The notes under the pieces: generated by a model
Database searches by the model: none
What the model saw: only the letters and a program-made list of their open reading frames with translations
What the model was told of the DNA's origin: nothing
Part shown: positions 1 to 28,731 of the stretch, piece by piece
How the letters are laid out: every line of letters starts with the position of its first letter
Numbering within the stretch: the first letter of the stretch is position 1
Position numbers and translations under genes: made by a program
Source: a virus
Strand: one strand, 5' to 3'
IMG/VR virus record: IMGVR_UViG_3300009164_003853
Location: 1 to 28,731 of that record
Length of the DNA stretch: 28,731 bases

Positions 1-456
1 AGCTTGTTCTTCCAGTGATAGTGCTTGAAATTCTTCTTCAGTTGGTGGAAGTTGTTTGATACCACTGCAATACCAATCAATGTAGTCGCCTTGTTGTTGC
101 ATATCTGCAATGATACCACCGGCATATCTCCAACTGCAATGCCATCGTTGATTCTTAAGGATTGGCATAACATCGTGTTTGATAAAATCTCTATTACACA
201 TGGCCGCATAGAGATTCTGCGCATAGATGTCACTTTCACGAACCTTCTCCAGAATCCAATCAGTGGTCAATAGATCGTATTCCATATTCTCAACACGACT
301 TGCCGGATCTTCAAATTTGGCCTTGTGCTGTTCTGCATAGGATTCATACATGGCCAGATAGTCTTCGTTTACAGCTTCACCTTTTTCTTTCATTCGTTCT
401 ATGTACTGTTCTTTTTGAAAGGTGTGCCGTTCAGGGCTTTTTGAAATTTTTGACAT
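1..456 (-). CDS. Conserved phage hypothetical protein, partial (runs off window start)
   Basis: An open frame reads from an ATG at 456 down to base 1 without a stop, giving 152 visible residues; the C-terminus lies outside the window. It starts MSKISKSPERHTF. A hydrophilic, Glu/Lys-rich N-terminal third is followed by a Trp/Tyr/Cys-rich part (NQRWHCSWRYAGGIIADM, then DYIDWYCSGI) and an acidic stretch. The 'WRYAGG.IAD...GDYIDWYCSGI' wording resembles conserved hypothetical proteins of marine T4-like phages, but I recall no assigned function. It overlaps the 3' end of the upstream gene by 26 bases, so translation is probably coupled. No enzymatic motif is visible. That it is coding is well supported by the uninterrupted frame and typical composition; its role is unknown. 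Confidence 0.8.
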   Translation of the reverse strand, partial: MSKISKSPERHTFQKEQYIERMKEKGEAVNEDYLAMYESYAEQHKAKFEDPASRVENMEYDLLTTDWILEKVRESDIYAQNLYAAMCNRDFIKHDVMPILKNQRWHCSWRYAGGIIADMQQQGDYIDWYCSGIKQLPPTEEEFQALSLEEQA

Positions 457-778
457 CTTCTACTGCTTTCTTTAGAGTCTCGGCATAGTTAATGGCCTGT
501 TGCTCAGTCATAATAATGTTGGCTTCGTATTCTACGTAGCCTTTGGTCAACAAAATCCAAATAGTCTGCCAACGATTTAGCGTCCACCATTTGCTTTTTT
601 GTGTTGTGTATGTGGTAACTGTAACATTACCCTCATCAGCTTCAACCCAAACATTGTGATCGTGATTGGCATCCTGGCATTCGCAGACCACTTGATAGGT
701 AATGGCATCGCCCCAATCACTGCGTTTTAGGATGCCTTCTGCAGGTTCCTGTGCCGATATTCTCTCTTTATCCACCAT
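431..778 (-). CDS. Conserved phage hypothetical protein, 115 aa
   Basis: The protein is compact and soluble. The middle contains DWGDAITYQVVCECQDANHD, two Cys and several Asp/His residues followed by an acidic beta-rich stretch (VWVEADEGNVTVTTYTT). After this come KSKWW, RWQTIWILLTKGYVEYE and a C-terminal helix (MTEQQAINYAETLKKAVEDV). This pattern resembles short conserved proteins of marine T4-like phages; no function is known to me. The ATG at 778 is preceded by a weak GGAA. The in-frame extension upstream meets a stop near 821 and contains no ATG or GTG, so this start is kept. It overlaps the following gene by 26 bases. Confidence 0.75.
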   Translation of the reverse strand: MVDKERISAQEPAEGILKRSDWGDAITYQVVCECQDANHDHNVWVEADEGNVTVTTYTTQKSKWWTLNRWQTIWILLTKGYVEYEANIIMTEQQAINYAETLKKAVEDVKNFKKP

Positions 779-844
779 TTGTATGTATTCCAGTATTGTT
801 GTATTGTAACAGGATCTTGATTATAAACAAGTCTTTCCTCACAG

Positions 845-1036
845 TTATCTATCCAAAGATTCTGCACCCACATCCTGAACGGGCTGGCAATCTGAGGGCT
901 TTGGGGGTCTGCCACAGCAGTATTCACATTCTTCATTATCGCATTTTTCCTCCAACCATTTATTACAGGGTTTACAATAGAAACAGTCGTGCTCTTCTGA
1001 GTACGATTTTGGTGTCTGACAACAAATCAGGTCCAT
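845..1036 (-). CDS. Small Cys-rich zinc-ribbon-like protein, 63 aa
   Basis: The protein has nine Cys in its first 48 residues (ICC near the start, CFYCKPC, KCDNEECEYCC, then SDC), with His16 nearby. The spacing suggests one or two structural zinc sites, but no named family can be assigned. The start codon overlaps the end of the upstream 281-aa gene: ATG at 1036 and that gene's TGA at 1027-1029 lie within ten bases, which indicates translational coupling and supports this start. The C-terminal tail (PPKPSDCQPVQDVGAESLDR) looks disordered. Small Cys-rich proteins of this type are common among phage early genes and may bind host proteins or nucleic acid; that role is inference. Confidence 0.65.
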   Translation of the reverse strand: MDLICCQTPKSYSEEHDCFYCKPCNKWLEEKCDNEECEYCCGRPPKPSDCQPVQDVGAESLDR

Positions 1037-1872
1037 AGGCCGTCTCGAATTTTGATAAGACGAATCATCATTGCTTCATCTTCTTTTTCGTAGGCCGCTT
1101 CAATTTTACGAAGTAGCTTGTGTGCCTTGTCGCTGGCCTTACGTTCTGCAGGATCTTTTGAGTTTAGGCTGGAAAACATACTGCCAGGATACTTGACACG
1201 CATTGCCTCGCAGTGCTCAGTCCAGCCGCTGGCTTCATAGGGATCTGGGCGGTTAGGGTAGACCACAGTCCACCAACGATAAAGTTCGAGGATTTCTATA
1301 GCGGCCTTGGCTTGATAGGTAAGTTCGCCATAACCTTTGTCTCCGGGATTACAGCCCATGTCTTCTTTGACTCTGAGTCCACTAGCCCATACCAAGTACT
1401 CGATTCCAGCATCTGGACAACGCCATGTACGCAGGCGCAGCCAACCCTTGCGGTACCAAGGCACACTGTATTTGGTTTTCATTTCATCACTCCACATACA
1501 GTGATGCCATGCTTGTTCTATTTCAACAAAATCCACCAACTCGTTGAAAAGGCAAGGAAGGAAACGGTTGCCAACATCACACCAATCTCCCGGTTTGATA
1601 TTCCTGGGATGAGCAGTAAGGCTGTGACTGCGAGTAATCCAACGGTTATTAATGTAGTAACGAATATCATTTAATTTCCTGTTAGGCCAAGTGACAAAGT
1701 CTTGAACATACCCTAGTGCGTCTTCGGCTAACCAATAGCGAAAGTTATGCTTGATTTTGGCAGCGTTGGTCCATTCGTCCCATTCTTCGGCGGTGCCGGC
1801 ACTGAGCTTTTTGGTTCCGCGAAGCCAATCTGCGAAAGGAGTACAACTCCAATATGTTGAATGATGTGCCAT
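1027..1872 (-). CDS. Conserved phage hypothetical protein, 281 aa
   Basis: This is a soluble protein rich in Trp, Tyr, Arg and Asp. It contains TWPNRKLNDIRYYINNRW, HSLTAHPRNIKPGDWCDV and a central acidic/Trp part (FNELVDFVEIEQAWHHCMW). A stretch KYGELTYQAKAAIEIL-like in character follows, then a WWTVVYPNRPDPYEASGW motif and a helical, Lys/Glu-rich C-terminus. It resembles conserved uncharacterised proteins of marine T4-like phages and I know no function. No signal peptide or membrane segment is present. It is the first gene after the consensus sigma70 promoter at 1903-1931, so it is probably expressed early by host RNA polymerase. It heads a minus-strand run that continues off the window through overlapping genes. 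Confidence 0.8.
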   Translation of the reverse strand: MAHHSTYWSCTPFADWLRGTKKLSAGTAEEWDEWTNAAKIKHNFRYWLAEDALGYVQDFVTWPNRKLNDIRYYINNRWITRSHSLTAHPRNIKPGDWCDVGNRFLPCLFNELVDFVEIEQAWHHCMWSDEMKTKYSVPWYRKGWLRLRTWRCPDAGIEYLVWASGLRVKEDMGCNPGDKGYGELTYQAKAAIEILELYRWWTVVYPNRPDPYEASGWTEHCEAMRVKYPGSMFSSLNSKDPAERKASDKAHKLLRKIEAAYEKEDEAMMIRLIKIRDGLWT

Positions 1873-1902
1873 GATAGTATATTTTCTCTGTTGAACAACT
1901 TA

Positions 1903-1931
1903 ATTATACTATCTTTTTAGAAACCTGTCAA
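1903..1931 (-). promoter_or_regulatory. Consensus sigma70 promoter (TTGACA-N17-TATAAT)
   Basis: On the minus strand TTGACA (1931-1926) and TATAAT (1908-1903) are separated by exactly 17 bases. Both hexamers match the bacterial housekeeping consensus perfectly. The -10 lies about 30 bases upstream of the ATG at 1872. The -35 overlaps the stop codon of the upstream DUF2061 gene. Inference: an early or constitutive phage promoter read by unmodified host RNA polymerase and driving the genes from 1872 towards position 1. Confidence 0.85.
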
Positions 1932-2137
1932 GATGATTCAATTTTGCCCCATTTGATCTTTAACCAAATGCGTTCATGAATGTAATAATCTATACTTAAA
2001 AGAATATGCAATGCTGTAGCGAAACCGGTAGCATTAGCAATATTGCCTGTGAACATATAAGTCCATAGGATAGTAAATGACCAAGCAGTTAACCGATATG
2101 TTAACATTCTTACTACTGTTCTTTTTTGAGTTTCCAT
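1928..2137 (-). CDS. DUF2061-type small membrane protein, 69 aa
   Basis: Two hydrophobic segments are visible, at about residues 15-33 and 36-52. The C-terminal signature YYIHERIWLKIKWG matches the 'HERiW..i.WG' ending of the DUF2061 family, a short inner-membrane family of unknown function found in bacteria and in many marine phages. The N-terminus (METQKRTVVRMLTYRLTAW) has the basic K/R pattern expected before the first helix. Its start overlaps the upstream stop as TAATG, so translation is coupled. The sigma70 promoter for the next gene overlaps its end. Function unknown; family assignment fairly secure. Confidence 0.75.
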   Translation of the reverse strand: METQKRTVVRMLTYRLTAWSFTILWTYMFTGNIANATGFATALHILLSIDYYIHERIWLKIKWGKIESS

Positions 2138-2517
2138 TAAAATTTCCTTTGATAACCTGCTAGATTAAGCATCAAACTATATTGTTCGTATGCTTTTTGT
2201 ACTGCTTCGTTTGAAAATCTAAAAGCTGCTTCTTCACGCTCTTTGCTCATCAACATATCAAAGAAGTCTACTTCTCCTTTAGTGTGCTTTTGCCATCTAA
2301 AGAAACGCTGTTCAAGCTCAACCAAGGCTCGCAATTTGCTTTCAGGAATTTCAACAGTGAATACACGCTCAGTTTCAAAGGAAACTAGATCGTCTCTGAT
2401 AATAGAGGCATTCTCTGGGTCTGTGAAAAAGCGAGGAGGATGATATCTTGCCCTCTTTTTTTGATCGTTGAGAACTCGTACTTCATAATTCTCGCAGAAC
2501 TCCGGCAGCTTATCCAT
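2137..2517 (-). CDS. Phage hypothetical protein, 126 aa
   Basis: The protein is soluble and mainly helical. It begins MDKLPEFCENYEVRVLNDQ, then a basic-aromatic part (KKRARYHPPRFFTDPEN), a beta-like FETERVFTVEIPESKLRAL and a helical C-terminal half rich in Glu, Phe and Arg. No catalytic motif is recognised. It sits between ThyX upstream (8-base overlap) and the DUF2061 gene downstream (TAATG overlap). This places it in one transcription unit with nucleotide metabolism, though the context does not define its function. Confidence 0.7.
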   Translation of the reverse strand: MDKLPEFCENYEVRVLNDQKKRARYHPPRFFTDPENASIIRDDLVSFETERVFTVEIPESKLRALVELEQRFFRWQKHTKGEVDFFDMLMSKEREEAAFRFSNEAVQKAYEQYSLMLNLAGYQRKF

Positions 2518-3181
2518 TTTGTACCAGGCTTTCGCTCATTGGGAATATGGCAGCAATGGCTTTAGCACAGGCTAGGGCAATTAATTGATGTTCTTTTTGT
2601 GTGCCGTTGCCACTACGCAGTTCAATAAAGTGAATCCACGAACGCAGGGTGCCGTTCATGTACAGTCTGCTTTCAATTAGGCCTTCGGGTAGAACAGCAC
2701 GAGCCTGTTCCTTGGCTATGCCATTCTTGATAGCCCACTCGTATTCTCTCTGTGCGGCATAGATGACTCGTTGTTGAGCTCTGTACCATTCATTTTGTAG
2801 CAGTTGATCTTCCACTTCGACACTGTTCTGTCTGTTCTTGGGGTCTTGAAGTCGGGCTTCTCTTGTAACAAACTTGAGATCTTTAGTTGGGTCAGCATAG
2901 CGTTGACTGAATTCCTGGAAGCTGAAACTTCTGTGTCTAAGGATTTGTCTTGCGATGTCTCTGGTTGTGGTAATTTCAACACAGGCTGAGACCATTTCAA
3001 GTGGGCTCCAGTGGGCATGTTTGACCAAGTATCGTATAAGCTTCTCTGATGTCTCGGAGTTAAATTGATTGCTTGGATTGGACACACGGGCGCAATACGC
3101 AATGAGTTCCTGCGCATCATCGATGCCCAGATCTCTAAATTCGTCAGTGGGTTGACTGTAGGATACCAGTTTAACATCCAT
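2510..3181 (-). CDS. thyX: Flavin-dependent thymidylate synthase ThyX
   Basis: ThyX methylates dUMP to dTMP using methylenetetrahydrofolate, FAD and NADPH, supplying thymidylate for phage DNA synthesis. The diagnostic ThyX motif RHRx7S is present as R82-H83-R84 through S92 (RHRSFSFQEFSQRY). A HAHWSPLEM stretch near residue 55, ARAVLPEGL near 160 and the C-terminal RSWIHFIELR with a following helix all fit the family. The 223-aa length is typical. This differs from the ThyA enzyme of T4, but ThyX is common in marine T4-like phages. The gene overlaps the downstream 126-aa gene by 8 bases and follows the 3185-3697 gene with a 3-base gap. Identification is secure. Confidence 0.97.
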   Translation of the reverse strand: MDVKLVSYSQPTDEFRDLGIDDAQELIAYCARVSNPSNQFNSETSEKLIRYLVKHAHWSPLEMVSACVEITTTRDIARQILRHRSFSFQEFSQRYADPTKDLKFVTREARLQDPKNRQNSVEVEDQLLQNEWYRAQQRVIYAAQREYEWAIKNGIAKEQARAVLPEGLIESRLYMNGTLRSWIHFIELRSGNGTQKEHQLIALACAKAIAAIFPMSESLVQNG

Positions 3182-3184
3182 TAT

Positions 3185-3697
3185 TTAATCTTCTTCTTTA
3201 GGTTGTTCTTGACAGAGCGATTCCATCAGTTTGTAATGTTCATAGGCCTTTTTAAGTGCTTCAAACTTTTCTAGTTTACTAGGATCGGGAACCAGTATGG
3301 CCAAGCGTTCTTCCATTTTATTCATAAAAGTTTTTAAACTCTTGCCGTCTATACTAATATCAGTACCAGCAGCCATGTCAATGCCAGTGCCGGTGATATT
3401 AACCGTTGGCGGGTTATTCCAGTTATGGCCATTTGTGCCTGTAGTATAAAACTGTCCACTACTGCCAGCAGCCCCAATCGTATATCCACCATTGGTAATA
3501 GTAGTCGTTGGTAAGGTAATAGTTCCCGAACTATACATACTGTTCATAGTACTGCTATCTATGGTGATAGTATCGACGCCGCCACTGTAACTAATGTTAC
3601 CATAGTCGGGAGGGACAGCGCCGTAACCTAGATCTAATGTACAGATATCCTGTGCAATAATGCCTACACCGGGATCGTCAAGATCTTTCTTGCTCAT
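3185..3697 (-). CDS. Marine-phage conserved protein, possibly virion-associated, 170 aa
   Basis: The first two thirds is Gly/Ser/Thr/Asn-rich and low in charge (for example TITLPTTTITNGGYTIGA), like beta-structured virion or tail-tip sequence. It ends in a helical part: DISIDGKSLKTFMNKMEERLAILVPDPSKLEKFEALKKAYEHYK-type wording. The 'dGksL...m...eeRLaIL.Pdp..le.feaLk.aYe.YK' tail is a pattern I associate with many small marine T4-like phage proteins of unknown function. No enzymatic motif is seen. It lies 3 bases upstream of thyX and 2 bases after the H1-like gene, so it shares their transcript. A structural role is an inference from composition only. Confidence 0.7.
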   Translation of the reverse strand: MSKKDLDDPGVGIIAQDICTLDLGYGAVPPDYGNISYSGGVDTITIDSSTMNSMYSSGTITLPTTTITNGGYTIGAAGSSGQFYTTGTNGHNWNNPPTVNITGTGIDMAAGTDISIDGKSLKTFMNKMEERLAILVPDPSKLEKFEALKKAYEHYKLMESLCQEQPKEED

Positions 3698-3699
3698 CT

Positions 3700-3891
3700 T
3701 TAAGCCTTGGCTTCTTTGCGAGCGTTCTTTTCTTCTGTGATTTCGTTGCGGCGAGCTTTTACACCCTTGGCAACTTCTTGTAGAGCTTTGCGAGCGCGAG
3801 TACCTGCAGCACCATTGCCTGCTGTGAATTTTGCATCCTCAGCCAAAAATGCTTCGAAGTCTGCTTTTAGTTGTTCTACTGTTGTTGACAT
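3700..3891 (-). CDS. Histone H1-like small basic protein, 63 aa
   Basis: This is a short Lys/Ala/Glu-rich helical protein. The central GNGAAGTRARKALQEVAKGVKARR-like stretch is the 'AAGTRARKAL' signature seen in the short proteins of T4-like marine phages annotated as histone H1-like, related to bacterial Hc1 and plant H1 tails. The C-terminus is strongly basic (NEITEEKNARKEAKA). Such proteins are presumed to bind DNA non-specifically; that is family inference, not shown here. An AAGGAAAA-type ribosome binding site precedes the ATG. It lies just downstream of the tRNA-like gene and a TATAAT at 3923-3928 that lacks a convincing -35. Confidence 0.75.
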   Translation of the reverse strand: MSTTVEQLKADFEAFLAEDAKFTAGNGAAGTRARKALQEVAKGVKARRNEITEEKNARKEAKA

Positions 3892-3933
3892 AATGTTTTC
3901 CTTAAAGTTATGTTCTAATACTATTATAGTATC

Positions 3934-4043
3934 TGGTGTGGTCGGTAGGTTTCGAACCTACAAAGGCGTTGTCTAGGACGTTGCCCCGTCGCCAGCCCTT
4001 CCTAGGAAAAAGCGGCAGGTCTGCCAGTTCCACTCACGACCAC
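3934..4043 (-). tRNA. tRNA-Leu-like gene, abnormally long; anticodon not assignable
   Basis: Read on the minus strand, the 7-bp acceptor stem GTGGTCG/CGACCAC is perfect. It is followed by discriminator A and an encoded CCA. The T arm is perfect (GTAGG TTCGAAA CCTAC). The D region TGGAACTGGCAGAC matches tRNA-Leu. Without CCA the gene is about 107 bases, some 20 longer than an ordinary tRNA-Leu. The anticodon region does not fold cleanly. A CCU loop (TTCCTAG) keeps U33 but has a weak stem. A UAG loop (CCTAGGA, a Leu anticodon) has C at position 33. A GCCGC/GCTGGC stem leaves a 15-base loop. A variable-arm hairpin GACG-GGGCAA-CGTC is possible. It could be an odd functional tRNA, one carrying an insertion, or a decaying gene. 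Confidence 0.65.
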
Positions 4044-4050
4044 ATTGTTA

Positions 4051-4078
4051 ATTGTACACGAATATTAAAAAAAGTAAA
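4051..4078 (-). promoter_or_regulatory. Possible sigma70-type promoter for the tRNA-like gene
   Basis: On the minus strand TTTACT (4078-4073) and TACAAT (4056-4051) are separated by 16 bases. This is a partial match to the housekeeping consensus (4/6 and 5/6). The -10 ends 8 bases before the tRNA 5' end, so transcription would begin at or beside the mature end. The strong AT richness of this intergenic stretch raises the chance of a coincidental match. Confidence 0.4.
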
Positions 4079-4107
4079 GAACTTTTAAAATATAAATTTA
4101 CCAATTA

Positions 4108-5625
4108 TCAAGCTGTTAGTTTTCCAATGAGAGTATATCTAGTACCGCTCTCATCTGCTGTTTCGTCTTCAAACAATACTTCTACATTTATTGGAAGCTG
4201 TGTTTTAAACTCGGCCAAGGATGTAACACAGTTGATACGTCCTTCTTTACCAGTTCGATTGTTTGATTGAAACACAAAATGAGAACCTGGTTTAAGTCTT
4301 TTCCAAGATTCCCATTCTTTCATAGGCGGCATGTGTTCGCATATGGTATTGATGGTTAGATCTGCATCTTCAAATCGTTTTGCATTTTTAGTAATCACAT
4401 CAGCATCAATAATTTCTATATTAGCGTGTTCGTCAAATACTCCATGCTTTAATGATCTAACCAATAAATCATCACGATCAAAGCCAGACAATCGTTTGAC
4501 GTCTTTAGCCAAGGTAGTTATTAGTTCAACTGTGTGTTTGCAACCAAACACAATTATCTCAGAATTATTATCTAAAATAGATAGTCCGTTGATAAATTCC
4601 AGCATTTTTGTCTGAGACTGGTCTAATGCACCATTTTCTATTAAATAATTTGCCATATCGGTTTCCTTTGTTTCCTTTGTTTGCTGTTCTAGCAATTTGC
4701 GTAGTTGTCTTGACTCCTCTTCCAACTTCTTCTGCTGTTGTCTTAGTTCCTCTTCCAACTTCTTCTGCTGTTGTCTTAGTTCCTCTTCCAACTTCTTCTG
4801 CTGTTGTCTTAGTTCCTCTTCCAACTTCTTCTGTTGTTGTCTTAGTTCCTCTTCCAACTTCTTCTGTTGTTGTCTTGACTCTTCTTCTAACTTTCGATAA
4901 CGTTTTTCATCTTCTTGCTTTTGTTTTTCTAAATCTCTTTCTTGAATTGCTTCGTCAGACCATGCTCTTCCTACAAGTGTAAATCTAGTGCCTCGATCAT
5001 CAGTTAATTCTTCTTGGTGCAAAACCACAGCATGTTTTGGAAGTTGTTTTTTAAAATCTTCTATAGTATCAACACAATTAACATGTCCTTGAATTCCATA
5101 CATATTATTAGATTGAAATGCAAAGTATGCATCGTCACGCACCTTTGACCAATTGGGCCAATCGTTCATTGGAGACATGTGTTCGCATGAGGTATTTATG
5201 AACAACTTTGCTGTGCTGTAAATTCTTGGAAAATTAACAAATGCATCGCCTTCGATCAGTTTGACTTTTTTATTTTTCTTCCAAAAGTTATTCTTTGCAA
5301 TGTGTATTACCTGTTGGTCAAGATCAATTCCGTGTATACTTTTTACTTTCTCGCTCAATTTAGGTATAATAATGCTGCCATACCAACAACCAAATATAAC
5401 CACTTCACAGTTGCTGTCCAAACATCCTGTTTGATCTATCATGGACACCAATTGTGTTTTGGCAGCAAACTGATTTCTACCAAATGAGTCTTTGATATCA
5501 TTTGCCAATTCCGGATTATCTCGCATGGTAGCAAGGATGCTTTTCAGGAGAGTTAGGTCTACAGAAACGTTGTTCTGTAAATTTAAAACATTGCCTATAA
5601 ACTCTAAATCTTCTGTGTCAATCAT
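4108..5625 (-). CDS. Tandem methyltransferase-like protein with central coiled coil, 505 aa
   Basis: Two related Rossmann/SAM-methyltransferase-like domains flank a coiled coil. Domain 1 (about 70-222) has VVIFGCWYGS, HGIDLDQ, IEGDAF and SCEHMSPMNDW. Domain 2 (about 350-505) has IIVFGCKHT, SGFDRDD, IDADV and ICEHMPPMKEW. Both end in a 'RGTRFTLVGRAW/SGTRYTLIGKL' strand, so this is an internal duplication. The glycine loop of domain 2 (FGCKHT) is degenerate and may not bind SAM. Residues about 225-325 form a charged coiled coil with five 11-residue QQQKKLEEE[L/S]R repeats. I start at the ATG at 5625, whose ATGA overlaps the carbamoyltransferase stop, rather than at an upstream ATG inside that gene. 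It is probably co-translated with the carbamoyltransferase. The substrate is unknown. Confidence 0.7.
   Translation of the reverse strand: MIDTEDLEFIGNVLNLQNNVSVDLTLLKSILATMRDNPELANDIKDSFGRNQFAAKTQLVSMIDQTGCLDSNCEVVIFGCWYGSIIIPKLSEKVKSIHGIDLDQQVIHIAKNNFWKKNKKVKLIEGDAFVNFPRIYSTAKLFINTSCEHMSPMNDWPNWSKVRDDAYFAFQSNNMYGIQGHVNCVDTIEDFKKQLPKHAVVLHQEELTDDRGTRFTLVGRAWSDEAIQERDLEKQKQEDEKRYRKLEEESRQQQKKLEEELRQQQKKLEEELRQQQKKLEEELRQQQKKLEEELRQQQKKLEEESRQLRKLLEQQTKETKETDMANYLIENGALDQSQTKMLEFINGLSILDNNSEIIVFGCKHTVELITTLAKDVKRLSGFDRDDLLVRSLKHGVFDEHANIEIIDADVITKNAKRFEDADLTINTICEHMPPMKEWESWKRLKPGSHFVFQSNNRTGKEGRINCVTSLAEFKTQLPINVEVLFEDETADESGTRYTLIGKLTA
4708..4872 (-). repeat. Five tandem 33-bp repeats encoding a hendecad coiled coil
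   Basis: Five consecutive nearly identical 33-bp units lie within the double methyltransferase-like gene and encode QQQKKLEEE[L/S]R five times. Units differ by few bases (for example CTGCTG versus CTGTTG), so they are recent copies prone to slippage. Eleven-residue periodicity favours a long, slightly right-handed helical rod separating the two catalytic-like domains. Confidence 0.9.
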
Positions 5626-7133
5626 TTTTTTACCACAAAGTCTTTTATTACCAACAGATCTAATCCACATTTTTTAAATGTGTTCACAGCATCTTGAGGA
5701 GTTTCCACAATGGGTTCCTGACAGTTAAAACTGGTGTTAAGCAACATCGGGATGTCTGTGAGTTTATAAAACTCATTTATTAAACTGTAATAATGATTGT
5801 TAAATTCTTTGGTAACAGTTTGAATTCTTGCAGTACCGTCTACATGTGTTACTCCCGGAATCTTGTCTGATATCACAGGCATGATCCTTGACATAAACGG
5901 ACTGGGTTGATTGGTGTCAAAGTAGTCTTTGTAGTGTTCATCTAGAACACTAGGCGCAAAAGGTCTAAAGTCTTCACGCATCTTGACAACACTGTTAATG
6001 ATATTTTTAATATCTGGGTTTCTAGGATCGGCTAAAATACTTCTATTACCCAGGGCTCGATTGCCTGATTCACTTTTACCTTGAAACCAACCAACAATGC
6101 CCCCGTCAGCAATTGCCTTGGCCACTTCAACGTAAATTTCTTCCATTGGCTTTTGCTGGTAAGACAGTCCTTCGAATATGGCAGAGTCTACTTCATACTC
6201 ACCGCCCGAATAGACTGTGGGAACGTGAACGATGTCATTTAACACATAGTCGGCATGCATATAGGTTCCAATGGCCTGACCTTCATCTCCTGCCGCAGGC
6301 GGCACATGTACATTTACATAATGCTTGGTAAATGCTTCATTCATATAGCCGTTGTAGGCAACTCCGCCTGCAATACATAAATTGTCAGAAGTTTTAAGAG
6401 GATATACAAATTTCTTAACAAGCTCAATGGTAACATACTGTAGTGTAAATGCTACATCTTTTTTAGGAACACGCCTTAGAATATCTCTAGCATTGTTAGG
6501 AAGTTTGTGATTGGGATTTTCCAAGTACTGATGAATCATAGCATACACTTCATCGTTGTACTGGCCAAACCCCACTAGTCCCATTACTTTGCCTGCATCA
6601 AGGTATCCAAAACCAAGATCCTGAGCTAGTCTATTCCAAAGACCGCCTATTGACATGTTCTCAGACAAGTTTGTAATTAGGCCAGTCTTGTCAATGAAAA
6701 TGCAATTGAATTGCCATCCTCTTCCGTCTATTGCCAGTATGTCACTTTCTTTAAACTGTGAACTTAGAAATGCGTATGCAGCATGACTCTGATGATGGTC
6801 GATATAGTAATAGCTGTCTGTGTGCAATCGGTCCCATAGATTGGTTGGATTAAATTTTAAAAAATCTGTATCCGGTAGTGTTTCTTGAAGCAGGTCTAAT
6901 ACAAATTCCTGACCTAGGTTAGAAACAGTAAATGCAAATACCTCATCTTTAGTGGTACTTATATAGTTAGGTATGAAGTACTCATTAAAAAACTCTCTGC
7001 TGTACGTGGGATCGTGAGGATTTTTTCGATTGAGATTGTGTTTTCTTCGGTTGTGTCTTTCCACTTGATTGTGAAATACACCGTCATAGGTATTGTGATC
7101 GTGAATGTTTACTGCGACAGAAAATATTTTCAT
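5622..7133 (-). CDS. Carbamoyltransferase, NodU/CmcH/TobZ family, 503 aa
   Basis: Enzymes of this family transfer a carbamoyl group from carbamoyl phosphate, through carbamoyl-adenylate, to a hydroxyl of a sugar or antibiotic. Conserved motifs are clear. HHQSHA at 113-118 belongs to the N-terminal Kae1-like domain (metal and ATP binding), with LAIDGRG near 133. The C-terminal YrdC-like part has GWFQG at 348-352, RALGNRSILADPR from 359, REDFRPFAPS at 386-395 and LNTSFN at 465-470. The length is slightly below the usual 550-600 residues. Its ATG sits in an ATGA overlap with the radical SAM gene upstream, and its stop overlaps the methyltransferase-like gene. Glycan or small-molecule decoration is the likely role; the acceptor is unknown. 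Confidence 0.93.
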   Translation of the reverse strand: MKIFSVAVNIHDHNTYDGVFHNQVERHNRRKHNLNRKNPHDPTYSREFFNEYFIPNYISTTKDEVFAFTVSNLGQEFVLDLLQETLPDTDFLKFNPTNLWDRLHTDSYYYIDHHQSHAAYAFLSSQFKESDILAIDGRGWQFNCIFIDKTGLITNLSENMSIGGLWNRLAQDLGFGYLDAGKVMGLVGFGQYNDEVYAMIHQYLENPNHKLPNNARDILRRVPKKDVAFTLQYVTIELVKKFVYPLKTSDNLCIAGGVAYNGYMNEAFTKHYVNVHVPPAAGDEGQAIGTYMHADYVLNDIVHVPTVYSGGEYEVDSAIFEGLSYQQKPMEEIYVEVAKAIADGGIVGWFQGKSESGNRALGNRSILADPRNPDIKNIINSVVKMREDFRPFAPSVLDEHYKDYFDTNQPSPFMSRIMPVISDKIPGVTHVDGTARIQTVTKEFNNHYYSLINEFYKLTDIPMLLNTSFNCQEPIVETPQDAVNTFKKCGLDLLVIKDFVVKK

Positions 7134-7987
7134 TGATTGCCTACTTGTAATTTTTGCAATTCCTCTTCTTTAAGTATCTCAATGATTCGATTTTTTTGTG
7201 CTGTGGGCCGTTTTGGAATAATGTCATAGCACCGTTGACAATATTTTTCAAACTCAAATAGTTTGTAATTCATCATCTTATCAATGTTTTCTTTGGTAAC
7301 ATCAAACTGTCGTGAACCGTTAATTACTTTTCTGCTACAATGACGAATTTTTTGTATTTCAAAATCAAACACAGGTACTAGAGGAAACTTGGCACACACC
7401 TTGCGGTTAAGCTCGGGTGCCTGTACAGGTTTATGATCTGTGAAAAAGTCCGGAGACCTTGAATTGTATTCTTTGAATTCGGTGTTTTTATGATCAAGCA
7501 CAGATAGGTCGTACTGTTCTCTATACTTAAAATAATTAGGAGTCTTTATGATTAGATTGTAATTATTTTTATCGTTTTCTTTAAAGAATTCAAAGTTACC
7601 TAATTTTTCAATGCGTTCTTCGTAGAAGTCTAAAACCAAGTGTTCGATGTAAATGATCTCTGGATCTTCTAATATGTCTGGATAAAATTTACGGACTAGA
7701 GAGTTAGACAAAACTTGAATTACTAGATTGGGATGTTTTTTAATCTCGGCAATGACTTCTCTTAGATTCTTAACAAGGCCGGGCTCGCCACCTAGCAAGC
7801 AAATGCGTGTTTTGTAAGGACTCAGTCCATCTAAAATAGTTCTTACAAAGTCCATGTCTACATGGAGATTCCTCATCTCAAGAGTCCATGCAGTACAATA
7901 GTAACACGACTTATTACAAGACTTTGTTAGATAAAAGTCAACGGTGCGATAGTCTGATCCTTTTAGATCAGCCAGTGTTTTGATCAT
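7130..7987 (-). CDS. Radical SAM protein, 285 aa
   Basis: The radical SAM iron-sulfur motif CxxxCxxC is present as C24-C28-C31 (CNKSCYYC). It is followed by a GGEPG motif (66-70) that normally contacts SAM. More Cys lie towards the C-terminus (CAKFP, HCSRK, KYCQRCYD), suggesting one auxiliary cluster of SPASM/twitch type. Proteins of this class start reactions by making a 5'-deoxyadenosyl radical; the substrate cannot be read from sequence. The stop overlaps the carbamoyltransferase start as ATGA, implying translation in a fixed ratio and possibly a shared pathway. A CCAGGAC-like ribosome site precedes the ATG at 7987. A TATAAAAATA at about 8005-8014 (minus strand) resembles a late promoter but has an extra base. 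Confidence 0.9.
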   Translation of the reverse strand: MIKTLADLKGSDYRTVDFYLTKSCNKSCYYCTAWTLEMRNLHVDMDFVRTILDGLSPYKTRICLLGGEPGLVKNLREVIAEIKKHPNLVIQVLSNSLVRKFYPDILEDPEIIYIEHLVLDFYEERIEKLGNFEFFKENDKNNYNLIIKTPNYFKYREQYDLSVLDHKNTEFKEYNSRSPDFFTDHKPVQAPELNRKVCAKFPLVPVFDFEIQKIRHCSRKVINGSRQFDVTKENIDKMMNYKLFEFEKYCQRCYDIIPKRPTAQKNRIIEILKEEELQKLQVGNQ

Positions 7988-8029
7988 TTGGTGTCCTGGA
8001 TATTTTTATATTGTTAATAATTGCGTTTT

Positions 8030-9106
8030 TTAAACAAAGGATGTTGGTATTTTGCTTGGGCCATTGGTGAGAATATCAAGAAATATATCATTTAGTGATA
8101 GTAATTGATCTTTTGTTTCTTCGTCGTTGAGTACATTGTCTATAATATAATTAATTAAAAATTTATGGACATTGGTTTCAACTTCGAGGTTCTGTATTTG
8201 CCTAACATCCTTTATCCAATATCTTGACGCTATATGGCTTATATTGCTGATTTTATTTATATTGCTGATTTTTTTTAAATTTAAATCAGAAACGTATGCA
8301 TCAAAAACTAAATTTAAATCTCTATGACATTTGACATAATCATCGGTTCTGGTTGGATAATTATTTTTCTGCCATTCTACAACTGCTTCAATGACTGTTG
8401 ATTTACTATCAATTAATTTTCTGATTGGCGCTTCTATTATTTGTTCATTCTTTACAAAGTTTACAATTCGTGCGTAATCTGGCCTAGTATCTAACAATTC
8501 TAATCCAATATACGTGTCTCGTACATATTTTAGTCCCTTGCCAATTGTCACCACAAAATCTGGGCGATGGTCTAAGAATTTCCATTCATCTTCTTCCCAG
8601 TTCTCTAATTTTTTAGGAAAGCATAGTACATACGACACATCTATTCGATATTCTAAACATAGCGCAGCAAAGGTATTGGTAAACATCCCGATCTCTAGAA
8701 TTGCATTGGTATAATGTTCGTCTATCTTAGTAGGATCTATTTGTGAATAATTTCGCCCTTTACTGATCATATGTCGTTGAAATGGATTTGGTTGATCCTC
8801 AACTCGTTGTGTAAATATCAATAGGTGCGAGCAAGTTACTATGTTGTGAAATCTTGGTAATTTGTCGCCAGGTCTATTATAATCGTCTTGGTTATATTCG
8901 TGATAGTAGGCTTTTTTATAAATTTTGTTTTTTAGATCTTGCTGATCGGGGCCTAGTACATGAACTTTATACGGCATAAAATTATTTTTTGACGGAGTTA
9001 CCTTCCAAGTTCTTTCTAGCAAATCGCTTATAAGAGATTCCGGTATATCTGCATTTTGATCGTACTCTTTTACATACTTGTATTTTTTATAAATGTCGTC
9101 GATCAT
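8030..9106 (-). CDS. Nitroreductase-like domain fused to a virion-type domain (NTR-X order), 358 aa
   Basis: Residues 1-215 look like a divergent nitroreductase (FMN oxidoreductase) fold. LLERTWKVTPSKNNFMPYKV corresponds to the 'aA..aPS..N.qpw.f' entry. ILEIGMFTNTFAALCLEYRIDVSY corresponds to the 'd.g.a..nl.l.A...Gl...' helix. PDFVVTIGKG is the final strand. Residues about 220-350 are a second domain, 'WQKNNYP......YVKCHRDLNLVFDAYVSDL...IASRYW'. This resembles the 'CRRDvg.ivDA...DL......A..Y' helical domain I associate with marine T4-like virion proteins. The same domain is at the N-terminus of the upstream gene, in reversed order. The gene follows that neighbour after a 1-base gap, with a GGGAGA ribosome site. 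The nitroreductase assignment is moderate and activity is unproven. Confidence 0.65.
   Translation of the reverse strand: MIDDIYKKYKYVKEYDQNADIPESLISDLLERTWKVTPSKNNFMPYKVHVLGPDQQDLKNKIYKKAYYHEYNQDDYNRPGDKLPRFHNIVTCSHLLIFTQRVEDQPNPFQRHMISKGRNYSQIDPTKIDEHYTNAILEIGMFTNTFAALCLEYRIDVSYVLCFPKKLENWEEDEWKFLDHRPDFVVTIGKGLKYVRDTYIGLELLDTRPDYARIVNFVKNEQIIEAPIRKLIDSKSTVIEAVVEWQKNNYPTRTDDYVKCHRDLNLVFDAYVSDLNLKKISNINKISNISHIASRYWIKDVRQIQNLEVETNVHKFLINYIIDNVLNDEETKDQLLSLNDIFLDILTNGPSKIPTSFV
8057..8449 (-). repeat. Domain X copy B (virion-type helical domain), C-terminal copy
   Basis: This stretch encodes residues about 220-350 of the 358-aa protein and is closely related at both DNA and protein level to 9906-10280. 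Both begin NE[QP]IIE and share EWQKNNYP, KCHRDLNLVFDAY, HKFLINYIIDNVL and GP at the end. Copy B is 393 bp and copy A 375 bp. The 18-bp difference is accounted for by a local tandem duplication at 8241-8276. The near-identity indicates a recent duplication. Confidence 0.88.
8241..8276 (-). repeat. 18-bp tandem duplication inside domain X copy B
   Basis: Two 18-base units starting ATATTGCTGATTTT (plus-strand reading) lie side by side, at 8241-8258 and 8259-8276, differing at one base. They encode the duplicated NINKIS segment that is absent from copy A. The insertion keeps the frame and falls in a likely inter-helix loop. It looks like a recent slippage event. Confidence 0.85.
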
Positions 9107-9107
9107 A

Positions 9108-10283
9108 TCATTCTCCCGAATGGAATGTTGTTATGGTGCTTACACTTGGTTTATTTTCCCAATGCATACGTTTGGGATTTTTGCTGTTGCTTCGAAACCA
9201 ATCTCGCACATTTGCTACATAACCTAGTTGTACAATCATCAAAGGCTGTTCTGTAATACAAGGCAGAGAGCTCCAATCTAGCCCGTGCTTGTTGCCATTC
9301 TTTCTATATACTCCAGCTTGACCTGCCCATTGCCATTCCGGGAATGATCTTATGTAGGATATTCCTAGATCGTTTTCTAAACATAGGCCTGCCAGTGCTT
9401 GTACAAACATCCCAACTTCAATGCAGGTTAATTTGGTATTGCATAGTTCTCTGAATCTTTTTTCGTCGGTTTGTGTAAATCTGCTGTAGTCGTCGTGCAG
9501 GTTGGAATATTCTTTAACAAAATTATTTGGTTCTGCAAGTCTTTGTTCAAACACCAATACCCATGGTGATATTCTTCTATCCTTGCCCTCTTCATCGAGA
9601 ATATATTCTGTTATGTTTTGCACTCCATTAAAAGATTTAAATTCTCCGTTGTGATTTGCATCATCCCAGTGATTCACTGATCCTGTTTCGTATAAGGTAC
9701 AAATCTGTCCAACGATTTCTTTTTCTTTTGGATTGTCGGGGCCGAACGCATGAATCTTAAAAGGAAACAAATTCTGCTTAGAAGGACTAATATTAAGTGT
9801 GCGCTCAAGCAAATTTTCTATTAGTTCCTTGCTTGGCAGTTTTTGCTGATCCCAGGCTGCACGAATCTGCCTTCTTTTCGAATATAGATTTTCAATCCCT
9901 GTTGTCGGTCCATCGGTAAGAATATTAAGAAATACATTGTTTAGAAATAGTAATCGATCTTTTGTTTCTTTGTCTTCGAGTACATTATCTATAATATAAT
10001 TAATTAAGAACTTATGGACGTCAGTTTCAACTTCGAGATTGTGTATTTGTCTAACAGACCCTACCCAATATTTTGATGCTATATAACTTATACTACTGAT
10101 TTTATGTAAATTTAAATCAGAGATATATGCATCAAAAACTAAATTTAAGTCTCTATGGCATTTGGCGTAATCATTGGTCCTATTAGGATAATTATTTTTC
10201 TGCCATTCTATAACTGTTTCGATGACAATCTGTCTGCTTTCAGTTAATTTTTGAATCCCTGTTTCTATTATTGGTTCATTCAT
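9108..10283 (-). CDS. Virion-type domain fused to a nitroreductase-like domain (X-NTR order), 391 aa
   Basis: Residues 2-126 are copy A of domain X (IEWQKNNYP, KCHRDLNLVFDAY, IASKYW). Residues about 130-391 are a divergent nitroreductase-like domain homologous to the N-terminal half of the downstream protein. It has LLERTLNISPSKQNLFPFKI, EVGMFVQALAGLCLENDLGIS and PLMIVQLGYV, and ends in a basic tail. The domain order is the reverse of that in the neighbour. Its ATG overlaps the stop of the classical nitroreductase upstream (ATGA). The order along the transcript is therefore NTR, X-NTR, NTR-X, which suggests tandem duplication of an NTR-X unit followed by a shift of gene boundaries. The substrate is unknown. 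Attachment to virions through X is only a possibility. Confidence 0.65.
   Translation of the reverse strand: MNEPIIETGIQKLTESRQIVIETVIEWQKNNYPNRTNDYAKCHRDLNLVFDAYISDLNLHKISSISYIASKYWVGSVRQIHNLEVETDVHKFLINYIIDNVLEDKETKDRLLFLNNVFLNILTDGPTTGIENLYSKRRQIRAAWDQQKLPSKELIENLLERTLNISPSKQNLFPFKIHAFGPDNPKEKEIVGQICTLYETGSVNHWDDANHNGEFKSFNGVQNITEYILDEEGKDRRISPWVLVFEQRLAEPNNFVKEYSNLHDDYSRFTQTDEKRFRELCNTKLTCIEVGMFVQALAGLCLENDLGISYIRSFPEWQWAGQAGVYRKNGNKHGLDWSSLPCITEQPLMIVQLGYVANVRDWFRSNSKNPKRMHWENKPSVSTITTFHSGE
9906..10280 (-). repeat. Domain X copy A (virion-type helical domain), N-terminal copy
   Basis: It encodes residues 2-126 of the 391-aa protein and is the partner of the repeat at 8057-8449. It lacks the 18-bp insertion and otherwise aligns along its full length. 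The two copies are direct repeats about 1.8 kb apart, so recombination between them would delete one nitroreductase-like region and fuse the rest. Confidence 0.88.
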
Positions 10284-11014
10284 AAAATTTTTCCATTTAA
10301 TGTTACTCTAATATTTTTTTCAAAACTGGGAAACCTCCAATGTTCATCCGGCTCGCCGTTTCGAACAGCTTCATGAACATCTTTGTTTAATGCTTCAGCG
10401 TGTAATCTACGATCAACATCAACATTTGGATATCCAATCCCCACTAACAGTTTTATTCTATTATTTACACCAAGCAATTGTCTAACTGGATCTTCATCTA
10501 TGGCTGAGCATATACCAGTTTTATATCCTAACAGGGTCGCAGACAGTATGAGTTCACCTACGCTAATCCCGATAGAAACATTTATTTGTTCTTCGTATAG
10601 TGTCATTGCATTACTATCTCTATTCTCTTTTGCGGCAGTGTGTGTTGCAGATCTTGTCCTGCCCTCTTCTCTTACATATACGAATAAAACATTTGCAAGT
10701 ATTTGAGAATTTTTTACAGACAGTGTGTCATCTTGCCAGTATTTTCCGTTTTCGTCAACTCCAAACCTTCTTGTTTGTCCAGGTGATCTGCATGTAAATT
10801 TTTTTGTATTATCGTACACCTGTTTAATTATAGACTGATCAGTGTATATCTTCAATGAATAATGTGTTTCATTTTGTTTAGAAGGAGAATTAGCAGCAGC
10901 GTATATCAGTGTTTTTAAATCTTGTTCTGGAATAGTTTTAGATAGGTCGTAGTTGCGCTGTGCTCGTTGTGCTATGTCTACTGCTTTTTTTATTTCTTCA
11001 TGCATATAATTCAT
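10280..11014 (-). CDS. Nitroreductase-family FMN oxidoreductase, 244 aa
   Basis: Nitroreductase-family enzymes use FMN and NAD(P)H to reduce nitro groups, quinones or flavin, or to oxidise azolines, aromatics or reduced flavin in specialised pathways. The signature features are present: AAANSPSKQNETHYSLKIY (residues about 33-51, FMN-binding entry), a central SIGISVGELILSATLLGYKTGICSAI helix-turn, and LLVGIGYPNVD near 200. It is the most classical of the three adjacent paralogues. Two ATGs (11014 and 11005) are possible and neither has a strong ribosome site. I keep the first because it overlaps the aminotransferase end by 17 bases. The downstream stop overlaps the X-NTR start. The substrate is not predictable. 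Confidence 0.85.
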   Translation of the reverse strand: MNYMHEEIKKAVDIAQRAQRNYDLSKTIPEQDLKTLIYAAANSPSKQNETHYSLKIYTDQSIIKQVYDNTKKFTCRSPGQTRRFGVDENGKYWQDDTLSVKNSQILANVLFVYVREEGRTRSATHTAAKENRDSNAMTLYEEQINVSIGISVGELILSATLLGYKTGICSAIDEDPVRQLLGVNNRIKLLVGIGYPNVDVDRRLHAEALNKDVHEAVRNGEPDEHWRFPSFEKNIRVTLNGKIL

Positions 11015-12077
11015 TACGTAAAGTGTTTATAATATTTTTAATTTCGTCTTCTGTTAACCATGCATGTATTGGCAATGATAAAATAGTTTCAGAAACCAAT
11101 TTAGAATTTACACAATCGTCTTTTCTATAGGCAATGTTGTTGTACATTGTGTTTATGCTCAACGACTTTTCATAATGAACCGAAGCACGAAGTGCATTTT
11201 TTACTCGATCCCTAGTTTGTTTATCCTTGAACCTTAATGTATATTTGTGATAATTATGATTTAGACCCGGTGAATCTGTTTGTGTATACACTGGCAAATC
11301 TTTAAACGCTTCGTTGTATTGACGAGCAATCTCTTGACGTTTTGTCTGAGTCTTTTCCATACTTTGCAATCGTAGGTCAATGACTCTTGCATTGAGAACA
11401 TACATTCTAGAATTGAAACCCAGCATTTCAAAGTCGTCGCCTTTGCCATGACGTCTAATTTTTTTAACTAACTTTGCCTGTTTTTCGCTGTCAGTTAATA
11501 ATACGCCACCACCGTTAATGCCTGCAATGACTTTGTTGCTGTTAAAACTATACACGCTACAATCTCCAATGGTGCCTGCCTTTGTGCCATGTAGACTTGA
11601 TCCTAAACTTTGTGCCGCATCTTCAATAAATGCAATGCCTTTTTCTTTACAGAACTCTTTAATCGCAGTAGTATCTGTCATATTGCCAAAAAGATGAACA
11701 TACACAACAGCCTTGACCTTTTCGCTGTACATTCGTTTAACACTGTCTAGATTCATGTGGTAAGAGTCTAGATTGATGTCACAGAATACAGGTGTTGCAC
11801 CTACTGCACTAATACAGGCCGAAGACGATATCCAGGAAAAATCAGTTACCAGTACTTCGTCACCCGGTCCTATGCCGTAACTCAGTAATGCAAAGTGCAA
11901 TGCATCTGTGGCATTTGCCACTGATACAGCATACTTTTTACCTACACGCTCTGCAAAGGATTTCTCCCACTGTTCATTGTTTTCGTAGTTGAGCTGTGAC
12001 ATAAACTTGTCGAATAACTCTAGGTATGCTTGTTTATTTTCTTGGTACTCTCGATCCCAACCGTCATATGATGTCAT
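10998..12077 (-). CDS. DegT/DnrJ/EryC1 family PLP aminotransferase, 359 aa
   Basis: These fold-type I enzymes usually convert nucleotide-keto-sugars to amino sugars, and more rarely act as dehydratases or make aminocyclitols. PLP features are visible: VANATDALHFAL (about 53-64, phosphate cup), DFSWISSS near 79, IEDAAQSLGS with D153 and Q156, and the Schiff-base lysine K182 in SFNSNKVIAG. The GGGVLLTD and RRHG motifs follow. The length is normal. It sits between a radical SAM gene (ATGA overlap upstream) and a nitroreductase (17-base overlap downstream). The neighbouring glycosyltransferase-like and carbamoyltransferase genes favour amino-sugar synthesis for a glycan, but the donor and product are inferred. 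Confidence 0.93.
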   Translation of the reverse strand: MTSYDGWDREYQENKQAYLELFDKFMSQLNYENNEQWEKSFAERVGKKYAVSVANATDALHFALLSYGIGPGDEVLVTDFSWISSSACISAVGATPVFCDINLDSYHMNLDSVKRMYSEKVKAVVYVHLFGNMTDTTAIKEFCKEKGIAFIEDAAQSLGSSLHGTKAGTIGDCSVYSFNSNKVIAGINGGGVLLTDSEKQAKLVKKIRRHGKGDDFEMLGFNSRMYVLNARVIDLRLQSMEKTQTKRQEIARQYNEAFKDLPVYTQTDSPGLNHNYHKYTLRFKDKQTRDRVKNALRASVHYEKSLSINTMYNNIAYRKDDCVNSKLVSETILSLPIHAWLTEDEIKNIINTLRNELYA

Positions 12078-12820
12078 AGTGATTCCAATTTTTTATGTGA
12101 TAACTTTCGCCAGTCGTTAAGACTCTTAGATTTATATCCCCAATACTCTTTTTTAACTCGCTCTTGAATATATTTTTTATCAGGACTTGTTAGTTGAAAG
12201 TCTACGCTTTTTCTAAGCAAGGGATTGTCTGCGCTAAAACCTCTATTTGTGTTTATGAATAATAGACTAAAATCTTCTTCTTTGGCTATTTCTATCGCAC
12301 GATCTATTTCGTGCTCGTTGTAGCCAAAAATAATGTATTGCCAGACTATGGTATGTCCTGCATCCCTGCCTTGCTTCATTCGTTTCCAAACATCGTCAAA
12401 GTTTGAACCTATCCTGTACAATTCACTCTTGTTGTCAATTCCGTCTACACCAAAGTACCATGCGTTTTCTCCCACGCCATAGCTGTAGGCTTCATCCCAC
12501 CAAGCATCACTTTTGCCACTTCCAACGGTTGCAATTCTAATTGCCTTGCCTTGCCCGCTACACATTTTTAAAATGTTTAAGAAATTAGGATGATAGATAG
12601 GATCAGATATCTGTCCGCAGAAAGTGATACCATATTCGTAATAATCAAGTATTTTTTTAAAATTATGTTCTTCTAGATCAAAGGATCTACGAATCTGTTC
12701 TTGACTTGTTGTTTTTTGACGTATGCATTGAGGACATTTGAATACGCATCGATATGATGCATCAACATTGGGTCGAACAAACCGTTGATACTTTACATAT
12801 TCATCAGTTATTCTTGCCAT
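12074..12820 (-). CDS. Radical SAM protein, 248 aa
   Basis: The CxxxCxxC cluster motif is C25-C29-C32 (CVFKCPQC). It is followed by a TFCGQISDPIYHP segment in place of the usual GGEP, as in some radical SAM/SPASM proteins, and by WYFGVDGID and a C-terminal helix-rich part without clear auxiliary Cys. I start at the ATG at 12820, preceded by GGAGCAGG, rather than at an upstream in-frame start that would extend deep into the preceding gene; the overlap is then 17 bases. The upstream gene encodes a free SPASM-like domain, so the two may together make one split radical SAM/SPASM enzyme. The stop overlaps the aminotransferase start. The substrate is unknown. Confidence 0.85.
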   Translation of the reverse strand: MARITDEYVKYQRFVRPNVDASYRCVFKCPQCIRQKTTSQEQIRRSFDLEEHNFKKILDYYEYGITFCGQISDPIYHPNFLNILKMCSGQGKAIRIATVGSGKSDAWWDEAYSYGVGENAWYFGVDGIDNKSELYRIGSNFDDVWKRMKQGRDAGHTIVWQYIIFGYNEHEIDRAIEIAKEEDFSLLFINTNRGFSADNPLLRKSVDFQLTSPDKKYIQERVKKEYWGYKSKSLNDWRKLSHKKLESL

Positions 12821-13154
12821 TGGCCTGCTCCTTGATTTCAGCTCTTTCCTCGGCCCTAACTGCATCTTTATCTATATCAACACCGCATTTCTTTTTACAC
12901 ATGTACGAAGCATTTTCAGGCCTAGTTAACAGTGTTTGAAAAAAGTTTTCCCATTGATCTGATGTAAAAATATCTTCTAATCTTTCGTTATTAGATAACA
13001 ACAGTTCTTCATCCTTTAGACCGCACATTTTAATATACCGATAAACCGGAGGATCATCTAACCAGCAACAGGGCAACATAAATCCGTCTGATGTATAAGC
13101 TGCTCCTTTGTTATCATTTGAAGTGTAGTTTAAACACTTTGGGTTTATTTTCAT
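12804..13154 (-). CDS. Free-standing SPASM/twitch-like iron-sulfur domain protein, 116 aa
   Basis: The sequence resembles the C-terminal auxiliary-cluster domain of radical SAM/SPASM proteins with no radical SAM core. It has an N-terminal CLNY, then TSDGFMLPCCWLDDP (the 'g.v.PCC..d' motif), CGLKDEE, a 'lediFtSdqWenFfqtl' stretch typical of SPASM regions, and CKKKCG near residue 88. A Lys/Glu-rich helical tail follows (ERAEIKEQ). It begins in an ATGA overlap with the glycosyltransferase-like gene and overlaps the radical SAM gene downstream by 17 bases. A split enzyme in which this subunit binds auxiliary 4Fe-4S clusters for the adjacent radical SAM protein is the simplest reading, but it is inference. 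Confidence 0.7.
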   Translation of the reverse strand: MKINPKCLNYTSNDNKGAAYTSDGFMLPCCWLDDPPVYRYIKMCGLKDEELLLSNNERLEDIFTSDQWENFFQTLLTRPENASYMCKKKCGVDIDKDAVRAEERAEIKEQANGKNN

Positions 13155-14005
13155 TTGAGTTTCTCTATAGCATTTAATATTGGGGCAACATCGAGCTTTT
13201 TAATATCACGTTTATAGTATACGCTGCCACCATCGTGTATCGATTGGTCTCTAAGATAGATCAATCCTTTTCCGTAGTACTTGCACTCTTGTACGATTCT
13301 AGGAGCAGGATCAAACGTTTCTTTGACATAGACATAGGTATCAAAAATACCCAACAAGTTTTCTATTGGTGCAAATACATTATTGTTTTTAATGTTAACA
13401 TATTTTTCACGGTATGTCAATATCCCATTGTCTGGAAATTGATCAATAAATTTTTCTGCTGTTGCATAGTATTTGTCATTGGTTCCCTGAAATAGGTATT
13501 TGAATTGAATGTTATCAGTATGAGGTTTGTATATGTCAAAATAGATGGTTTTTTCAAAATGTTCGCCAACACCGTTGGAATAAACTTCTGTGTCACATAA
13601 ATCAATGATTTTCTCCGGAGAGTAAAACTCCACTGCTTTGGGATAGCCTTCGGGATGATTTTCGGAATACACAGAAATTATTTTGCCTGCAAATAATTTT
13701 CGCAGTGTAGATTGTTGCGTTTCTTGATATCGGGCAAACTCTTGCCAGCTTGAGGTCATCATGCTTCTGCCCATGATCAGCGTTATGTCGTCTTTTGCCG
13801 GAGTGAAATCATCAAACACTACATTTTGGTTGTGAATGTACTTGTTGTCAATGGCGCTGATGTAATTTTCTTTTGAGAATCTTCTATGACCAACAATAAC
13901 CAATCGGGCTGCTATGCCTAGAGAATTTAGATACGAACAATGTTCGTAGCTATAATACAATAGACCGTCAACGGGCTTGCTGGTGCATACAATATTTAAA
14001 GTCAT
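13151..14005 (-). CDS. Glycosyltransferase-like protein, 284 aa
   Basis: The protein has the alternating strand-helix pattern of a GT-B-like fold: MTLNIVCTSKPVDGLLYYSYEH at the start, ARLVIVGH, DDITLIMGRSMM and KIISVYSENHPEGYPKAVEFY in the first half. The second half has KYLFQGTNDKYYATAEKFID, FDTYVYVKETFDPAPRIVQECKYYGKGLIYL and a final helix. The 'FDPAPR.vQEc.yyGk' region occupies the place of the donor-binding Glu-rich motif of family GT4-type enzymes, but the match is loose. No membrane segment is present. It is the first gene of the minus-strand biosynthetic run, 91 bases from the divergent plus-strand operon, with GATAAATA about 20 bases upstream. An alternative is a phage-specific protein with no transferase activity. 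Confidence 0.55.
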   Translation of the reverse strand: MTLNIVCTSKPVDGLLYYSYEHCSYLNSLGIAARLVIVGHRRFSKENYISAIDNKYIHNQNVVFDDFTPAKDDITLIMGRSMMTSSWQEFARYQETQQSTLRKLFAGKIISVYSENHPEGYPKAVEFYSPEKIIDLCDTEVYSNGVGEHFEKTIYFDIYKPHTDNIQFKYLFQGTNDKYYATAEKFIDQFPDNGILTYREKYVNIKNNNVFAPIENLLGIFDTYVYVKETFDPAPRIVQECKYYGKGLIYLRDQSIHDGGSVYYKRDIKKLDVAPILNAIEKLK

Positions 14006-14025
14006 CTTGGTTATTCAATGTTAGA

Positions 14026-14033
14026 TATTTATC
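14026..14033 (-). promoter_or_regulatory. T4-late-like promoter element for the minus-strand cassette
   Basis: GATAAATA on the minus strand matches the T4-type late -10 consensus TATAAATA at 7 of 8 positions. It lies 21 bases before the ATG at 14005, in a 91-base divergent intergenic region. There is no -35 element, as expected for late promoters. The surrounding AT richness lowers certainty. Confidence 0.45.
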
Positions 14034-14072
14034 TTAGATTTGTTCAGATCTAAAATAAACTACCCAGTTAAT

Positions 14073-14080
14073 AATAAATA
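14073..14080 (+). promoter_or_regulatory. T4-late-like promoter element for the plus-strand operon
   Basis: AATAAATA matches TATAAATA at 7 of 8 positions and lies 16 bases upstream of the ATG at 14097. It pairs with the opposite-strand element at 14026-14033 to form a candidate divergent late promoter region. No clear ribosome binding site separates it from the gene. Confidence 0.4.
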
Positions 14081-14096
14081 ATTTGGTCTAACTATT

Positions 14097-14843
14097 ATGA
14101 AACATTTTGATCAAATCAATCCTCAACAGATATTATCTAATGGTATAACAATACATAGTTCTGGGACCAGCGGTGAGCCCAACGCATATTTTCAGTCTCC
14201 TGATAAAATAAAAATTGCCAACGAACTTGCACGAGATCGTCAACAGATAGTTAAATCAAGCAAAGTCTATACTTGTTGTAAAATCACTCATGCTGGTGGC
14301 CTGCTTGCTCAAACATTGCCTGCTTTAGAAATTGGAGCAGAAGTTGACATTGAAGATTTTAATGCATACGCCTTTGTTAAAAAAATAAAAAATTACACTC
14401 ATTCTCATATAACTCCTTTACATGCCCGAGCAATAATGATGACCAAGGGATTTCATAGCTTGGATTTAACAGGAGTATGGATAACCTGTGGTGCTGATCC
14501 AGTTACCTGGGATATAATAGAATCATTTGTGACCAAAGGCGCAAAGGTTTTAGCCAATTGGGGAATGAGTGAAATTGGTCCAATTGCTATTAACACGTTA
14601 TTTGACAGCATAGAGAAAGTTCATTACTATAAGTCTCTGTGTCCTAGTAATGCAACAATACTAGGAGATGTGGCGGCATGTGATTTTAAAATAGTAGATA
14701 GCGAGTTGTGGGTTCGGGGCGGCATATCAATCTACAATGATTGGTACGCTACTAAAGATATGGTAGTCAGCAACCAAGGAATACTGTTTTATCAGGGTAG
14801 AACAAACAAGGAGGTGGATTTGTGGAATCCAGTCAAGGGCTAA
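14097..14843 (+). CDS. Half-length acyl-adenylate-forming (ANL) enzyme, 248 aa
   Basis: ANL enzymes activate a carboxylate as an acyl-AMP and often pass it to a thiol or amine. The core motifs are in order: SSGTSGEP at 21-28 (ATP-binding P-loop, A3), NWGMSEIGP from 154 (A5, normally YG.TE), YATKDMV with D221 (A7, ribose contact) and GRTNKEVD from 234 (A8 hinge). The protein lacks the N-terminal A1/A2 region and the mobile C-terminal domain with the A10 lysine, so it is about half the usual 500 residues. Loss of A10 normally weakens adenylation. It may be a minimal adenylase, work with a partner, or be degenerate. It overlaps the next gene by 22 bases, consistent with acyl transfer by its product. 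Confidence 0.82.
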   Translation: MKHFDQINPQQILSNGITIHSSGTSGEPNAYFQSPDKIKIANELARDRQQIVKSSKVYTCCKITHAGGLLAQTLPALEIGAEVDIEDFNAYAFVKKIKNYTHSHITPLHARAIMMTKGFHSLDLTGVWITCGADPVTWDIIESFVTKGAKVLANWGMSEIGPIAINTLFDSIEKVHYYKSLCPSNATILGDVAACDFKIVDSELWVRGGISIYNDWYATKDMVVSNQGILFYQGRTNKEVDLWNPVKG

Positions 14844-15415
14844 CAACTGTTGAATTTACATCTGATCAAATATCAGCTGTAGAAGAATTCTGTAGAGCAT
14901 GTGAACTTGTTGGATATAAAAATAACATCAGCGTTAAATCCATGCGGTTAGATTGGTGCTTGAATTTAGGAGGACAGTTCTTCTTAACCTACAGCAATGA
15001 CAAAATAATTTCATTGAGTGGATGTCACCCCTTGCCCGAAGCAGGTGAACATGTTTACAGAATACTGTTTAGAGGCGCAACATTGCCCGAATATCAGAAC
15101 TTACACGGAACACTAAGCAAAACTCATATGAATTCTATTCCGTTCTACTATCATGTACCGAAACAGATATTGTGGGCATTATCTGCAGGTTATACCGACT
15201 ATGCAATTACAACAAACCACAACAACAAAGACGGAATTCAGTCAATGAATAAAAGTCATCGAGTATTTAAACTGCTTGAGAAACAGCATATGGTAACTTG
15301 TCTGCATGAAAATCTATGGTTATTCAATAACGCTCAAAGTGTTTGGAGCGTAAACGTAGATAACTATAACATTGCTAGAAATAATTTTAAAGAAAGAAAT
15401 GGACACGATATTTAA
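14822..15415 (+). CDS. Acyltransferase-like protein (GNAT-type suspected), 197 aa
   Basis: The start is GTG at 14822, behind a near-perfect AAGGAGGT ribosome site inside the end of the adenylation gene. The protein shows a strand-rich centre (GGQFFLTYSNDKIISLSGCHPLP), a YRILFRGATLPEYQ strand-loop and KTHMNSIPFYYHVPKQILWAL. Then come GYTDYAITTN and a C-terminal helix-strand pattern (SHRVFKLLEKQHMV). This layout fits a GNAT-like fold, but the acetyl-CoA loop (Q/RxxGxG/A) is not obvious, so the assignment is tentative. Tight coupling to the acyl-adenylate-forming enzyme suggests it uses or modifies the activated acyl group. It overlaps the next gene by 17 bases. Confidence 0.5.
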   Translation: MESSQGLTTVEFTSDQISAVEEFCRACELVGYKNNISVKSMRLDWCLNLGGQFFLTYSNDKIISLSGCHPLPEAGEHVYRILFRGATLPEYQNLHGTLSKTHMNSIPFYYHVPKQILWALSAGYTDYAITTNHNNKDGIQSMNKSHRVFKLLEKQHMVTCLHENLWLFNNAQSVWSVNVDNYNIARNNFKERNGHDI

Positions 15416-16163
15416 TAATAACAATTATCTTTTTATATTGGCCAACCAAGGTGCCGGCGGACATCGGTTGGGGAGAATAATCAGTTGTTTTAATAGTGTC
15501 TATTGGTACAGTTCTAAACACAACGGAATTGACCCTTGGGATGTTTTTTTAGACAACACCATTGCTGGAAAAGACATCAGCAAATATCATTATGACCGAA
15601 TCATGGATAATAAAACAGTACCTATTCTAGGGGAAAGAATATTAAAATGGTGGAACTCGGAAGACTGGGATAAATTTTATAACACAAATTGGTTGACAGA
15701 ATTTAAAAAAATCACCTTGCCTGCCAACATGATTATCCATTGGGTATTGCATGATACTCCGGCTGAGCTGCATAGAAAATTTCCACAGGCCAAAATTATA
15801 TCATTGATAGACACTGATATAGATTCAGTCACTAACCGATACATGCAAACTACAGCAAGATTTCCCTGTGCTATAAATCATTTTAATTTAAAACCATCTT
15901 ATAAAAATCAGTACGCACAGTATGTAGATGAATTAATCAATCCAACAGAACAACAGCTTTGGTTTCAAATTAATAAAAATTCTACTGAAACGGATTACAT
16001 CAACTACATAAAAGAAAACCTAACACTGTTGAACAATGTTAGGCAGTCTTATGTAAACAAAAATTATCTAACTGTTACGTGGGGAACATTAGATATTGGC
16101 GTTCTTAAAAGTTTTTTAAACGCCAGCGAAATTGATCAATCTTATAAAAAACTGTTAGATTGA
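15399..16163 (+). CDS. Divergent P-loop protein, sulfotransferase-like suspected, 254 aa
   Basis: I start at the ATG at 15399, preceded by AAAGAAAGAA, rather than at an in-frame ATG 27 bases earlier. Near the N-terminus, FILANQGAGGHRLGRIISCF resembles a Gly-rich nucleotide-binding loop followed by a helix. At mid-length, FPQAKIISLIDTDIDSVTNRYMQTTARF resembles the 'ki.L.RdP.d...S.y' phosphosulfate-binding strand-helix of sulfotransferases. Both are diverged, and the classical PAPS motifs are not intact. It ends the plus-strand trio. Its stop runs 9 bases into the convergent minus-strand P-loop gene, with no terminator between them. The nature of the transferred group is unknown. Confidence 0.5.
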   Translation: MDTIFNNNNYLFILANQGAGGHRLGRIISCFNSVYWYSSKHNGIDPWDVFLDNTIAGKDISKYHYDRIMDNKTVPILGERILKWWNSEDWDKFYNTNWLTEFKKITLPANMIIHWVLHDTPAELHRKFPQAKIISLIDTDIDSVTNRYMQTTARFPCAINHFNLKPSYKNQYAQYVDELINPTEQQLWFQINKNSTETDYINYIKENLTLLNNVRQSYVNKNYLTVTWGTLDIGVLKSFLNASEIDQSYKKLLD

Positions 16164-16685
16164 TTCTAGTACAGCTATTCCAATAGTTCCTGTACTTTCT
16201 AAATTTAAGGTATAGTCAGCATTGAAAACTGATGCATTAACTCGTTGATAATTTAATGTCAAAGAATTGGCAGCAATGAAAGAATCAATAGTTGTTTTTT
16301 GTCTAGCAATAATAGCTGACATCTCTTGCGAGGTTGCAAATTTTTCAAACACAATTCTTCTTTCTGGGTCATCTAAATTGCTATCTGTAAAAATAAAAGT
16401 AGCAGAGGGATATGCCAAATAAATTTCGTTTATATGGTCTGGAACCCTCCAACCCATGAATATAGTTGCAACTGAAATAGATGTAGTAGACTCTTGCAGC
16501 ATGAGACTAATTTTATCTAGTGTTTCGGCTGCCGCCTTTGTTCCCGAATCATTAATTCTTTCTGGAATTCCTATGGTTCTTAAACTGACGACTTGATTGT
16601 TTTCTCTGTAGGTATTCAACAGGTTAGTGGCTGCAATTGTTGTGCCTGTTCCCGGTGTTCCTACAATAAAATAAATTTTTGACAT
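16155..16685 (-). CDS. Small P-loop protein of unknown function, 176 aa
   Basis: The ATG at 16685 is chosen over one 15 bases upstream because a GGGGA ribosome site sits at proper spacing. The N-terminus MSKIYFIVGTPGTGTTIAATNLL has a Walker-A-like GTPGTGTT loop. A region of strands and helices follows (VATIFMGWRVPDHI, YPSATFIFTDSNLDDPERR). This could be a nucleotide kinase or sulfotransferase fold in which the TDSNLDDPERR part matches the 'l.RdP' region. No lid or nucleotide-specificity motif is visible. It is short for a sulfotransferase. It lies downstream of two longer 'TGxPGSxWS' paralogues on the same strand. Confidence 0.55.
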   Translation of the reverse strand: MSKIYFIVGTPGTGTTIAATNLLNTYRENNQVVSLRTIGIPERINDSGTKAAAETLDKISLMLQESTTSISVATIFMGWRVPDHINEIYLAYPSATFIFTDSNLDDPERRIVFEKFATSQEMSAIIARQKTTIDSFIAANSLTLNYQRVNASVFNADYTLNLESTGTIGIAVLESI

Positions 16686-16714
16686 ACTATCCCCTAACAT
16701 ATAGAGTATTTAGC

Positions 16715-17404
16715 TTAAACAATTTCAAAAAATGCAACTTTGATTGTGTCTTTGATTATTGGGTCAGCCTTTGGTTCTATAACTCTTGTATCTGGAAATC
16801 TAGAATGAAGCCATTGTCCAGCGGAATCAAAGTCCCACCATTCAATACTGTGCTTTTTAGCAAATTCTAAAACCAGATCGCTTTCTTCTTTTATCTGCTT
16901 TGACATTTTCTCAGGACCTTCATACCATGTATATATGGGATAATGTATATCCCATCCCCCCATACTATACCACCAATCTTCTGCGGCTTTTGGTTCACGC
17001 CATATCAGCAGCATCTTATGGCCTTTACAGTTTTTCCATATCCAATCTAGATTGTATGCAAACCAATGGCTTCTAATCAGCTTGTTTGGTCGTTCTTCAT
17101 CTGTGAAAGGTTTAAAACATTCTTTTAAAAAAGATTCTGTTGTGTAGTTTTTAGAAATATTGTCAAACCCGTGGCCGAAATCATGATATGGACCAAAATA
17201 AGATCCAACATGAGTTGTTTGTTGCCATGAGGTATCGGTTATATTATAATGTCGGCCTGCATGTTCCTCAGGCATTTTATAAATTTTTTCGGTGGTTTCA
17301 TCAGTTTTATCAAAATAAGGCATTATTCTTTTTAATCGATTACTGATCATGCTCCAGCATGACCCAGGCGCTCCTGTGGTAAAGACCAATGTATGTTTTT
17401 GCAT
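16715..17404 (-). CDS. P-loop sulfotransferase-like protein, 229 aa (paralogue 1)
   Basis: The P-loop TTGAPGSCWS (residues 9-18) follows a hydrophobic strand, matching the phosphosulfate-binding loop position of sulfotransferases. Other shared features with the paralogues at 17406 and 23045 are THVGSYFGPYHDFG...FD, RSHWFAYNLDWIWKNCKG, the strand MLLIWREPKAAEDWW (the 'iyi.RdP' strand) and GGWDIHYPIYTWYEG. All three families of motifs are conserved in order, which argues for an active enzyme family. Whether PAPS is the donor is not certain, since a kinase role is also possible. It directly follows paralogue 2 with a 1-base gap, a tandem duplication. Confidence 0.6.
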   Translation of the reverse strand: MQKHTLVFTTGAPGSCWSMISNRLKRIMPYFDKTDETTEKIYKMPEEHAGRHYNITDTSWQQTTHVGSYFGPYHDFGHGFDNISKNYTTESFLKECFKPFTDEERPNKLIRSHWFAYNLDWIWKNCKGHKMLLIWREPKAAEDWWYSMGGWDIHYPIYTWYEGPEKMSKQIKEESDLVLEFAKKHSIEWWDFDSAGQWLHSRFPDTRVIEPKADPIIKDTIKVAFFEIV

Positions 17405-17405
17405 A

Positions 17406-18071
17406 TTAGGTTATTTCCGTATAAATGACTGATATTTTGTTTACATTGTATTCGACGGCTGGCGGCCTGTTAGTTTGAGTGATTTCTTCTCTGCCAAATT
17501 TTTCTAGCCACCATTCTTCACAATATGTTTCCCATTTGAGATTTTTTTCTTTGGCAAATCTTAATAAGCTGTTGTTCTCTTCTATGATCTGCTGGGTTAT
17601 TTTTTCATTATTTTCATACCAGGTGTATACGGGATATTTAATATTCCACCCGCCTATTTTCTCCCACCAATCAATTGCACCTTGACTTTCTTTGTGAATT
17701 AGGAATAGGGTATTTCCTTTACAATTTTCCCATAACCAATCTAAATTATAAGAAAACCAATGGCTTCGAATACATTTAGTCTGACTGCCGTCATGGTTAA
17801 ACGGAAGTCGACATTCGTTGTAAAAACTTTCTAAGGTATAATTATTTGGAATATCGTCGAAGCGTTCACCAAATTCATTATAAGGTCCAAAATAACTTCC
17901 AAGGTGTGTTCTATTGGTATCCTGTGTGGGATCTCGGTGTGGTGCTAGATGATGGCGGGATCCGTTGATATCTGATAGATCGTGATTTAAAATAAGTTTA
18001 AGACGATGAGAAAGCATACTCCAGGAACTTCCGGGCACGCCAGTAACAAAACAAAAATTAGGATTGATCAT
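17406..18071 (-). CDS. P-loop sulfotransferase-like protein, 221 aa (paralogue 2)
   Basis: It has the same architecture as its tandem neighbour: VTGVPGSSWS at 9-18, THLGSYFGPYNEFGERFDDI, RSHWFSYNLDWLWENCKG, the strand TLFLIHKESQGAIDWW, and GGWNIKYPVYTWYEN followed by a helix. The 'RdP' arginine of the canonical family corresponds to a Lys here (HKESQ), one difference from paralogue 1 (WREPK). The C-terminus diverges, so substrate specificities may differ. It begins in an ATGA overlap with the 2-oxoglutarate oxygenase-like gene upstream, so the two are likely made together and may act on the same target. Confidence 0.6.
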   Translation of the reverse strand: MINPNFCFVTGVPGSSWSMLSHRLKLILNHDLSDINGSRHHLAPHRDPTQDTNRTHLGSYFGPYNEFGERFDDIPNNYTLESFYNECRLPFNHDGSQTKCIRSHWFSYNLDWLWENCKGNTLFLIHKESQGAIDWWEKIGGWNIKYPVYTWYENNEKITQQIIEENNSLLRFAKEKNLKWETYCEEWWLEKFGREEITQTNRPPAVEYNVNKISVIYTEIT

Positions 18072-18994
18072 CTTGGAATAATAGGAGGTTGGTCATGTAC
18101 TTTATCAAACATGTTAGTTTCTTCATTCCATCGATATCTGGTATCAGGGGTTCCTTCTTCGTAAAATTTGTACGATGATTCAGTCATATATCCTGTTAGG
18201 TGCAAACTAAATCGTGGCTTCATGCACATATTAGCAGTACCGTGTGGCATGTGCATCCAGTCCCAAGAAATACATTCTCCCTTGACCCAATGAGTATATG
18301 AAGTATTACCAAAGTTCCAAACATGCCCAGGAACCCAATCTTCTAAGAATATAGCGAATCGTCTGAATCGATGCGTCTCGTATTGCAAGGCCGTGTCGTT
18401 CTTCATGATATTCATATATGTATCATAGTGATTGTTAGCACATTGCATGGGGCGCTGTATATGAATCAATGAATAACCGTCTTCTCTTAGAGCGCCTTGA
18501 TGTGCCTTCTCTTCATCTAGACCAATATAATCTCTAATCTTTGTACACCACGACCCCATTGGAGCTGAATCAAATATCTCATGAGAACTTGCATCAAGTC
18601 CGTGTCTTTCAAACTCTTTTACTGTAGATGCTTGGTAATGAGGACTTCCGGGCTTGTCATATCCCTGAGTACCGGTTCTGGTAATCCAGGTAGTAGGATG
18701 AGACCGTTCCAGTGCTATCGCAATATCATCAGAAAAATCAATGCCCTCAAATACTCCTAACCGATCAATCACACTGTCAATAGGATCGGGACCCCAACGC
18801 ATTTGATCATAATTGGCATAACTTTCACAGTGATCCCATCTACTTACAATGCCTTTGGTCATCCTAGGATGACTATCTGCTTTTACTAATTTTTGTTCAC
18901 GTAACTCGCGCCACTTGGCAAATTTTTCATCTAGTTCTCGTTGCTCTTGTAGGTACTGATCCCACGGTTTTTTAATAATTATTTTTTTACTCAC
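18068..18994 (-). CDS. Fe(II)/2-oxoglutarate-dependent oxygenase-like protein, 308 aa
   Basis: The first 60 residues are charged and helical. The catalytic part carries a likely facial triad: H189 and D191 in NNHYDTY, and H251 in MPHGTANM, with R261 (KPRFSLHLTG) placed to bind 2-oxoglutarate. The strand FAIFLEDWVPGHVWNFGNTSYTHW resembles aspartyl/asparaginyl beta-hydroxylase-type cupins. The start is GTG at 18994, with GGAGG upstream inside the methyltransferase gene, and overlaps it by 8 bases. It is related to the 235-aa protein at 19673-20380 and is longer at both ends. Hydroxylation of a peptide side chain or small molecule is likely; the target is unknown. Confidence 0.7.
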   Translation of the reverse strand: MSKKIIIKKPWDQYLQEQRELDEKFAKWRELREQKLVKADSHPRMTKGIVSRWDHCESYANYDQMRWGPDPIDSVIDRLGVFEGIDFSDDIAIALERSHPTTWITRTGTQGYDKPGSPHYQASTVKEFERHGLDASSHEIFDSAPMGSWCTKIRDYIGLDEEKAHQGALREDGYSLIHIQRPMQCANNHYDTYMNIMKNDTALQYETHRFRRFAIFLEDWVPGHVWNFGNTSYTHWVKGECISWDWMHMPHGTANMCMKPRFSLHLTGYMTESSYKFYEEGTPDTRYRWNEETNMFDKVHDQPPIIPR

Positions 18995-19676
18995 TTTGTT
19001 TCCTCCAAGTCCAACTTTGTCTTTTAAGTTGTTGCATTAAACTATCTTTAATTTTTTTTGATTCTAACCAATGATTATCTTTAACACCGGTATCAACCTG
19101 ATTTCTTTTCATTCTTTCATATTTCTTTTCTAATAGTTCTAGAGGTGCTGTGGCATTATAAGTCCACGGTTCAACAACATATTCTAAATTATATTTTTCT
19201 GTAATTTCGTTTCTAAGTTGATCGTTCCAGGGATATCGAACAGCGTCTTTGTCGTAGATTGCATGGTATTCTTTAGAAAATTCATCATTGAGCATTACAC
19301 GCATCTCAATCAAACCACCAGGTTTAACCCAGCCAATGACTTTATTGATATTGGCAAGAATATATTCTCTACTGATATATTGTATACTTCCTAGACATAG
19401 CACAGCATCGGCACTGTCTGGTTCAAATTGTGCATCGAGAATTGCACAGTTTATATCAACATTTGGAAATGGACTTGCATCAAAACCTATCAAATTTTGA
19501 ATGAATGGTTTATGTTGGTTCTTTCCGCAGCCAGCATCAATTACCAGAGTCGGGTTCAACGCATTTACTCTAGCATACATTTCTTCAAGGCCTGCATTCT
19601 CTTGAAATTGATTCCCCATCCAATCTGACGGTTTATACCGTTCAGGAAGAGTAGTTTGATAGTACAAGTCACTCAT
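18987..19676 (-). CDS. Class I SAM-dependent methyltransferase, 229 aa
   Basis: Motif I is VIDAGCGKN (45-53). An acidic strand end, LIGFDASPF, serves as motif II. Then come a DAVLCLGSIQYI strand (motif IV, usually NPPY or similar, here LGSIQYI) and the VKPGGLIEMRV post-motif. The spacing is normal for a small class I enzyme. It sits between two oxygenase-like genes, overlapping both (ATGA upstream, 8 bases downstream), so a hydroxyl made by them could be its methyl acceptor. A homologue with the same 'DxGCGxNpfk..I.nLiGiD' opening is encoded on the other strand at 21854. Confidence 0.85.
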   Translation of the reverse strand: MSDLYYQTTLPERYKPSDWMGNQFQENAGLEEMYARVNALNPTLVIDAGCGKNQHKPFIQNLIGFDASPFPNVDINCAILDAQFEPDSADAVLCLGSIQYISREYILANINKVIGWVKPGGLIEMRVMLNDEFSKEYHAIYDKDAVRYPWNDQLRNEITEKYNLEYVVEPWTYNATAPLELLEKKYERMKRNQVDTGVKDNHWLESKKIKDSLMQQLKRQSWTWRKQSE

Positions 19677-20380
19677 TTATCTAGTAGCCCATATTCCATC
19701 CAGGCCTGATATTCTATCACTGGAATTTCGTAGGTGTTCTGTGCTTCTTTTAAAAATTTAAGAGTTTTATCTGTGACAACACCTGTGGTTAATAAACTGA
19801 CTCTGGGAGTTAATCCAGCGTTGGCAGAACTATGAGGAACATTTTTCCAATCAAAGGTGTGTATATCACCGGCACGCCAATGACTGTAGGTGTAATTACC
19901 GTACTGTGCAAAATGTCCTTGATCCCAATCAGTAAGCTGTATCATAATACGCATGACCTTTAATGGATCTTCTGGGTTGACTTTTTGTAATTTATCTATG
20001 TGTTTGGTAAAAACCTGACCAGGCCATTGTACATGTATTCTATCAAACCTATTTGTCAGCCCTATTTTATCACACATTTCTCTGAATACAGGTTCTAGTT
20101 TGTATTCAAAATTGGCAATGGTCATGTTGGGGTCAGCACCGGCTGTACTGAGATCATATTCTTCTTTGTCAATGTGTTTATTAGGTTTGCCATCTTCGGA
20201 TCTAGTTCTCCAAGTCACTGGCTGTGCAGATTTAATTACTTCTGCAAGTTCGTATTCCCAGTTGCCAAGAAATCTTCCTATTCCTTGTACACAATCCCAC
20301 CTTGCATCAGTTTTCCAATTGTCAAAATGATATGCTGATTTAGCTTTAAGCATTTCCCAATTACTTTCAGATGTTTCCAT
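19673..20380 (-). CDS. Fe(II)/2-oxoglutarate-dependent oxygenase, Asp/Asn hydroxylase-like, 235 aa
   Basis: The double-stranded beta-helix signatures are clear. HxD is H127-I-D129 (FTKHIDKL), the distal His is H183 in VPHSSANAG, and R193 follows ten residues later (PRVSLLTTG). The strand MRIMIQLTDWDQGHFAQYGNYTYSHW between them contains the Gly/Trp turn also found in the 308-aa relative. AGAGGATAAA upstream serves as ribosome site. It heads an overlapping oxygenase-methyltransferase-oxygenase-transferase-transferase run (20380 to 16715). Known relatives hydroxylate Asp or Asn beta carbons in proteins or free amino acids. Which applies here cannot be told. Confidence 0.78.
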   Translation of the reverse strand: METSESNWEMLKAKSAYHFDNWKTDARWDCVQGIGRFLGNWEYELAEVIKSAQPVTWRTRSEDGKPNKHIDKEEYDLSTAGADPNMTIANFEYKLEPVFREMCDKIGLTNRFDRIHVQWPGQVFTKHIDKLQKVNPEDPLKVMRIMIQLTDWDQGHFAQYGNYTYSHWRAGDIHTFDWKNVPHSSANAGLTPRVSLLTTGVVTDKTLKFLKEAQNTYEIPVIEYQAWMEYGLLDK

Positions 20381-20403
20381 GTTCTTTTATCCTCTTGGGA
20401 TAT

Positions 20404-20757
20404 TTAAGTAAAAAGATGGCCGAAGATAAAATAATCTATTATAAATGTGGTCTCGGCACCTATGAATACTGCCAGCCAATAGTTTCCTATTTTATTCCAA
20501 ATAAATCTTATATACCACCAAGCTGCTATAACTCGCAGAGTGTAGAGTACATCGGACTTTAGATATTCAACGACATCAGGTAACTCTAAAGCATTGAAGT
20601 AATGTCCAAAGACAAAAGTATCGTAGGCAAAACTCAGCTGTGCCATAATAAACACAGCCAAGTAGTAGGGCAGATATTTGCTGAGTATTTTTACTATGGG
20701 CCCGCTGACTATGAGTCGGTAGGCCACATAGATTATATTTGTAAGAATTAATTCCAA
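20404..20757 (-). CDS. Small membrane protein with internal duplication, 117 aa
   Basis: Most of the chain is hydrophobic, with about four potential membrane segments. It is built of two similar halves: KYLPYYLAVFIMAQLSFAYD then FVFGHYF, and KIGNYWLAVFIGAETTFIID then FIFGHLF. The core 'YxLAVFIxAexxFxxDxFxFGHxF' is thus duplicated. The start codon is TTG at 20757, immediately after the TAA of the solute-binding gene. No good Shine-Dalgarno is present, so expression may depend on that gene's translation. It resembles no family I can name. Its position after a Bug/TctC-type gene hints at the small TctB-type subunit (four membrane segments), but no TctB motif is seen. Confidence 0.65.
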   Translation of the reverse strand: MELILTNIIYVAYRLIVSGPIVKILSKYLPYYLAVFIMAQLSFAYDTFVFGHYFNALELPDVVEYLKSDVLYTLRVIAAWWYIRFIWNKIGNYWLAVFIGAETTFIIDYFIFGHLFT

Positions 20758-21747
20758 TTAATTTTCTGGTTTAATTCTCTGTGCGATCGGTTGCCAAACT
20801 CGGCGCAGGCCAATCATACCATTCTTTAGGCCTTGTTCTGTTTGCCATTCTGGTGTAGCAAACATGAAGTTTTCTTTAAACTTTTCTTGTACTTCGGGAT
20901 GCTTGCTGGCTGCATTAAATTGTTCTCTATACCATTTGGCAATTTCTGGATCAGTGCCGGGCGGCAGAACAATGTTCCAACAACCGTGTATGCTTAGACC
21001 CGGTACAAGATCTTTCATTAATGGTGCTTTCTCTAAACCAGCTAGAGGAAAATCGTTGGCAATACCAATTAGTTTTAATTTTCCACTTTGAACATGAGGA
21101 TAGCCTACAGTAACTGGGGTAACACCAAATTCAGCATGTCCGCCCATGACATCTAGCAGAGCTTGAGCTGGACCTTTGTACATAGGAGTTTCTACCATGT
21201 CGCCGCCTGCGACTTTGAGATTGGTAGTTAGGTATTCAACTGCTAGTTTGTGACCAGCGCCGCCAATGGCAATGTTGATCTGTCGGTCTTTTTTCTTGAT
21301 AGCATCTATGAGTTCTTTGGGAGTATTGATCTTGCTACTAGGATGTGCCCAAAATGCCAATGGGCTTCTTGCAATATGTGTTACATGCACCGCCTGCATC
21401 ATGTCGTATTTGGCCACCTGCGGATACCAAACTTCCGGGGTGACCCATGCACTTTGACAAGCAGGTACTGCTAGAGTCTGTCCATCATTGGCTGTTTTGT
21501 TAAACAAATGATTCATAGCAATGTTTCCATCTGCGCCAGGCATGTGCTGTGGTTGGAATTTTACTCCAGGATTGTTTTGCTCCACAACACTGGCCAACAA
21601 TCTAAAACTAATTTCGTTGCCTGCACCAGGGCCGTTAGGTAGTATAAAATTAACTGTGCCTCTGGGTTGCCATGCTTGTGCGGCAGTAGTAACTAGGGCT
21701 ATGGCCAATACCATTAGGCCTTTCGTGAACTCGCTTTTAGTCAGCAT
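20758..21747 (-). CDS. Bug/TctC-family periplasmic solute-binding protein, 329 aa
   Basis: A clear Sec signal peptide (residues 1-25, MLTKSEFTKGLMVLAIALVT then TAAQA before W26) indicates export. The mature part has the family layout: FILPNGPGAGNEISFRLLA near the start, PGADGNIAMNHLF, VTHIARSPLAFWAHP, LIDAIKKKDRQINIAIGGAG, MYKGPAQALLDVMGGHAEFG, GYPHVQSGKLKLIGIAND and DLVPGLSIHGCWNIVLPPGTDPEIAKWY. Bug/TctC proteins bind carboxylates for tripartite tricarboxylate transporters and are greatly expanded in proteobacteria. No TctA permease is in the window. Base composition looks richer in G+C than its neighbours, consistent with acquisition from a host. AAGGAG lies 8 bases before the ATG. A phage gene of this type may alter host uptake. 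Confidence 0.9.
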   Translation of the reverse strand: MLTKSEFTKGLMVLAIALVTTAAQAWQPRGTVNFILPNGPGAGNEISFRLLASVVEQNNPGVKFQPQHMPGADGNIAMNHLFNKTANDGQTLAVPACQSAWVTPEVWYPQVAKYDMMQAVHVTHIARSPLAFWAHPSSKINTPKELIDAIKKKDRQINIAIGGAGHKLAVEYLTTNLKVAGGDMVETPMYKGPAQALLDVMGGHAEFGVTPVTVGYPHVQSGKLKLIGIANDFPLAGLEKAPLMKDLVPGLSIHGCWNIVLPPGTDPEIAKWYREQFNAASKHPEVQEKFKENFMFATPEWQTEQGLKNGMIGLRRVWQPIAQRIKPEN

Positions 21748-21853
21748 TATTTGTCTCCTTGATAACTATATATGCTTGTAGAATAAAAAAATTTAAAGAA
21801 TTGAATATTTTTTACTATCTTACAGAATTATTTACCTAAAGAGGAAATTTTTA

Positions 21854-22591
21854 ATGAATACCAGAATTTTTAATATGATTGCAGAAAAATTAGAGTCAGC
21901 CTTTAATTTGCCCAAATATCAATCTGTTAGAGATTCCCTGTCTAAAGACATTGTGGTCACTGACTTACCATGGACTCCTGCCCGTTTTCTCAAATTTGAA
22001 GATAGTGTAAAAACTGAACTGCAATTTACCAGTATTGATTTTACCGGCAATCTAGAGGCAGTGGTAGATAGATTAGACAAACGATATCTCAACAGATTCT
22101 TTGGGGAAATTTGGAAACCAACTACAGAGATCTATCAATACAGTGGTTGGGGACTTGTTGAGGAAATCAACAAGGCAGATCCTAAAGCTGTCCTAGACTT
22201 TGGCTGCGGGTATAATCCATTCAAGGGTCGCATTAAGAATCTAGTGGGTATCGATCCCTACAACAACTGTGCTGATTACATGGTTGACATTCTGGAGTTT
22301 AAGGTTGAGTCCGAGAGCTTTGATCACATCATAGTCTTTGGCAGTTTGAACTTCAACAGCCGAGACGAAATTGATGTGCGTTTTGAACGACTAGTCAGCA
22401 TATTAATGCCTGGTGGTAAAATGTATTTTAGAGCCAATCCAGGTATATTATGGCCTGCCGGCCCGTATGTGGATATATTTCCTTGGACATTTGAAGTGGC
22501 CTACGAACTAGGGCATAGACATAATTTAGAACTGCAAACTTTCAAGAAAGACAACAACGATCGCTTGTATTTTGAGTATAAGAAAAATTAA
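21854..22591 (+). CDS. Class I SAM-dependent methyltransferase, 245 aa
   Basis: The 110-residue N-terminal extension contains IWKPTTEIYQYSGWGLVEEI. The SAM-binding domain follows: motif I AVLDFGCGYNPFKGRI (112-127), GIDPYNNCADYMVDILEF (motif II and III), HIIVFGSLNFNSRDE (motif IV region) and LMPGGKMYFRANPG. It matches the 229-aa methyltransferase at 18987 in the motif I-II wording, so the two are paralogues with different N-termini. It is alone on the plus strand. AGAGGAAA lies 9 bases before the ATG. Its stop overlaps the convergent oxygenase-like gene by four bases, with no terminator between. The substrate is unknown. Confidence 0.85.
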   Translation: MNTRIFNMIAEKLESAFNLPKYQSVRDSLSKDIVVTDLPWTPARFLKFEDSVKTELQFTSIDFTGNLEAVVDRLDKRYLNRFFGEIWKPTTEIYQYSGWGLVEEINKADPKAVLDFGCGYNPFKGRIKNLVGIDPYNNCADYMVDILEFKVESESFDHIIVFGSLNFNSRDEIDVRFERLVSILMPGGKMYFRANPGILWPAGPYVDIFPWTFEVAYELGHRHNLELQTFKKDNNDRLYFEYKKN

Positions 22592-23064
22592 TAAATTAAA
22601 TTGTTAATTTCTTGAAGCACTGTTTTGTAATCTGCCTTGAATGGTATTTTTAACAAATATCTAAAATCCGAAACATTGTTCTCAACGCTGTGAGATGTTT
22701 GTAAATTTGCTAGAATGGGGGCAATGTAAGGAACCACAATCTTGTTGCCGTTTTGCCAAAATTCAATATTACTGTTGTCTGATATACCAAACAGTATGGC
22801 CGATTTGAATTCCCAGTCAGTATGCGGATGTAACCTACTAAATGGATCGTATCTTAAGAATTCCACAAGCCCGTGTTCTATTTTTAATTGATCTAATATT
22901 AAATTTAAATTAATGTTGGTATCTTTGAGATAAACATGTTTGTAGTTTTTAACAATCTTTCCTCTAGGATTAACCCAGTAATGCCACAGCTCTTCGGGAA
23001 TTAAAGATATTTGATTTTTTAAATTTTCTAAATCTATTTTTAGATTATTTAGATATTGATACAT
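22588..23064 (-). CDS. Small 2-oxoglutarate oxygenase-like protein, 158 aa
   Basis: A compact double-stranded beta-helix pattern is visible. FLRYDPFSRLHPHTDW provides HxD as H81-T-D83. AILFGISDNSNIEFW and a VVPYIAPILANLQTSHSVEN strand follow, with the distal His H125 and R135 (FRYLLKIPF) ten residues later, the usual place for the 2-oxoglutarate-binding Arg. The N-terminal 60 residues are helical. It is shorter than typical members but retains all triad positions. Its start overlaps the sulfotransferase-like gene upstream by 20 bases. It ends the 24255-to-22588 minus-strand trio, an oxygenase / P-loop transferase / oxygenase set that mirrors the 20.4-16.7 kb set. Confidence 0.65.
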   Translation of the reverse strand: MYQYLNNLKIDLENLKNQISLIPEELWHYWVNPRGKIVKNYKHVYLKDTNINLNLILDQLKIEHGLVEFLRYDPFSRLHPHTDWEFKSAILFGISDNSNIEFWQNGNKIVVPYIAPILANLQTSHSVENNVSDFRYLLKIPFKADYKTVLQEINNLIY

Positions 23065-23758
23065 TGTCTAGTTTTCTAACATTCCATATGGCAATACTTA
23101 CATCATCAGTTCCTTCGGTGTGCTGAATATGTCGGTCTACCCAATCTCGTTGAACAGAATCGGCAATTTCATCTACAGTCCAGTTGAATGTGTCTTTTAA
23201 GAAATCGCGAGTAAATTTTTGAGGAACGATGTTTTTCTTCTTGCAAAAATCCAACATCAATGTATTATGTTCTGCAATCATTGACTTCATGGTATCGTCA
23301 TCTTTGTAATAAGGGCGATAGTTAGGATATGATATATTCCAGCCGCCGGCTCCAAACCAACCCTGTTCGCATTTATGGTTGGGTCTGAATACCATAATGA
23401 TAGGATTGTCTGGAAATGTCTCTGAGATAAAATCTAAATGGTGACTTAAAAAATGGCTTTTTACCAACAGATTTCCGTAGGATGCGTCTGCCCATTCTTT
23501 GGTAATTTCTCGAACTATTGAATTTGAATCTAGTACGGACAATCGATCCCAGTGTTCTCCAACTCCGTGTCCTGGTCCAAAATAAACTCCAGTGTGAGTA
23601 ATACTTCTTGCTAGGGGTGTAGGGCCGGTGTGTGTGTATTCTCGCTCAGGTGTCCTGTCGGAAATATTAAAATTCAATTGCTGGATTGCTTGTAAAATAT
23701 TAGCGGTACCTGACCACTTGCTGCCGGGAGCACCGGTAAACCAAATTAGATTATTCAT
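23045..23758 (-). CDS. P-loop sulfotransferase-like protein, 237 aa (paralogue 3)
   Basis: It is homologous to the tandem pair at 16715-18071. It has FTGAPGSKWSG at 7-17 (P-loop), THTGVYFGPGHGVGEHWDRL, VKSHFLSHHLDFI, the strand IIMVFRPNHKCEQGWFGAGG and GGWNISYPNYRPYYKDD. The R of 'VFRPN' sits where canonical sulfotransferases have the RdP arginine. It starts in an ATGA overlap with the Asp/Asn hydroxylase-like gene and overlaps the small oxygenase-like gene by 20 bases. All three are probably made together. Sulfo transfer is a working assignment; phosphoryl transfer is the alternative. Confidence 0.6.
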   Translation of the reverse strand: MNNLIWFTGAPGSKWSGTANILQAIQQLNFNISDRTPEREYTHTGPTPLARSITHTGVYFGPGHGVGEHWDRLSVLDSNSIVREITKEWADASYGNLLVKSHFLSHHLDFISETFPDNPIIMVFRPNHKCEQGWFGAGGWNISYPNYRPYYKDDDTMKSMIAEHNTLMLDFCKKKNIVPQKFTRDFLKDTFNWTVDEIADSVQRDWVDRHIQHTEGTDDVSIAIWNVRKLDNVSISK

Positions 23759-24255
23759 TCTGAAACTTCTATAACGATGTGAAAGCGATCTCTATTGGAG
23801 CAGTTCATGGCAGTATGAAACTTGGTAGTGTCAGTCCACCAATAGACACCTTGATAAAGATGCATTGATTCATTATTGATTACCATAAAATTATCACTTT
23901 GAGTAATCAACGGAACATGTATTCTTGGAGTGAAATCTCTGTGCCAATCGTAGCATACTCTTGAGCGCACACGCATCACTCTTATTCTGCCTATGATCCT
24001 AGGAGATAGCTCATCTAAAAATGATCTCAACCACGCACTGTTGTACGAGTCATCTCTCCAGTGATTCCATTCTTGCAGTTTTACTTCACCTCGAGTCCTA
24101 CCTTCGCCAAAATCTAAATTTCCATTAGAGTCTATACGGCCACTGAGACCAAACTGATCTACACCAGTTTCGTTCATGTGTTGAATTATAGGCTGGAACT
24201 GTAGCAATGCCTGTTGGAGATTTATTTTACCCAGTATTTTAAAATAATCACTCAT
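23755..24255 (-). CDS. Aspartyl/asparaginyl beta-hydroxylase-like oxygenase, 166 aa
   Basis: This is the closest of the four oxygenases to the Asp/Asn beta-hydroxylase family. YDWHRDFTPRIHVPLIT contains H105-R-D107, and the RIHVPL strand is family-typical. KFHTAMNCSNRDRFHIVIEV supplies distal H147 and R157 for 2-oxoglutarate. The N-terminus is a helix-turn region without a signal peptide or membrane anchor, so it is a cytoplasmic enzyme. No obvious Shine-Dalgarno precedes the ATG at 24255. The gene is the first after the terminator at 24290-24314, but no promoter is evident. Such small soluble forms occur in bacteria and phages. Substrates are usually peptide side chains or free amino acids. 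Confidence 0.8.
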   Translation of the reverse strand: MSDYFKILGKINLQQALLQFQPIIQHMNETGVDQFGLSGRIDSNGNLDFGEGRTRGEVKLQEWNHWRDDSYNSAWLRSFLDELSPRIIGRIRVMRVRSRVCYDWHRDFTPRIHVPLITQSDNFMVINNESMHLYQGVYWWTDTTKFHTAMNCSNRDRFHIVIEVSE

Positions 24256-24289
24256 TAATTAATTAAACAGTTAGTGCTGCCATAAGTTA

Positions 24290-24314
24290 AAAACCTCGTA
24301 GTCTACGAGGTTTT
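24290..24314 (-). terminator. Rho-independent terminator after the fibre-like gene
   Basis: A perfect 11-bp inverted repeat (AAAACCTCGTA / TACGAGGTTTT) with a 3-base loop lies 24 bases beyond the stop of the 755-aa gene. On the minus strand it runs into TTTTTAA, the U-tract. It separates fibre transcription from the oxygenase genes downstream. Confidence 0.85.
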
Positions 24315-24337
24315 AAAAACTGCTGCTCTGCTTTTAT

Positions 24338-26605
24338 TTATGAAACAGCATAACCAGGAACTACATAAGTGACTCCAGCAAGTTTGATTTGAAAGTAAAT
24401 GCTTGGAGTTGCTGGCAGTGGGCTAGCTATACCAGCTGCACCAACTGTAGTCTGTGTAGCAGTAACAAGGTCTATAAGTCCAGTACCGTTGGGGTTAATT
24501 TCAAGGTCTGCATTGGTAGCTGTAGTAGAGATTATGTTGTCTGCTATTCTAATCATTCCTGTATTAAATCCATCACCAGCCGTTACTGCTCCTGCTGTTA
24601 AAGCAAGATCACCTGTTGCCATTGTAATGTTTCTGTTTGAGGAAATAACCATCGCTGTGGCAAAAGTGCCGTCGCTGTCAGCTGTTAAAAATCTAATAAG
24701 ACCTGAGGCTCGTCCAGCGACCGTACCGCTAGCAGCCTCAACTCGAATTTGTGCAACTGAGTCTGTGCTGGTACCATTAAAAGCGGTAAATTCAATCCTT
24801 CCGATATGATCATTTGATTGTACTCGTAGAGGAGAAGCTGCGGTGCCTCTTGATCTGAACCACCTCCAGTTAACTGTTGAATTCGCAACGTTGGTATAAT
24901 TATCACTTCTAATTGGAATGTTGGATTCAGAAGTGCTGACTGTTCTTATTACACCTTCGGTTAATGAAATTGATGTAGATGTAACATTGCCTGTTAAGTC
25001 TCCCGTTACATTGCCAGTTAGATCTCCAAAGAATTGTCCTTCTACGGCGTCAACTAATTTTGATGAATCATCAGCAAACACAGAACCTCTCAATTCTCCT
25101 ACCACTGACCCGATTAGATTGCCAGTTACGTTACCTGTTACATTGCCAGTTAGATTACCAGTTACTGTACCAATTGTGGCATTACCAACAGTTAATCGAT
25201 TAGTTCCAGGATTGAACTTAAGGTTACTGTTAAGATTGAGTAACTTGTCGCCGCTGAGTGCATCAAAGAAAGAAATATAATGATCTGCACTAGTACCAGT
25301 GGTATTAACTGTGATAGTGCTGGCATTAGAACCAGCAGAAGTAGTAATAATACTTCCGCCTACTGTGGCTCCTGCTGGAAGGTTTAGTGTAGAACCGCTG
25401 ACACTGATGGCCACATTGCCAATCCAAAGAGCATTGGTTCCTTCTGCAAGATACAGCTTACTGTATTTCTTAGTAAACGTACCAATTGAAGCTTCTTCAC
25501 TAACGCTGGGAAGTATGTTCCTAGTTGTTAATTCGTTGTCTATTGTGACATCTGAATTAAATGTTATCGACGGAGTTACAACAATACCCGAACTATCGGC
25601 ACTGTCAATTAAATTTGTAAAAATGTTAGCTGTGACATTGGATGCATTAATAGTGGTTGCATTCAGTGTACTTAAACCCAGCGTGTTAGTACTTGGCTGA
25701 TAGGTTAAACTGGTGTCTGTTCGAATAGACTGGTTACCAAAAGCTGCTGAACTAAAATTAATATAATGTATTGATGAAGAACTATTGGTGTCAACTAATG
25801 AAACAGTTGACGCTACAGTGGCAGTAGCGGCCAATGTTGCAGTGTCTGCGTTACCAATTAAAGATCCTCGTAGAACTCCGCTTTGGCCGTCTACTAACAT
25901 TGTGCTGTCGTTGGCAAATACTGAACCTAGTAGATCCCCACTGAATGTACCATTGCTGGTATTGACCATTACTGTAGAATCTTGGGCTATGACATTACCA
26001 GAAATCGTAATATTATAAGTGTCACCTTCGTTTATACCCAGCGGTTGGCCACCGATAGTTGATCCAGTTGGAAAGTTAATAGCTGTTCCAGTGGAAGTAA
26101 GTACTGCATTACCTAGATAAATCGATGAACCGCTTAGATATAAATCTCTAAATCTGTTGGTGCTACTGCCAATATCGTAGGCTATGTTTGTGTCCGGAAG
26201 TATGTTTCCCTGTGCTACAAAGTTACCGTAGACAGTGTGTGTATCTGCTTCAATGATAATTCCAGAGTCTTCTGCCCAAACACTGCCCTTGAAGCCTTGA
26301 TCAGCTGAAATTAGACCTTGATAATTTGACAAATTCTGTGCTACTGTGGCCTGCAATCTACCGCCGATATATTGAAATGCAATACCACTGTGCTGACTGT
26401 TATCTGTAAAGGACAGTCCTAAAAATAATTCTGCTGTGGCATTCTTGGAATCTGCCACACTGAACGATGTTACCGGTACACCACCTGCTGTTGAACCGTT
26501 ACCTACAAAAACCGCGCCGGTCGTTGTATCGTAGACTAATTCGCCTACTAGCGGAATATTGTTCAGCCTATCAGCTGTGGGTCCTCTTCTAATCTGTAAA
26601 GGCAT
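24338..26605 (-). CDS. Tail-fibre/virion structural protein with repeated modules, 755 aa
   Basis: The N-terminal MPLQIRRGPTADRLNNIPLV and GELVYDTTTGAVFVGNG form the module that opens many marine T4-like structural proteins. The rest is Gly/Ser/Thr/Asn-rich beta sequence with internal repeats. A module 'ILPdtniayDIGSstnrFrdLYL...ygnavl...t..LP.GstiGG' occurs near residues 134-190 and again near 364-420. 'GSV[FW]A[DEN]DS...vd...g...G.l.GN' occurs three times. 'LTGNVTGN'-type repeats fill about 480-540. The C-terminus (ATPSIYFQIKLAGVTYVVPGYAVS) may be a tip or trimer end. No chaperone or peptidase domain is seen. AGGAG lies 6 bases before the ATG, behind a CATAAATA late promoter. A host-contact role is likely but inferred. 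Confidence 0.85.
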   Translation of the reverse strand: MPLQIRRGPTADRLNNIPLVGELVYDTTTGAVFVGNGSTAGGVPVTSFSVADSKNATAELFLGLSFTDNSQHSGIAFQYIGGRLQATVAQNLSNYQGLISADQGFKGSVWAEDSGIIIEADTHTVYGNFVAQGNILPDTNIAYDIGSSTNRFRDLYLSGSSIYLGNAVLTSTGTAINFPTGSTIGGQPLGINEGDTYNITISGNVIAQDSTVMVNTSNGTFSGDLLGSVFANDSTMLVDGQSGVLRGSLIGNADTATLAATATVASTVSLVDTNSSSSIHYINFSSAAFGNQSIRTDTSLTYQPSTNTLGLSTLNATTINASNVTANIFTNLIDSADSSGIVVTPSITFNSDVTIDNELTTRNILPSVSEEASIGTFTKKYSKLYLAEGTNALWIGNVAISVSGSTLNLPAGATVGGSIITTSAGSNASTITVNTTGTSADHYISFFDALSGDKLLNLNSNLKFNPGTNRLTVGNATIGTVTGNLTGNVTGNVTGNLIGSVVGELRGSVFADDSSKLVDAVEGQFFGDLTGNVTGDLTGNVTSTSISLTEGVIRTVSTSESNIPIRSDNYTNVANSTVNWRWFRSRGTAASPLRVQSNDHIGRIEFTAFNGTSTDSVAQIRVEAASGTVAGRASGLIRFLTADSDGTFATAMVISSNRNITMATGDLALTAGAVTAGDGFNTGMIRIADNIISTTATNADLEINPNGTGLIDLVTATQTTVGAAGIASPLPATPSIYFQIKLAGVTYVVPGYAVS

Positions 26606-26640
26606 GCTTAACTCCTGGAATAATCGTATCCTATGTTATA

Positions 26641-26648
26641 TATTTATG
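26641..26648 (-). promoter_or_regulatory. T4-late-type promoter for the fibre-like gene
   Basis: CATAAATA on the minus strand matches the late consensus TATAAATA at 7 of 8 positions and continues into TATAAC. It lies 36-43 bases upstream of the ATG at 26605 and just after a rho-independent terminator. No -35 hexamer is present. Its position before a structural gene fits late expression. Confidence 0.7.
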
Positions 26649-26687
26649 CGATCGAATAGTTTCCGGGAATGTAAATTTCAGTCAAAA

Positions 26688-26711
26688 AAATAGGGCCCGG
26701 AGGCCCTATTT
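26688..26711 (-). terminator. Rho-independent terminator after the metallophosphoesterase gene
   Basis: A perfect 10-bp inverted repeat (AAATAGGGCC / GGCCCTATTT) with a 4-base loop lies about 15 bases after the stop at 26726. On the minus strand it is followed by a run of T. It isolates the early genes above from the late-type fibre promoter below. Confidence 0.9.
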
Positions 26712-26725
26712 AAGTACTATTGTTA

Positions 26726-27331
26726 TCACATAGTGGGTCCGTTTCCACTCTTAAATCCAACACTGCCGCCTTCTGCTTCAATACGTGCGATAACATCTTC
26801 AAATAAGATAGGTGCAAAGTCCGGAGTTTGTTCTACACAAACACAGTGATATCGAACATCGGGTTCATCGCTGTACAAGATTTCTCCTGTTCTAGCATCG
26901 ACCCCACGAGCCTTGCGCACACGATTTGCGTGAGTGTGTCCGTGAATGTTAACTCCAAAACGCCCTAAGCTGTCGCTGTGTACAGGAATGTGGCTTAAGA
27001 TCATTCCGTTCATAACATGATATGCACGTAACTCACGAAAGTAAGCTCTGTAATCATCGTCACGGAAAATGTCGTGGTTACCGCGGATCAACACCTTGTC
27101 TCCGTTCAACCGGGACAATACTTTTAAAGCCTTACGGTTAATAACAACATCACCTAAATGGTAAACTTTGTCCGTGGGCTTGACTCTTTCGTTCCACGCT
27201 TTAACCATGGCTTCGTCCATTTCGTCCGGATCTGTCCAAGGTCTTAACTTTGTGACTCCGTCATTGCGAGTAAACTTACATACGCCGGTGTGTCCAAAGT
27301 GAGTGTCGCTGACTAAAAATACACTAGGCAT
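26726..27331 (-). CDS. Calcineurin-like metallophosphoesterase, 201 aa
   Basis: All dinuclear-metal motifs are in order. SDTHFGH (D9, H11) provides the first metal ligands, HLGDVV the bridging Asp, and GNHD the Asn and His. LSHIPVH and NIHGHTH provide the last His pair. The 201-aa length fits small phosphodiesterases/phosphatases, which act on nucleotides, nucleic acid ends or cyclic dinucleotides; the substrate is not readable. AGGAGAACAGT supplies a good ribosome site. It is the last gene before the terminator at 26688-26711 and probably shares the sigma70 promoter at 27774-27802 with the metallopeptidase-like gene. Confidence 0.9.
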   Translation of the reverse strand: MPSVFLVSDTHFGHTGVCKFTRNDGVTKLRPWTDPDEMDEAMVKAWNERVKPTDKVYHLGDVVINRKALKVLSRLNGDKVLIRGNHDIFRDDDYRAYFRELRAYHVMNGMILSHIPVHSDSLGRFGVNIHGHTHANRVRKARGVDARTGEILYSDEPDVRYHCVCVEQTPDFAPILFEDVIARIEAEGGSVGFKSGNGPTM

Positions 27332-27344
27332 ACTGTTCTCCTTT

Positions 27345-27749
27345 TTATTCTATTGCTCTTCGAAAAATTATTTCTTGCTTTGAAAATGCATCTACTTCCC
27401 AAGGCATGTTCAAATACTTTGTTCGTTTACTGTACTGTTTTCCGCACCAAACGGCACTTCCGTTTTTTGCAGTTTTTAATTTGCCCTTGGCCATCTGTGC
27501 TACATGAACCATTTCGTGTGCCAGTGTTAGCCCAAGCTCTTTTAACTTCATAGGGCTAATCACTACCACATAGCTGTCTAGGATATCAACAGGAACTGTC
27601 ATACCCATACCGTCACATTCACCGCGAGCAACACGGATCACCACCGCCTTGCGACTGCGTGTTAATCCTAGTTGTTTGATTATTGAAGGCATAAGGCACT
27701 CAATAAATTTGCGGGTTTTTTCGCTACGGGCTTCGACAAGATATTCCAT
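27345..27749 (-). CDS. Zinc metallopeptidase-like protein (SprT-type HExxH), 134 aa
   Basis: The HExxH zinc motif is H78-E79-M-V-H82 (LTLAHEMVHVAQ), followed by a KGKLK basic part and an aromatic-rich C-terminus (NMPWEVDAFSKQEIIF). The motif wording and length resemble SprT-like or minimal zincin domains often seen in marine phages. A third zinc ligand is probably the Glu in the WEVDAF region. The N-terminal half has a helix (EKTRKFIECLMPSIIKQL) and a strand (KAVVIRVARG). AAAGGAAA precedes the ATG. The sigma70 promoter lies 25-53 bases upstream, indicating early expression. The target protein is unknown. Confidence 0.75.
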   Translation of the reverse strand: MEYLVEARSEKTRKFIECLMPSIIKQLGLTRSRKAVVIRVARGECDGMGMTVPVDILDSYVVVISPMKLKELGLTLAHEMVHVAQMAKGKLKTAKNGSAVWCGKQYSKRTKYLNMPWEVDAFSKQEIIFRRAIE

Positions 27750-27773
27750 GAGTTTCCTTTAAGCATTTAATAT

Positions 27774-27802
27774 ATTATAACATCAAATGCTCAAAAAGTC
27801 AA
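27774..27802 (-). promoter_or_regulatory. Sigma70 promoter (TTGACT-N17-TATAAT)
   Basis: On the minus strand TTGACT (27802-27797) and TATAAT (27779-27774) are separated by 17 bases, with only one mismatch to consensus. It lies 25 bases upstream of the ATG at 27749 and next to the end of the preceding gene. Inference: a host-polymerase early promoter for the metallopeptidase-like and metallophosphoesterase genes. Confidence 0.85.
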
Positions 27803-27804
27803 CC

Positions 27805-28011
27805 TCAGCACTCTAGATCAATGTGTCGACCCTTGTCCAAATCCAATCGAAGATTTCGAGACACTCGCTCTGCAATAACTTGATCGAGCCTGCGTTCTTC
27901 AATTTTTTTGGCATAATCTTGCTCTCGTTGTTTTTCCAAACGAGTCTGATCTAGTCGATACTGTTCTAGATTATGTTTGATAACACTCTGTTCAGCTCTT
28001 GAAATGCTCAT
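27805..28011 (-). CDS. Charged helical small protein, 68 aa
   Basis: Almost the whole chain is Arg/Glu/Lys/Gln-rich, with a heptad-like leucine pattern (LEQYRLDQTRLEKQREQDYA, then KIEERRLDQVIAERVSRNLR), so it is probably one long helix or coiled coil. No motif is recognised. Its ATG overlaps the phosphatase stop as ATGA. This coupling, and the absence of any other frame, support its being real. The function is unknown; a partner or regulator of the phosphatase is one guess from context. Confidence 0.6.
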   Translation of the reverse strand: MSISRAEQSVIKHNLEQYRLDQTRLEKQREQDYAKKIEERRLDQVIAERVSRNLRLDLDKGRHIDLEC

Positions 28012-28475
28012 AGTTCATTCCTAAAAGTACGCCAATCGTCAATGTTGGGCTTTTCATCTGCGTCATAGGTCCAACCCAGGGCCTTCATCATGCGATGCTT
28101 GACCAGCAGGTTTGGACTGCGCCAACGGCCTACATCGTCAAAGCCCATCATGACGCCTAGTTCGCAGACAGCACCACTACGGCAAACGCCTGCATAACAA
28201 TGCACGACCACATTCATGCGATTGTCTAGAGCATGTTGTAGTAGTCGAACAAGCTCTGCGGCCTGCTCATGACTACAACGCATGGCTTCTTCTAGAACCT
28301 CATCCTTTTCCTCTACATCAAGGAACTCAAAGTTGTGACGCTCTTTGAATTCATGTTTGGACTCTGGTCGCCAGCTTGCAGGATCAACAATACTGATCAG
28401 CATACTGTTAGGGCCAGCCGCATGGTGGAATCCTGTTGGGATGTCAGCGGCTGCTACATTTTCAATCCACGGCAT
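28008..28475 (-). CDS. Dual-specificity/tyrosine phosphatase-like protein, 155 aa
   Basis: The protein-tyrosine-phosphatase signature HCx5R is present as H92-C93-YAGVC-R99-S100. It is preceded by a hydrophobic strand (NRMNVVVHC), as in dual-specificity phosphatases. A general-acid Asp could lie in the FEFLDVEEKDEV region near 50-60, which is a usual spacing. No regulatory domain or signal peptide is present. GGAGG lies 5 bases before the ATG. The substrate could be a phosphoprotein, a nucleotide or RNA 5' phosphate; the sequence does not decide. It sits between the 57-aa gene and the charged small protein, overlapping the latter. Confidence 0.82.
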   Translation of the reverse strand: MPWIENVAAADIPTGFHHAAGPNSMLISIVDPASWRPESKHEFKERHNFEFLDVEEKDEVLEEAMRCSHEQAAELVRLLQHALDNRMNVVVHCYAGVCRSGAVCELGVMMGFDDVGRWRSPNLLVKHRMMKALGWTYDADEKPNIDDWRTFRNEL

Positions 28476-28485
28476 ACAGCCTCCT

Positions 28486-28659
28486 TTAATAGGTTTCTTT
28501 TACAACATCAAACTCCGTAGCAGGCCATTTGGTTTTGAACTCATCTGTTTTGATGTAGTCGTTATATCCTTTAGCATCAAAGAACATTTTACTAAACACA
28601 GTTTTAAATGTGCCTTTTGGGCTTATGGTCAAATAAACCGATTTTGCCTTGCCTGCCAT
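28486..28659 (-). CDS. Small phage protein, 57 aa
   Basis: The frame reads MAGKAKSVYLTISPKGTFKT and ends FDVVKETY before TAA. AAGGAG lies 7 bases before the ATG at 28659, and the phosphatase ribosome site directly follows its stop. The composition is mixed-charge, with beta-like VYLTI and a helical centre. No known family is recognised. It is the first complete gene at the right edge. The 72 bases beyond it (28660-28731) show no clear promoter and no further start. Confidence 0.65.
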   Translation of the reverse strand: MAGKAKSVYLTISPKGTFKTVFSKMFFDAKGYNDYIKTDEFKTKWPATEFDVVKETY

Positions 28660-28731
28660 TCTAGCTCCTTGTGTGTGTTATAACCTGTAACTAACTCGAC
28701 CTTTTGATAAATCGTAGGGGCTAACCTCTAC

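Follow-up and report, generated by a model that had tools for sequence, protein, structure and literature searches.

The host recognition cluster (HRC) of pelagimyophages, a group of T4-like marine phages, is a genomic island located between the neck genes and VrlC that contains tail fibres, glycosyltransferases and radical SAM cassettes (PMC7029224). Radical SAM cassettes in the HRC are therefore already noted in outline, although Zaragoza-Solas et al. (2020) mention them only in passing; carbamoyltransferase and nitroreductase are absent from their text, in which we did not find the conserved core, the SPASM split or the late promoters of such a cassette described. Nor was a paper describing the cassette found in the freely accessible journal literature searched.

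Campylobacter phages CP220 and CPt10 carry several radical SAM and glycosyltransferase-like genes beside the baseplate lysozyme, in a module that is interchangeable between phages (PMC2853527), and one of these radical SAM proteins is a distant relative of RS2, described below. They differ in possessing an amidinotransferase, and DegT, carbamoyltransferase and nitroreductase are not annotated in the stretch examined. Aminocyclitol antibiotic pathways, such as those of butirosin (BtrN with a DegT enzyme) and tobramycin (TobZ), resemble the present cassette in their twitch radical SAM enzyme, DegT aminotransferase and O-carbamoyltransferase, whereas the cassette is phage-encoded, lacks an inosose synthase and has a glycosyltransferase and nitroreductases. 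Bacterial O-antigen and pseudaminic/legionaminic clusters, in turn, share with it PseC/LegC-like DegT enzymes and GT-B transferases, whereas the cassette unit lacks a nucleotide-sugar dehydratase, a synthase and a flippase and includes a pair of radical SAM genes together with a split-off SPASM subunit.

A conserved minus-strand unit

The stretch analysed, hereafter the window, comprises the 28,731 nucleotides of IMG/VR record IMGVR_UViG_3300009164_003853 and includes the following features.

4108..5670, minus strand: double methyltransferase-like protein (Pfam Methyltransf_25 2.5e-5, N-terminal half)
5622..7133, minus strand: CARB, O-carbamoyltransferase of NodU/TobZ/GdmN type, core gene (Pfam C-terminus 1.2e-65, N-terminus 3e-21)
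7130..7987, minus strand: RS1, radical SAM enzyme with a twitch/SPASM-like C-terminal part, core gene (Pfam Radical_SAM 7e-7)
8030..9106, minus strand: NR1, nitroreductase-like, with a C-terminal extra domain of ~135 aa (family profile)
9108..10283, minus strand: NR2, nitroreductase-like, with the extra domain of NR1 at its N-terminus (family profile)
10280..11014, minus strand: NR3, nitroreductase (Pfam Nitroreductase 5e-13)
10998..12077, minus strand: DegT/DnrJ/EryC1/StrS aminotransferase, core gene (Pfam 6e-84)
12074..12865, minus strand: RS2, radical SAM enzyme (Pfam Radical_SAM 8e-7)
12804..13154, minus strand: stand-alone SPASM-like subunit (Pfam SPASM 0.09 only)
13151..14005, minus strand: GT, GT-B glycosyltransferase (AlphaFold model, pLDDT 93)
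14006..14096, no strand: divergent intergenic region of 91 nt, with T4-type late-promoter cores in both directions
14097..14843, plus strand: compact adenylate-forming (AMP-binding) protein (Pfam AMP-binding 5e-8)
14822..15415, plus strand: protein adjoining and travelling with the AMP-binding gene (12/78 RS2 and 11/80 RS1 loci)
15372..16163, plus strand: weakly sulfotransferase-like protein (Pfam Sulfotransfer_4 0.061, below cut-off)
24338..26605, minus strand: tail-fibre-type protein with a major tropism determinant N-terminal domain (Pfam Mtd_N 3.3e-9)

A preliminary description had treated positions 4108-16163 as one cassette of unusual composition. All the enzyme types it named are present by Pfam, family profile or AlphaFold model (a carbamoyltransferase, two radical SAM proteins, three nitroreductase-like proteins, a DegT enzyme, a SPASM-like, a glycosyltransferase-like and an adenylate-forming protein), and the gene at 4108-5670, which it did not name, belongs with them. 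Ten co-directional minus-strand genes, of which GT is the first, form the unit 4108-14005, while 14097-16163 is a separate, divergent plus-strand unit. The composition is not unique either, since Mosig, a cultured pelagiphage, and hundreds of stretches in IMG/VR share this core. No near-identical counterpart of the window's first 25 kb was found among 50,697 phage records.

In line with the preliminary description, co-occurrence and order in viral loci show that the genes belong together in a conserved cassette and are not merely scattered accessory genes. RS1 relatives are present in 308 viral stretches; in 46 of 52 non-redundant loci the gene immediately after RS1 is CARB, DegT lies upstream of RS1 in all 35 loci with sufficient sequence, and the order GT-DegT-RS1-CARB-methyltransferase is kept in 12 of 14 full-context loci, the slot between DegT and RS1 varying among them. 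RS2 relatives were found at 78 viral loci. The preliminary description had reasoned that genes lying apart at unrelated positions would speak against a single pathway; this was partly borne out, in that the RS2-SPASM module does occur alone near pelagimyophage baseplate genes. In three checked contigs with such a lone module, however, RS1 is also present ~30 kb away, in two of them inside the full core cassette. Where dS was measurable, cassette ORFs showed dN/dS of 0.05-0.25, that is, strong purifying selection, so these ORFs are not chance frames. The nearest relatives of the window's DegT and NR3 differ from those of RS1 and CARB, indicating that the cassette is mosaic.

Enzymes encoded by the cassette

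CARB contains Carbam_trans_N and Carbam_trans_C domains and an HxxxH metal-site motif at residue 113, matches PHROG 1601 (3e-108) and, in the PDB, GdmN, TobZ and the novobiocin carbamoyltransferase, and is nearest to GdmN/TobZ/NodU by profile and PDB comparison. The DegT family match is full-length (residues 28-354) and includes the SFNSNK motif with the PLP lysine. This protein, 56% identical to its Mosig counterpart, is closest to PseC/LegC/ArnB and inositol/inosose transaminases, matching the nucleotide-sugar aminotransferase profiles PseC (1.6e-57) and LegC (2.9e-57), both below equivalog cut-offs, and the scyllo-inositol transaminase 7b0d (3e-60). GT is without a Pfam match; its model resembles PimA by Foldseek (1.5e-6), with structural Z scores of 16.0 for BshA and 15.8 for PimA. 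In the double methyltransferase-like protein (dN/dS 0.13), a coiled-coil repeat joins two halves, each resembling the single methyltransferase that most relatives encode at the same place, a family (k11) found at 34/78 RS2 and 72/80 RS1 loci.

Across 17 sequences, RS1 cysteines C24-x3-C28-x2-C31 and C198, C217, C250 and C253 are invariant, a pattern in keeping with the ligand spacing of BtrN itself. The RS1 AlphaFold model (pLDDT 81) is closest to BtrN (Z 12.6), tied with BlsE (12.4), SuiB (11.9) and PqqE (11.8), and the sequence match to BtrN is marginal (E 0.007). BtrN and BlsE act on an aminocyclitol and a sugar; the peptide-acting SuiB, anSME and EpeE are structural neighbours at nearly equal score, which counts against a sugar substrate. 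RS2 has invariant C40, C44 and C47 and a CGxxSDP motif, and probably starts near 12820 (MARITDEYV...), so that it overlaps the SPASM gene by only a short stretch. The SPASM-like subunit, with invariant cysteines C7, C29, C30, C86 and C90, probably represents the auxiliary Fe-S domain of RS2, split off as a separate protein: a SPASM-type gene is the usual RS2 neighbour, and two RS2 paralogues carry a SPASM-like part fused at their C-terminus.

NR1 and NR2 have no Pfam match, and their family profile matches solved PDB nitroreductases (6e-6); NR3 is 26% identical to the Mosig nitroreductase. The extra domain common to NR1 and NR2 is matched, in its NR2 copy, by the virion structural protein PHROG 18802 (8e-4). 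Since matches of this nitroreductase-fused domain to tail-fibre PHROGs, though repeated, are weak (8e-4 to 0.07) and tblastn in phages gave no match, a tail-fibre origin is only hinted at. Searching viral contigs with NR2 patterns returned no relatives although RS2-based loci contain some, and the patterns were therefore too narrow.

In the divergent unit, the AMP-binding protein has SGTSG and WGMSE motifs, and the protein at 14822-15415 shows no Pfam match or recognised domain. The adenylation gene had been counted as part of the pathway, but its family occurs at only 10/78 RS2 and 3/80 RS1 loci, placing it outside the conserved core.

Genomic setting and late-promoter cores

The cassette adjoins tail-fibre genes both in this virus and in Mosig, its cultured relative. 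In Mosig, it occupies 60990-71305, between the neck genes (37983-39614) and VrlC (74619-80756), flanked by tail-fibre genes and VrlC and within the HRC as defined in PMC7029224. The window shares the HRC feature of a tail-fibre gene (24338-26605) together with a GT-B gene (13151-14005); VrlC, gp14 and T4-like myovirus hallmark genes were not recognised within its 28.7 kb. Among long contigs with relatives of cassette genes, 8 of 23 encode gp23, and the contig nearest to the window has none in its 57-kb fragment. An Asp/Asn-hydroxylase-like gene is found among the neighbours.

Hardly any relatives of RS1 or RS2 turned up in the bacterial sequences searched, which for RS1 did not specifically include SAR11 genomes, and the radical SAM enzymes of the cassette seem to belong mainly to viral lineages. 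RS2 gave two matches in 84,980 species genomes, one on a viral-looking contig; the other, 27% identical, was set aside as a generic SPASM enzyme despite a nitroreductase-like ORF nearby. RS1 gave none in plasmids and one weak match among 296 genomes of one phylum, with no cassette in its short context.

Marine T4-like phages use NATAAATA as their late promoter (PMC2984593). ATAAATA cores lie at 14026-14032 (minus) and 14074-14080 (plus), two in the 91-nt gap where shuffling it gives an expectation of 0.19, and a further late-promoter core precedes the tail-fibre gene (26641-26647). Such cores occur in 16 of 37 distinct leader regions against 2.8 expected, more than half of the regions being without one. 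Mosig shows the same arrangement at its cassette and encodes a late sigma factor and a late accessory protein. The cores, together with contiguity with tail-fibre genes, suggest late expression of the cassette. Scans for sigma-70-like promoters and for terminators yielded about as much as shuffled sequence would and were left out of account.

A proposed decoration pathway and its alternatives

Modification of the virion or host surface, one of two possibilities raised in the preliminary description, is the best reading. Specifically, we propose, at roughly even chances, that the unit is a late pathway making and attaching an amino-sugar-like or aminocyclitol-like decoration. This decoration would be carbamoylated and methylated, and destined probably for the fibres of the virion, otherwise for the envelope of the host. 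In the order of chemistry that we infer, RS1 and the split RS2/SPASM enzyme would oxidise a sugar-like substrate at one carbon or activate that carbon in some other way, and DegT would place an amino group onto a keto carbon. CARB would then O-carbamoylate and the methyltransferase methylate the product, nitroreductases and other swappable enzymes of the DegT-RS1 slot would tailor it further, and GT would transfer it to the acceptor. No acceptor or nucleotide-sugar-forming enzyme was identified within the window, so that the host, or another part of the phage, would have to supply the sugar. The cassette's place among tail fibres and its expected late transcription make a fibre or baseplate protein of the virion a more likely acceptor than host LPS.

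The strongest competitor, although rather unlikely in our estimate, is modification of the host envelope, in which a decorated O-chain or surface glycan would change the receptor and block superinfection in a seroconversion-like manner. This was proposed for the glycosyltransferases of the pelagimyophage HRC, host LPS modification being the preference of PMC7029224, and DegT and GT do resemble LPS/O-antigen enzymes. However, the late-promoter cores and tail-fibre contiguity suggest expression with virion parts, and borrowed O-antigen genes should have close bacterial kin, which were not found for the RS1 and RS2 lineages in the genomes searched (SAR11 being unsampled for RS1).

It is less probable still that the radical SAM/SPASM enzymes and nitroreductases act directly on residues of a tail fibre, another phage protein or a peptide, to which carbamoyl, methyl and glycosyl groups would be attached afterwards. 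SPASM/twitch radical SAM enzymes frequently have peptide substrates, and this possibility draws on the EpeE, SuiB and anSME matches of RS1, the RS2-SPASM modules found within baseplate gene clusters, the faint tail-fibre likeness of the nitroreductase-fused domain and the nearby hydroxylase-like gene. Nevertheless, ORF coordinates reveal no RiPP-type precursor gene beside the radical SAM/SPASM genes within the unit, whose largest internal gap, 42 nt (7988-8029), leaves no room for one, though a precursor may be encoded elsewhere. DegT and NodU-type carbamoyltransferases are not known to use peptides as substrates.

The other possibility in the preliminary description, a natural-product pathway yielding a diffusible small molecule in the infected cell, is improbable. 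BtrN/BlsE-like RS1, inositol-transaminase-like DegT and TobZ-like CARB make up an aminoglycoside/nucleoside-like set with an adenylating gene adjacent; yet that gene is outside the core, the location with tail fibres and the presence of GT point elsewhere, and Pfam/NCBIfam scans of the cassette recognised no carrier protein, NRPS/PKS domain or exporter.

T4 alpha-glucosyltransferase (AGT) attaches sugar to modified bases of phage DNA and is among the GT structural matches (5e-5; Z 14.2), so that GT might glycosylate hypermodified DNA. We consider this very improbable, as other GT-B enzymes score equally or higher, the promoters are late rather than early, and the Mosig record (all but ~12 kb) names no cytosine/uracil hydroxymethylase, only an ordinary ThyX, and the window likewise shows ThyX alone. 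Finally, the idea that independent accessory genes came together by chance, for which the hypervariable region, the RS2-SPASM modules found apart from the core and the mosaic ancestry might speak, is scarcely credible and largely refuted for the core by its strict co-occurrence and order, though it may apply to the divergent adenylating unit.

Returning to the decoration pathway, a bolder and more tentative form of it, to which we give perhaps one chance in a few, is a virus-evolved combinatorial system that coats tail fibres with a new carbamoylated amino-sugar and thereby tunes host recognition. A fixed core (GT, DegT, radical SAM, carbamoyltransferase and methyltransferase) would be joined by a swappable slot (nitroreductases, PP-loop ATPases or split radical SAM/SPASM enzymes), and the decoration would differ from phage to phage.

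Relatives of the phages that infect SAR11 and other marine bacteria carry a conserved multi-enzyme pathway with late promoters. With Mosig in culture on the cultured host Pelagibacter ubique HTCC1062, the cassette is directly testable. If virions are decorated, it would constitute a chemically elaborate, modular virion-modification system and would offer a reason for keeping a large hypervariable island beside the tail fibres.

Gene layout of the cassette and its surroundings

The cassette comprises ten genes arranged head to tail on one strand, mostly overlapping or separated by gaps of <45 nt, with domains called from Pfam, PHROGs, NCBIfam and PDB sequence searches and from two AlphaFold models, those of the glycosyltransferase and RS1. 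The window is an IMG/VR virus record 28.7 kb long, and a near-identity search with its first 25 kb found no near-identical counterpart among 50,697 phage records.

The cassette and its divergent neighbour
14005 to 4108, minus strand: in order, GT-B glycosyltransferase (GT), small stand-alone SPASM-like gene (SPASM), radical SAM gene RS2, DegT aminotransferase (DegT), nitroreductase-type genes NR3, NR2 and NR1, radical SAM gene RS1, O-carbamoyltransferase (CARB), double methyltransferase-like gene
14097-14843, plus strand (opposite to the cassette): adenylate-forming gene, with two companion genes alongside

The preliminary description counted the adenylating gene as part of the cassette, an assignment that we withdraw. 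It lies on the other strand, and its family occurs in few loci (10 of the 78 recovered from IMG/VR with RS2, and 3 of the 80 kept from 308 stretches recovered with RS1); the gene is therefore a neighbour of the cassette rather than a core member.

The methyltransferase gene (4108-5670, minus strand) looks duplicated, with an in-frame (EEELRQQQKKL)n coiled-coil repeat linking its halves, and has a full-length relative in L083/L154, the contigs of loci L001/L002. Of the phage contigs, G298, which holds L001, is the nearest to the window; it also carries a flavin-dependent tryptophan-halogenase-type gene (L176:18477-19337; Pfam 1.5e-73), incomplete at the contig end. Elsewhere the window itself encodes the following.

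Other genes in the window
20758-21747, minus strand: phage-encoded TctC tripartite tricarboxylate transporter substrate-binding protein (Pfam 1.6e-21)
16715-18071 and 23045-23758, minus strand: three related proteins (cluster c97) without a curated domain, duplicated in the window, each with a P-loop-like motif at its start; possibly sulfotransferase-like
28008-28475, minus strand: dual-specificity-phosphatase-like protein (Pfam DSPc 7.7e-6, below cut-off; Tc-R-P 1.7e-6)

A conserved core, a variable slot and a separable module

Among 52 non-redundant RS1 loci, obtained by dropping those whose RS1 was at least 95% identical, CARB immediately follows RS1 in 46, and DegT lies upstream of RS1 on the same strand in all 35 with enough upstream sequence. 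Of 14 loci whose context is complete to either side, 12 keep the order GT-DegT-RS1-CARB-methyltransferase, and the DegT-RS1 slot of these 14 holds ten different gene sets, its contents being nitroreductases, PP-loop ATPases, a large radical SAM protein, RS2 with the small SPASM protein, or nothing. Isochorismatase-like (a label read from sequence) and SGNH-like families also occur in or near the cassettes of relatives. Close pairs of cassette genes are under strong purifying selection (dN/dS 0.05-0.25, unsaturated dS only), and that one conserved core pathway exists is, in our judgement, very likely. The cassette itself is mosaic, since DegT and NR3 of the window are nearest to L110/L111 (dS 0.35-0.44), and RS1, CARB and RS2 to L001 and loci overlapping it (dS 1.3-1.4).

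The opposing possibility raised in the preliminary description, that related phages carry these genes separately, holds for the RS2/SPASM module and fails for the core. In pelagimyophage-like contigs (L044-L072), whose gp6 is 58% identical to that of Mosig, a cultured pelagiphage carrying the same core, the RS2/SPASM pair lies within the baseplate genes, its companion being a PP-loop ATPase, a nitroreductase or a large radical SAM protein. Separate carriage is limited to this module because the contigs checked (L053, L059 and L066) also hold RS1 about 30 kb away, and the two inspected around RS1 contain the whole core and a second RS2/SPASM pair. One further locus (L074) has RS2 and SPASM and a marginal RS1 match only. 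RS2 adjoins a small SPASM-like gene in most loci (upstream in 37 and downstream, as SPASM-type, in 20 of 71 non-redundant RS2, counts that may overlap), and RS2 paralogues in L012 and L056 have a SPASM-like stretch fused at the C-terminus. Judging from these arrangements, RS2 and SPASM are probably one enzyme in two chains.

A search of 84,980 species genomes of bacteria and archaea found two relatives of RS2, one of them (L081) on a viral-looking contig. Binned as a Flavobacteriaceae MAG, L081 has a nitroreductase, two glycosyltransferase-like genes, RS2 and SPASM beside tail-fibre-like genes, and looks like a misbinned phage contig. For RS1, plasmids gave no relatives, and 296 genomes from a single phylum gave one weak match. 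RS1 and RS2 are thus near-absent from the bacterial sequences searched, for RS1 those plasmids and 296 genomes with no specific SAR11 sampling, and their lineages appear to be largely viral.

Late-promoter sequences

The marine T4-type late promoter core, NATAAATA (PMC2984593), occurs six times in the window against 11 expected from shuffling. The divergent gap of 91 nt (14006-14096) contains two copies, each facing one unit, against 0.19 expected from shuffles of that gap; another precedes the Mtd_N tail-fibre gene, and another lies 80 nt upstream of an Asp/Asn-hydroxylase-like gene. Four of the six sites thus fall in short same-strand upstream gaps (binomial P about 2e-6, ignoring the AT-richness of gaps). 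Across all loci, the motif is present in 16 of 37 distinct GT or NR3 leader regions against 2.8 in shuffles, and in 11 of 12 leaders of the baseplate gene gp5, the positive control. Mosig, whose genome encodes late-transcription proteins, has three copies in a 35-nt divergent gap at the cassette, one directed at it.

Predicted chemistry and function

GT has no Pfam match, and its confident AlphaFold model (pLDDT 93) adopts a GT-B fold, structurally comparable to PimA (E 1.5e-6, Z 15.8) and BshA (Z 16.0, rmsd 3.4, 245 aligned). The RS1 model (pLDDT 81) resembles twitch/SPASM radical SAM enzymes, with matches that we count as tied: BtrN (Z 12.6, 202 aligned, rmsd 3.8), BlsE (12.4), SuiB (11.9) and PqqE (11.8). 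Besides the CxxxCxxC motif, RS1 has four invariant cysteines, as would be expected of an auxiliary cluster.

DegT enzymes of this group add an amino group to keto sugars or inososes, and those of the TobZ/GdmN/NodU type O-carbamoylate sugars and antibiotics. BtrN and BlsE have aminocyclitol and sugar substrates, and GT-B enzymes transfer sugars. Given these chemistries, the predicted late expression and a location among the fibre genes, the function that we consider likeliest, with an even chance, is that the cassette enzymes would build a carbamoylated, methylated amino-sugar-like group, which would then be attached to virion fibres. The main rival, in which the host envelope would be modified, seems rather unlikely.

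That phages carry radical SAM genes in their host-recognition or baseplate regions is known in outline from pelagimyophages and from Campylobacter phages CP220/CPt10 (PMC2853527). New in this analysis are the definition and order of the core, the slot whose genes can be swapped, the radical SAM/SPASM enzyme that is probably split, and the evidence for late promoters. Also new is how rarely the radical SAM families turned up in the bacterial sequences searched; we found no publication describing the cassette in the literature searched. The carbamoyltransferase of cyanophage S-SZBM1 has been read as pyrimidine biosynthesis (PMC9146016), a reading that would be wrong if that enzyme is of the NodU/TobZ type, as members of phage PHROG 1601 are annotated.

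A domain of about 125-135 aa is common to NR1 (C-terminal) and NR2 (N-terminal), and is N-terminal in nitroreductases of L001, L084 and L123 too. In L038 (766-1134, plus strand) it forms a gene of its own, immediately upstream of GT. The domain gives repeated, weak matches (8e-4 to 0.07) to giant virion/tail-fibre PHROGs, a hint that, if the likeness is true, would link the enzymes to the virion.

Follow-up and report, generated by a model that had tools for sequence, protein, structure and literature searches.

Phycobiliproteins (PF00502; CpcA, CpcB and the bilin domain of ApcE) are pigment proteins of the globin fold with which cyanobacteria harvest light. The CxRD motif is known as a covalent bilin-attachment motif (PMC10151467). 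The BBAGs of Rockwell et al. 2023 are phycobiliprotein relatives that do not harvest light; some of them contain CXRD, they are found alongside heme oxygenase/FDBR genes, and those with CXRD take up bilins in E. coli without lyases (PMC10151467). Nitroreductases are nowhere mentioned in the text of that paper. Bilins are also made by phages, and partners of the BBAG type have been proposed for them (PMC11480375).

Biosynthetic gene clusters form a second point of comparison. The hypervariable regions of pelagimyophages carry radical SAM and glycosyltransferase genes (PMC7029224). Pelagiphage Mosig EXVC030M (MT647606, 60.9-71.3 kb) contains a nitroreductase, a radical SAM protein, a DegT-type aminotransferase, a carbamoyltransferase and a methyltransferase in one operon-like run, as does the locus described here. 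Unlike that locus, Mosig has no copy of the domain discussed below anywhere in its genome.

The 28.7-kb stretch analysed here, referred to as the window, is a virus record of IMG/VR; its source is a marine virus of bacteria. Its biosynthetic operon holds two adjacent paralogues of the flavin-type nitroreductase fold (NTR), each of which bears a helical domain of 126-131 residues that we call X. The NTR halves agree in fold and family with PF00881, which includes NfsB, BluB and SagB-type enzymes, but they belong to a divergent phage family (NTR-A). X differs from the BBAGs in being fused to a nitroreductase and in that no heme oxygenase/FDBR genes were found in the fragments that carry it.

Gene organization of the locus

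The genes and domains of the locus are listed in Table 1. Successive genes on the minus strand are P0003, P0002 (4-bp overlap) and P0001 (1-bp spacing), and because of this tight packing the three look like one operon. As the earlier note had proposed, the two fusion genes hold the same pair of domains in opposite orders, X-NTR in P0002 and NTR-X in P0001, and both open reading frames are as it described them.

Table 1. Genes, domains and motifs of the nitroreductase cluster in the 28.7-kb window
Feature	Position	Strand	Length or evidence
Methyltransferase-like domain protein, cluster end	4108..5670	-	PF13649 E=2.5e-5, under Pfam cut-off
Carbamoyltransferase, cluster gene	5622..7133	-	PF16861 E=1.2e-65
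Radical SAM protein, cluster gene	7130..7987	-	PF04055 E=7.2e-7
P0001, NTR-X fusion gene	8030..9106	-	358 aa
X2, second copy of X, P0001 residues 220-350	8057..8449	-	DNA and protein identity to X1; virion-repeat profile
18-bp tandem duplication inside X2	8239..8281		Sole indel in X1/X2 protein alignment; matches gap between DNA blocks
CHRD motif of X2	8318..8329	-	Both window copies read KCHRD
P0001 NTR half, residues 1-219	8450..9106	-	X-less orthologue 64% identical in L007/L008
P0002, X-NTR fusion gene	9108..10283	-	391 aa
P0002 NTR half, residues 127-391	9111..9905	-	Foldseek 3eof E=7e-7; VIA 3gbh Z 15.5, 2b67 Z 15.1
X1, phycobiliprotein-fold (globin) domain, P0002 residues 1-126	9906..10283	-	AF2 pLDDT 94; VIA Z 15.9; virion-repeat profile E=7.6e-8
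CHRD motif of X1, preceded by Lys	10149..10160	-	Aligned with bilin-attachment Cys84-x-Arg86-Asp87 of phycocyanin alpha
P0003, stand-alone nitroreductase (NTR-B)	10280..11014	-	PF00881 E=5.4e-13; overlaps P0002 start; probable operon with P0002/P0001
DegT/DnrJ aminotransferase, cluster gene	10998..12077	-	PF01041 E=5.7e-84
Second radical SAM protein, cluster gene	12074..12865	-	PF04055 E=7.8e-7
Glycosyltransferase-like conserved gene, cluster	13151..14005	-	Assigned by inspection only; no Pfam match

A comparable run of genes is found in Mosig and in five IMG/VR contigs (L007, L009, L012, L019 and L026), and the same five contigs contain syntenic homologues of the glycosyltransferase-like gene. 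The baseplate gene VrlC, which flanks the hypervariable cluster region in pelagimyophages, was considered as a donor of X and rejected, as the VrlC of Mosig lacks the X repeat.

Several other features of the window were recorded. A 33-bp tandem repeat (4704-4876; 5.2 copies, 97% matches) lies within the methyltransferase-like gene on the minus strand and encodes a charged linker rich in Gln, Glu and Lys between two repeated stretches that look methyltransferase-type (match below the Pfam cut-off). Three minus-strand paralogues that are 29-41% identical (16715-17404, 17406-18071 and 23045-23758) appear sulfotransferase-like by eye, and the one member searched had no Pfam or PHROG match. A paralogue pair on the same strand (18068-18994 and 19673-20380; 25% identity, E 3e-21) is possibly 2OG-Fe(II) oxygenase/Asp-hydroxylase-like by inspection, with no Pfam match. 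A phage-encoded TctC-type substrate-binding protein (20758-21747, minus strand; PF03401, 1.6e-21) adjoins a small membrane-like open reading frame at 20404-20757, and the protein encoded at 24338-26605, also on the minus strand, is tail-fibre-like and contains an Mtd_N domain (major tropism determinant N-terminal; 3.3e-9).

Nitroreductase halves

The assignment of the NTR halves to the nitroreductase fold, made in the earlier note, held up: the full-length AlphaFold2 model of P0002 (pLDDT 85.6) matches nitroreductase structures over residues 129-388 (Table 1), and the P0001 half belongs to the same family. P0001 and P0002 gave no match when searched individually against PF00881; the profile was matched by 35 of the 61 rows of their family alignment, with a best E-value of 3.4e-12. 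Weak matches of P0002 to CBM_21 and to a lincosamide nucleotidyltransferase were taken as chance. X-less relatives of the P0002 half are 55-60% identical to it. At least 164 IMG/VR stretches encode NTR relatives; single-protein viral scans with P0002 and X1 as queries gave no matches, and a scan of 84,980 genomes of bacteria and archaea, limited to the peptide patterns chosen, turned up no NTR-A relative.

Duplication and selection of X

The two X copies had been described as close at the DNA level; we found two ungapped blocks of 80-83% identity, and a gapped alignment of 394 nt gave 79%. Their proteins are 74% identical (E=2.6e-58), whereas the NTR halves of P0001 and P0002 share just 28.6% identity, so the recent duplication was confined to the X segment. 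X2 would have arisen by copying of the P0002 X segment onto the adjacent NTR gene, at its 3' end. Comparison of the copies yielded dN/dS of 0.14/0.585 (NG86) and 0.145/0.672 (YN00), that is, about 0.22-0.24, so that both have been kept by purifying selection since the duplication; the ratio by LWL85 was 0.5. The GC content of X is 0.29, against 0.35-0.39 in the NTR halves.

X and the tail repeat of T4-like marine phages

The first leads to the identity of X were weak tblastn matches to cyanophage gp7-like and virion proteins and a match to PHROG 18802, "virion structural protein" (0.0075). Because the loci under comparison had been picked by weak similarity of this kind, a separate profile was grown only from the gp7 repeats of P-HM2 and their relatives on viral contigs (179 units) and was searched over 3,084 open reading frames from the window and the cluster loci. 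The seed of this profile itself traces to a weak X match; L007, L019, L026, L009 and L012 were not used in choosing it. Nine open reading frames matched (1.7e-9 to 1.4e-3), every one of them X-bearing, including P0002 (7.6e-8) and P0001 (2.1e-5), and hhalign of X against the virion repeat gave a probability of 97.7%. The "virion-type" character that had been attributed to X is therefore confirmed, since the profile picks out exactly the X-bearing proteins.

The repeat of T4-like cyanophage tail and baseplate proteins (gp7-like, T4-GC 734, short tail fibre) is the same domain as X, with the difference that it sits repeated inside very large tail proteins while X is single and linked to an enzyme. 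A tblastn search of named phages with a viral-contig repeat returned 56 records, for the most part under the annotation of a tail, short tail fibre, baseplate or structural protein. One 262-kb phage contig (G012) has a related NTR cluster as well as two open reading frames with X repeats, which match a PHROG virion structural protein (6e-254) and a tail fibre protein (1.5e-222). These two tail genes lie at L171 3741-9677 and L172 5640-10487, and the same genome encodes heme oxygenase and bilin reductase. A further virion protein (L155, 589-5127) consists in part of at least six tandem X-type repeats, mostly with CxRD, some of which match PF00502 (0.0028, 0.0069).

Relationship to phycobiliproteins

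Profile comparisons and predicted structures together identify X and the tail repeat as remote homologues of phycobiliproteins. When the AF2 model of X1 alone (pLDDT 94) was compared with known structures by VIA, all 50 of the matches listed were phycobiliproteins (Z 14.7-15.9 over 115-121 residues), and Foldseek likewise returned phycobiliproteins, with E-values from 0.009. The shared globin fold takes in 117-121 of the 126 residues of X. The full P0002 model, which was built without virion rows, gave phycobiliproteins for its X part with Z up to 16.2 and rmsd of 1.5-2.3 A in the best rows; a combined alignment of NTR, X and virion sequences (A6) was left out of folding, its X rows being misaligned. 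Against the PDB, the X-only profile (A3) matched phycobiliproteins in 26 of 27 cases (best E 0.0042), the virion-repeat-only profile matched almost only phycobiliproteins (best E 1.5e-4), and for the joint profile the best E-value was 9.9e-6 and all 60 matches listed were phycobiliproteins. In hhalign, the probabilities were 88.5% for X against phycobiliprotein, 87.5% for the virion repeat and 94.5% for the two joined, with 0.7% for an NTR control.

Single sequences lie near the edge of detection. PF00502 matched the X domains of L009 (0.0014) and L019 (0.019), together with a pair of virion units (0.0028, 0.0069), none of them reaching the curated cut-off, the best X score being 20.6 bits against 22.2; X1 of the window had no match to it. 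Over 13 phage records PF00502 matched X open reading frames only. In the reverse direction, a CpcA/CpcB profile built from 66 cyanobacterial sequences placed X proteins at the top of the 3,084 phage open reading frames (5.8e-4, 1.2e-3, 0.035), and the window copies received no useful E-value from it.

X also departs from the phycobiliproteins in several respects: it is NTR-fused, phage-encoded and under the Pfam cut-off, the loop preceding its Cys falls short of that in CpcA by about 10 residues, and X lacks the N-terminal X/Y helices of the light-harvesting subunits, its residue 1 aligning with subunit residue 31-32. Because these helices, which serve subunit pairing, are absent, X was not filed as a light-harvesting phycobiliprotein. 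The domain assignment of the earlier note thus stands as to virion-repeat homology and is incomplete, for the virion domain is itself a globin of the phycobiliprotein superfamily and the motif that had been noted in X is the bilin-attachment CxRD.

The CxRD motif

The motif of X is in register with the bilin-attachment site of phycocyanin alpha, and the Lys before its Cys is also present in CpcA. Of 8 distinct X domains, 7 retain KCxRD and that of L012 has lost it; the L012 protein, an X-NTR fusion (L012:68-1336), reads TRVEN in the region, with RVEN at the motif and the remainder of X kept. Since X was retained there despite the loss, the domain can evidently work without the Cys. In the virion repeats, Cys and Asp occur in 118 of 118 units counted, as CxRD in 84, CxDD in 32 and CxTD in 2, and because the two residues are near-invariant in tail repeats they may be structural. 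Bilin binding by X, as predicted from the aligned motif, is plausible.

Distribution of X among nitroreductases

In the NTR tree, the P0002 NTR half falls among X-less proteins (100/99), whereas that of the X-NTR protein of L007 groups apart, near P0001-type proteins, and the closest relative of P0001 in L007 itself is without X. A third type (NTR-C) includes four distinct sequences with X at the N terminus (L009, L012, L026 and L262), most NTR-C open reading frames being X-less. In the L019 cluster X has a gene of its own, and a C-terminal X was seen in the window only. Because X is scattered in this way over NTR paralogues, it appears to have joined nitroreductases at least three or four times, always in this cluster, gain and loss being indistinguishable in each single case. 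A single clade for all X domains was rejected: it held when phycobiliproteins were left out, and with them X splits, the NTR-C-type X lying near phycobiliproteins and the NTR-A-type X near virion repeats. The order in the unrooted tree is phycobiliproteins, X of NTR-C, X of NTR-A and virion repeats, with long branches flagged, and because of these branches no direction of transfer was drawn from it.

Within one kind of phage biosynthetic cluster X is joined to NTRs of several types and once stands alone, which makes it a recurrent module and not debris. The suggestion that it might be a remnant of recombination was not borne out, given the purifying selection on the two copies and the recurrence of X on several NTR paralogues.

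Bilin supply

Genes for both heme oxygenase and Fe_bilin_red are present in Mosig, G012, G021 and G022, that is, in 4 of the 5 NTR-cluster records longer than 100 kb that were examined, a count without a base rate; the fifth (G019) has neither. The idea that the window contig carries bilin genes was rejected, as PF05996 and PF01126 had no match, and no heme oxygenase/FDBR genes of these families were found in the other X-bearing contigs, which are, like the window, fragments.

Discussion

Most likely X serves cytoplasmic flavin enzymes as a working accessory domain. Our leading hypothesis, narrowly ahead of docking without a ligand and given a probability of about 0.4, is that it binds a bilin as an accessory module of the nitroreductases. 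X would then work, inside infected cells, as a part of the NTR enzymes. A linear tetrapyrrole (bilin) would be bound at KCxRD, covalently or not, as phycobiliproteins and BBAGs do, and this step is the least certain. The bilin might be presented to the FMN site of the fused or a partner NTR, or be photo- or redox-coupled with it, and could be supplied by the phage, several relatives of which have heme oxygenase and bilin reductase, or by the host. Against bilin binding stand the retention of X in L012 without its motif, the shortened loop and missing helices, the possibly structural role of Cys and Asp, the PF00502 scores under the cut-off and the failure to find bilin genes in the X-bearing fragments, and likewise the facts that Mosig has bilin genes and the cluster yet no X, and that most cluster NTRs are X-less.

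It is possible, although we would sooner bet against it, that X has lost ligand binding and is a docking or oligomerisation module that joins NTR paralogues, or an NTR and another cluster enzyme, in the cytoplasm, in which case its globin surface would matter, as would the invariant W, Q and E residues, and the Cys would not. X occurs at either end of different NTR paralogues of one operon, and the L012 domain dispenses with CxRD while 7 of 7 share W27, L57, Q79 and E86, as such a role would allow. Nitroreductases are normally dimers and phycobiliproteins pair, which also agrees with docking, but the helices that mediate phycobiliprotein pairing are absent from X, and KCxRD persists in nearly all X domains though the two X groups are only about 20% identical.

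An unlikely role for X is that of a tether, by which it would dock in the tail or baseplate through the virion-repeat interface so that the NTR enzymes are carried on the particle. The homology of X to tail and baseplate repeats, and the co-occurrence in G012 of X-repeat tail proteins with a related NTR cluster, are compatible with this; the X-NTR genes, however, are located in a biosynthetic operon, and because the complete phage Mosig has the NTR cluster without X repeats, the NTR enzymes evidently work without a dock in the virion. Slightly more improbable still is that X is a functionless fragment of a structural or phycobiliprotein-like gene attached to NTR genes: most NTR relatives are X-less, the lower GC content of X is consistent with a separate origin and the C-terminal copy is confined to the window, but the low dN/dS between the copies, the confident fold, the fusions to NTRs that recur in unrelated contigs and the free-standing copy in the same cluster argue otherwise. 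That X is a mere helical bundle with a chance CxRD and no phycobiliprotein link is very improbable, for although the Foldseek E-value of X alone is modest and helical models may score Z of about 13-14 by chance, three profiles (X, virion and both) and the reverse profile agree on phycobiliproteins, CxRD is in register and the NTR control is negative.

Conclusions

We found no prior report of a link between X or the tail repeat and phycobiliproteins in the open-access literature, and this identity is new here. It extends the known range of phycobiliprotein relatives to phages and gives a fold to a widespread, mostly unannotated tail repeat of marine T4-like phages. A broader proposal, which we regard as doubtful, is that these phages domesticated a bilin-binding globin twice, as NTR module and as tail repeat, and that the two would be the missing acceptors of phage-made bilins, so that enzymes would carry a chromophore and virions might be pigmented. 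As phage-encoded, testable candidates for bilin partners, the NTR-linked X and its counterpart in tail proteins bear on the question of why phages of non-phycobilisome hosts make bilins (PMC11480375).

Follow-up and report, generated by a model that had tools for sequence, protein, structure and literature searches.

Two overlapping genes of a virus probably encode the two subunits of one radical SAM enzyme with a single auxiliary cluster. They lie in a phage operon within a 28,731-base virus record, the whole of which is referred to here as the window. One gene, RS, encodes a radical SAM core and the other, SP, a small Cys-containing protein. We infer an RS/SP heterodimer in which SP would hold the auxiliary cluster and have an electron role. 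As judged by sequence comparison, the conserved two-gene radical SAM/twitch enzyme is a variant of the single-chain auxiliary-cluster enzymes, split over two overlapping neighbour genes, apparently in many ocean viruses. Because the domain sits in the same chain as the core, the role of SPASM/twitch auxiliary clusters is difficult to test. If SP is a natural separate subunit, the auxiliary cluster could be added, removed or swapped. The analysis also suggests that a large phage radical SAM family, comprising at least 589 relatives of the barrels encoded ahead of SP, goes by the annotations of two unrelated proteins, one labelled 'hypothetical'. A cultured isolate with an RS/SP pair is available in the SAR11 phage Mosig on Pelagibacter HTCC1062.

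The SP and RS genes

The features of the pair and of the gene upstream are as follows.

13151-14005, minus strand: 284-aa conserved partner without Pfam match, glycosyltransferase-like by eye only (38 of 57 loci)
12804-13154, minus strand: SP, putative 116-aa twitch/SPASM-like free subunit (Cys conservation, homology, Pfam, AF2)
13134-13136, minus strand: codon of SP C7, invariant in the alignment
13065-13070, minus strand: codons of SP C29-C30, the PCC motif (sequence and alignment)
12897-12899, minus strand: codon of SP C86, invariant in the alignment
12885-12887, minus strand: codon of SP C90, invariant in the alignment
12804-12820, minus strand: 17-base SP/RS overlap, with a Shine-Dalgarno sequence just upstream, within the SP 3' end
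12074-12820 (alternative start 12865), minus strand: RS, 248-aa radical SAM core without auxiliary domain (PF04055, 70 homologues)
12725-12748, minus strand: CVFKCPQC (CX3CX2C) of RS, expected site of the SAM [4Fe-4S] cluster (sequence)
12599-12622, minus strand: FCGQISDP of RS, with the fourth invariant Cys inside (alignment)

The original prediction described a 116-aa protein with PCCW and CKKKCG motifs but no CxxxCxxC, followed by a gene carrying a radical SAM core, with 17 bases shared between them. Each of these observations holds. The ORF translation of SP contains MLPCCW and CKKKCG and lacks CxxxCxxC. RS contains CVFKCPQC and scored 29.8 bits against Pfam Radical_SAM PF04055 (cut-off 29.5), which together with the CX3CX2C motif places it in the superfamily. 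The overlap is 17 bases for an RS start at the ATG at 12820, and would be longer for the in-frame ATG at 12865. The sequence AAGGAG precedes the ATG at 12820 inside the 3' end of SP and, with the overlap, suggests translational coupling.

Distinct homologues of RS (70) and SP (71) from marine virus sequences were aligned. C7, C29, C30, C86 and C90 of SP were invariant in 72 of 72 sequences, which also keep AAYT, G24, LPCCW, W68 and F71-F72, while C44 is not conserved. The pattern CX16GX4CC...CX3C was found in every SP homologue of the window's clade. The Cys residues of RS, read from 12820, are at positions 25, 29 and 32 (the core), 68 and 87. The three core Cys were kept in all homologues that cover them (69 of 71 alignment rows), and F67 to P74 were invariant in 71 of 71 except for I71 (94%), giving the family form FCGQ(I/L)SDPIY. 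When placed against N_Twi_rSAM, FCGQISDP occupies the usual GGEP position of radical SAM proteins. Both genes are under purifying selection, with dN/dS against close homologues of about 0.05-0.15 for SP and 0.05-0.07 for RS, calculated from unsaturated dS only. One RS of the window's clade (L049:6261-8636) is fused to about 530 extra residues.

SP as a twitch-like domain

A seven-Cys motif is the mark of a SPASM domain with two auxiliary clusters. SP has five conserved Cys, not seven, and is thus closer to a one-cluster twitch domain than to a complete SPASM domain. Both kinds of domain extend a chain at its C-terminal end, SPASM typically holding two clusters and twitch one; BtrN binds the twitch cluster through four Cys and MoaA through three (PMC9012708). 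SP resembles twitch domains in its homology to a SPASM-type C-terminal domain and in having Cys for three or four ligands. It departs from them in not being an extension of the same chain: among the matches listed, SP is separate for 156 partnered RS and fused in 7. The original proposal of a radical SAM core with a free SPASM-like subunit is thereby upheld in its outline by fusion homology, co-occurrence and co-variation, with 'twitch-like' replacing 'SPASM', and the Cys pattern points to one predicted auxiliary cluster.

Fused homologues had been named beforehand as something to look for. Seven single-ORF RS-SP proteins were found (L054, L057, L068, L071, L075, L079 and L014; all seven by HMM, most by BLAST), with no SP-RS fusion among the RS sequences listed. 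SP aligned with their C-terminal domain at 28-32% identity (BLAST, E about 1e-7) and the window's RS with their barrel at about 30-36% identity (E to 8e-34). The SP alignment superposes PxC, GxxxPCC and CxxxC. These alignments identify SP as a homologue of the SPASM/twitch domain that ends the chain of single-chain radical SAM enzymes. The marine phage fusions are thus related to the window pair in both halves, with the Cys aligned, but are one chain with the barrel first and SP second.

The AF2 model of SP alone had a pLDDT of 87. It had no structural match in the PDB at Z>=2, which counts against the two-subunit reading, and matched three small phage proteins in BFVD at E<=0.0033. A search of PDB sequence profiles with SP gave no credible match. 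The model of the fused L057 homologue (pLDDT 83, pTM 0.83) aligned with PDB enzymes over residues 1 to about 340, covering both domains, at Z 13-18. The matches included SuiB (Z 18.0, 3.9 A over 263), DesII (Z 16.1) and BtrN (Z 13.3), along with SkfB, MoaA, anSME, BlsE and PqqE. Since the fusion superposes over both domains, the natural place of SP would be the SPASM/twitch position on the barrel. SP may therefore dock on RS at the twitch position, as modelled through a fused protein about 30% identical to the window pair. BtrN, MoaA, DesII, SuiB and SkfB are single chains that join the barrel to an auxiliary-cluster domain, as in the model of the fused homologue. In contrast, the auxiliary domain of the window is a separate protein encoded upstream, its RS has FCGQISDP in place of GGEP, and its SP has five Cys rather than seven.

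In the proposed enzyme, RS would form a TIM-type barrel carrying the SAM-binding [4Fe-4S] cluster on CX3CX2C, and SP would be a separate small twitch subunit with one auxiliary [4Fe-4S] cluster on four of its five invariant Cys. The docking site on RS would correspond to the C-terminal SPASM/twitch position of BtrN, MoaA, DesII or SuiB. RS would cleave SAM, the 5'-deoxyadenosyl radical would abstract a hydrogen atom from the substrate, and the SP cluster would then bind the substrate or accept its electron. Overlapping, coupled translation may keep the two subunits balanced.

Pairing and gene order in marine viruses

Scans of IMG/VR recovered 79 and 78 loci with the two proteins, reducing to about 70 distinct pairs. 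RS was downstream of SP in 263 of 266 SP occurrences, a count that includes repeat fetches of one contig, and the remaining three were at contig ends. The distance matrices of SP and RS were strongly correlated, both for pairs with SP upstream (SP>RS; r=0.97, permutation maximum 0.38, after thinning) and for those with RS upstream (RS>SP; r=0.83, permutation maximum 0.28, after thinning). The correlation is partly inflated because of shared phage ancestry. A tblastn search of phage records with SP gave no match at E<=1, though Mosig_00085 is a divergent SP homologue. The closest matches in genome contigs (L186 and L187) were short contigs in Flavobacteria bins, and L186 is probably viral rather than cellular because it has phage-fibre-like ORFs.

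The order of the two genes was also compared. Among the matches listed, which give counts and not frequencies, 82 RS were SP>RS, 65 were RS>SP and 9 had SP on both sides, while 7 were fused RS-SP, 7 were at contig edges and 3 had no partner. The nine both-sides cases are tandem RS-SP-RS-SP arrays with overlapping ends (e.g. L278, L292, L294, L313 and L316). In the RS tree, whose deep forks are open, the SP>RS order makes up one well-supported clade (99/94) and recurs in another part of the tree (100/94). It had been argued that the reversed order, with SP first, excludes a simple gene fission. That argument fails, since both orders exist, two or more RS clades contain SP>RS, and a tandem array that lost its outer genes would be left with SP-RS. 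Fission followed by ordinary gene rearrangement would explain the SP>RS order. The pair has a common ancestry with canonical RS-SP enzymes and, once separated, RS and SP would be free to change places, the tandem arrays offering a simple route to the order in the window.

A different origin was considered in N_Twi_rSAM (NCBIfam NF033640), in which the twitch domain lies ahead of the barrel, like the window order, but in one chain. Of 37 of these phage contigs, 31 contained members above the cut-off. RS scored 22.3 bits against the model (cut-off 170) and is not a member, and the window's SP had no match. SP as a detached N-terminal domain of N_Twi_rSAM, which would give the SP-first order, was rejected at an hhalign probability of 2.6%, no better than chance.

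Five loci (L056, L059, L064, L066 and L147) have two tandem, diverged SP genes ahead of a single RS. Together with fusions of SP to the 284-aa protein, these suggest that SP may pair with proteins in place of RS or in addition to it, which we count against the two-subunit reading. The arrangements RS-SP, SP-RS, SP-SP-RS, RS-SP-RS-SP and PP-loop-RS plus SP could reflect a modular marine phage system of separate, reshuffled barrels and auxiliary-cluster subunits, in which a single barrel may work with one or another twitch subunit. We regard this as a speculative extension with a small chance of being right; if true, changing the subunit could change the reaction or the substrate.

The surplus of SP genes at the SP-SP-RS loci could also mean that SP is a free Fe-S electron carrier, which reduces or re-oxidises RS in passing, and perhaps other radical SAM enzymes of the island too, and is no stable subunit. 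Electrons have been shown to pass from one radical SAM enzyme molecule to another in the case of PapB and QueE (PMC10470005), and a single contig of these phages can have up to nine matches to the N_Twi model. However, SP is homologous to a docked domain, it is found specifically with the RS family at closely matched distances, and the same phages hold fused RS-SP proteins. We therefore consider a free carrier unlikely.

Somewhat less likely still is that SP serves the upstream 284-aa protein as a docking or substrate-binding domain, or forms a three-protein complex with it and RS, the cluster being no longer needed. Most loci in the clade of the window have the 284-aa gene adjoining SP, and in four distinct contig groups (L023, L030, L032 and L033) the protein forms the N-terminal part of a fusion with SP (about 404 aa), which suggests a three-protein assembly. 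However, the five SP Cys are invariant even in these fused forms, many loci have SP-RS without an adjacent 284-aa gene, and elsewhere the fusion partner of SP is RS.

That SP is a non-Fe-S protein, for instance a zinc-binding one with a fortuitous SPASM motif match, is very improbable. The window's SP falls below the cut-off of Pfam SPASM PF13186 (13.5 against 21.5 bits) and finds no PDB fold on its own, but 14 of 16 SP family members matched the model at E<=1 (best 1.7e-6), and in relatives the domain is fused C-terminally to the same barrel, in the usual SPASM/twitch place.

SP and RS are both genuine genes. RS reads in the +1 frame relative to SP in one subclade, where the overlap is 17 bases or similar, whereas a second subclade uses the other frame, with an overlap of ATGA or about 22 bases. 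A MazG-like ORF lies between SP and RS in L134, L144 and L145, and a small lipoprotein-like ORF in L056 and L147. The overlap and +1 relation in the window's clade might have come from a one-base sequencing error or from a dying single gene read as two, but the clade-dependent frame and the intervening genes rule out a sequencing frameshift, and the split in about 70 distinct contigs, the strong purifying selection on both genes and the opposite order of the fused relatives leave artefact or decay a negligible probability. A programmed frameshift joining SP and RS was rejected, as stop codons and relative frame vary among homologues.

Operon context and candidate substrate

SP and RS belong to a run of minus-strand genes (14005-13151, 13154-12804, 12820-12074, 12077-10998, 11014-10280 and 10283-9108) with successive overlaps of 4, 17, 4, 17 and 4 bases. 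Further features of the window are as follows.

10998-12077, minus strand: DegT/DnrJ/EryC1 aminotransferase, 4-base overlap with RS (PF01041, E 5.7e-84; 42 of 57 loci)
10280-11014, minus strand: nitroreductase-family protein (PF00881, E 5.4e-13)
8030-9106 and 9108-10283, minus strand: two paralogous proteins of a putative nitroreductase-like cluster (one BLAST cluster with 'NTR232' proteins)
7130-7987, minus strand: second radical SAM protein, 285 aa, single chain, with Cys C-terminal of the barrel (PF04055; 19 of 57 loci)
5622-7133, minus strand: NodU-type carbamoyltransferase, downstream in the same gene run (PF16861, E 1.2e-65; PF02543)
20758-21747: phage-borne gene for a TctC-type periplasmic solute-binding protein (PF03401)
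24338-26605: fibre-like/tropism-determinant-like protein, 755 aa, with an Mtd N-terminal domain (PF18454)

Across 57 non-redundant loci, the commonest neighbours were DegT (42), the 284-aa protein (38) and nitroreductase-like proteins (38 and 28), followed by N_Twi_rSAM (37), a QueC-like PP-loop protein (35) and the second radical SAM protein (19). DesII acts alongside a DegT aminotransferase. BtrN oxidises an aminocyclitol (PMC9012708). The chemistry of BtrN, the setting of DesII and the DegT neighbour of RS together suggest oxidation and then transamination of a sugar-like metabolite. This substrate class, with a surface or virion glycan as its destination, is a tentative proposal, possible but not the likelier outcome. 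By this route a sugar- or cyclitol-like substrate would be oxidised by RS/SP, transaminated by the DegT enzyme and then carbamoylated or transferred.

A similar row of genes is found in Pelagibacter phage Mosig EXVC030M (00083-00089), which encodes, like the window, the 284-aa homologue (Mosig_00083), RS (Mosig_00084), SP (Mosig_00085), a hypothetical protein, a DegT-type aminotransferase, a radical SAM protein and a carbamoyltransferase. The Mosig pair differs from that of the window in its RS-then-SP order, and its annotation goes no further than 'putative molybdenum cofactor biosynthesis enzyme' and 'hypothetical protein'. Phage islands of the same kind appear in the passages considered from two reports, one placing radical SAM cassettes and glycosyltransferases close to the tail fibres, in the host recognition cluster of pelagimyophages (PMC7029224), the other counting 12 radical SAM genes in the genome of a T4-like marine virus (PMC5332604). 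Those passages do not describe the split SP/RS pair, and no split radical SAM/SPASM enzyme was described in the literature searched, a partial coverage of the field.

Several minor observations follow. At L279:2541-3917 a QueC-like PP-loop ATPase is fused to an RS barrel and followed by a free SP. On contigs with multiple matches to the N_Twi_rSAM model (up to nine in G003, G005, G013 and others), several are full-length and in tandem, forming radical SAM gene islands. The proteins of 8030-9106 and 9108-10283 have no Pfam match of their own at the cut-off, and their nitroreductase-like label is a provisional one drawn from sequence clustering. They share a segment (KCHRDLNLVFDAY...) located towards the C-terminus of one and the N-terminus of the other, as if the domain order had been swapped. 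The gene at 4108-5670 encodes a methyltransferase-like protein in which a repeated coiled-coil stretch (RQQQKKLEEEL) links two halves that are alike and each methyltransferase-like.

Follow-up and report, generated by a model that had tools for sequence, protein, structure and literature searches.

A conserved cassette of TTT transporter, putative oxygenase, sulfotransferase-like and methyltransferase genes in uncultivated aquatic phages

Introduction

Oxygenases of the 2OG type are common in aquatic phages, and PstS of cyanophages is a known example of a periplasmic binding protein contributed by lytic phages to raise host uptake. The gene set described here is similar to PstS in that it encodes a periplasmic nutrient-binding protein, but it belongs to a carboxylate system of the tripartite tricarboxylate transporter (TTT) type rather than to an ABC phosphate system and is joined to tailoring enzymes. 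The closest described viral sequences are SUP05 viral contigs, in which tctA and a 2OG-FeII oxygenase were reported as auxiliary metabolic genes (Roux et al. 2014, PMC4164917). In the portion of that report considered here, tctA is a protein-domain match only and its role during infection was stated as unknown in 2014; both systems share virally encoded tctA and 2OG-Fe(II) oxygenase genes, whereas that portion names neither a sulfotransferase or methyltransferase partner nor a conserved cassette (PMC4164917). Our findings place viral tctA and the 2OG oxygenase in one conserved cassette with sulfotransferase-like and methyltransferase genes, a small, expressible gene set that makes the role of viral tctA directly testable.

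Organization of the gene cluster

The window analyzed is the whole 28.7-kb stretch of IMG/VR record IMGVR_UViG_3300009164_003853, in which oxygenase genes are interleaved with genes for P-loop proteins on the minus strand. It carries an enlarged copy of the cassette, comprising four oxygenases, three predicted sulfotransferases, two methyltransferases and an acyl-adenylating enzyme. A preliminary description had recognized two repeated sets of oxygenase and P-loop genes coupled through ATGA-type overlaps. All four oxygenase ORFs are present with HxD…H…R motifs at the correct spacing, and the three paralogues with the TGxPGSxWS motif lie at or beside the places proposed for them. Coupling of the ATGA type holds for three of the six junctions (23755-23758, 19673-19676 and 18068-18071); at the other three, the neighboring ORFs overlap by 20 nt, overlap by 8 nt (GTGAGTAA) or lie 1 nt apart. 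Both sets are real; however, the whole set does not recur, and since sequence comparison detects no homology between the oxygenases of one set and those of the other, the repeat amounts to the P-loop family together with some oxygenase. The two-set layout also overlooked the genes in between, as the stretch holding TctC, a small membrane protein and a divergent methyltransferase is part of the unit. A tail-fibre-like gene with an Mtd_N domain (24338-26605) adjoins the cassette.

P-loop proteins with a sulfotransferase-like fold

ST1 (23045..23758, minus strand, TGAPGSKWS), ST2 (17406..18071, minus strand, TGVPGSSWS) and ST3 (16715..17404, minus strand, TGAPGSCWS) form one family: the other two are 44% and 32% identical to ST3, and BLASTP relates ST2 to ST1 at 8e-24. 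The transferase fold that had been left to structure prediction was found in the AF2 model of ST1 (m94c33dd6d174, pLDDT 93.6), whose best PDB matches are tyrosylprotein sulfotransferases (TPST1, Z 10.3, 173 aligned positions, rmsd 3.4), with Foldseek E values no better than 0.015. Sulfotransfer_3 is matched by 13 of 30 family members, mostly weakly (best E 3.5e-5), with ST1 itself at 14.7 bits, below the 27-bit cutoff; among the Pfam matches of the family, only sulfotransferase families recur. In profile alignments, the P-loop, Lys100 and Arg125 fall on sulfotransferase motifs, whereas a control alignment with a kinase family aligns the P-loop alone. The second-motif (3'-PB) Arg is found in 75% of 84 members and is replaced by His-Lys in ST2, and the Ser that usually follows is not kept.

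The reading that best accounts for the profiles and the model is that of diverged sulfotransferases of the PAPS type. In the model and alignments they resemble the superfamily (Sulfotransfer_3; TPST1/2) in fold, in a P-loop at the 5'-PSB position, and in the Lys and, in most members, the Arg that come after it. They differ in having the loop PGSxWS where the superfamily has PRSGTT, in their length of only about 210-240 aa, and in the invariants His102, Asp34 and GGxxIxYPxY, which are peculiar to the phage family. The P-loop motif itself, together with the missing second-motif Ser, would also suit nucleotide kinases or NTPases, which would make the unit one of phosphoryl transfer, and shikimate kinase does appear in the Foldseek list. 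Nucleotide kinases nevertheless reach Z values of at most 7.9, the value obtained for nucleoside monophosphate kinases, and the TPST matches exceed them by about 2 Z units; the loop PGSxWS lacks the GK[ST] of kinases, and both the profile comparison, which ends after the P-loop, and the recurrence of sulfotransferase families alone argue against this reading, which we regard as improbable. Of the sulfo or phospho transfer proposed earlier, fold and profile evidence thus favors the sulfotransferase over the kinase.

Genes resembling APS kinase occur in 11 of 26 phages, lie directly after the oxygenase in several phages, and are only suggestive of PAPS-dependent sulfate transfer. A full PAPS synthetase is not claimed, because the scores lie far below NCBIfam equivalog cutoffs and the nucleotidyltransferase fused or adjacent to the APS-kinase-like gene is NMNAT-like rather than ATP sulfurylase-like.

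Putative 2OG-Fe(II) oxygenases

The four minus-strand oxygenases carry the HxD…H…R motif as follows: H105-R-D, H147 and R157 in ox1 (23755..24255); H81-T-D, H125 and R135 in ox2 (22588..23064); H127-I-D, H183 and R193 in ox3 (19673..20380); and H189-Y-D, H251 and R261 in ox4 (18068..18994). The AspH-type ox1 passes the Pfam Asp_Arg_Hydrox cutoff (27.3 against 22.6 bits; E 3.7e-6), while ox2, a probable member of the same superfamily without relatives among the fetched loci, gives only a hint of that domain (E 0.14). In turn, ox3 and ox4 are paralogues (BLASTP 8e-23), and ox3 belongs to the family of the conserved sulfotransferase-oxygenase pair. The AF2 model of ox3 (m6b6f8431115d, pLDDT 90.5), the sole oxygenase whose fold was examined, matches proline 3-hydroxylase at Z 12.3 and an EF-Tu-bound bacterial prolyl hydroxylase (4iw3) at Z 10.7. 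Motifs and model suggest that the oxygenases are prolyl-hydroxylase/AspH-like, putative 2OG-Fe(II) hydroxylases, which resemble prolyl and proline hydroxylases and AspH in the double-stranded beta-helix fold of the ox3 model and in HxD...H...R at the usual spacing, and differ in that ox3 and ox4 match no Pfam family. A role in DNA modification was also considered, and no TET/JBP-type match was found.

Hydroxylases acting on free amino acids and on proteins are equally close in fold to the phage oxygenase. The match to the EF-Tu-bound enzyme, together with the TPST-like fold, would be consistent with protein targets, either the transporter or cytoplasmic proteins of the host, whose modification would tune a host TTT system or translation factor instead of a metabolite. 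We consider this unlikely: a conserved protein target is not encoded beside the cassette, and TctC is exported whereas no signal peptide is apparent in the modifying enzymes.

TTT transporter genes and methyltransferases

TctC (20758..21747, minus strand), a TTT periplasmic binding protein with an apparent signal peptide, is assigned by a strong Pfam score (PF03401, 1.6e-21 in the window), as is TctA (PF01970) in relatives, and the TctC family profile aligns with solved TTT binding proteins at 8e-31. No TctA was found in the window, which is a fragment; among 26 relatives, nine carry it and the other 17 have no match, in records that are possibly incomplete, and in many freshwater phages the contig encodes TctC but no TctA. 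The small membrane protein after TctC (20404..20757, minus strand) occupies the TctB position, and the order TctA-TctC-membrane protein-oxygenase is kept in relatives such as L010, but it matches no Pfam or NCBIfam family, TctB included. TctC2, an additional binding protein that has diverged, matches no Pfam family and resembles BugD only distantly. The phage genes belong to the same TctC and TctA families as bacterial TTT transporters (TctABC, Bug-type) and differ from them in being phage-encoded, often as TctC alone, and coupled to sulfotransferase-like, oxygenase and methyltransferase genes.

The divergent class I SAM methyltransferase (21854..22591, plus strand; sub-threshold Methyltransf_25) represents a family that is a constant cassette partner in relatives, being found in 43 of 53 oxygenase-seeded loci. 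A second SAM methyltransferase (18987..19676, minus strand) gives a sub-threshold Methyltransf_12 match.

Conserved linkage across viral loci

Linkage was assessed from four seeds whose non-redundant loci are partly shared: oxygenase (53), sulfotransferase-like protein (40), TctC (49) and TctA (49). The pairing of P-loop protein and oxygenase, which the preliminary description had proposed to look for in other phages, is retained in 46 of the 53 viral loci retrieved with the oxygenase alone; TctC occurs in 46 of these. TctC-seeded loci contain the sulfotransferase-like gene in 47 cases, the methyltransferase in 46 and the oxygenase in 41, and at least two of the three accompany 47/49 viral TctC loci and 39/49 viral TctA loci. 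Sulfotransferase-like, methyltransferase and Tct genes occur together in 24 of the 40 loci of the remaining seed. The P-loop gene usually precedes the oxygenase, with a 4-nt overlap in 27/35 pairs, and TctC overlaps the sulfotransferase-like gene by 4 nt in 15/22. This clustering exceeds chance, and TctC, or TctA with TctC, is the steady partner of the cassette in other phages. In comparisons of FastTree distances, the trees of the sulfotransferase-like, oxygenase and methyltransferase genes agree (first two: r 0.87, p 0.002, n 18), part of which could reflect a lineage effect, whereas methyltransferase and TctC trees show no significant agreement (r 0.22, p 0.07).

A hotspot gathering unrelated auxiliary genes without a common pathway would fit a window rich in unrelated metabolic genes and a cassette of varying composition. 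Such hitchhiking is very improbable given that the gene order is fixed with 4-nt overlaps despite differing flanks, that enrichment around the seed drops past 3 kb, and that the three trees agree.

The same neighborhoods bear on the proposal that hydroxylation followed by sulfation is directed at a protein of the virion, for instance the adjacent tail fibre, or at a polymer of the host surface, and in this way changes adsorption or superinfection. The Mtd_N neighbor, tail-like genes (cluster c65) near some relatives, nearest sulfotransferase folds that are peptide tyrosine sulfotransferases, and nearest oxygenases that include protein prolyl hydroxylases and AspH are all compatible with it. 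The flanks, however, vary widely among relatives (PhoH, DNA polymerase, nuclease, lysozyme), the constant neighbors are the TTT carboxylate transporter and the methyltransferase, and glycosyltransferases were not identified in the cassette. The virion or surface target suggested at the outset is thus not supported so far, and we view it as rather unlikely.

Distribution

The cassette is strongly conserved in hundreds of uncultivated aquatic phages, a spread that suggests sulfation as a common viral chemistry in water. No carrier was found among isolated phages in a 50,697-record collection: a near-DNA search gave no match, and protein searches returned only Marine virus AG-345-D19 contigs for the sulfotransferase-like protein, a weak cyanophage match for the oxygenase, and bacterial-looking records or unannotated faecal contigs for TctA/TctC. 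A search of 84,980 genomes for host homologues of the P-loop family, using one peptide pattern that diverged homologues may escape, retrieved nothing beyond Tahibacter aquaticus and a SAR11 MAG contig.

Proposed function

At about even confidence, we favor a phage auxiliary metabolic cassette for the uptake and tailoring of a small carboxylate rather than one acting on the virion or the host surface. Phage TctC, accompanied in many relatives by the TctA permease, would boost carboxylate uptake; the prolyl-hydroxylase-like oxygenase would hydroxylate the imported compound or a derivative in the cytoplasm, the PAPS-type sulfotransferase would then sulfate it, and the SAM methyltransferase would methylate it, with coupled ORFs keeping the enzymes in step. 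The analysis shows the gene families, their predicted folds, their linkage and their co-inheritance; we infer catalytic activity, PAPS use and a single, small-molecule substrate, and gene coupling makes sequential action on one target plausible, as first suggested. Several observations count against the scheme: hydroxylases of free amino acids and of proteins are matched equally well in fold, the closest sulfotransferases by fold act on peptides, TctC often occurs without TctA in freshwater phages, ST2 lacks the second-motif Arg and the family does not keep the Ser after it, and a tail-fibre-like gene is adjacent in the window; the lack of significant agreement between methyltransferase and TctC trees weakens the case for the TctC ligand as the enzymes' substrate. 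More tentatively, a TTT-imported carboxylate that is hydroxylated, PAPS-sulfated (with APS-kinase-like support in some phages) and methylated may constitute a previously unrecognized phage system, whose sulfated product would serve infection, for instance by acting as a signal or osmolyte or by blocking host metabolism or superinfection.

Additional genes

Beyond ST3 lies a further P-loop protein (16155..16700, minus strand, VGTPGTGTT) with weak NTPase matches only. On the plus strand, PL1 (15372..16163), a conserved P-loop-like protein, is possibly a distant sulfotransferase, as hhalign relates it to the phage sulfotransferase-like family (E 3.2e-5, probability 73) and weakly to Sulfotransfer_3. 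In a count over 76 sulfotransferase-seeded loci, PL1 was present in 28 and a conserved partner protein without a Pfam match (14822..15415, plus strand) in 26. Cluster c8 is not claimed as a second sulfotransferase because its profile match spans the P-loop only. The acyl-adenylating enzyme is a short AMP-binding protein (14097..14843, plus strand; Pfam AMP-binding 5.3e-8). Other metabolic genes of the window encode a carbamoyltransferase, a radical SAM protein, DegT and a nitroreductase, and Peptidase_C26 and a ferritin-like protein recur beside the cassette in relatives.

Organization of the cassette

Two gene sets occupy the minus strand of this 28,731-base IMG/VR virus record: ox1-ST1-ox2 (24255-22588) and ox3-MT-ox4-ST2-ST3 (20380-16715), where ox denotes oxygenases, ST P-loop proteins and MT a methyltransferase. 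Each of the four oxygenases carries HxD and a distal His that is followed ten residues later by Arg, and sequence comparison identifies ST1, ST2 and ST3 as paralogues, confirming the interleaving noted in the preliminary description. The idea of two repeated sets is only partly upheld: both contain P-loop paralogues, but because ox3 is related to ox4 (8e-23) while ox1, of the AspH type, and ox2 form separate branches, the sets are, judged by sequence, not copies of one another. Similarly, three junctions show the described ATGA overlap, and the remaining ones consist of overlaps of 20 nt and 8 nt and a gap of 1 nt. Previously overlooked between the sets are a divergent methyltransferase (21854-22591, plus strand), TctC, a tripartite tricarboxylate transporter (TTT) binding protein (20758-21747; Pfam 1.6e-21), and a small membrane protein (20404-20757).

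Conservation in other viruses

Scanned against viral contigs, the P-loop family yielded 302 relatives and the oxygenase family at least 571. Among 80 loci picked by the oxygenase alone, 67 carry the P-loop family, 63 the methyltransferase and 48 TctC; without near-duplicates, and counting both TctC families, the figures are 46, 43 and 46 of 53. By these sequence counts, the pairing of oxygenase and P-loop protein is conserved in other phages. When all flanking ORFs were clustered without labels, ST, MT and the ox3-type oxygenase (OX) again formed the three largest groups; two TctC families and the permease TctA came next. Non-redundant viral loci seeded with TctC contain ST (47/49), MT (46/49) and OX (41/49), and at least two of the three occur in 39 of 49 non-redundant TctA-seeded loci.

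A typical freshwater order is MT (divergent)-TctC-ST-OX, with TctA-TctC2-ST-MT as an alternative and an enlarged form in the window, L004, L010 and L068; in 27 of the 35 pairs, the overlap between ST and the following OX is exactly 4 nt. Since the surrounding genes differ between phages, the cassette appears to be transferred as a whole. Pairwise tree distances across 18 cassettes, computed without control for shared phage descent, correlate for ST-OX (r 0.87), MT-OX (0.77) and MT-ST (0.76) but not significantly for MT-TctC (r 0.22, p 0.07). The cassette appears absent from isolated phages (DNA and protein searches of a 50,697-record collection).

TctC2 (L105:6931-7995 and 72 relatives, cluster 3) is a family of phage binding proteins that has no Pfam match, is distantly related to BugD and TctC and occurs in all 49 non-redundant TctA-seeded loci. 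At L029:2747-6418, the TctA-TctC2 pair is tandemly duplicated upstream of OX-ST-ST-ST. Contig IMGVR_UViG_3300032288_004815 bears the cassette twice (L132, L135); the two copies score equally and run in opposite directions, and the arrangement is probably a palindrome created in assembly. A search of 84,980 genomes with one peptide pattern yielded just two ST relatives, one of which is on the Tahibacter aquaticus chromosome (L160) and is followed by a methyltransferase.

Predicted enzymatic functions

The predicted ST1 fold (pLDDT 93.6) gave weak Foldseek matches only (E 0.015 and worse), with sulfotransferases at the top of the list. On structural re-alignment, the best scores belonged to tyrosylprotein sulfotransferases (Z 10.3 over 173 residues, rmsd 3.4), ahead of other PAPS sulfotransferases (Z 8.1-8.6) and nucleotide kinases (Z 7.9 or lower). 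In the 30-member family alignment, 13 members match Pfam Sulfotransfer_3, and every other Pfam family recurs in at most two. The family profile aligns with genuine Sulfotransfer_3 proteins over 132 columns (E 9.6e-5, probability 58), taking in the P-loop, Lys100 and Arg125, and with an APS-kinase-like family over 26 columns solely around the P-loop. Together, these rankings, matches and profile comparisons favour a diverged sulfotransferase, which sharpens the earlier transferase assignment; the family departs from sulfotransferases in lacking the 3'-PB Ser, and ST2 has lost the Arg. The predicted structure of ox3 (pLDDT 90.5) resembles 2OG oxygenases, proline 3-hydroxylase among them (Z 12.3). 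A hydroxylase-sulfotransferase pair is the favoured prediction.

In several phages, the gene immediately after OX encodes an APS-kinase-like protein; five of five members exceed the Pfam APS_kinase cutoff. These proteins are fused to an NMNAT-like nucleotidyltransferase (L137:8645-9442 and relatives) or adjoin it as a separate gene in other phages, sometimes with a DUF2061 membrane protein. These partners could raise PAPS supply, which we treat as a lead because their scores fall far under equivalog cutoffs. Peptidase_C26 and a ferritin-like protein also recur among cassette neighbours. Another conserved P-loop family (cluster c8, GPQGSGNH; e.g., L141:8666-9298) often lies directly after OX and occurs in 14 of 31 TctA loci without ST.

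Proposed role

Linkage and predicted folds are best read as uptake and tailoring of a carboxylate, which would enter through phage TctC/TctA and be hydroxylated, sulfated and methylated in the cytoplasm. The enzymes may instead act on peptides, with a tail fibre, host protein or surface polymer as target, in keeping with the peptide substrates of tyrosylprotein sulfotransferases and prolyl hydroxylases and with the tail-fibre-like gene next to the cassette in the window. Nevertheless, the evidence gives the virion-protein or host-surface target first suggested no advantage over a transporter-linked metabolite.

Read this way, the gene set would be an auxiliary metabolic cassette. Roux et al. 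2014 (PMC4164917) counted tctA (as a domain hit) and a 2OG-FeII oxygenase as auxiliary genes in SUP05 viruses and described the role of tctA as unknown, an account restated in a 2019 review (PMC6359870). No description of the joint cassette was found in the open-access papers searched.

Other gene groups in the window

A plus-strand triad (14097-16163) comprises a short AMP-binding enzyme, a conserved protein of no known family and the P-loop-like PL1; many marine viruses have it beside ST, with counts of 26-29 among 76 ST-seeded loci. Positions 4108-14005, a possible second biosynthetic island, encode a carbamoyltransferase, two radical SAM proteins, a DegT aminotransferase and one nitroreductase, and two ORFs without a Pfam match (8030-9106 and 9108-10283) appear nitroreductase-like by eye.
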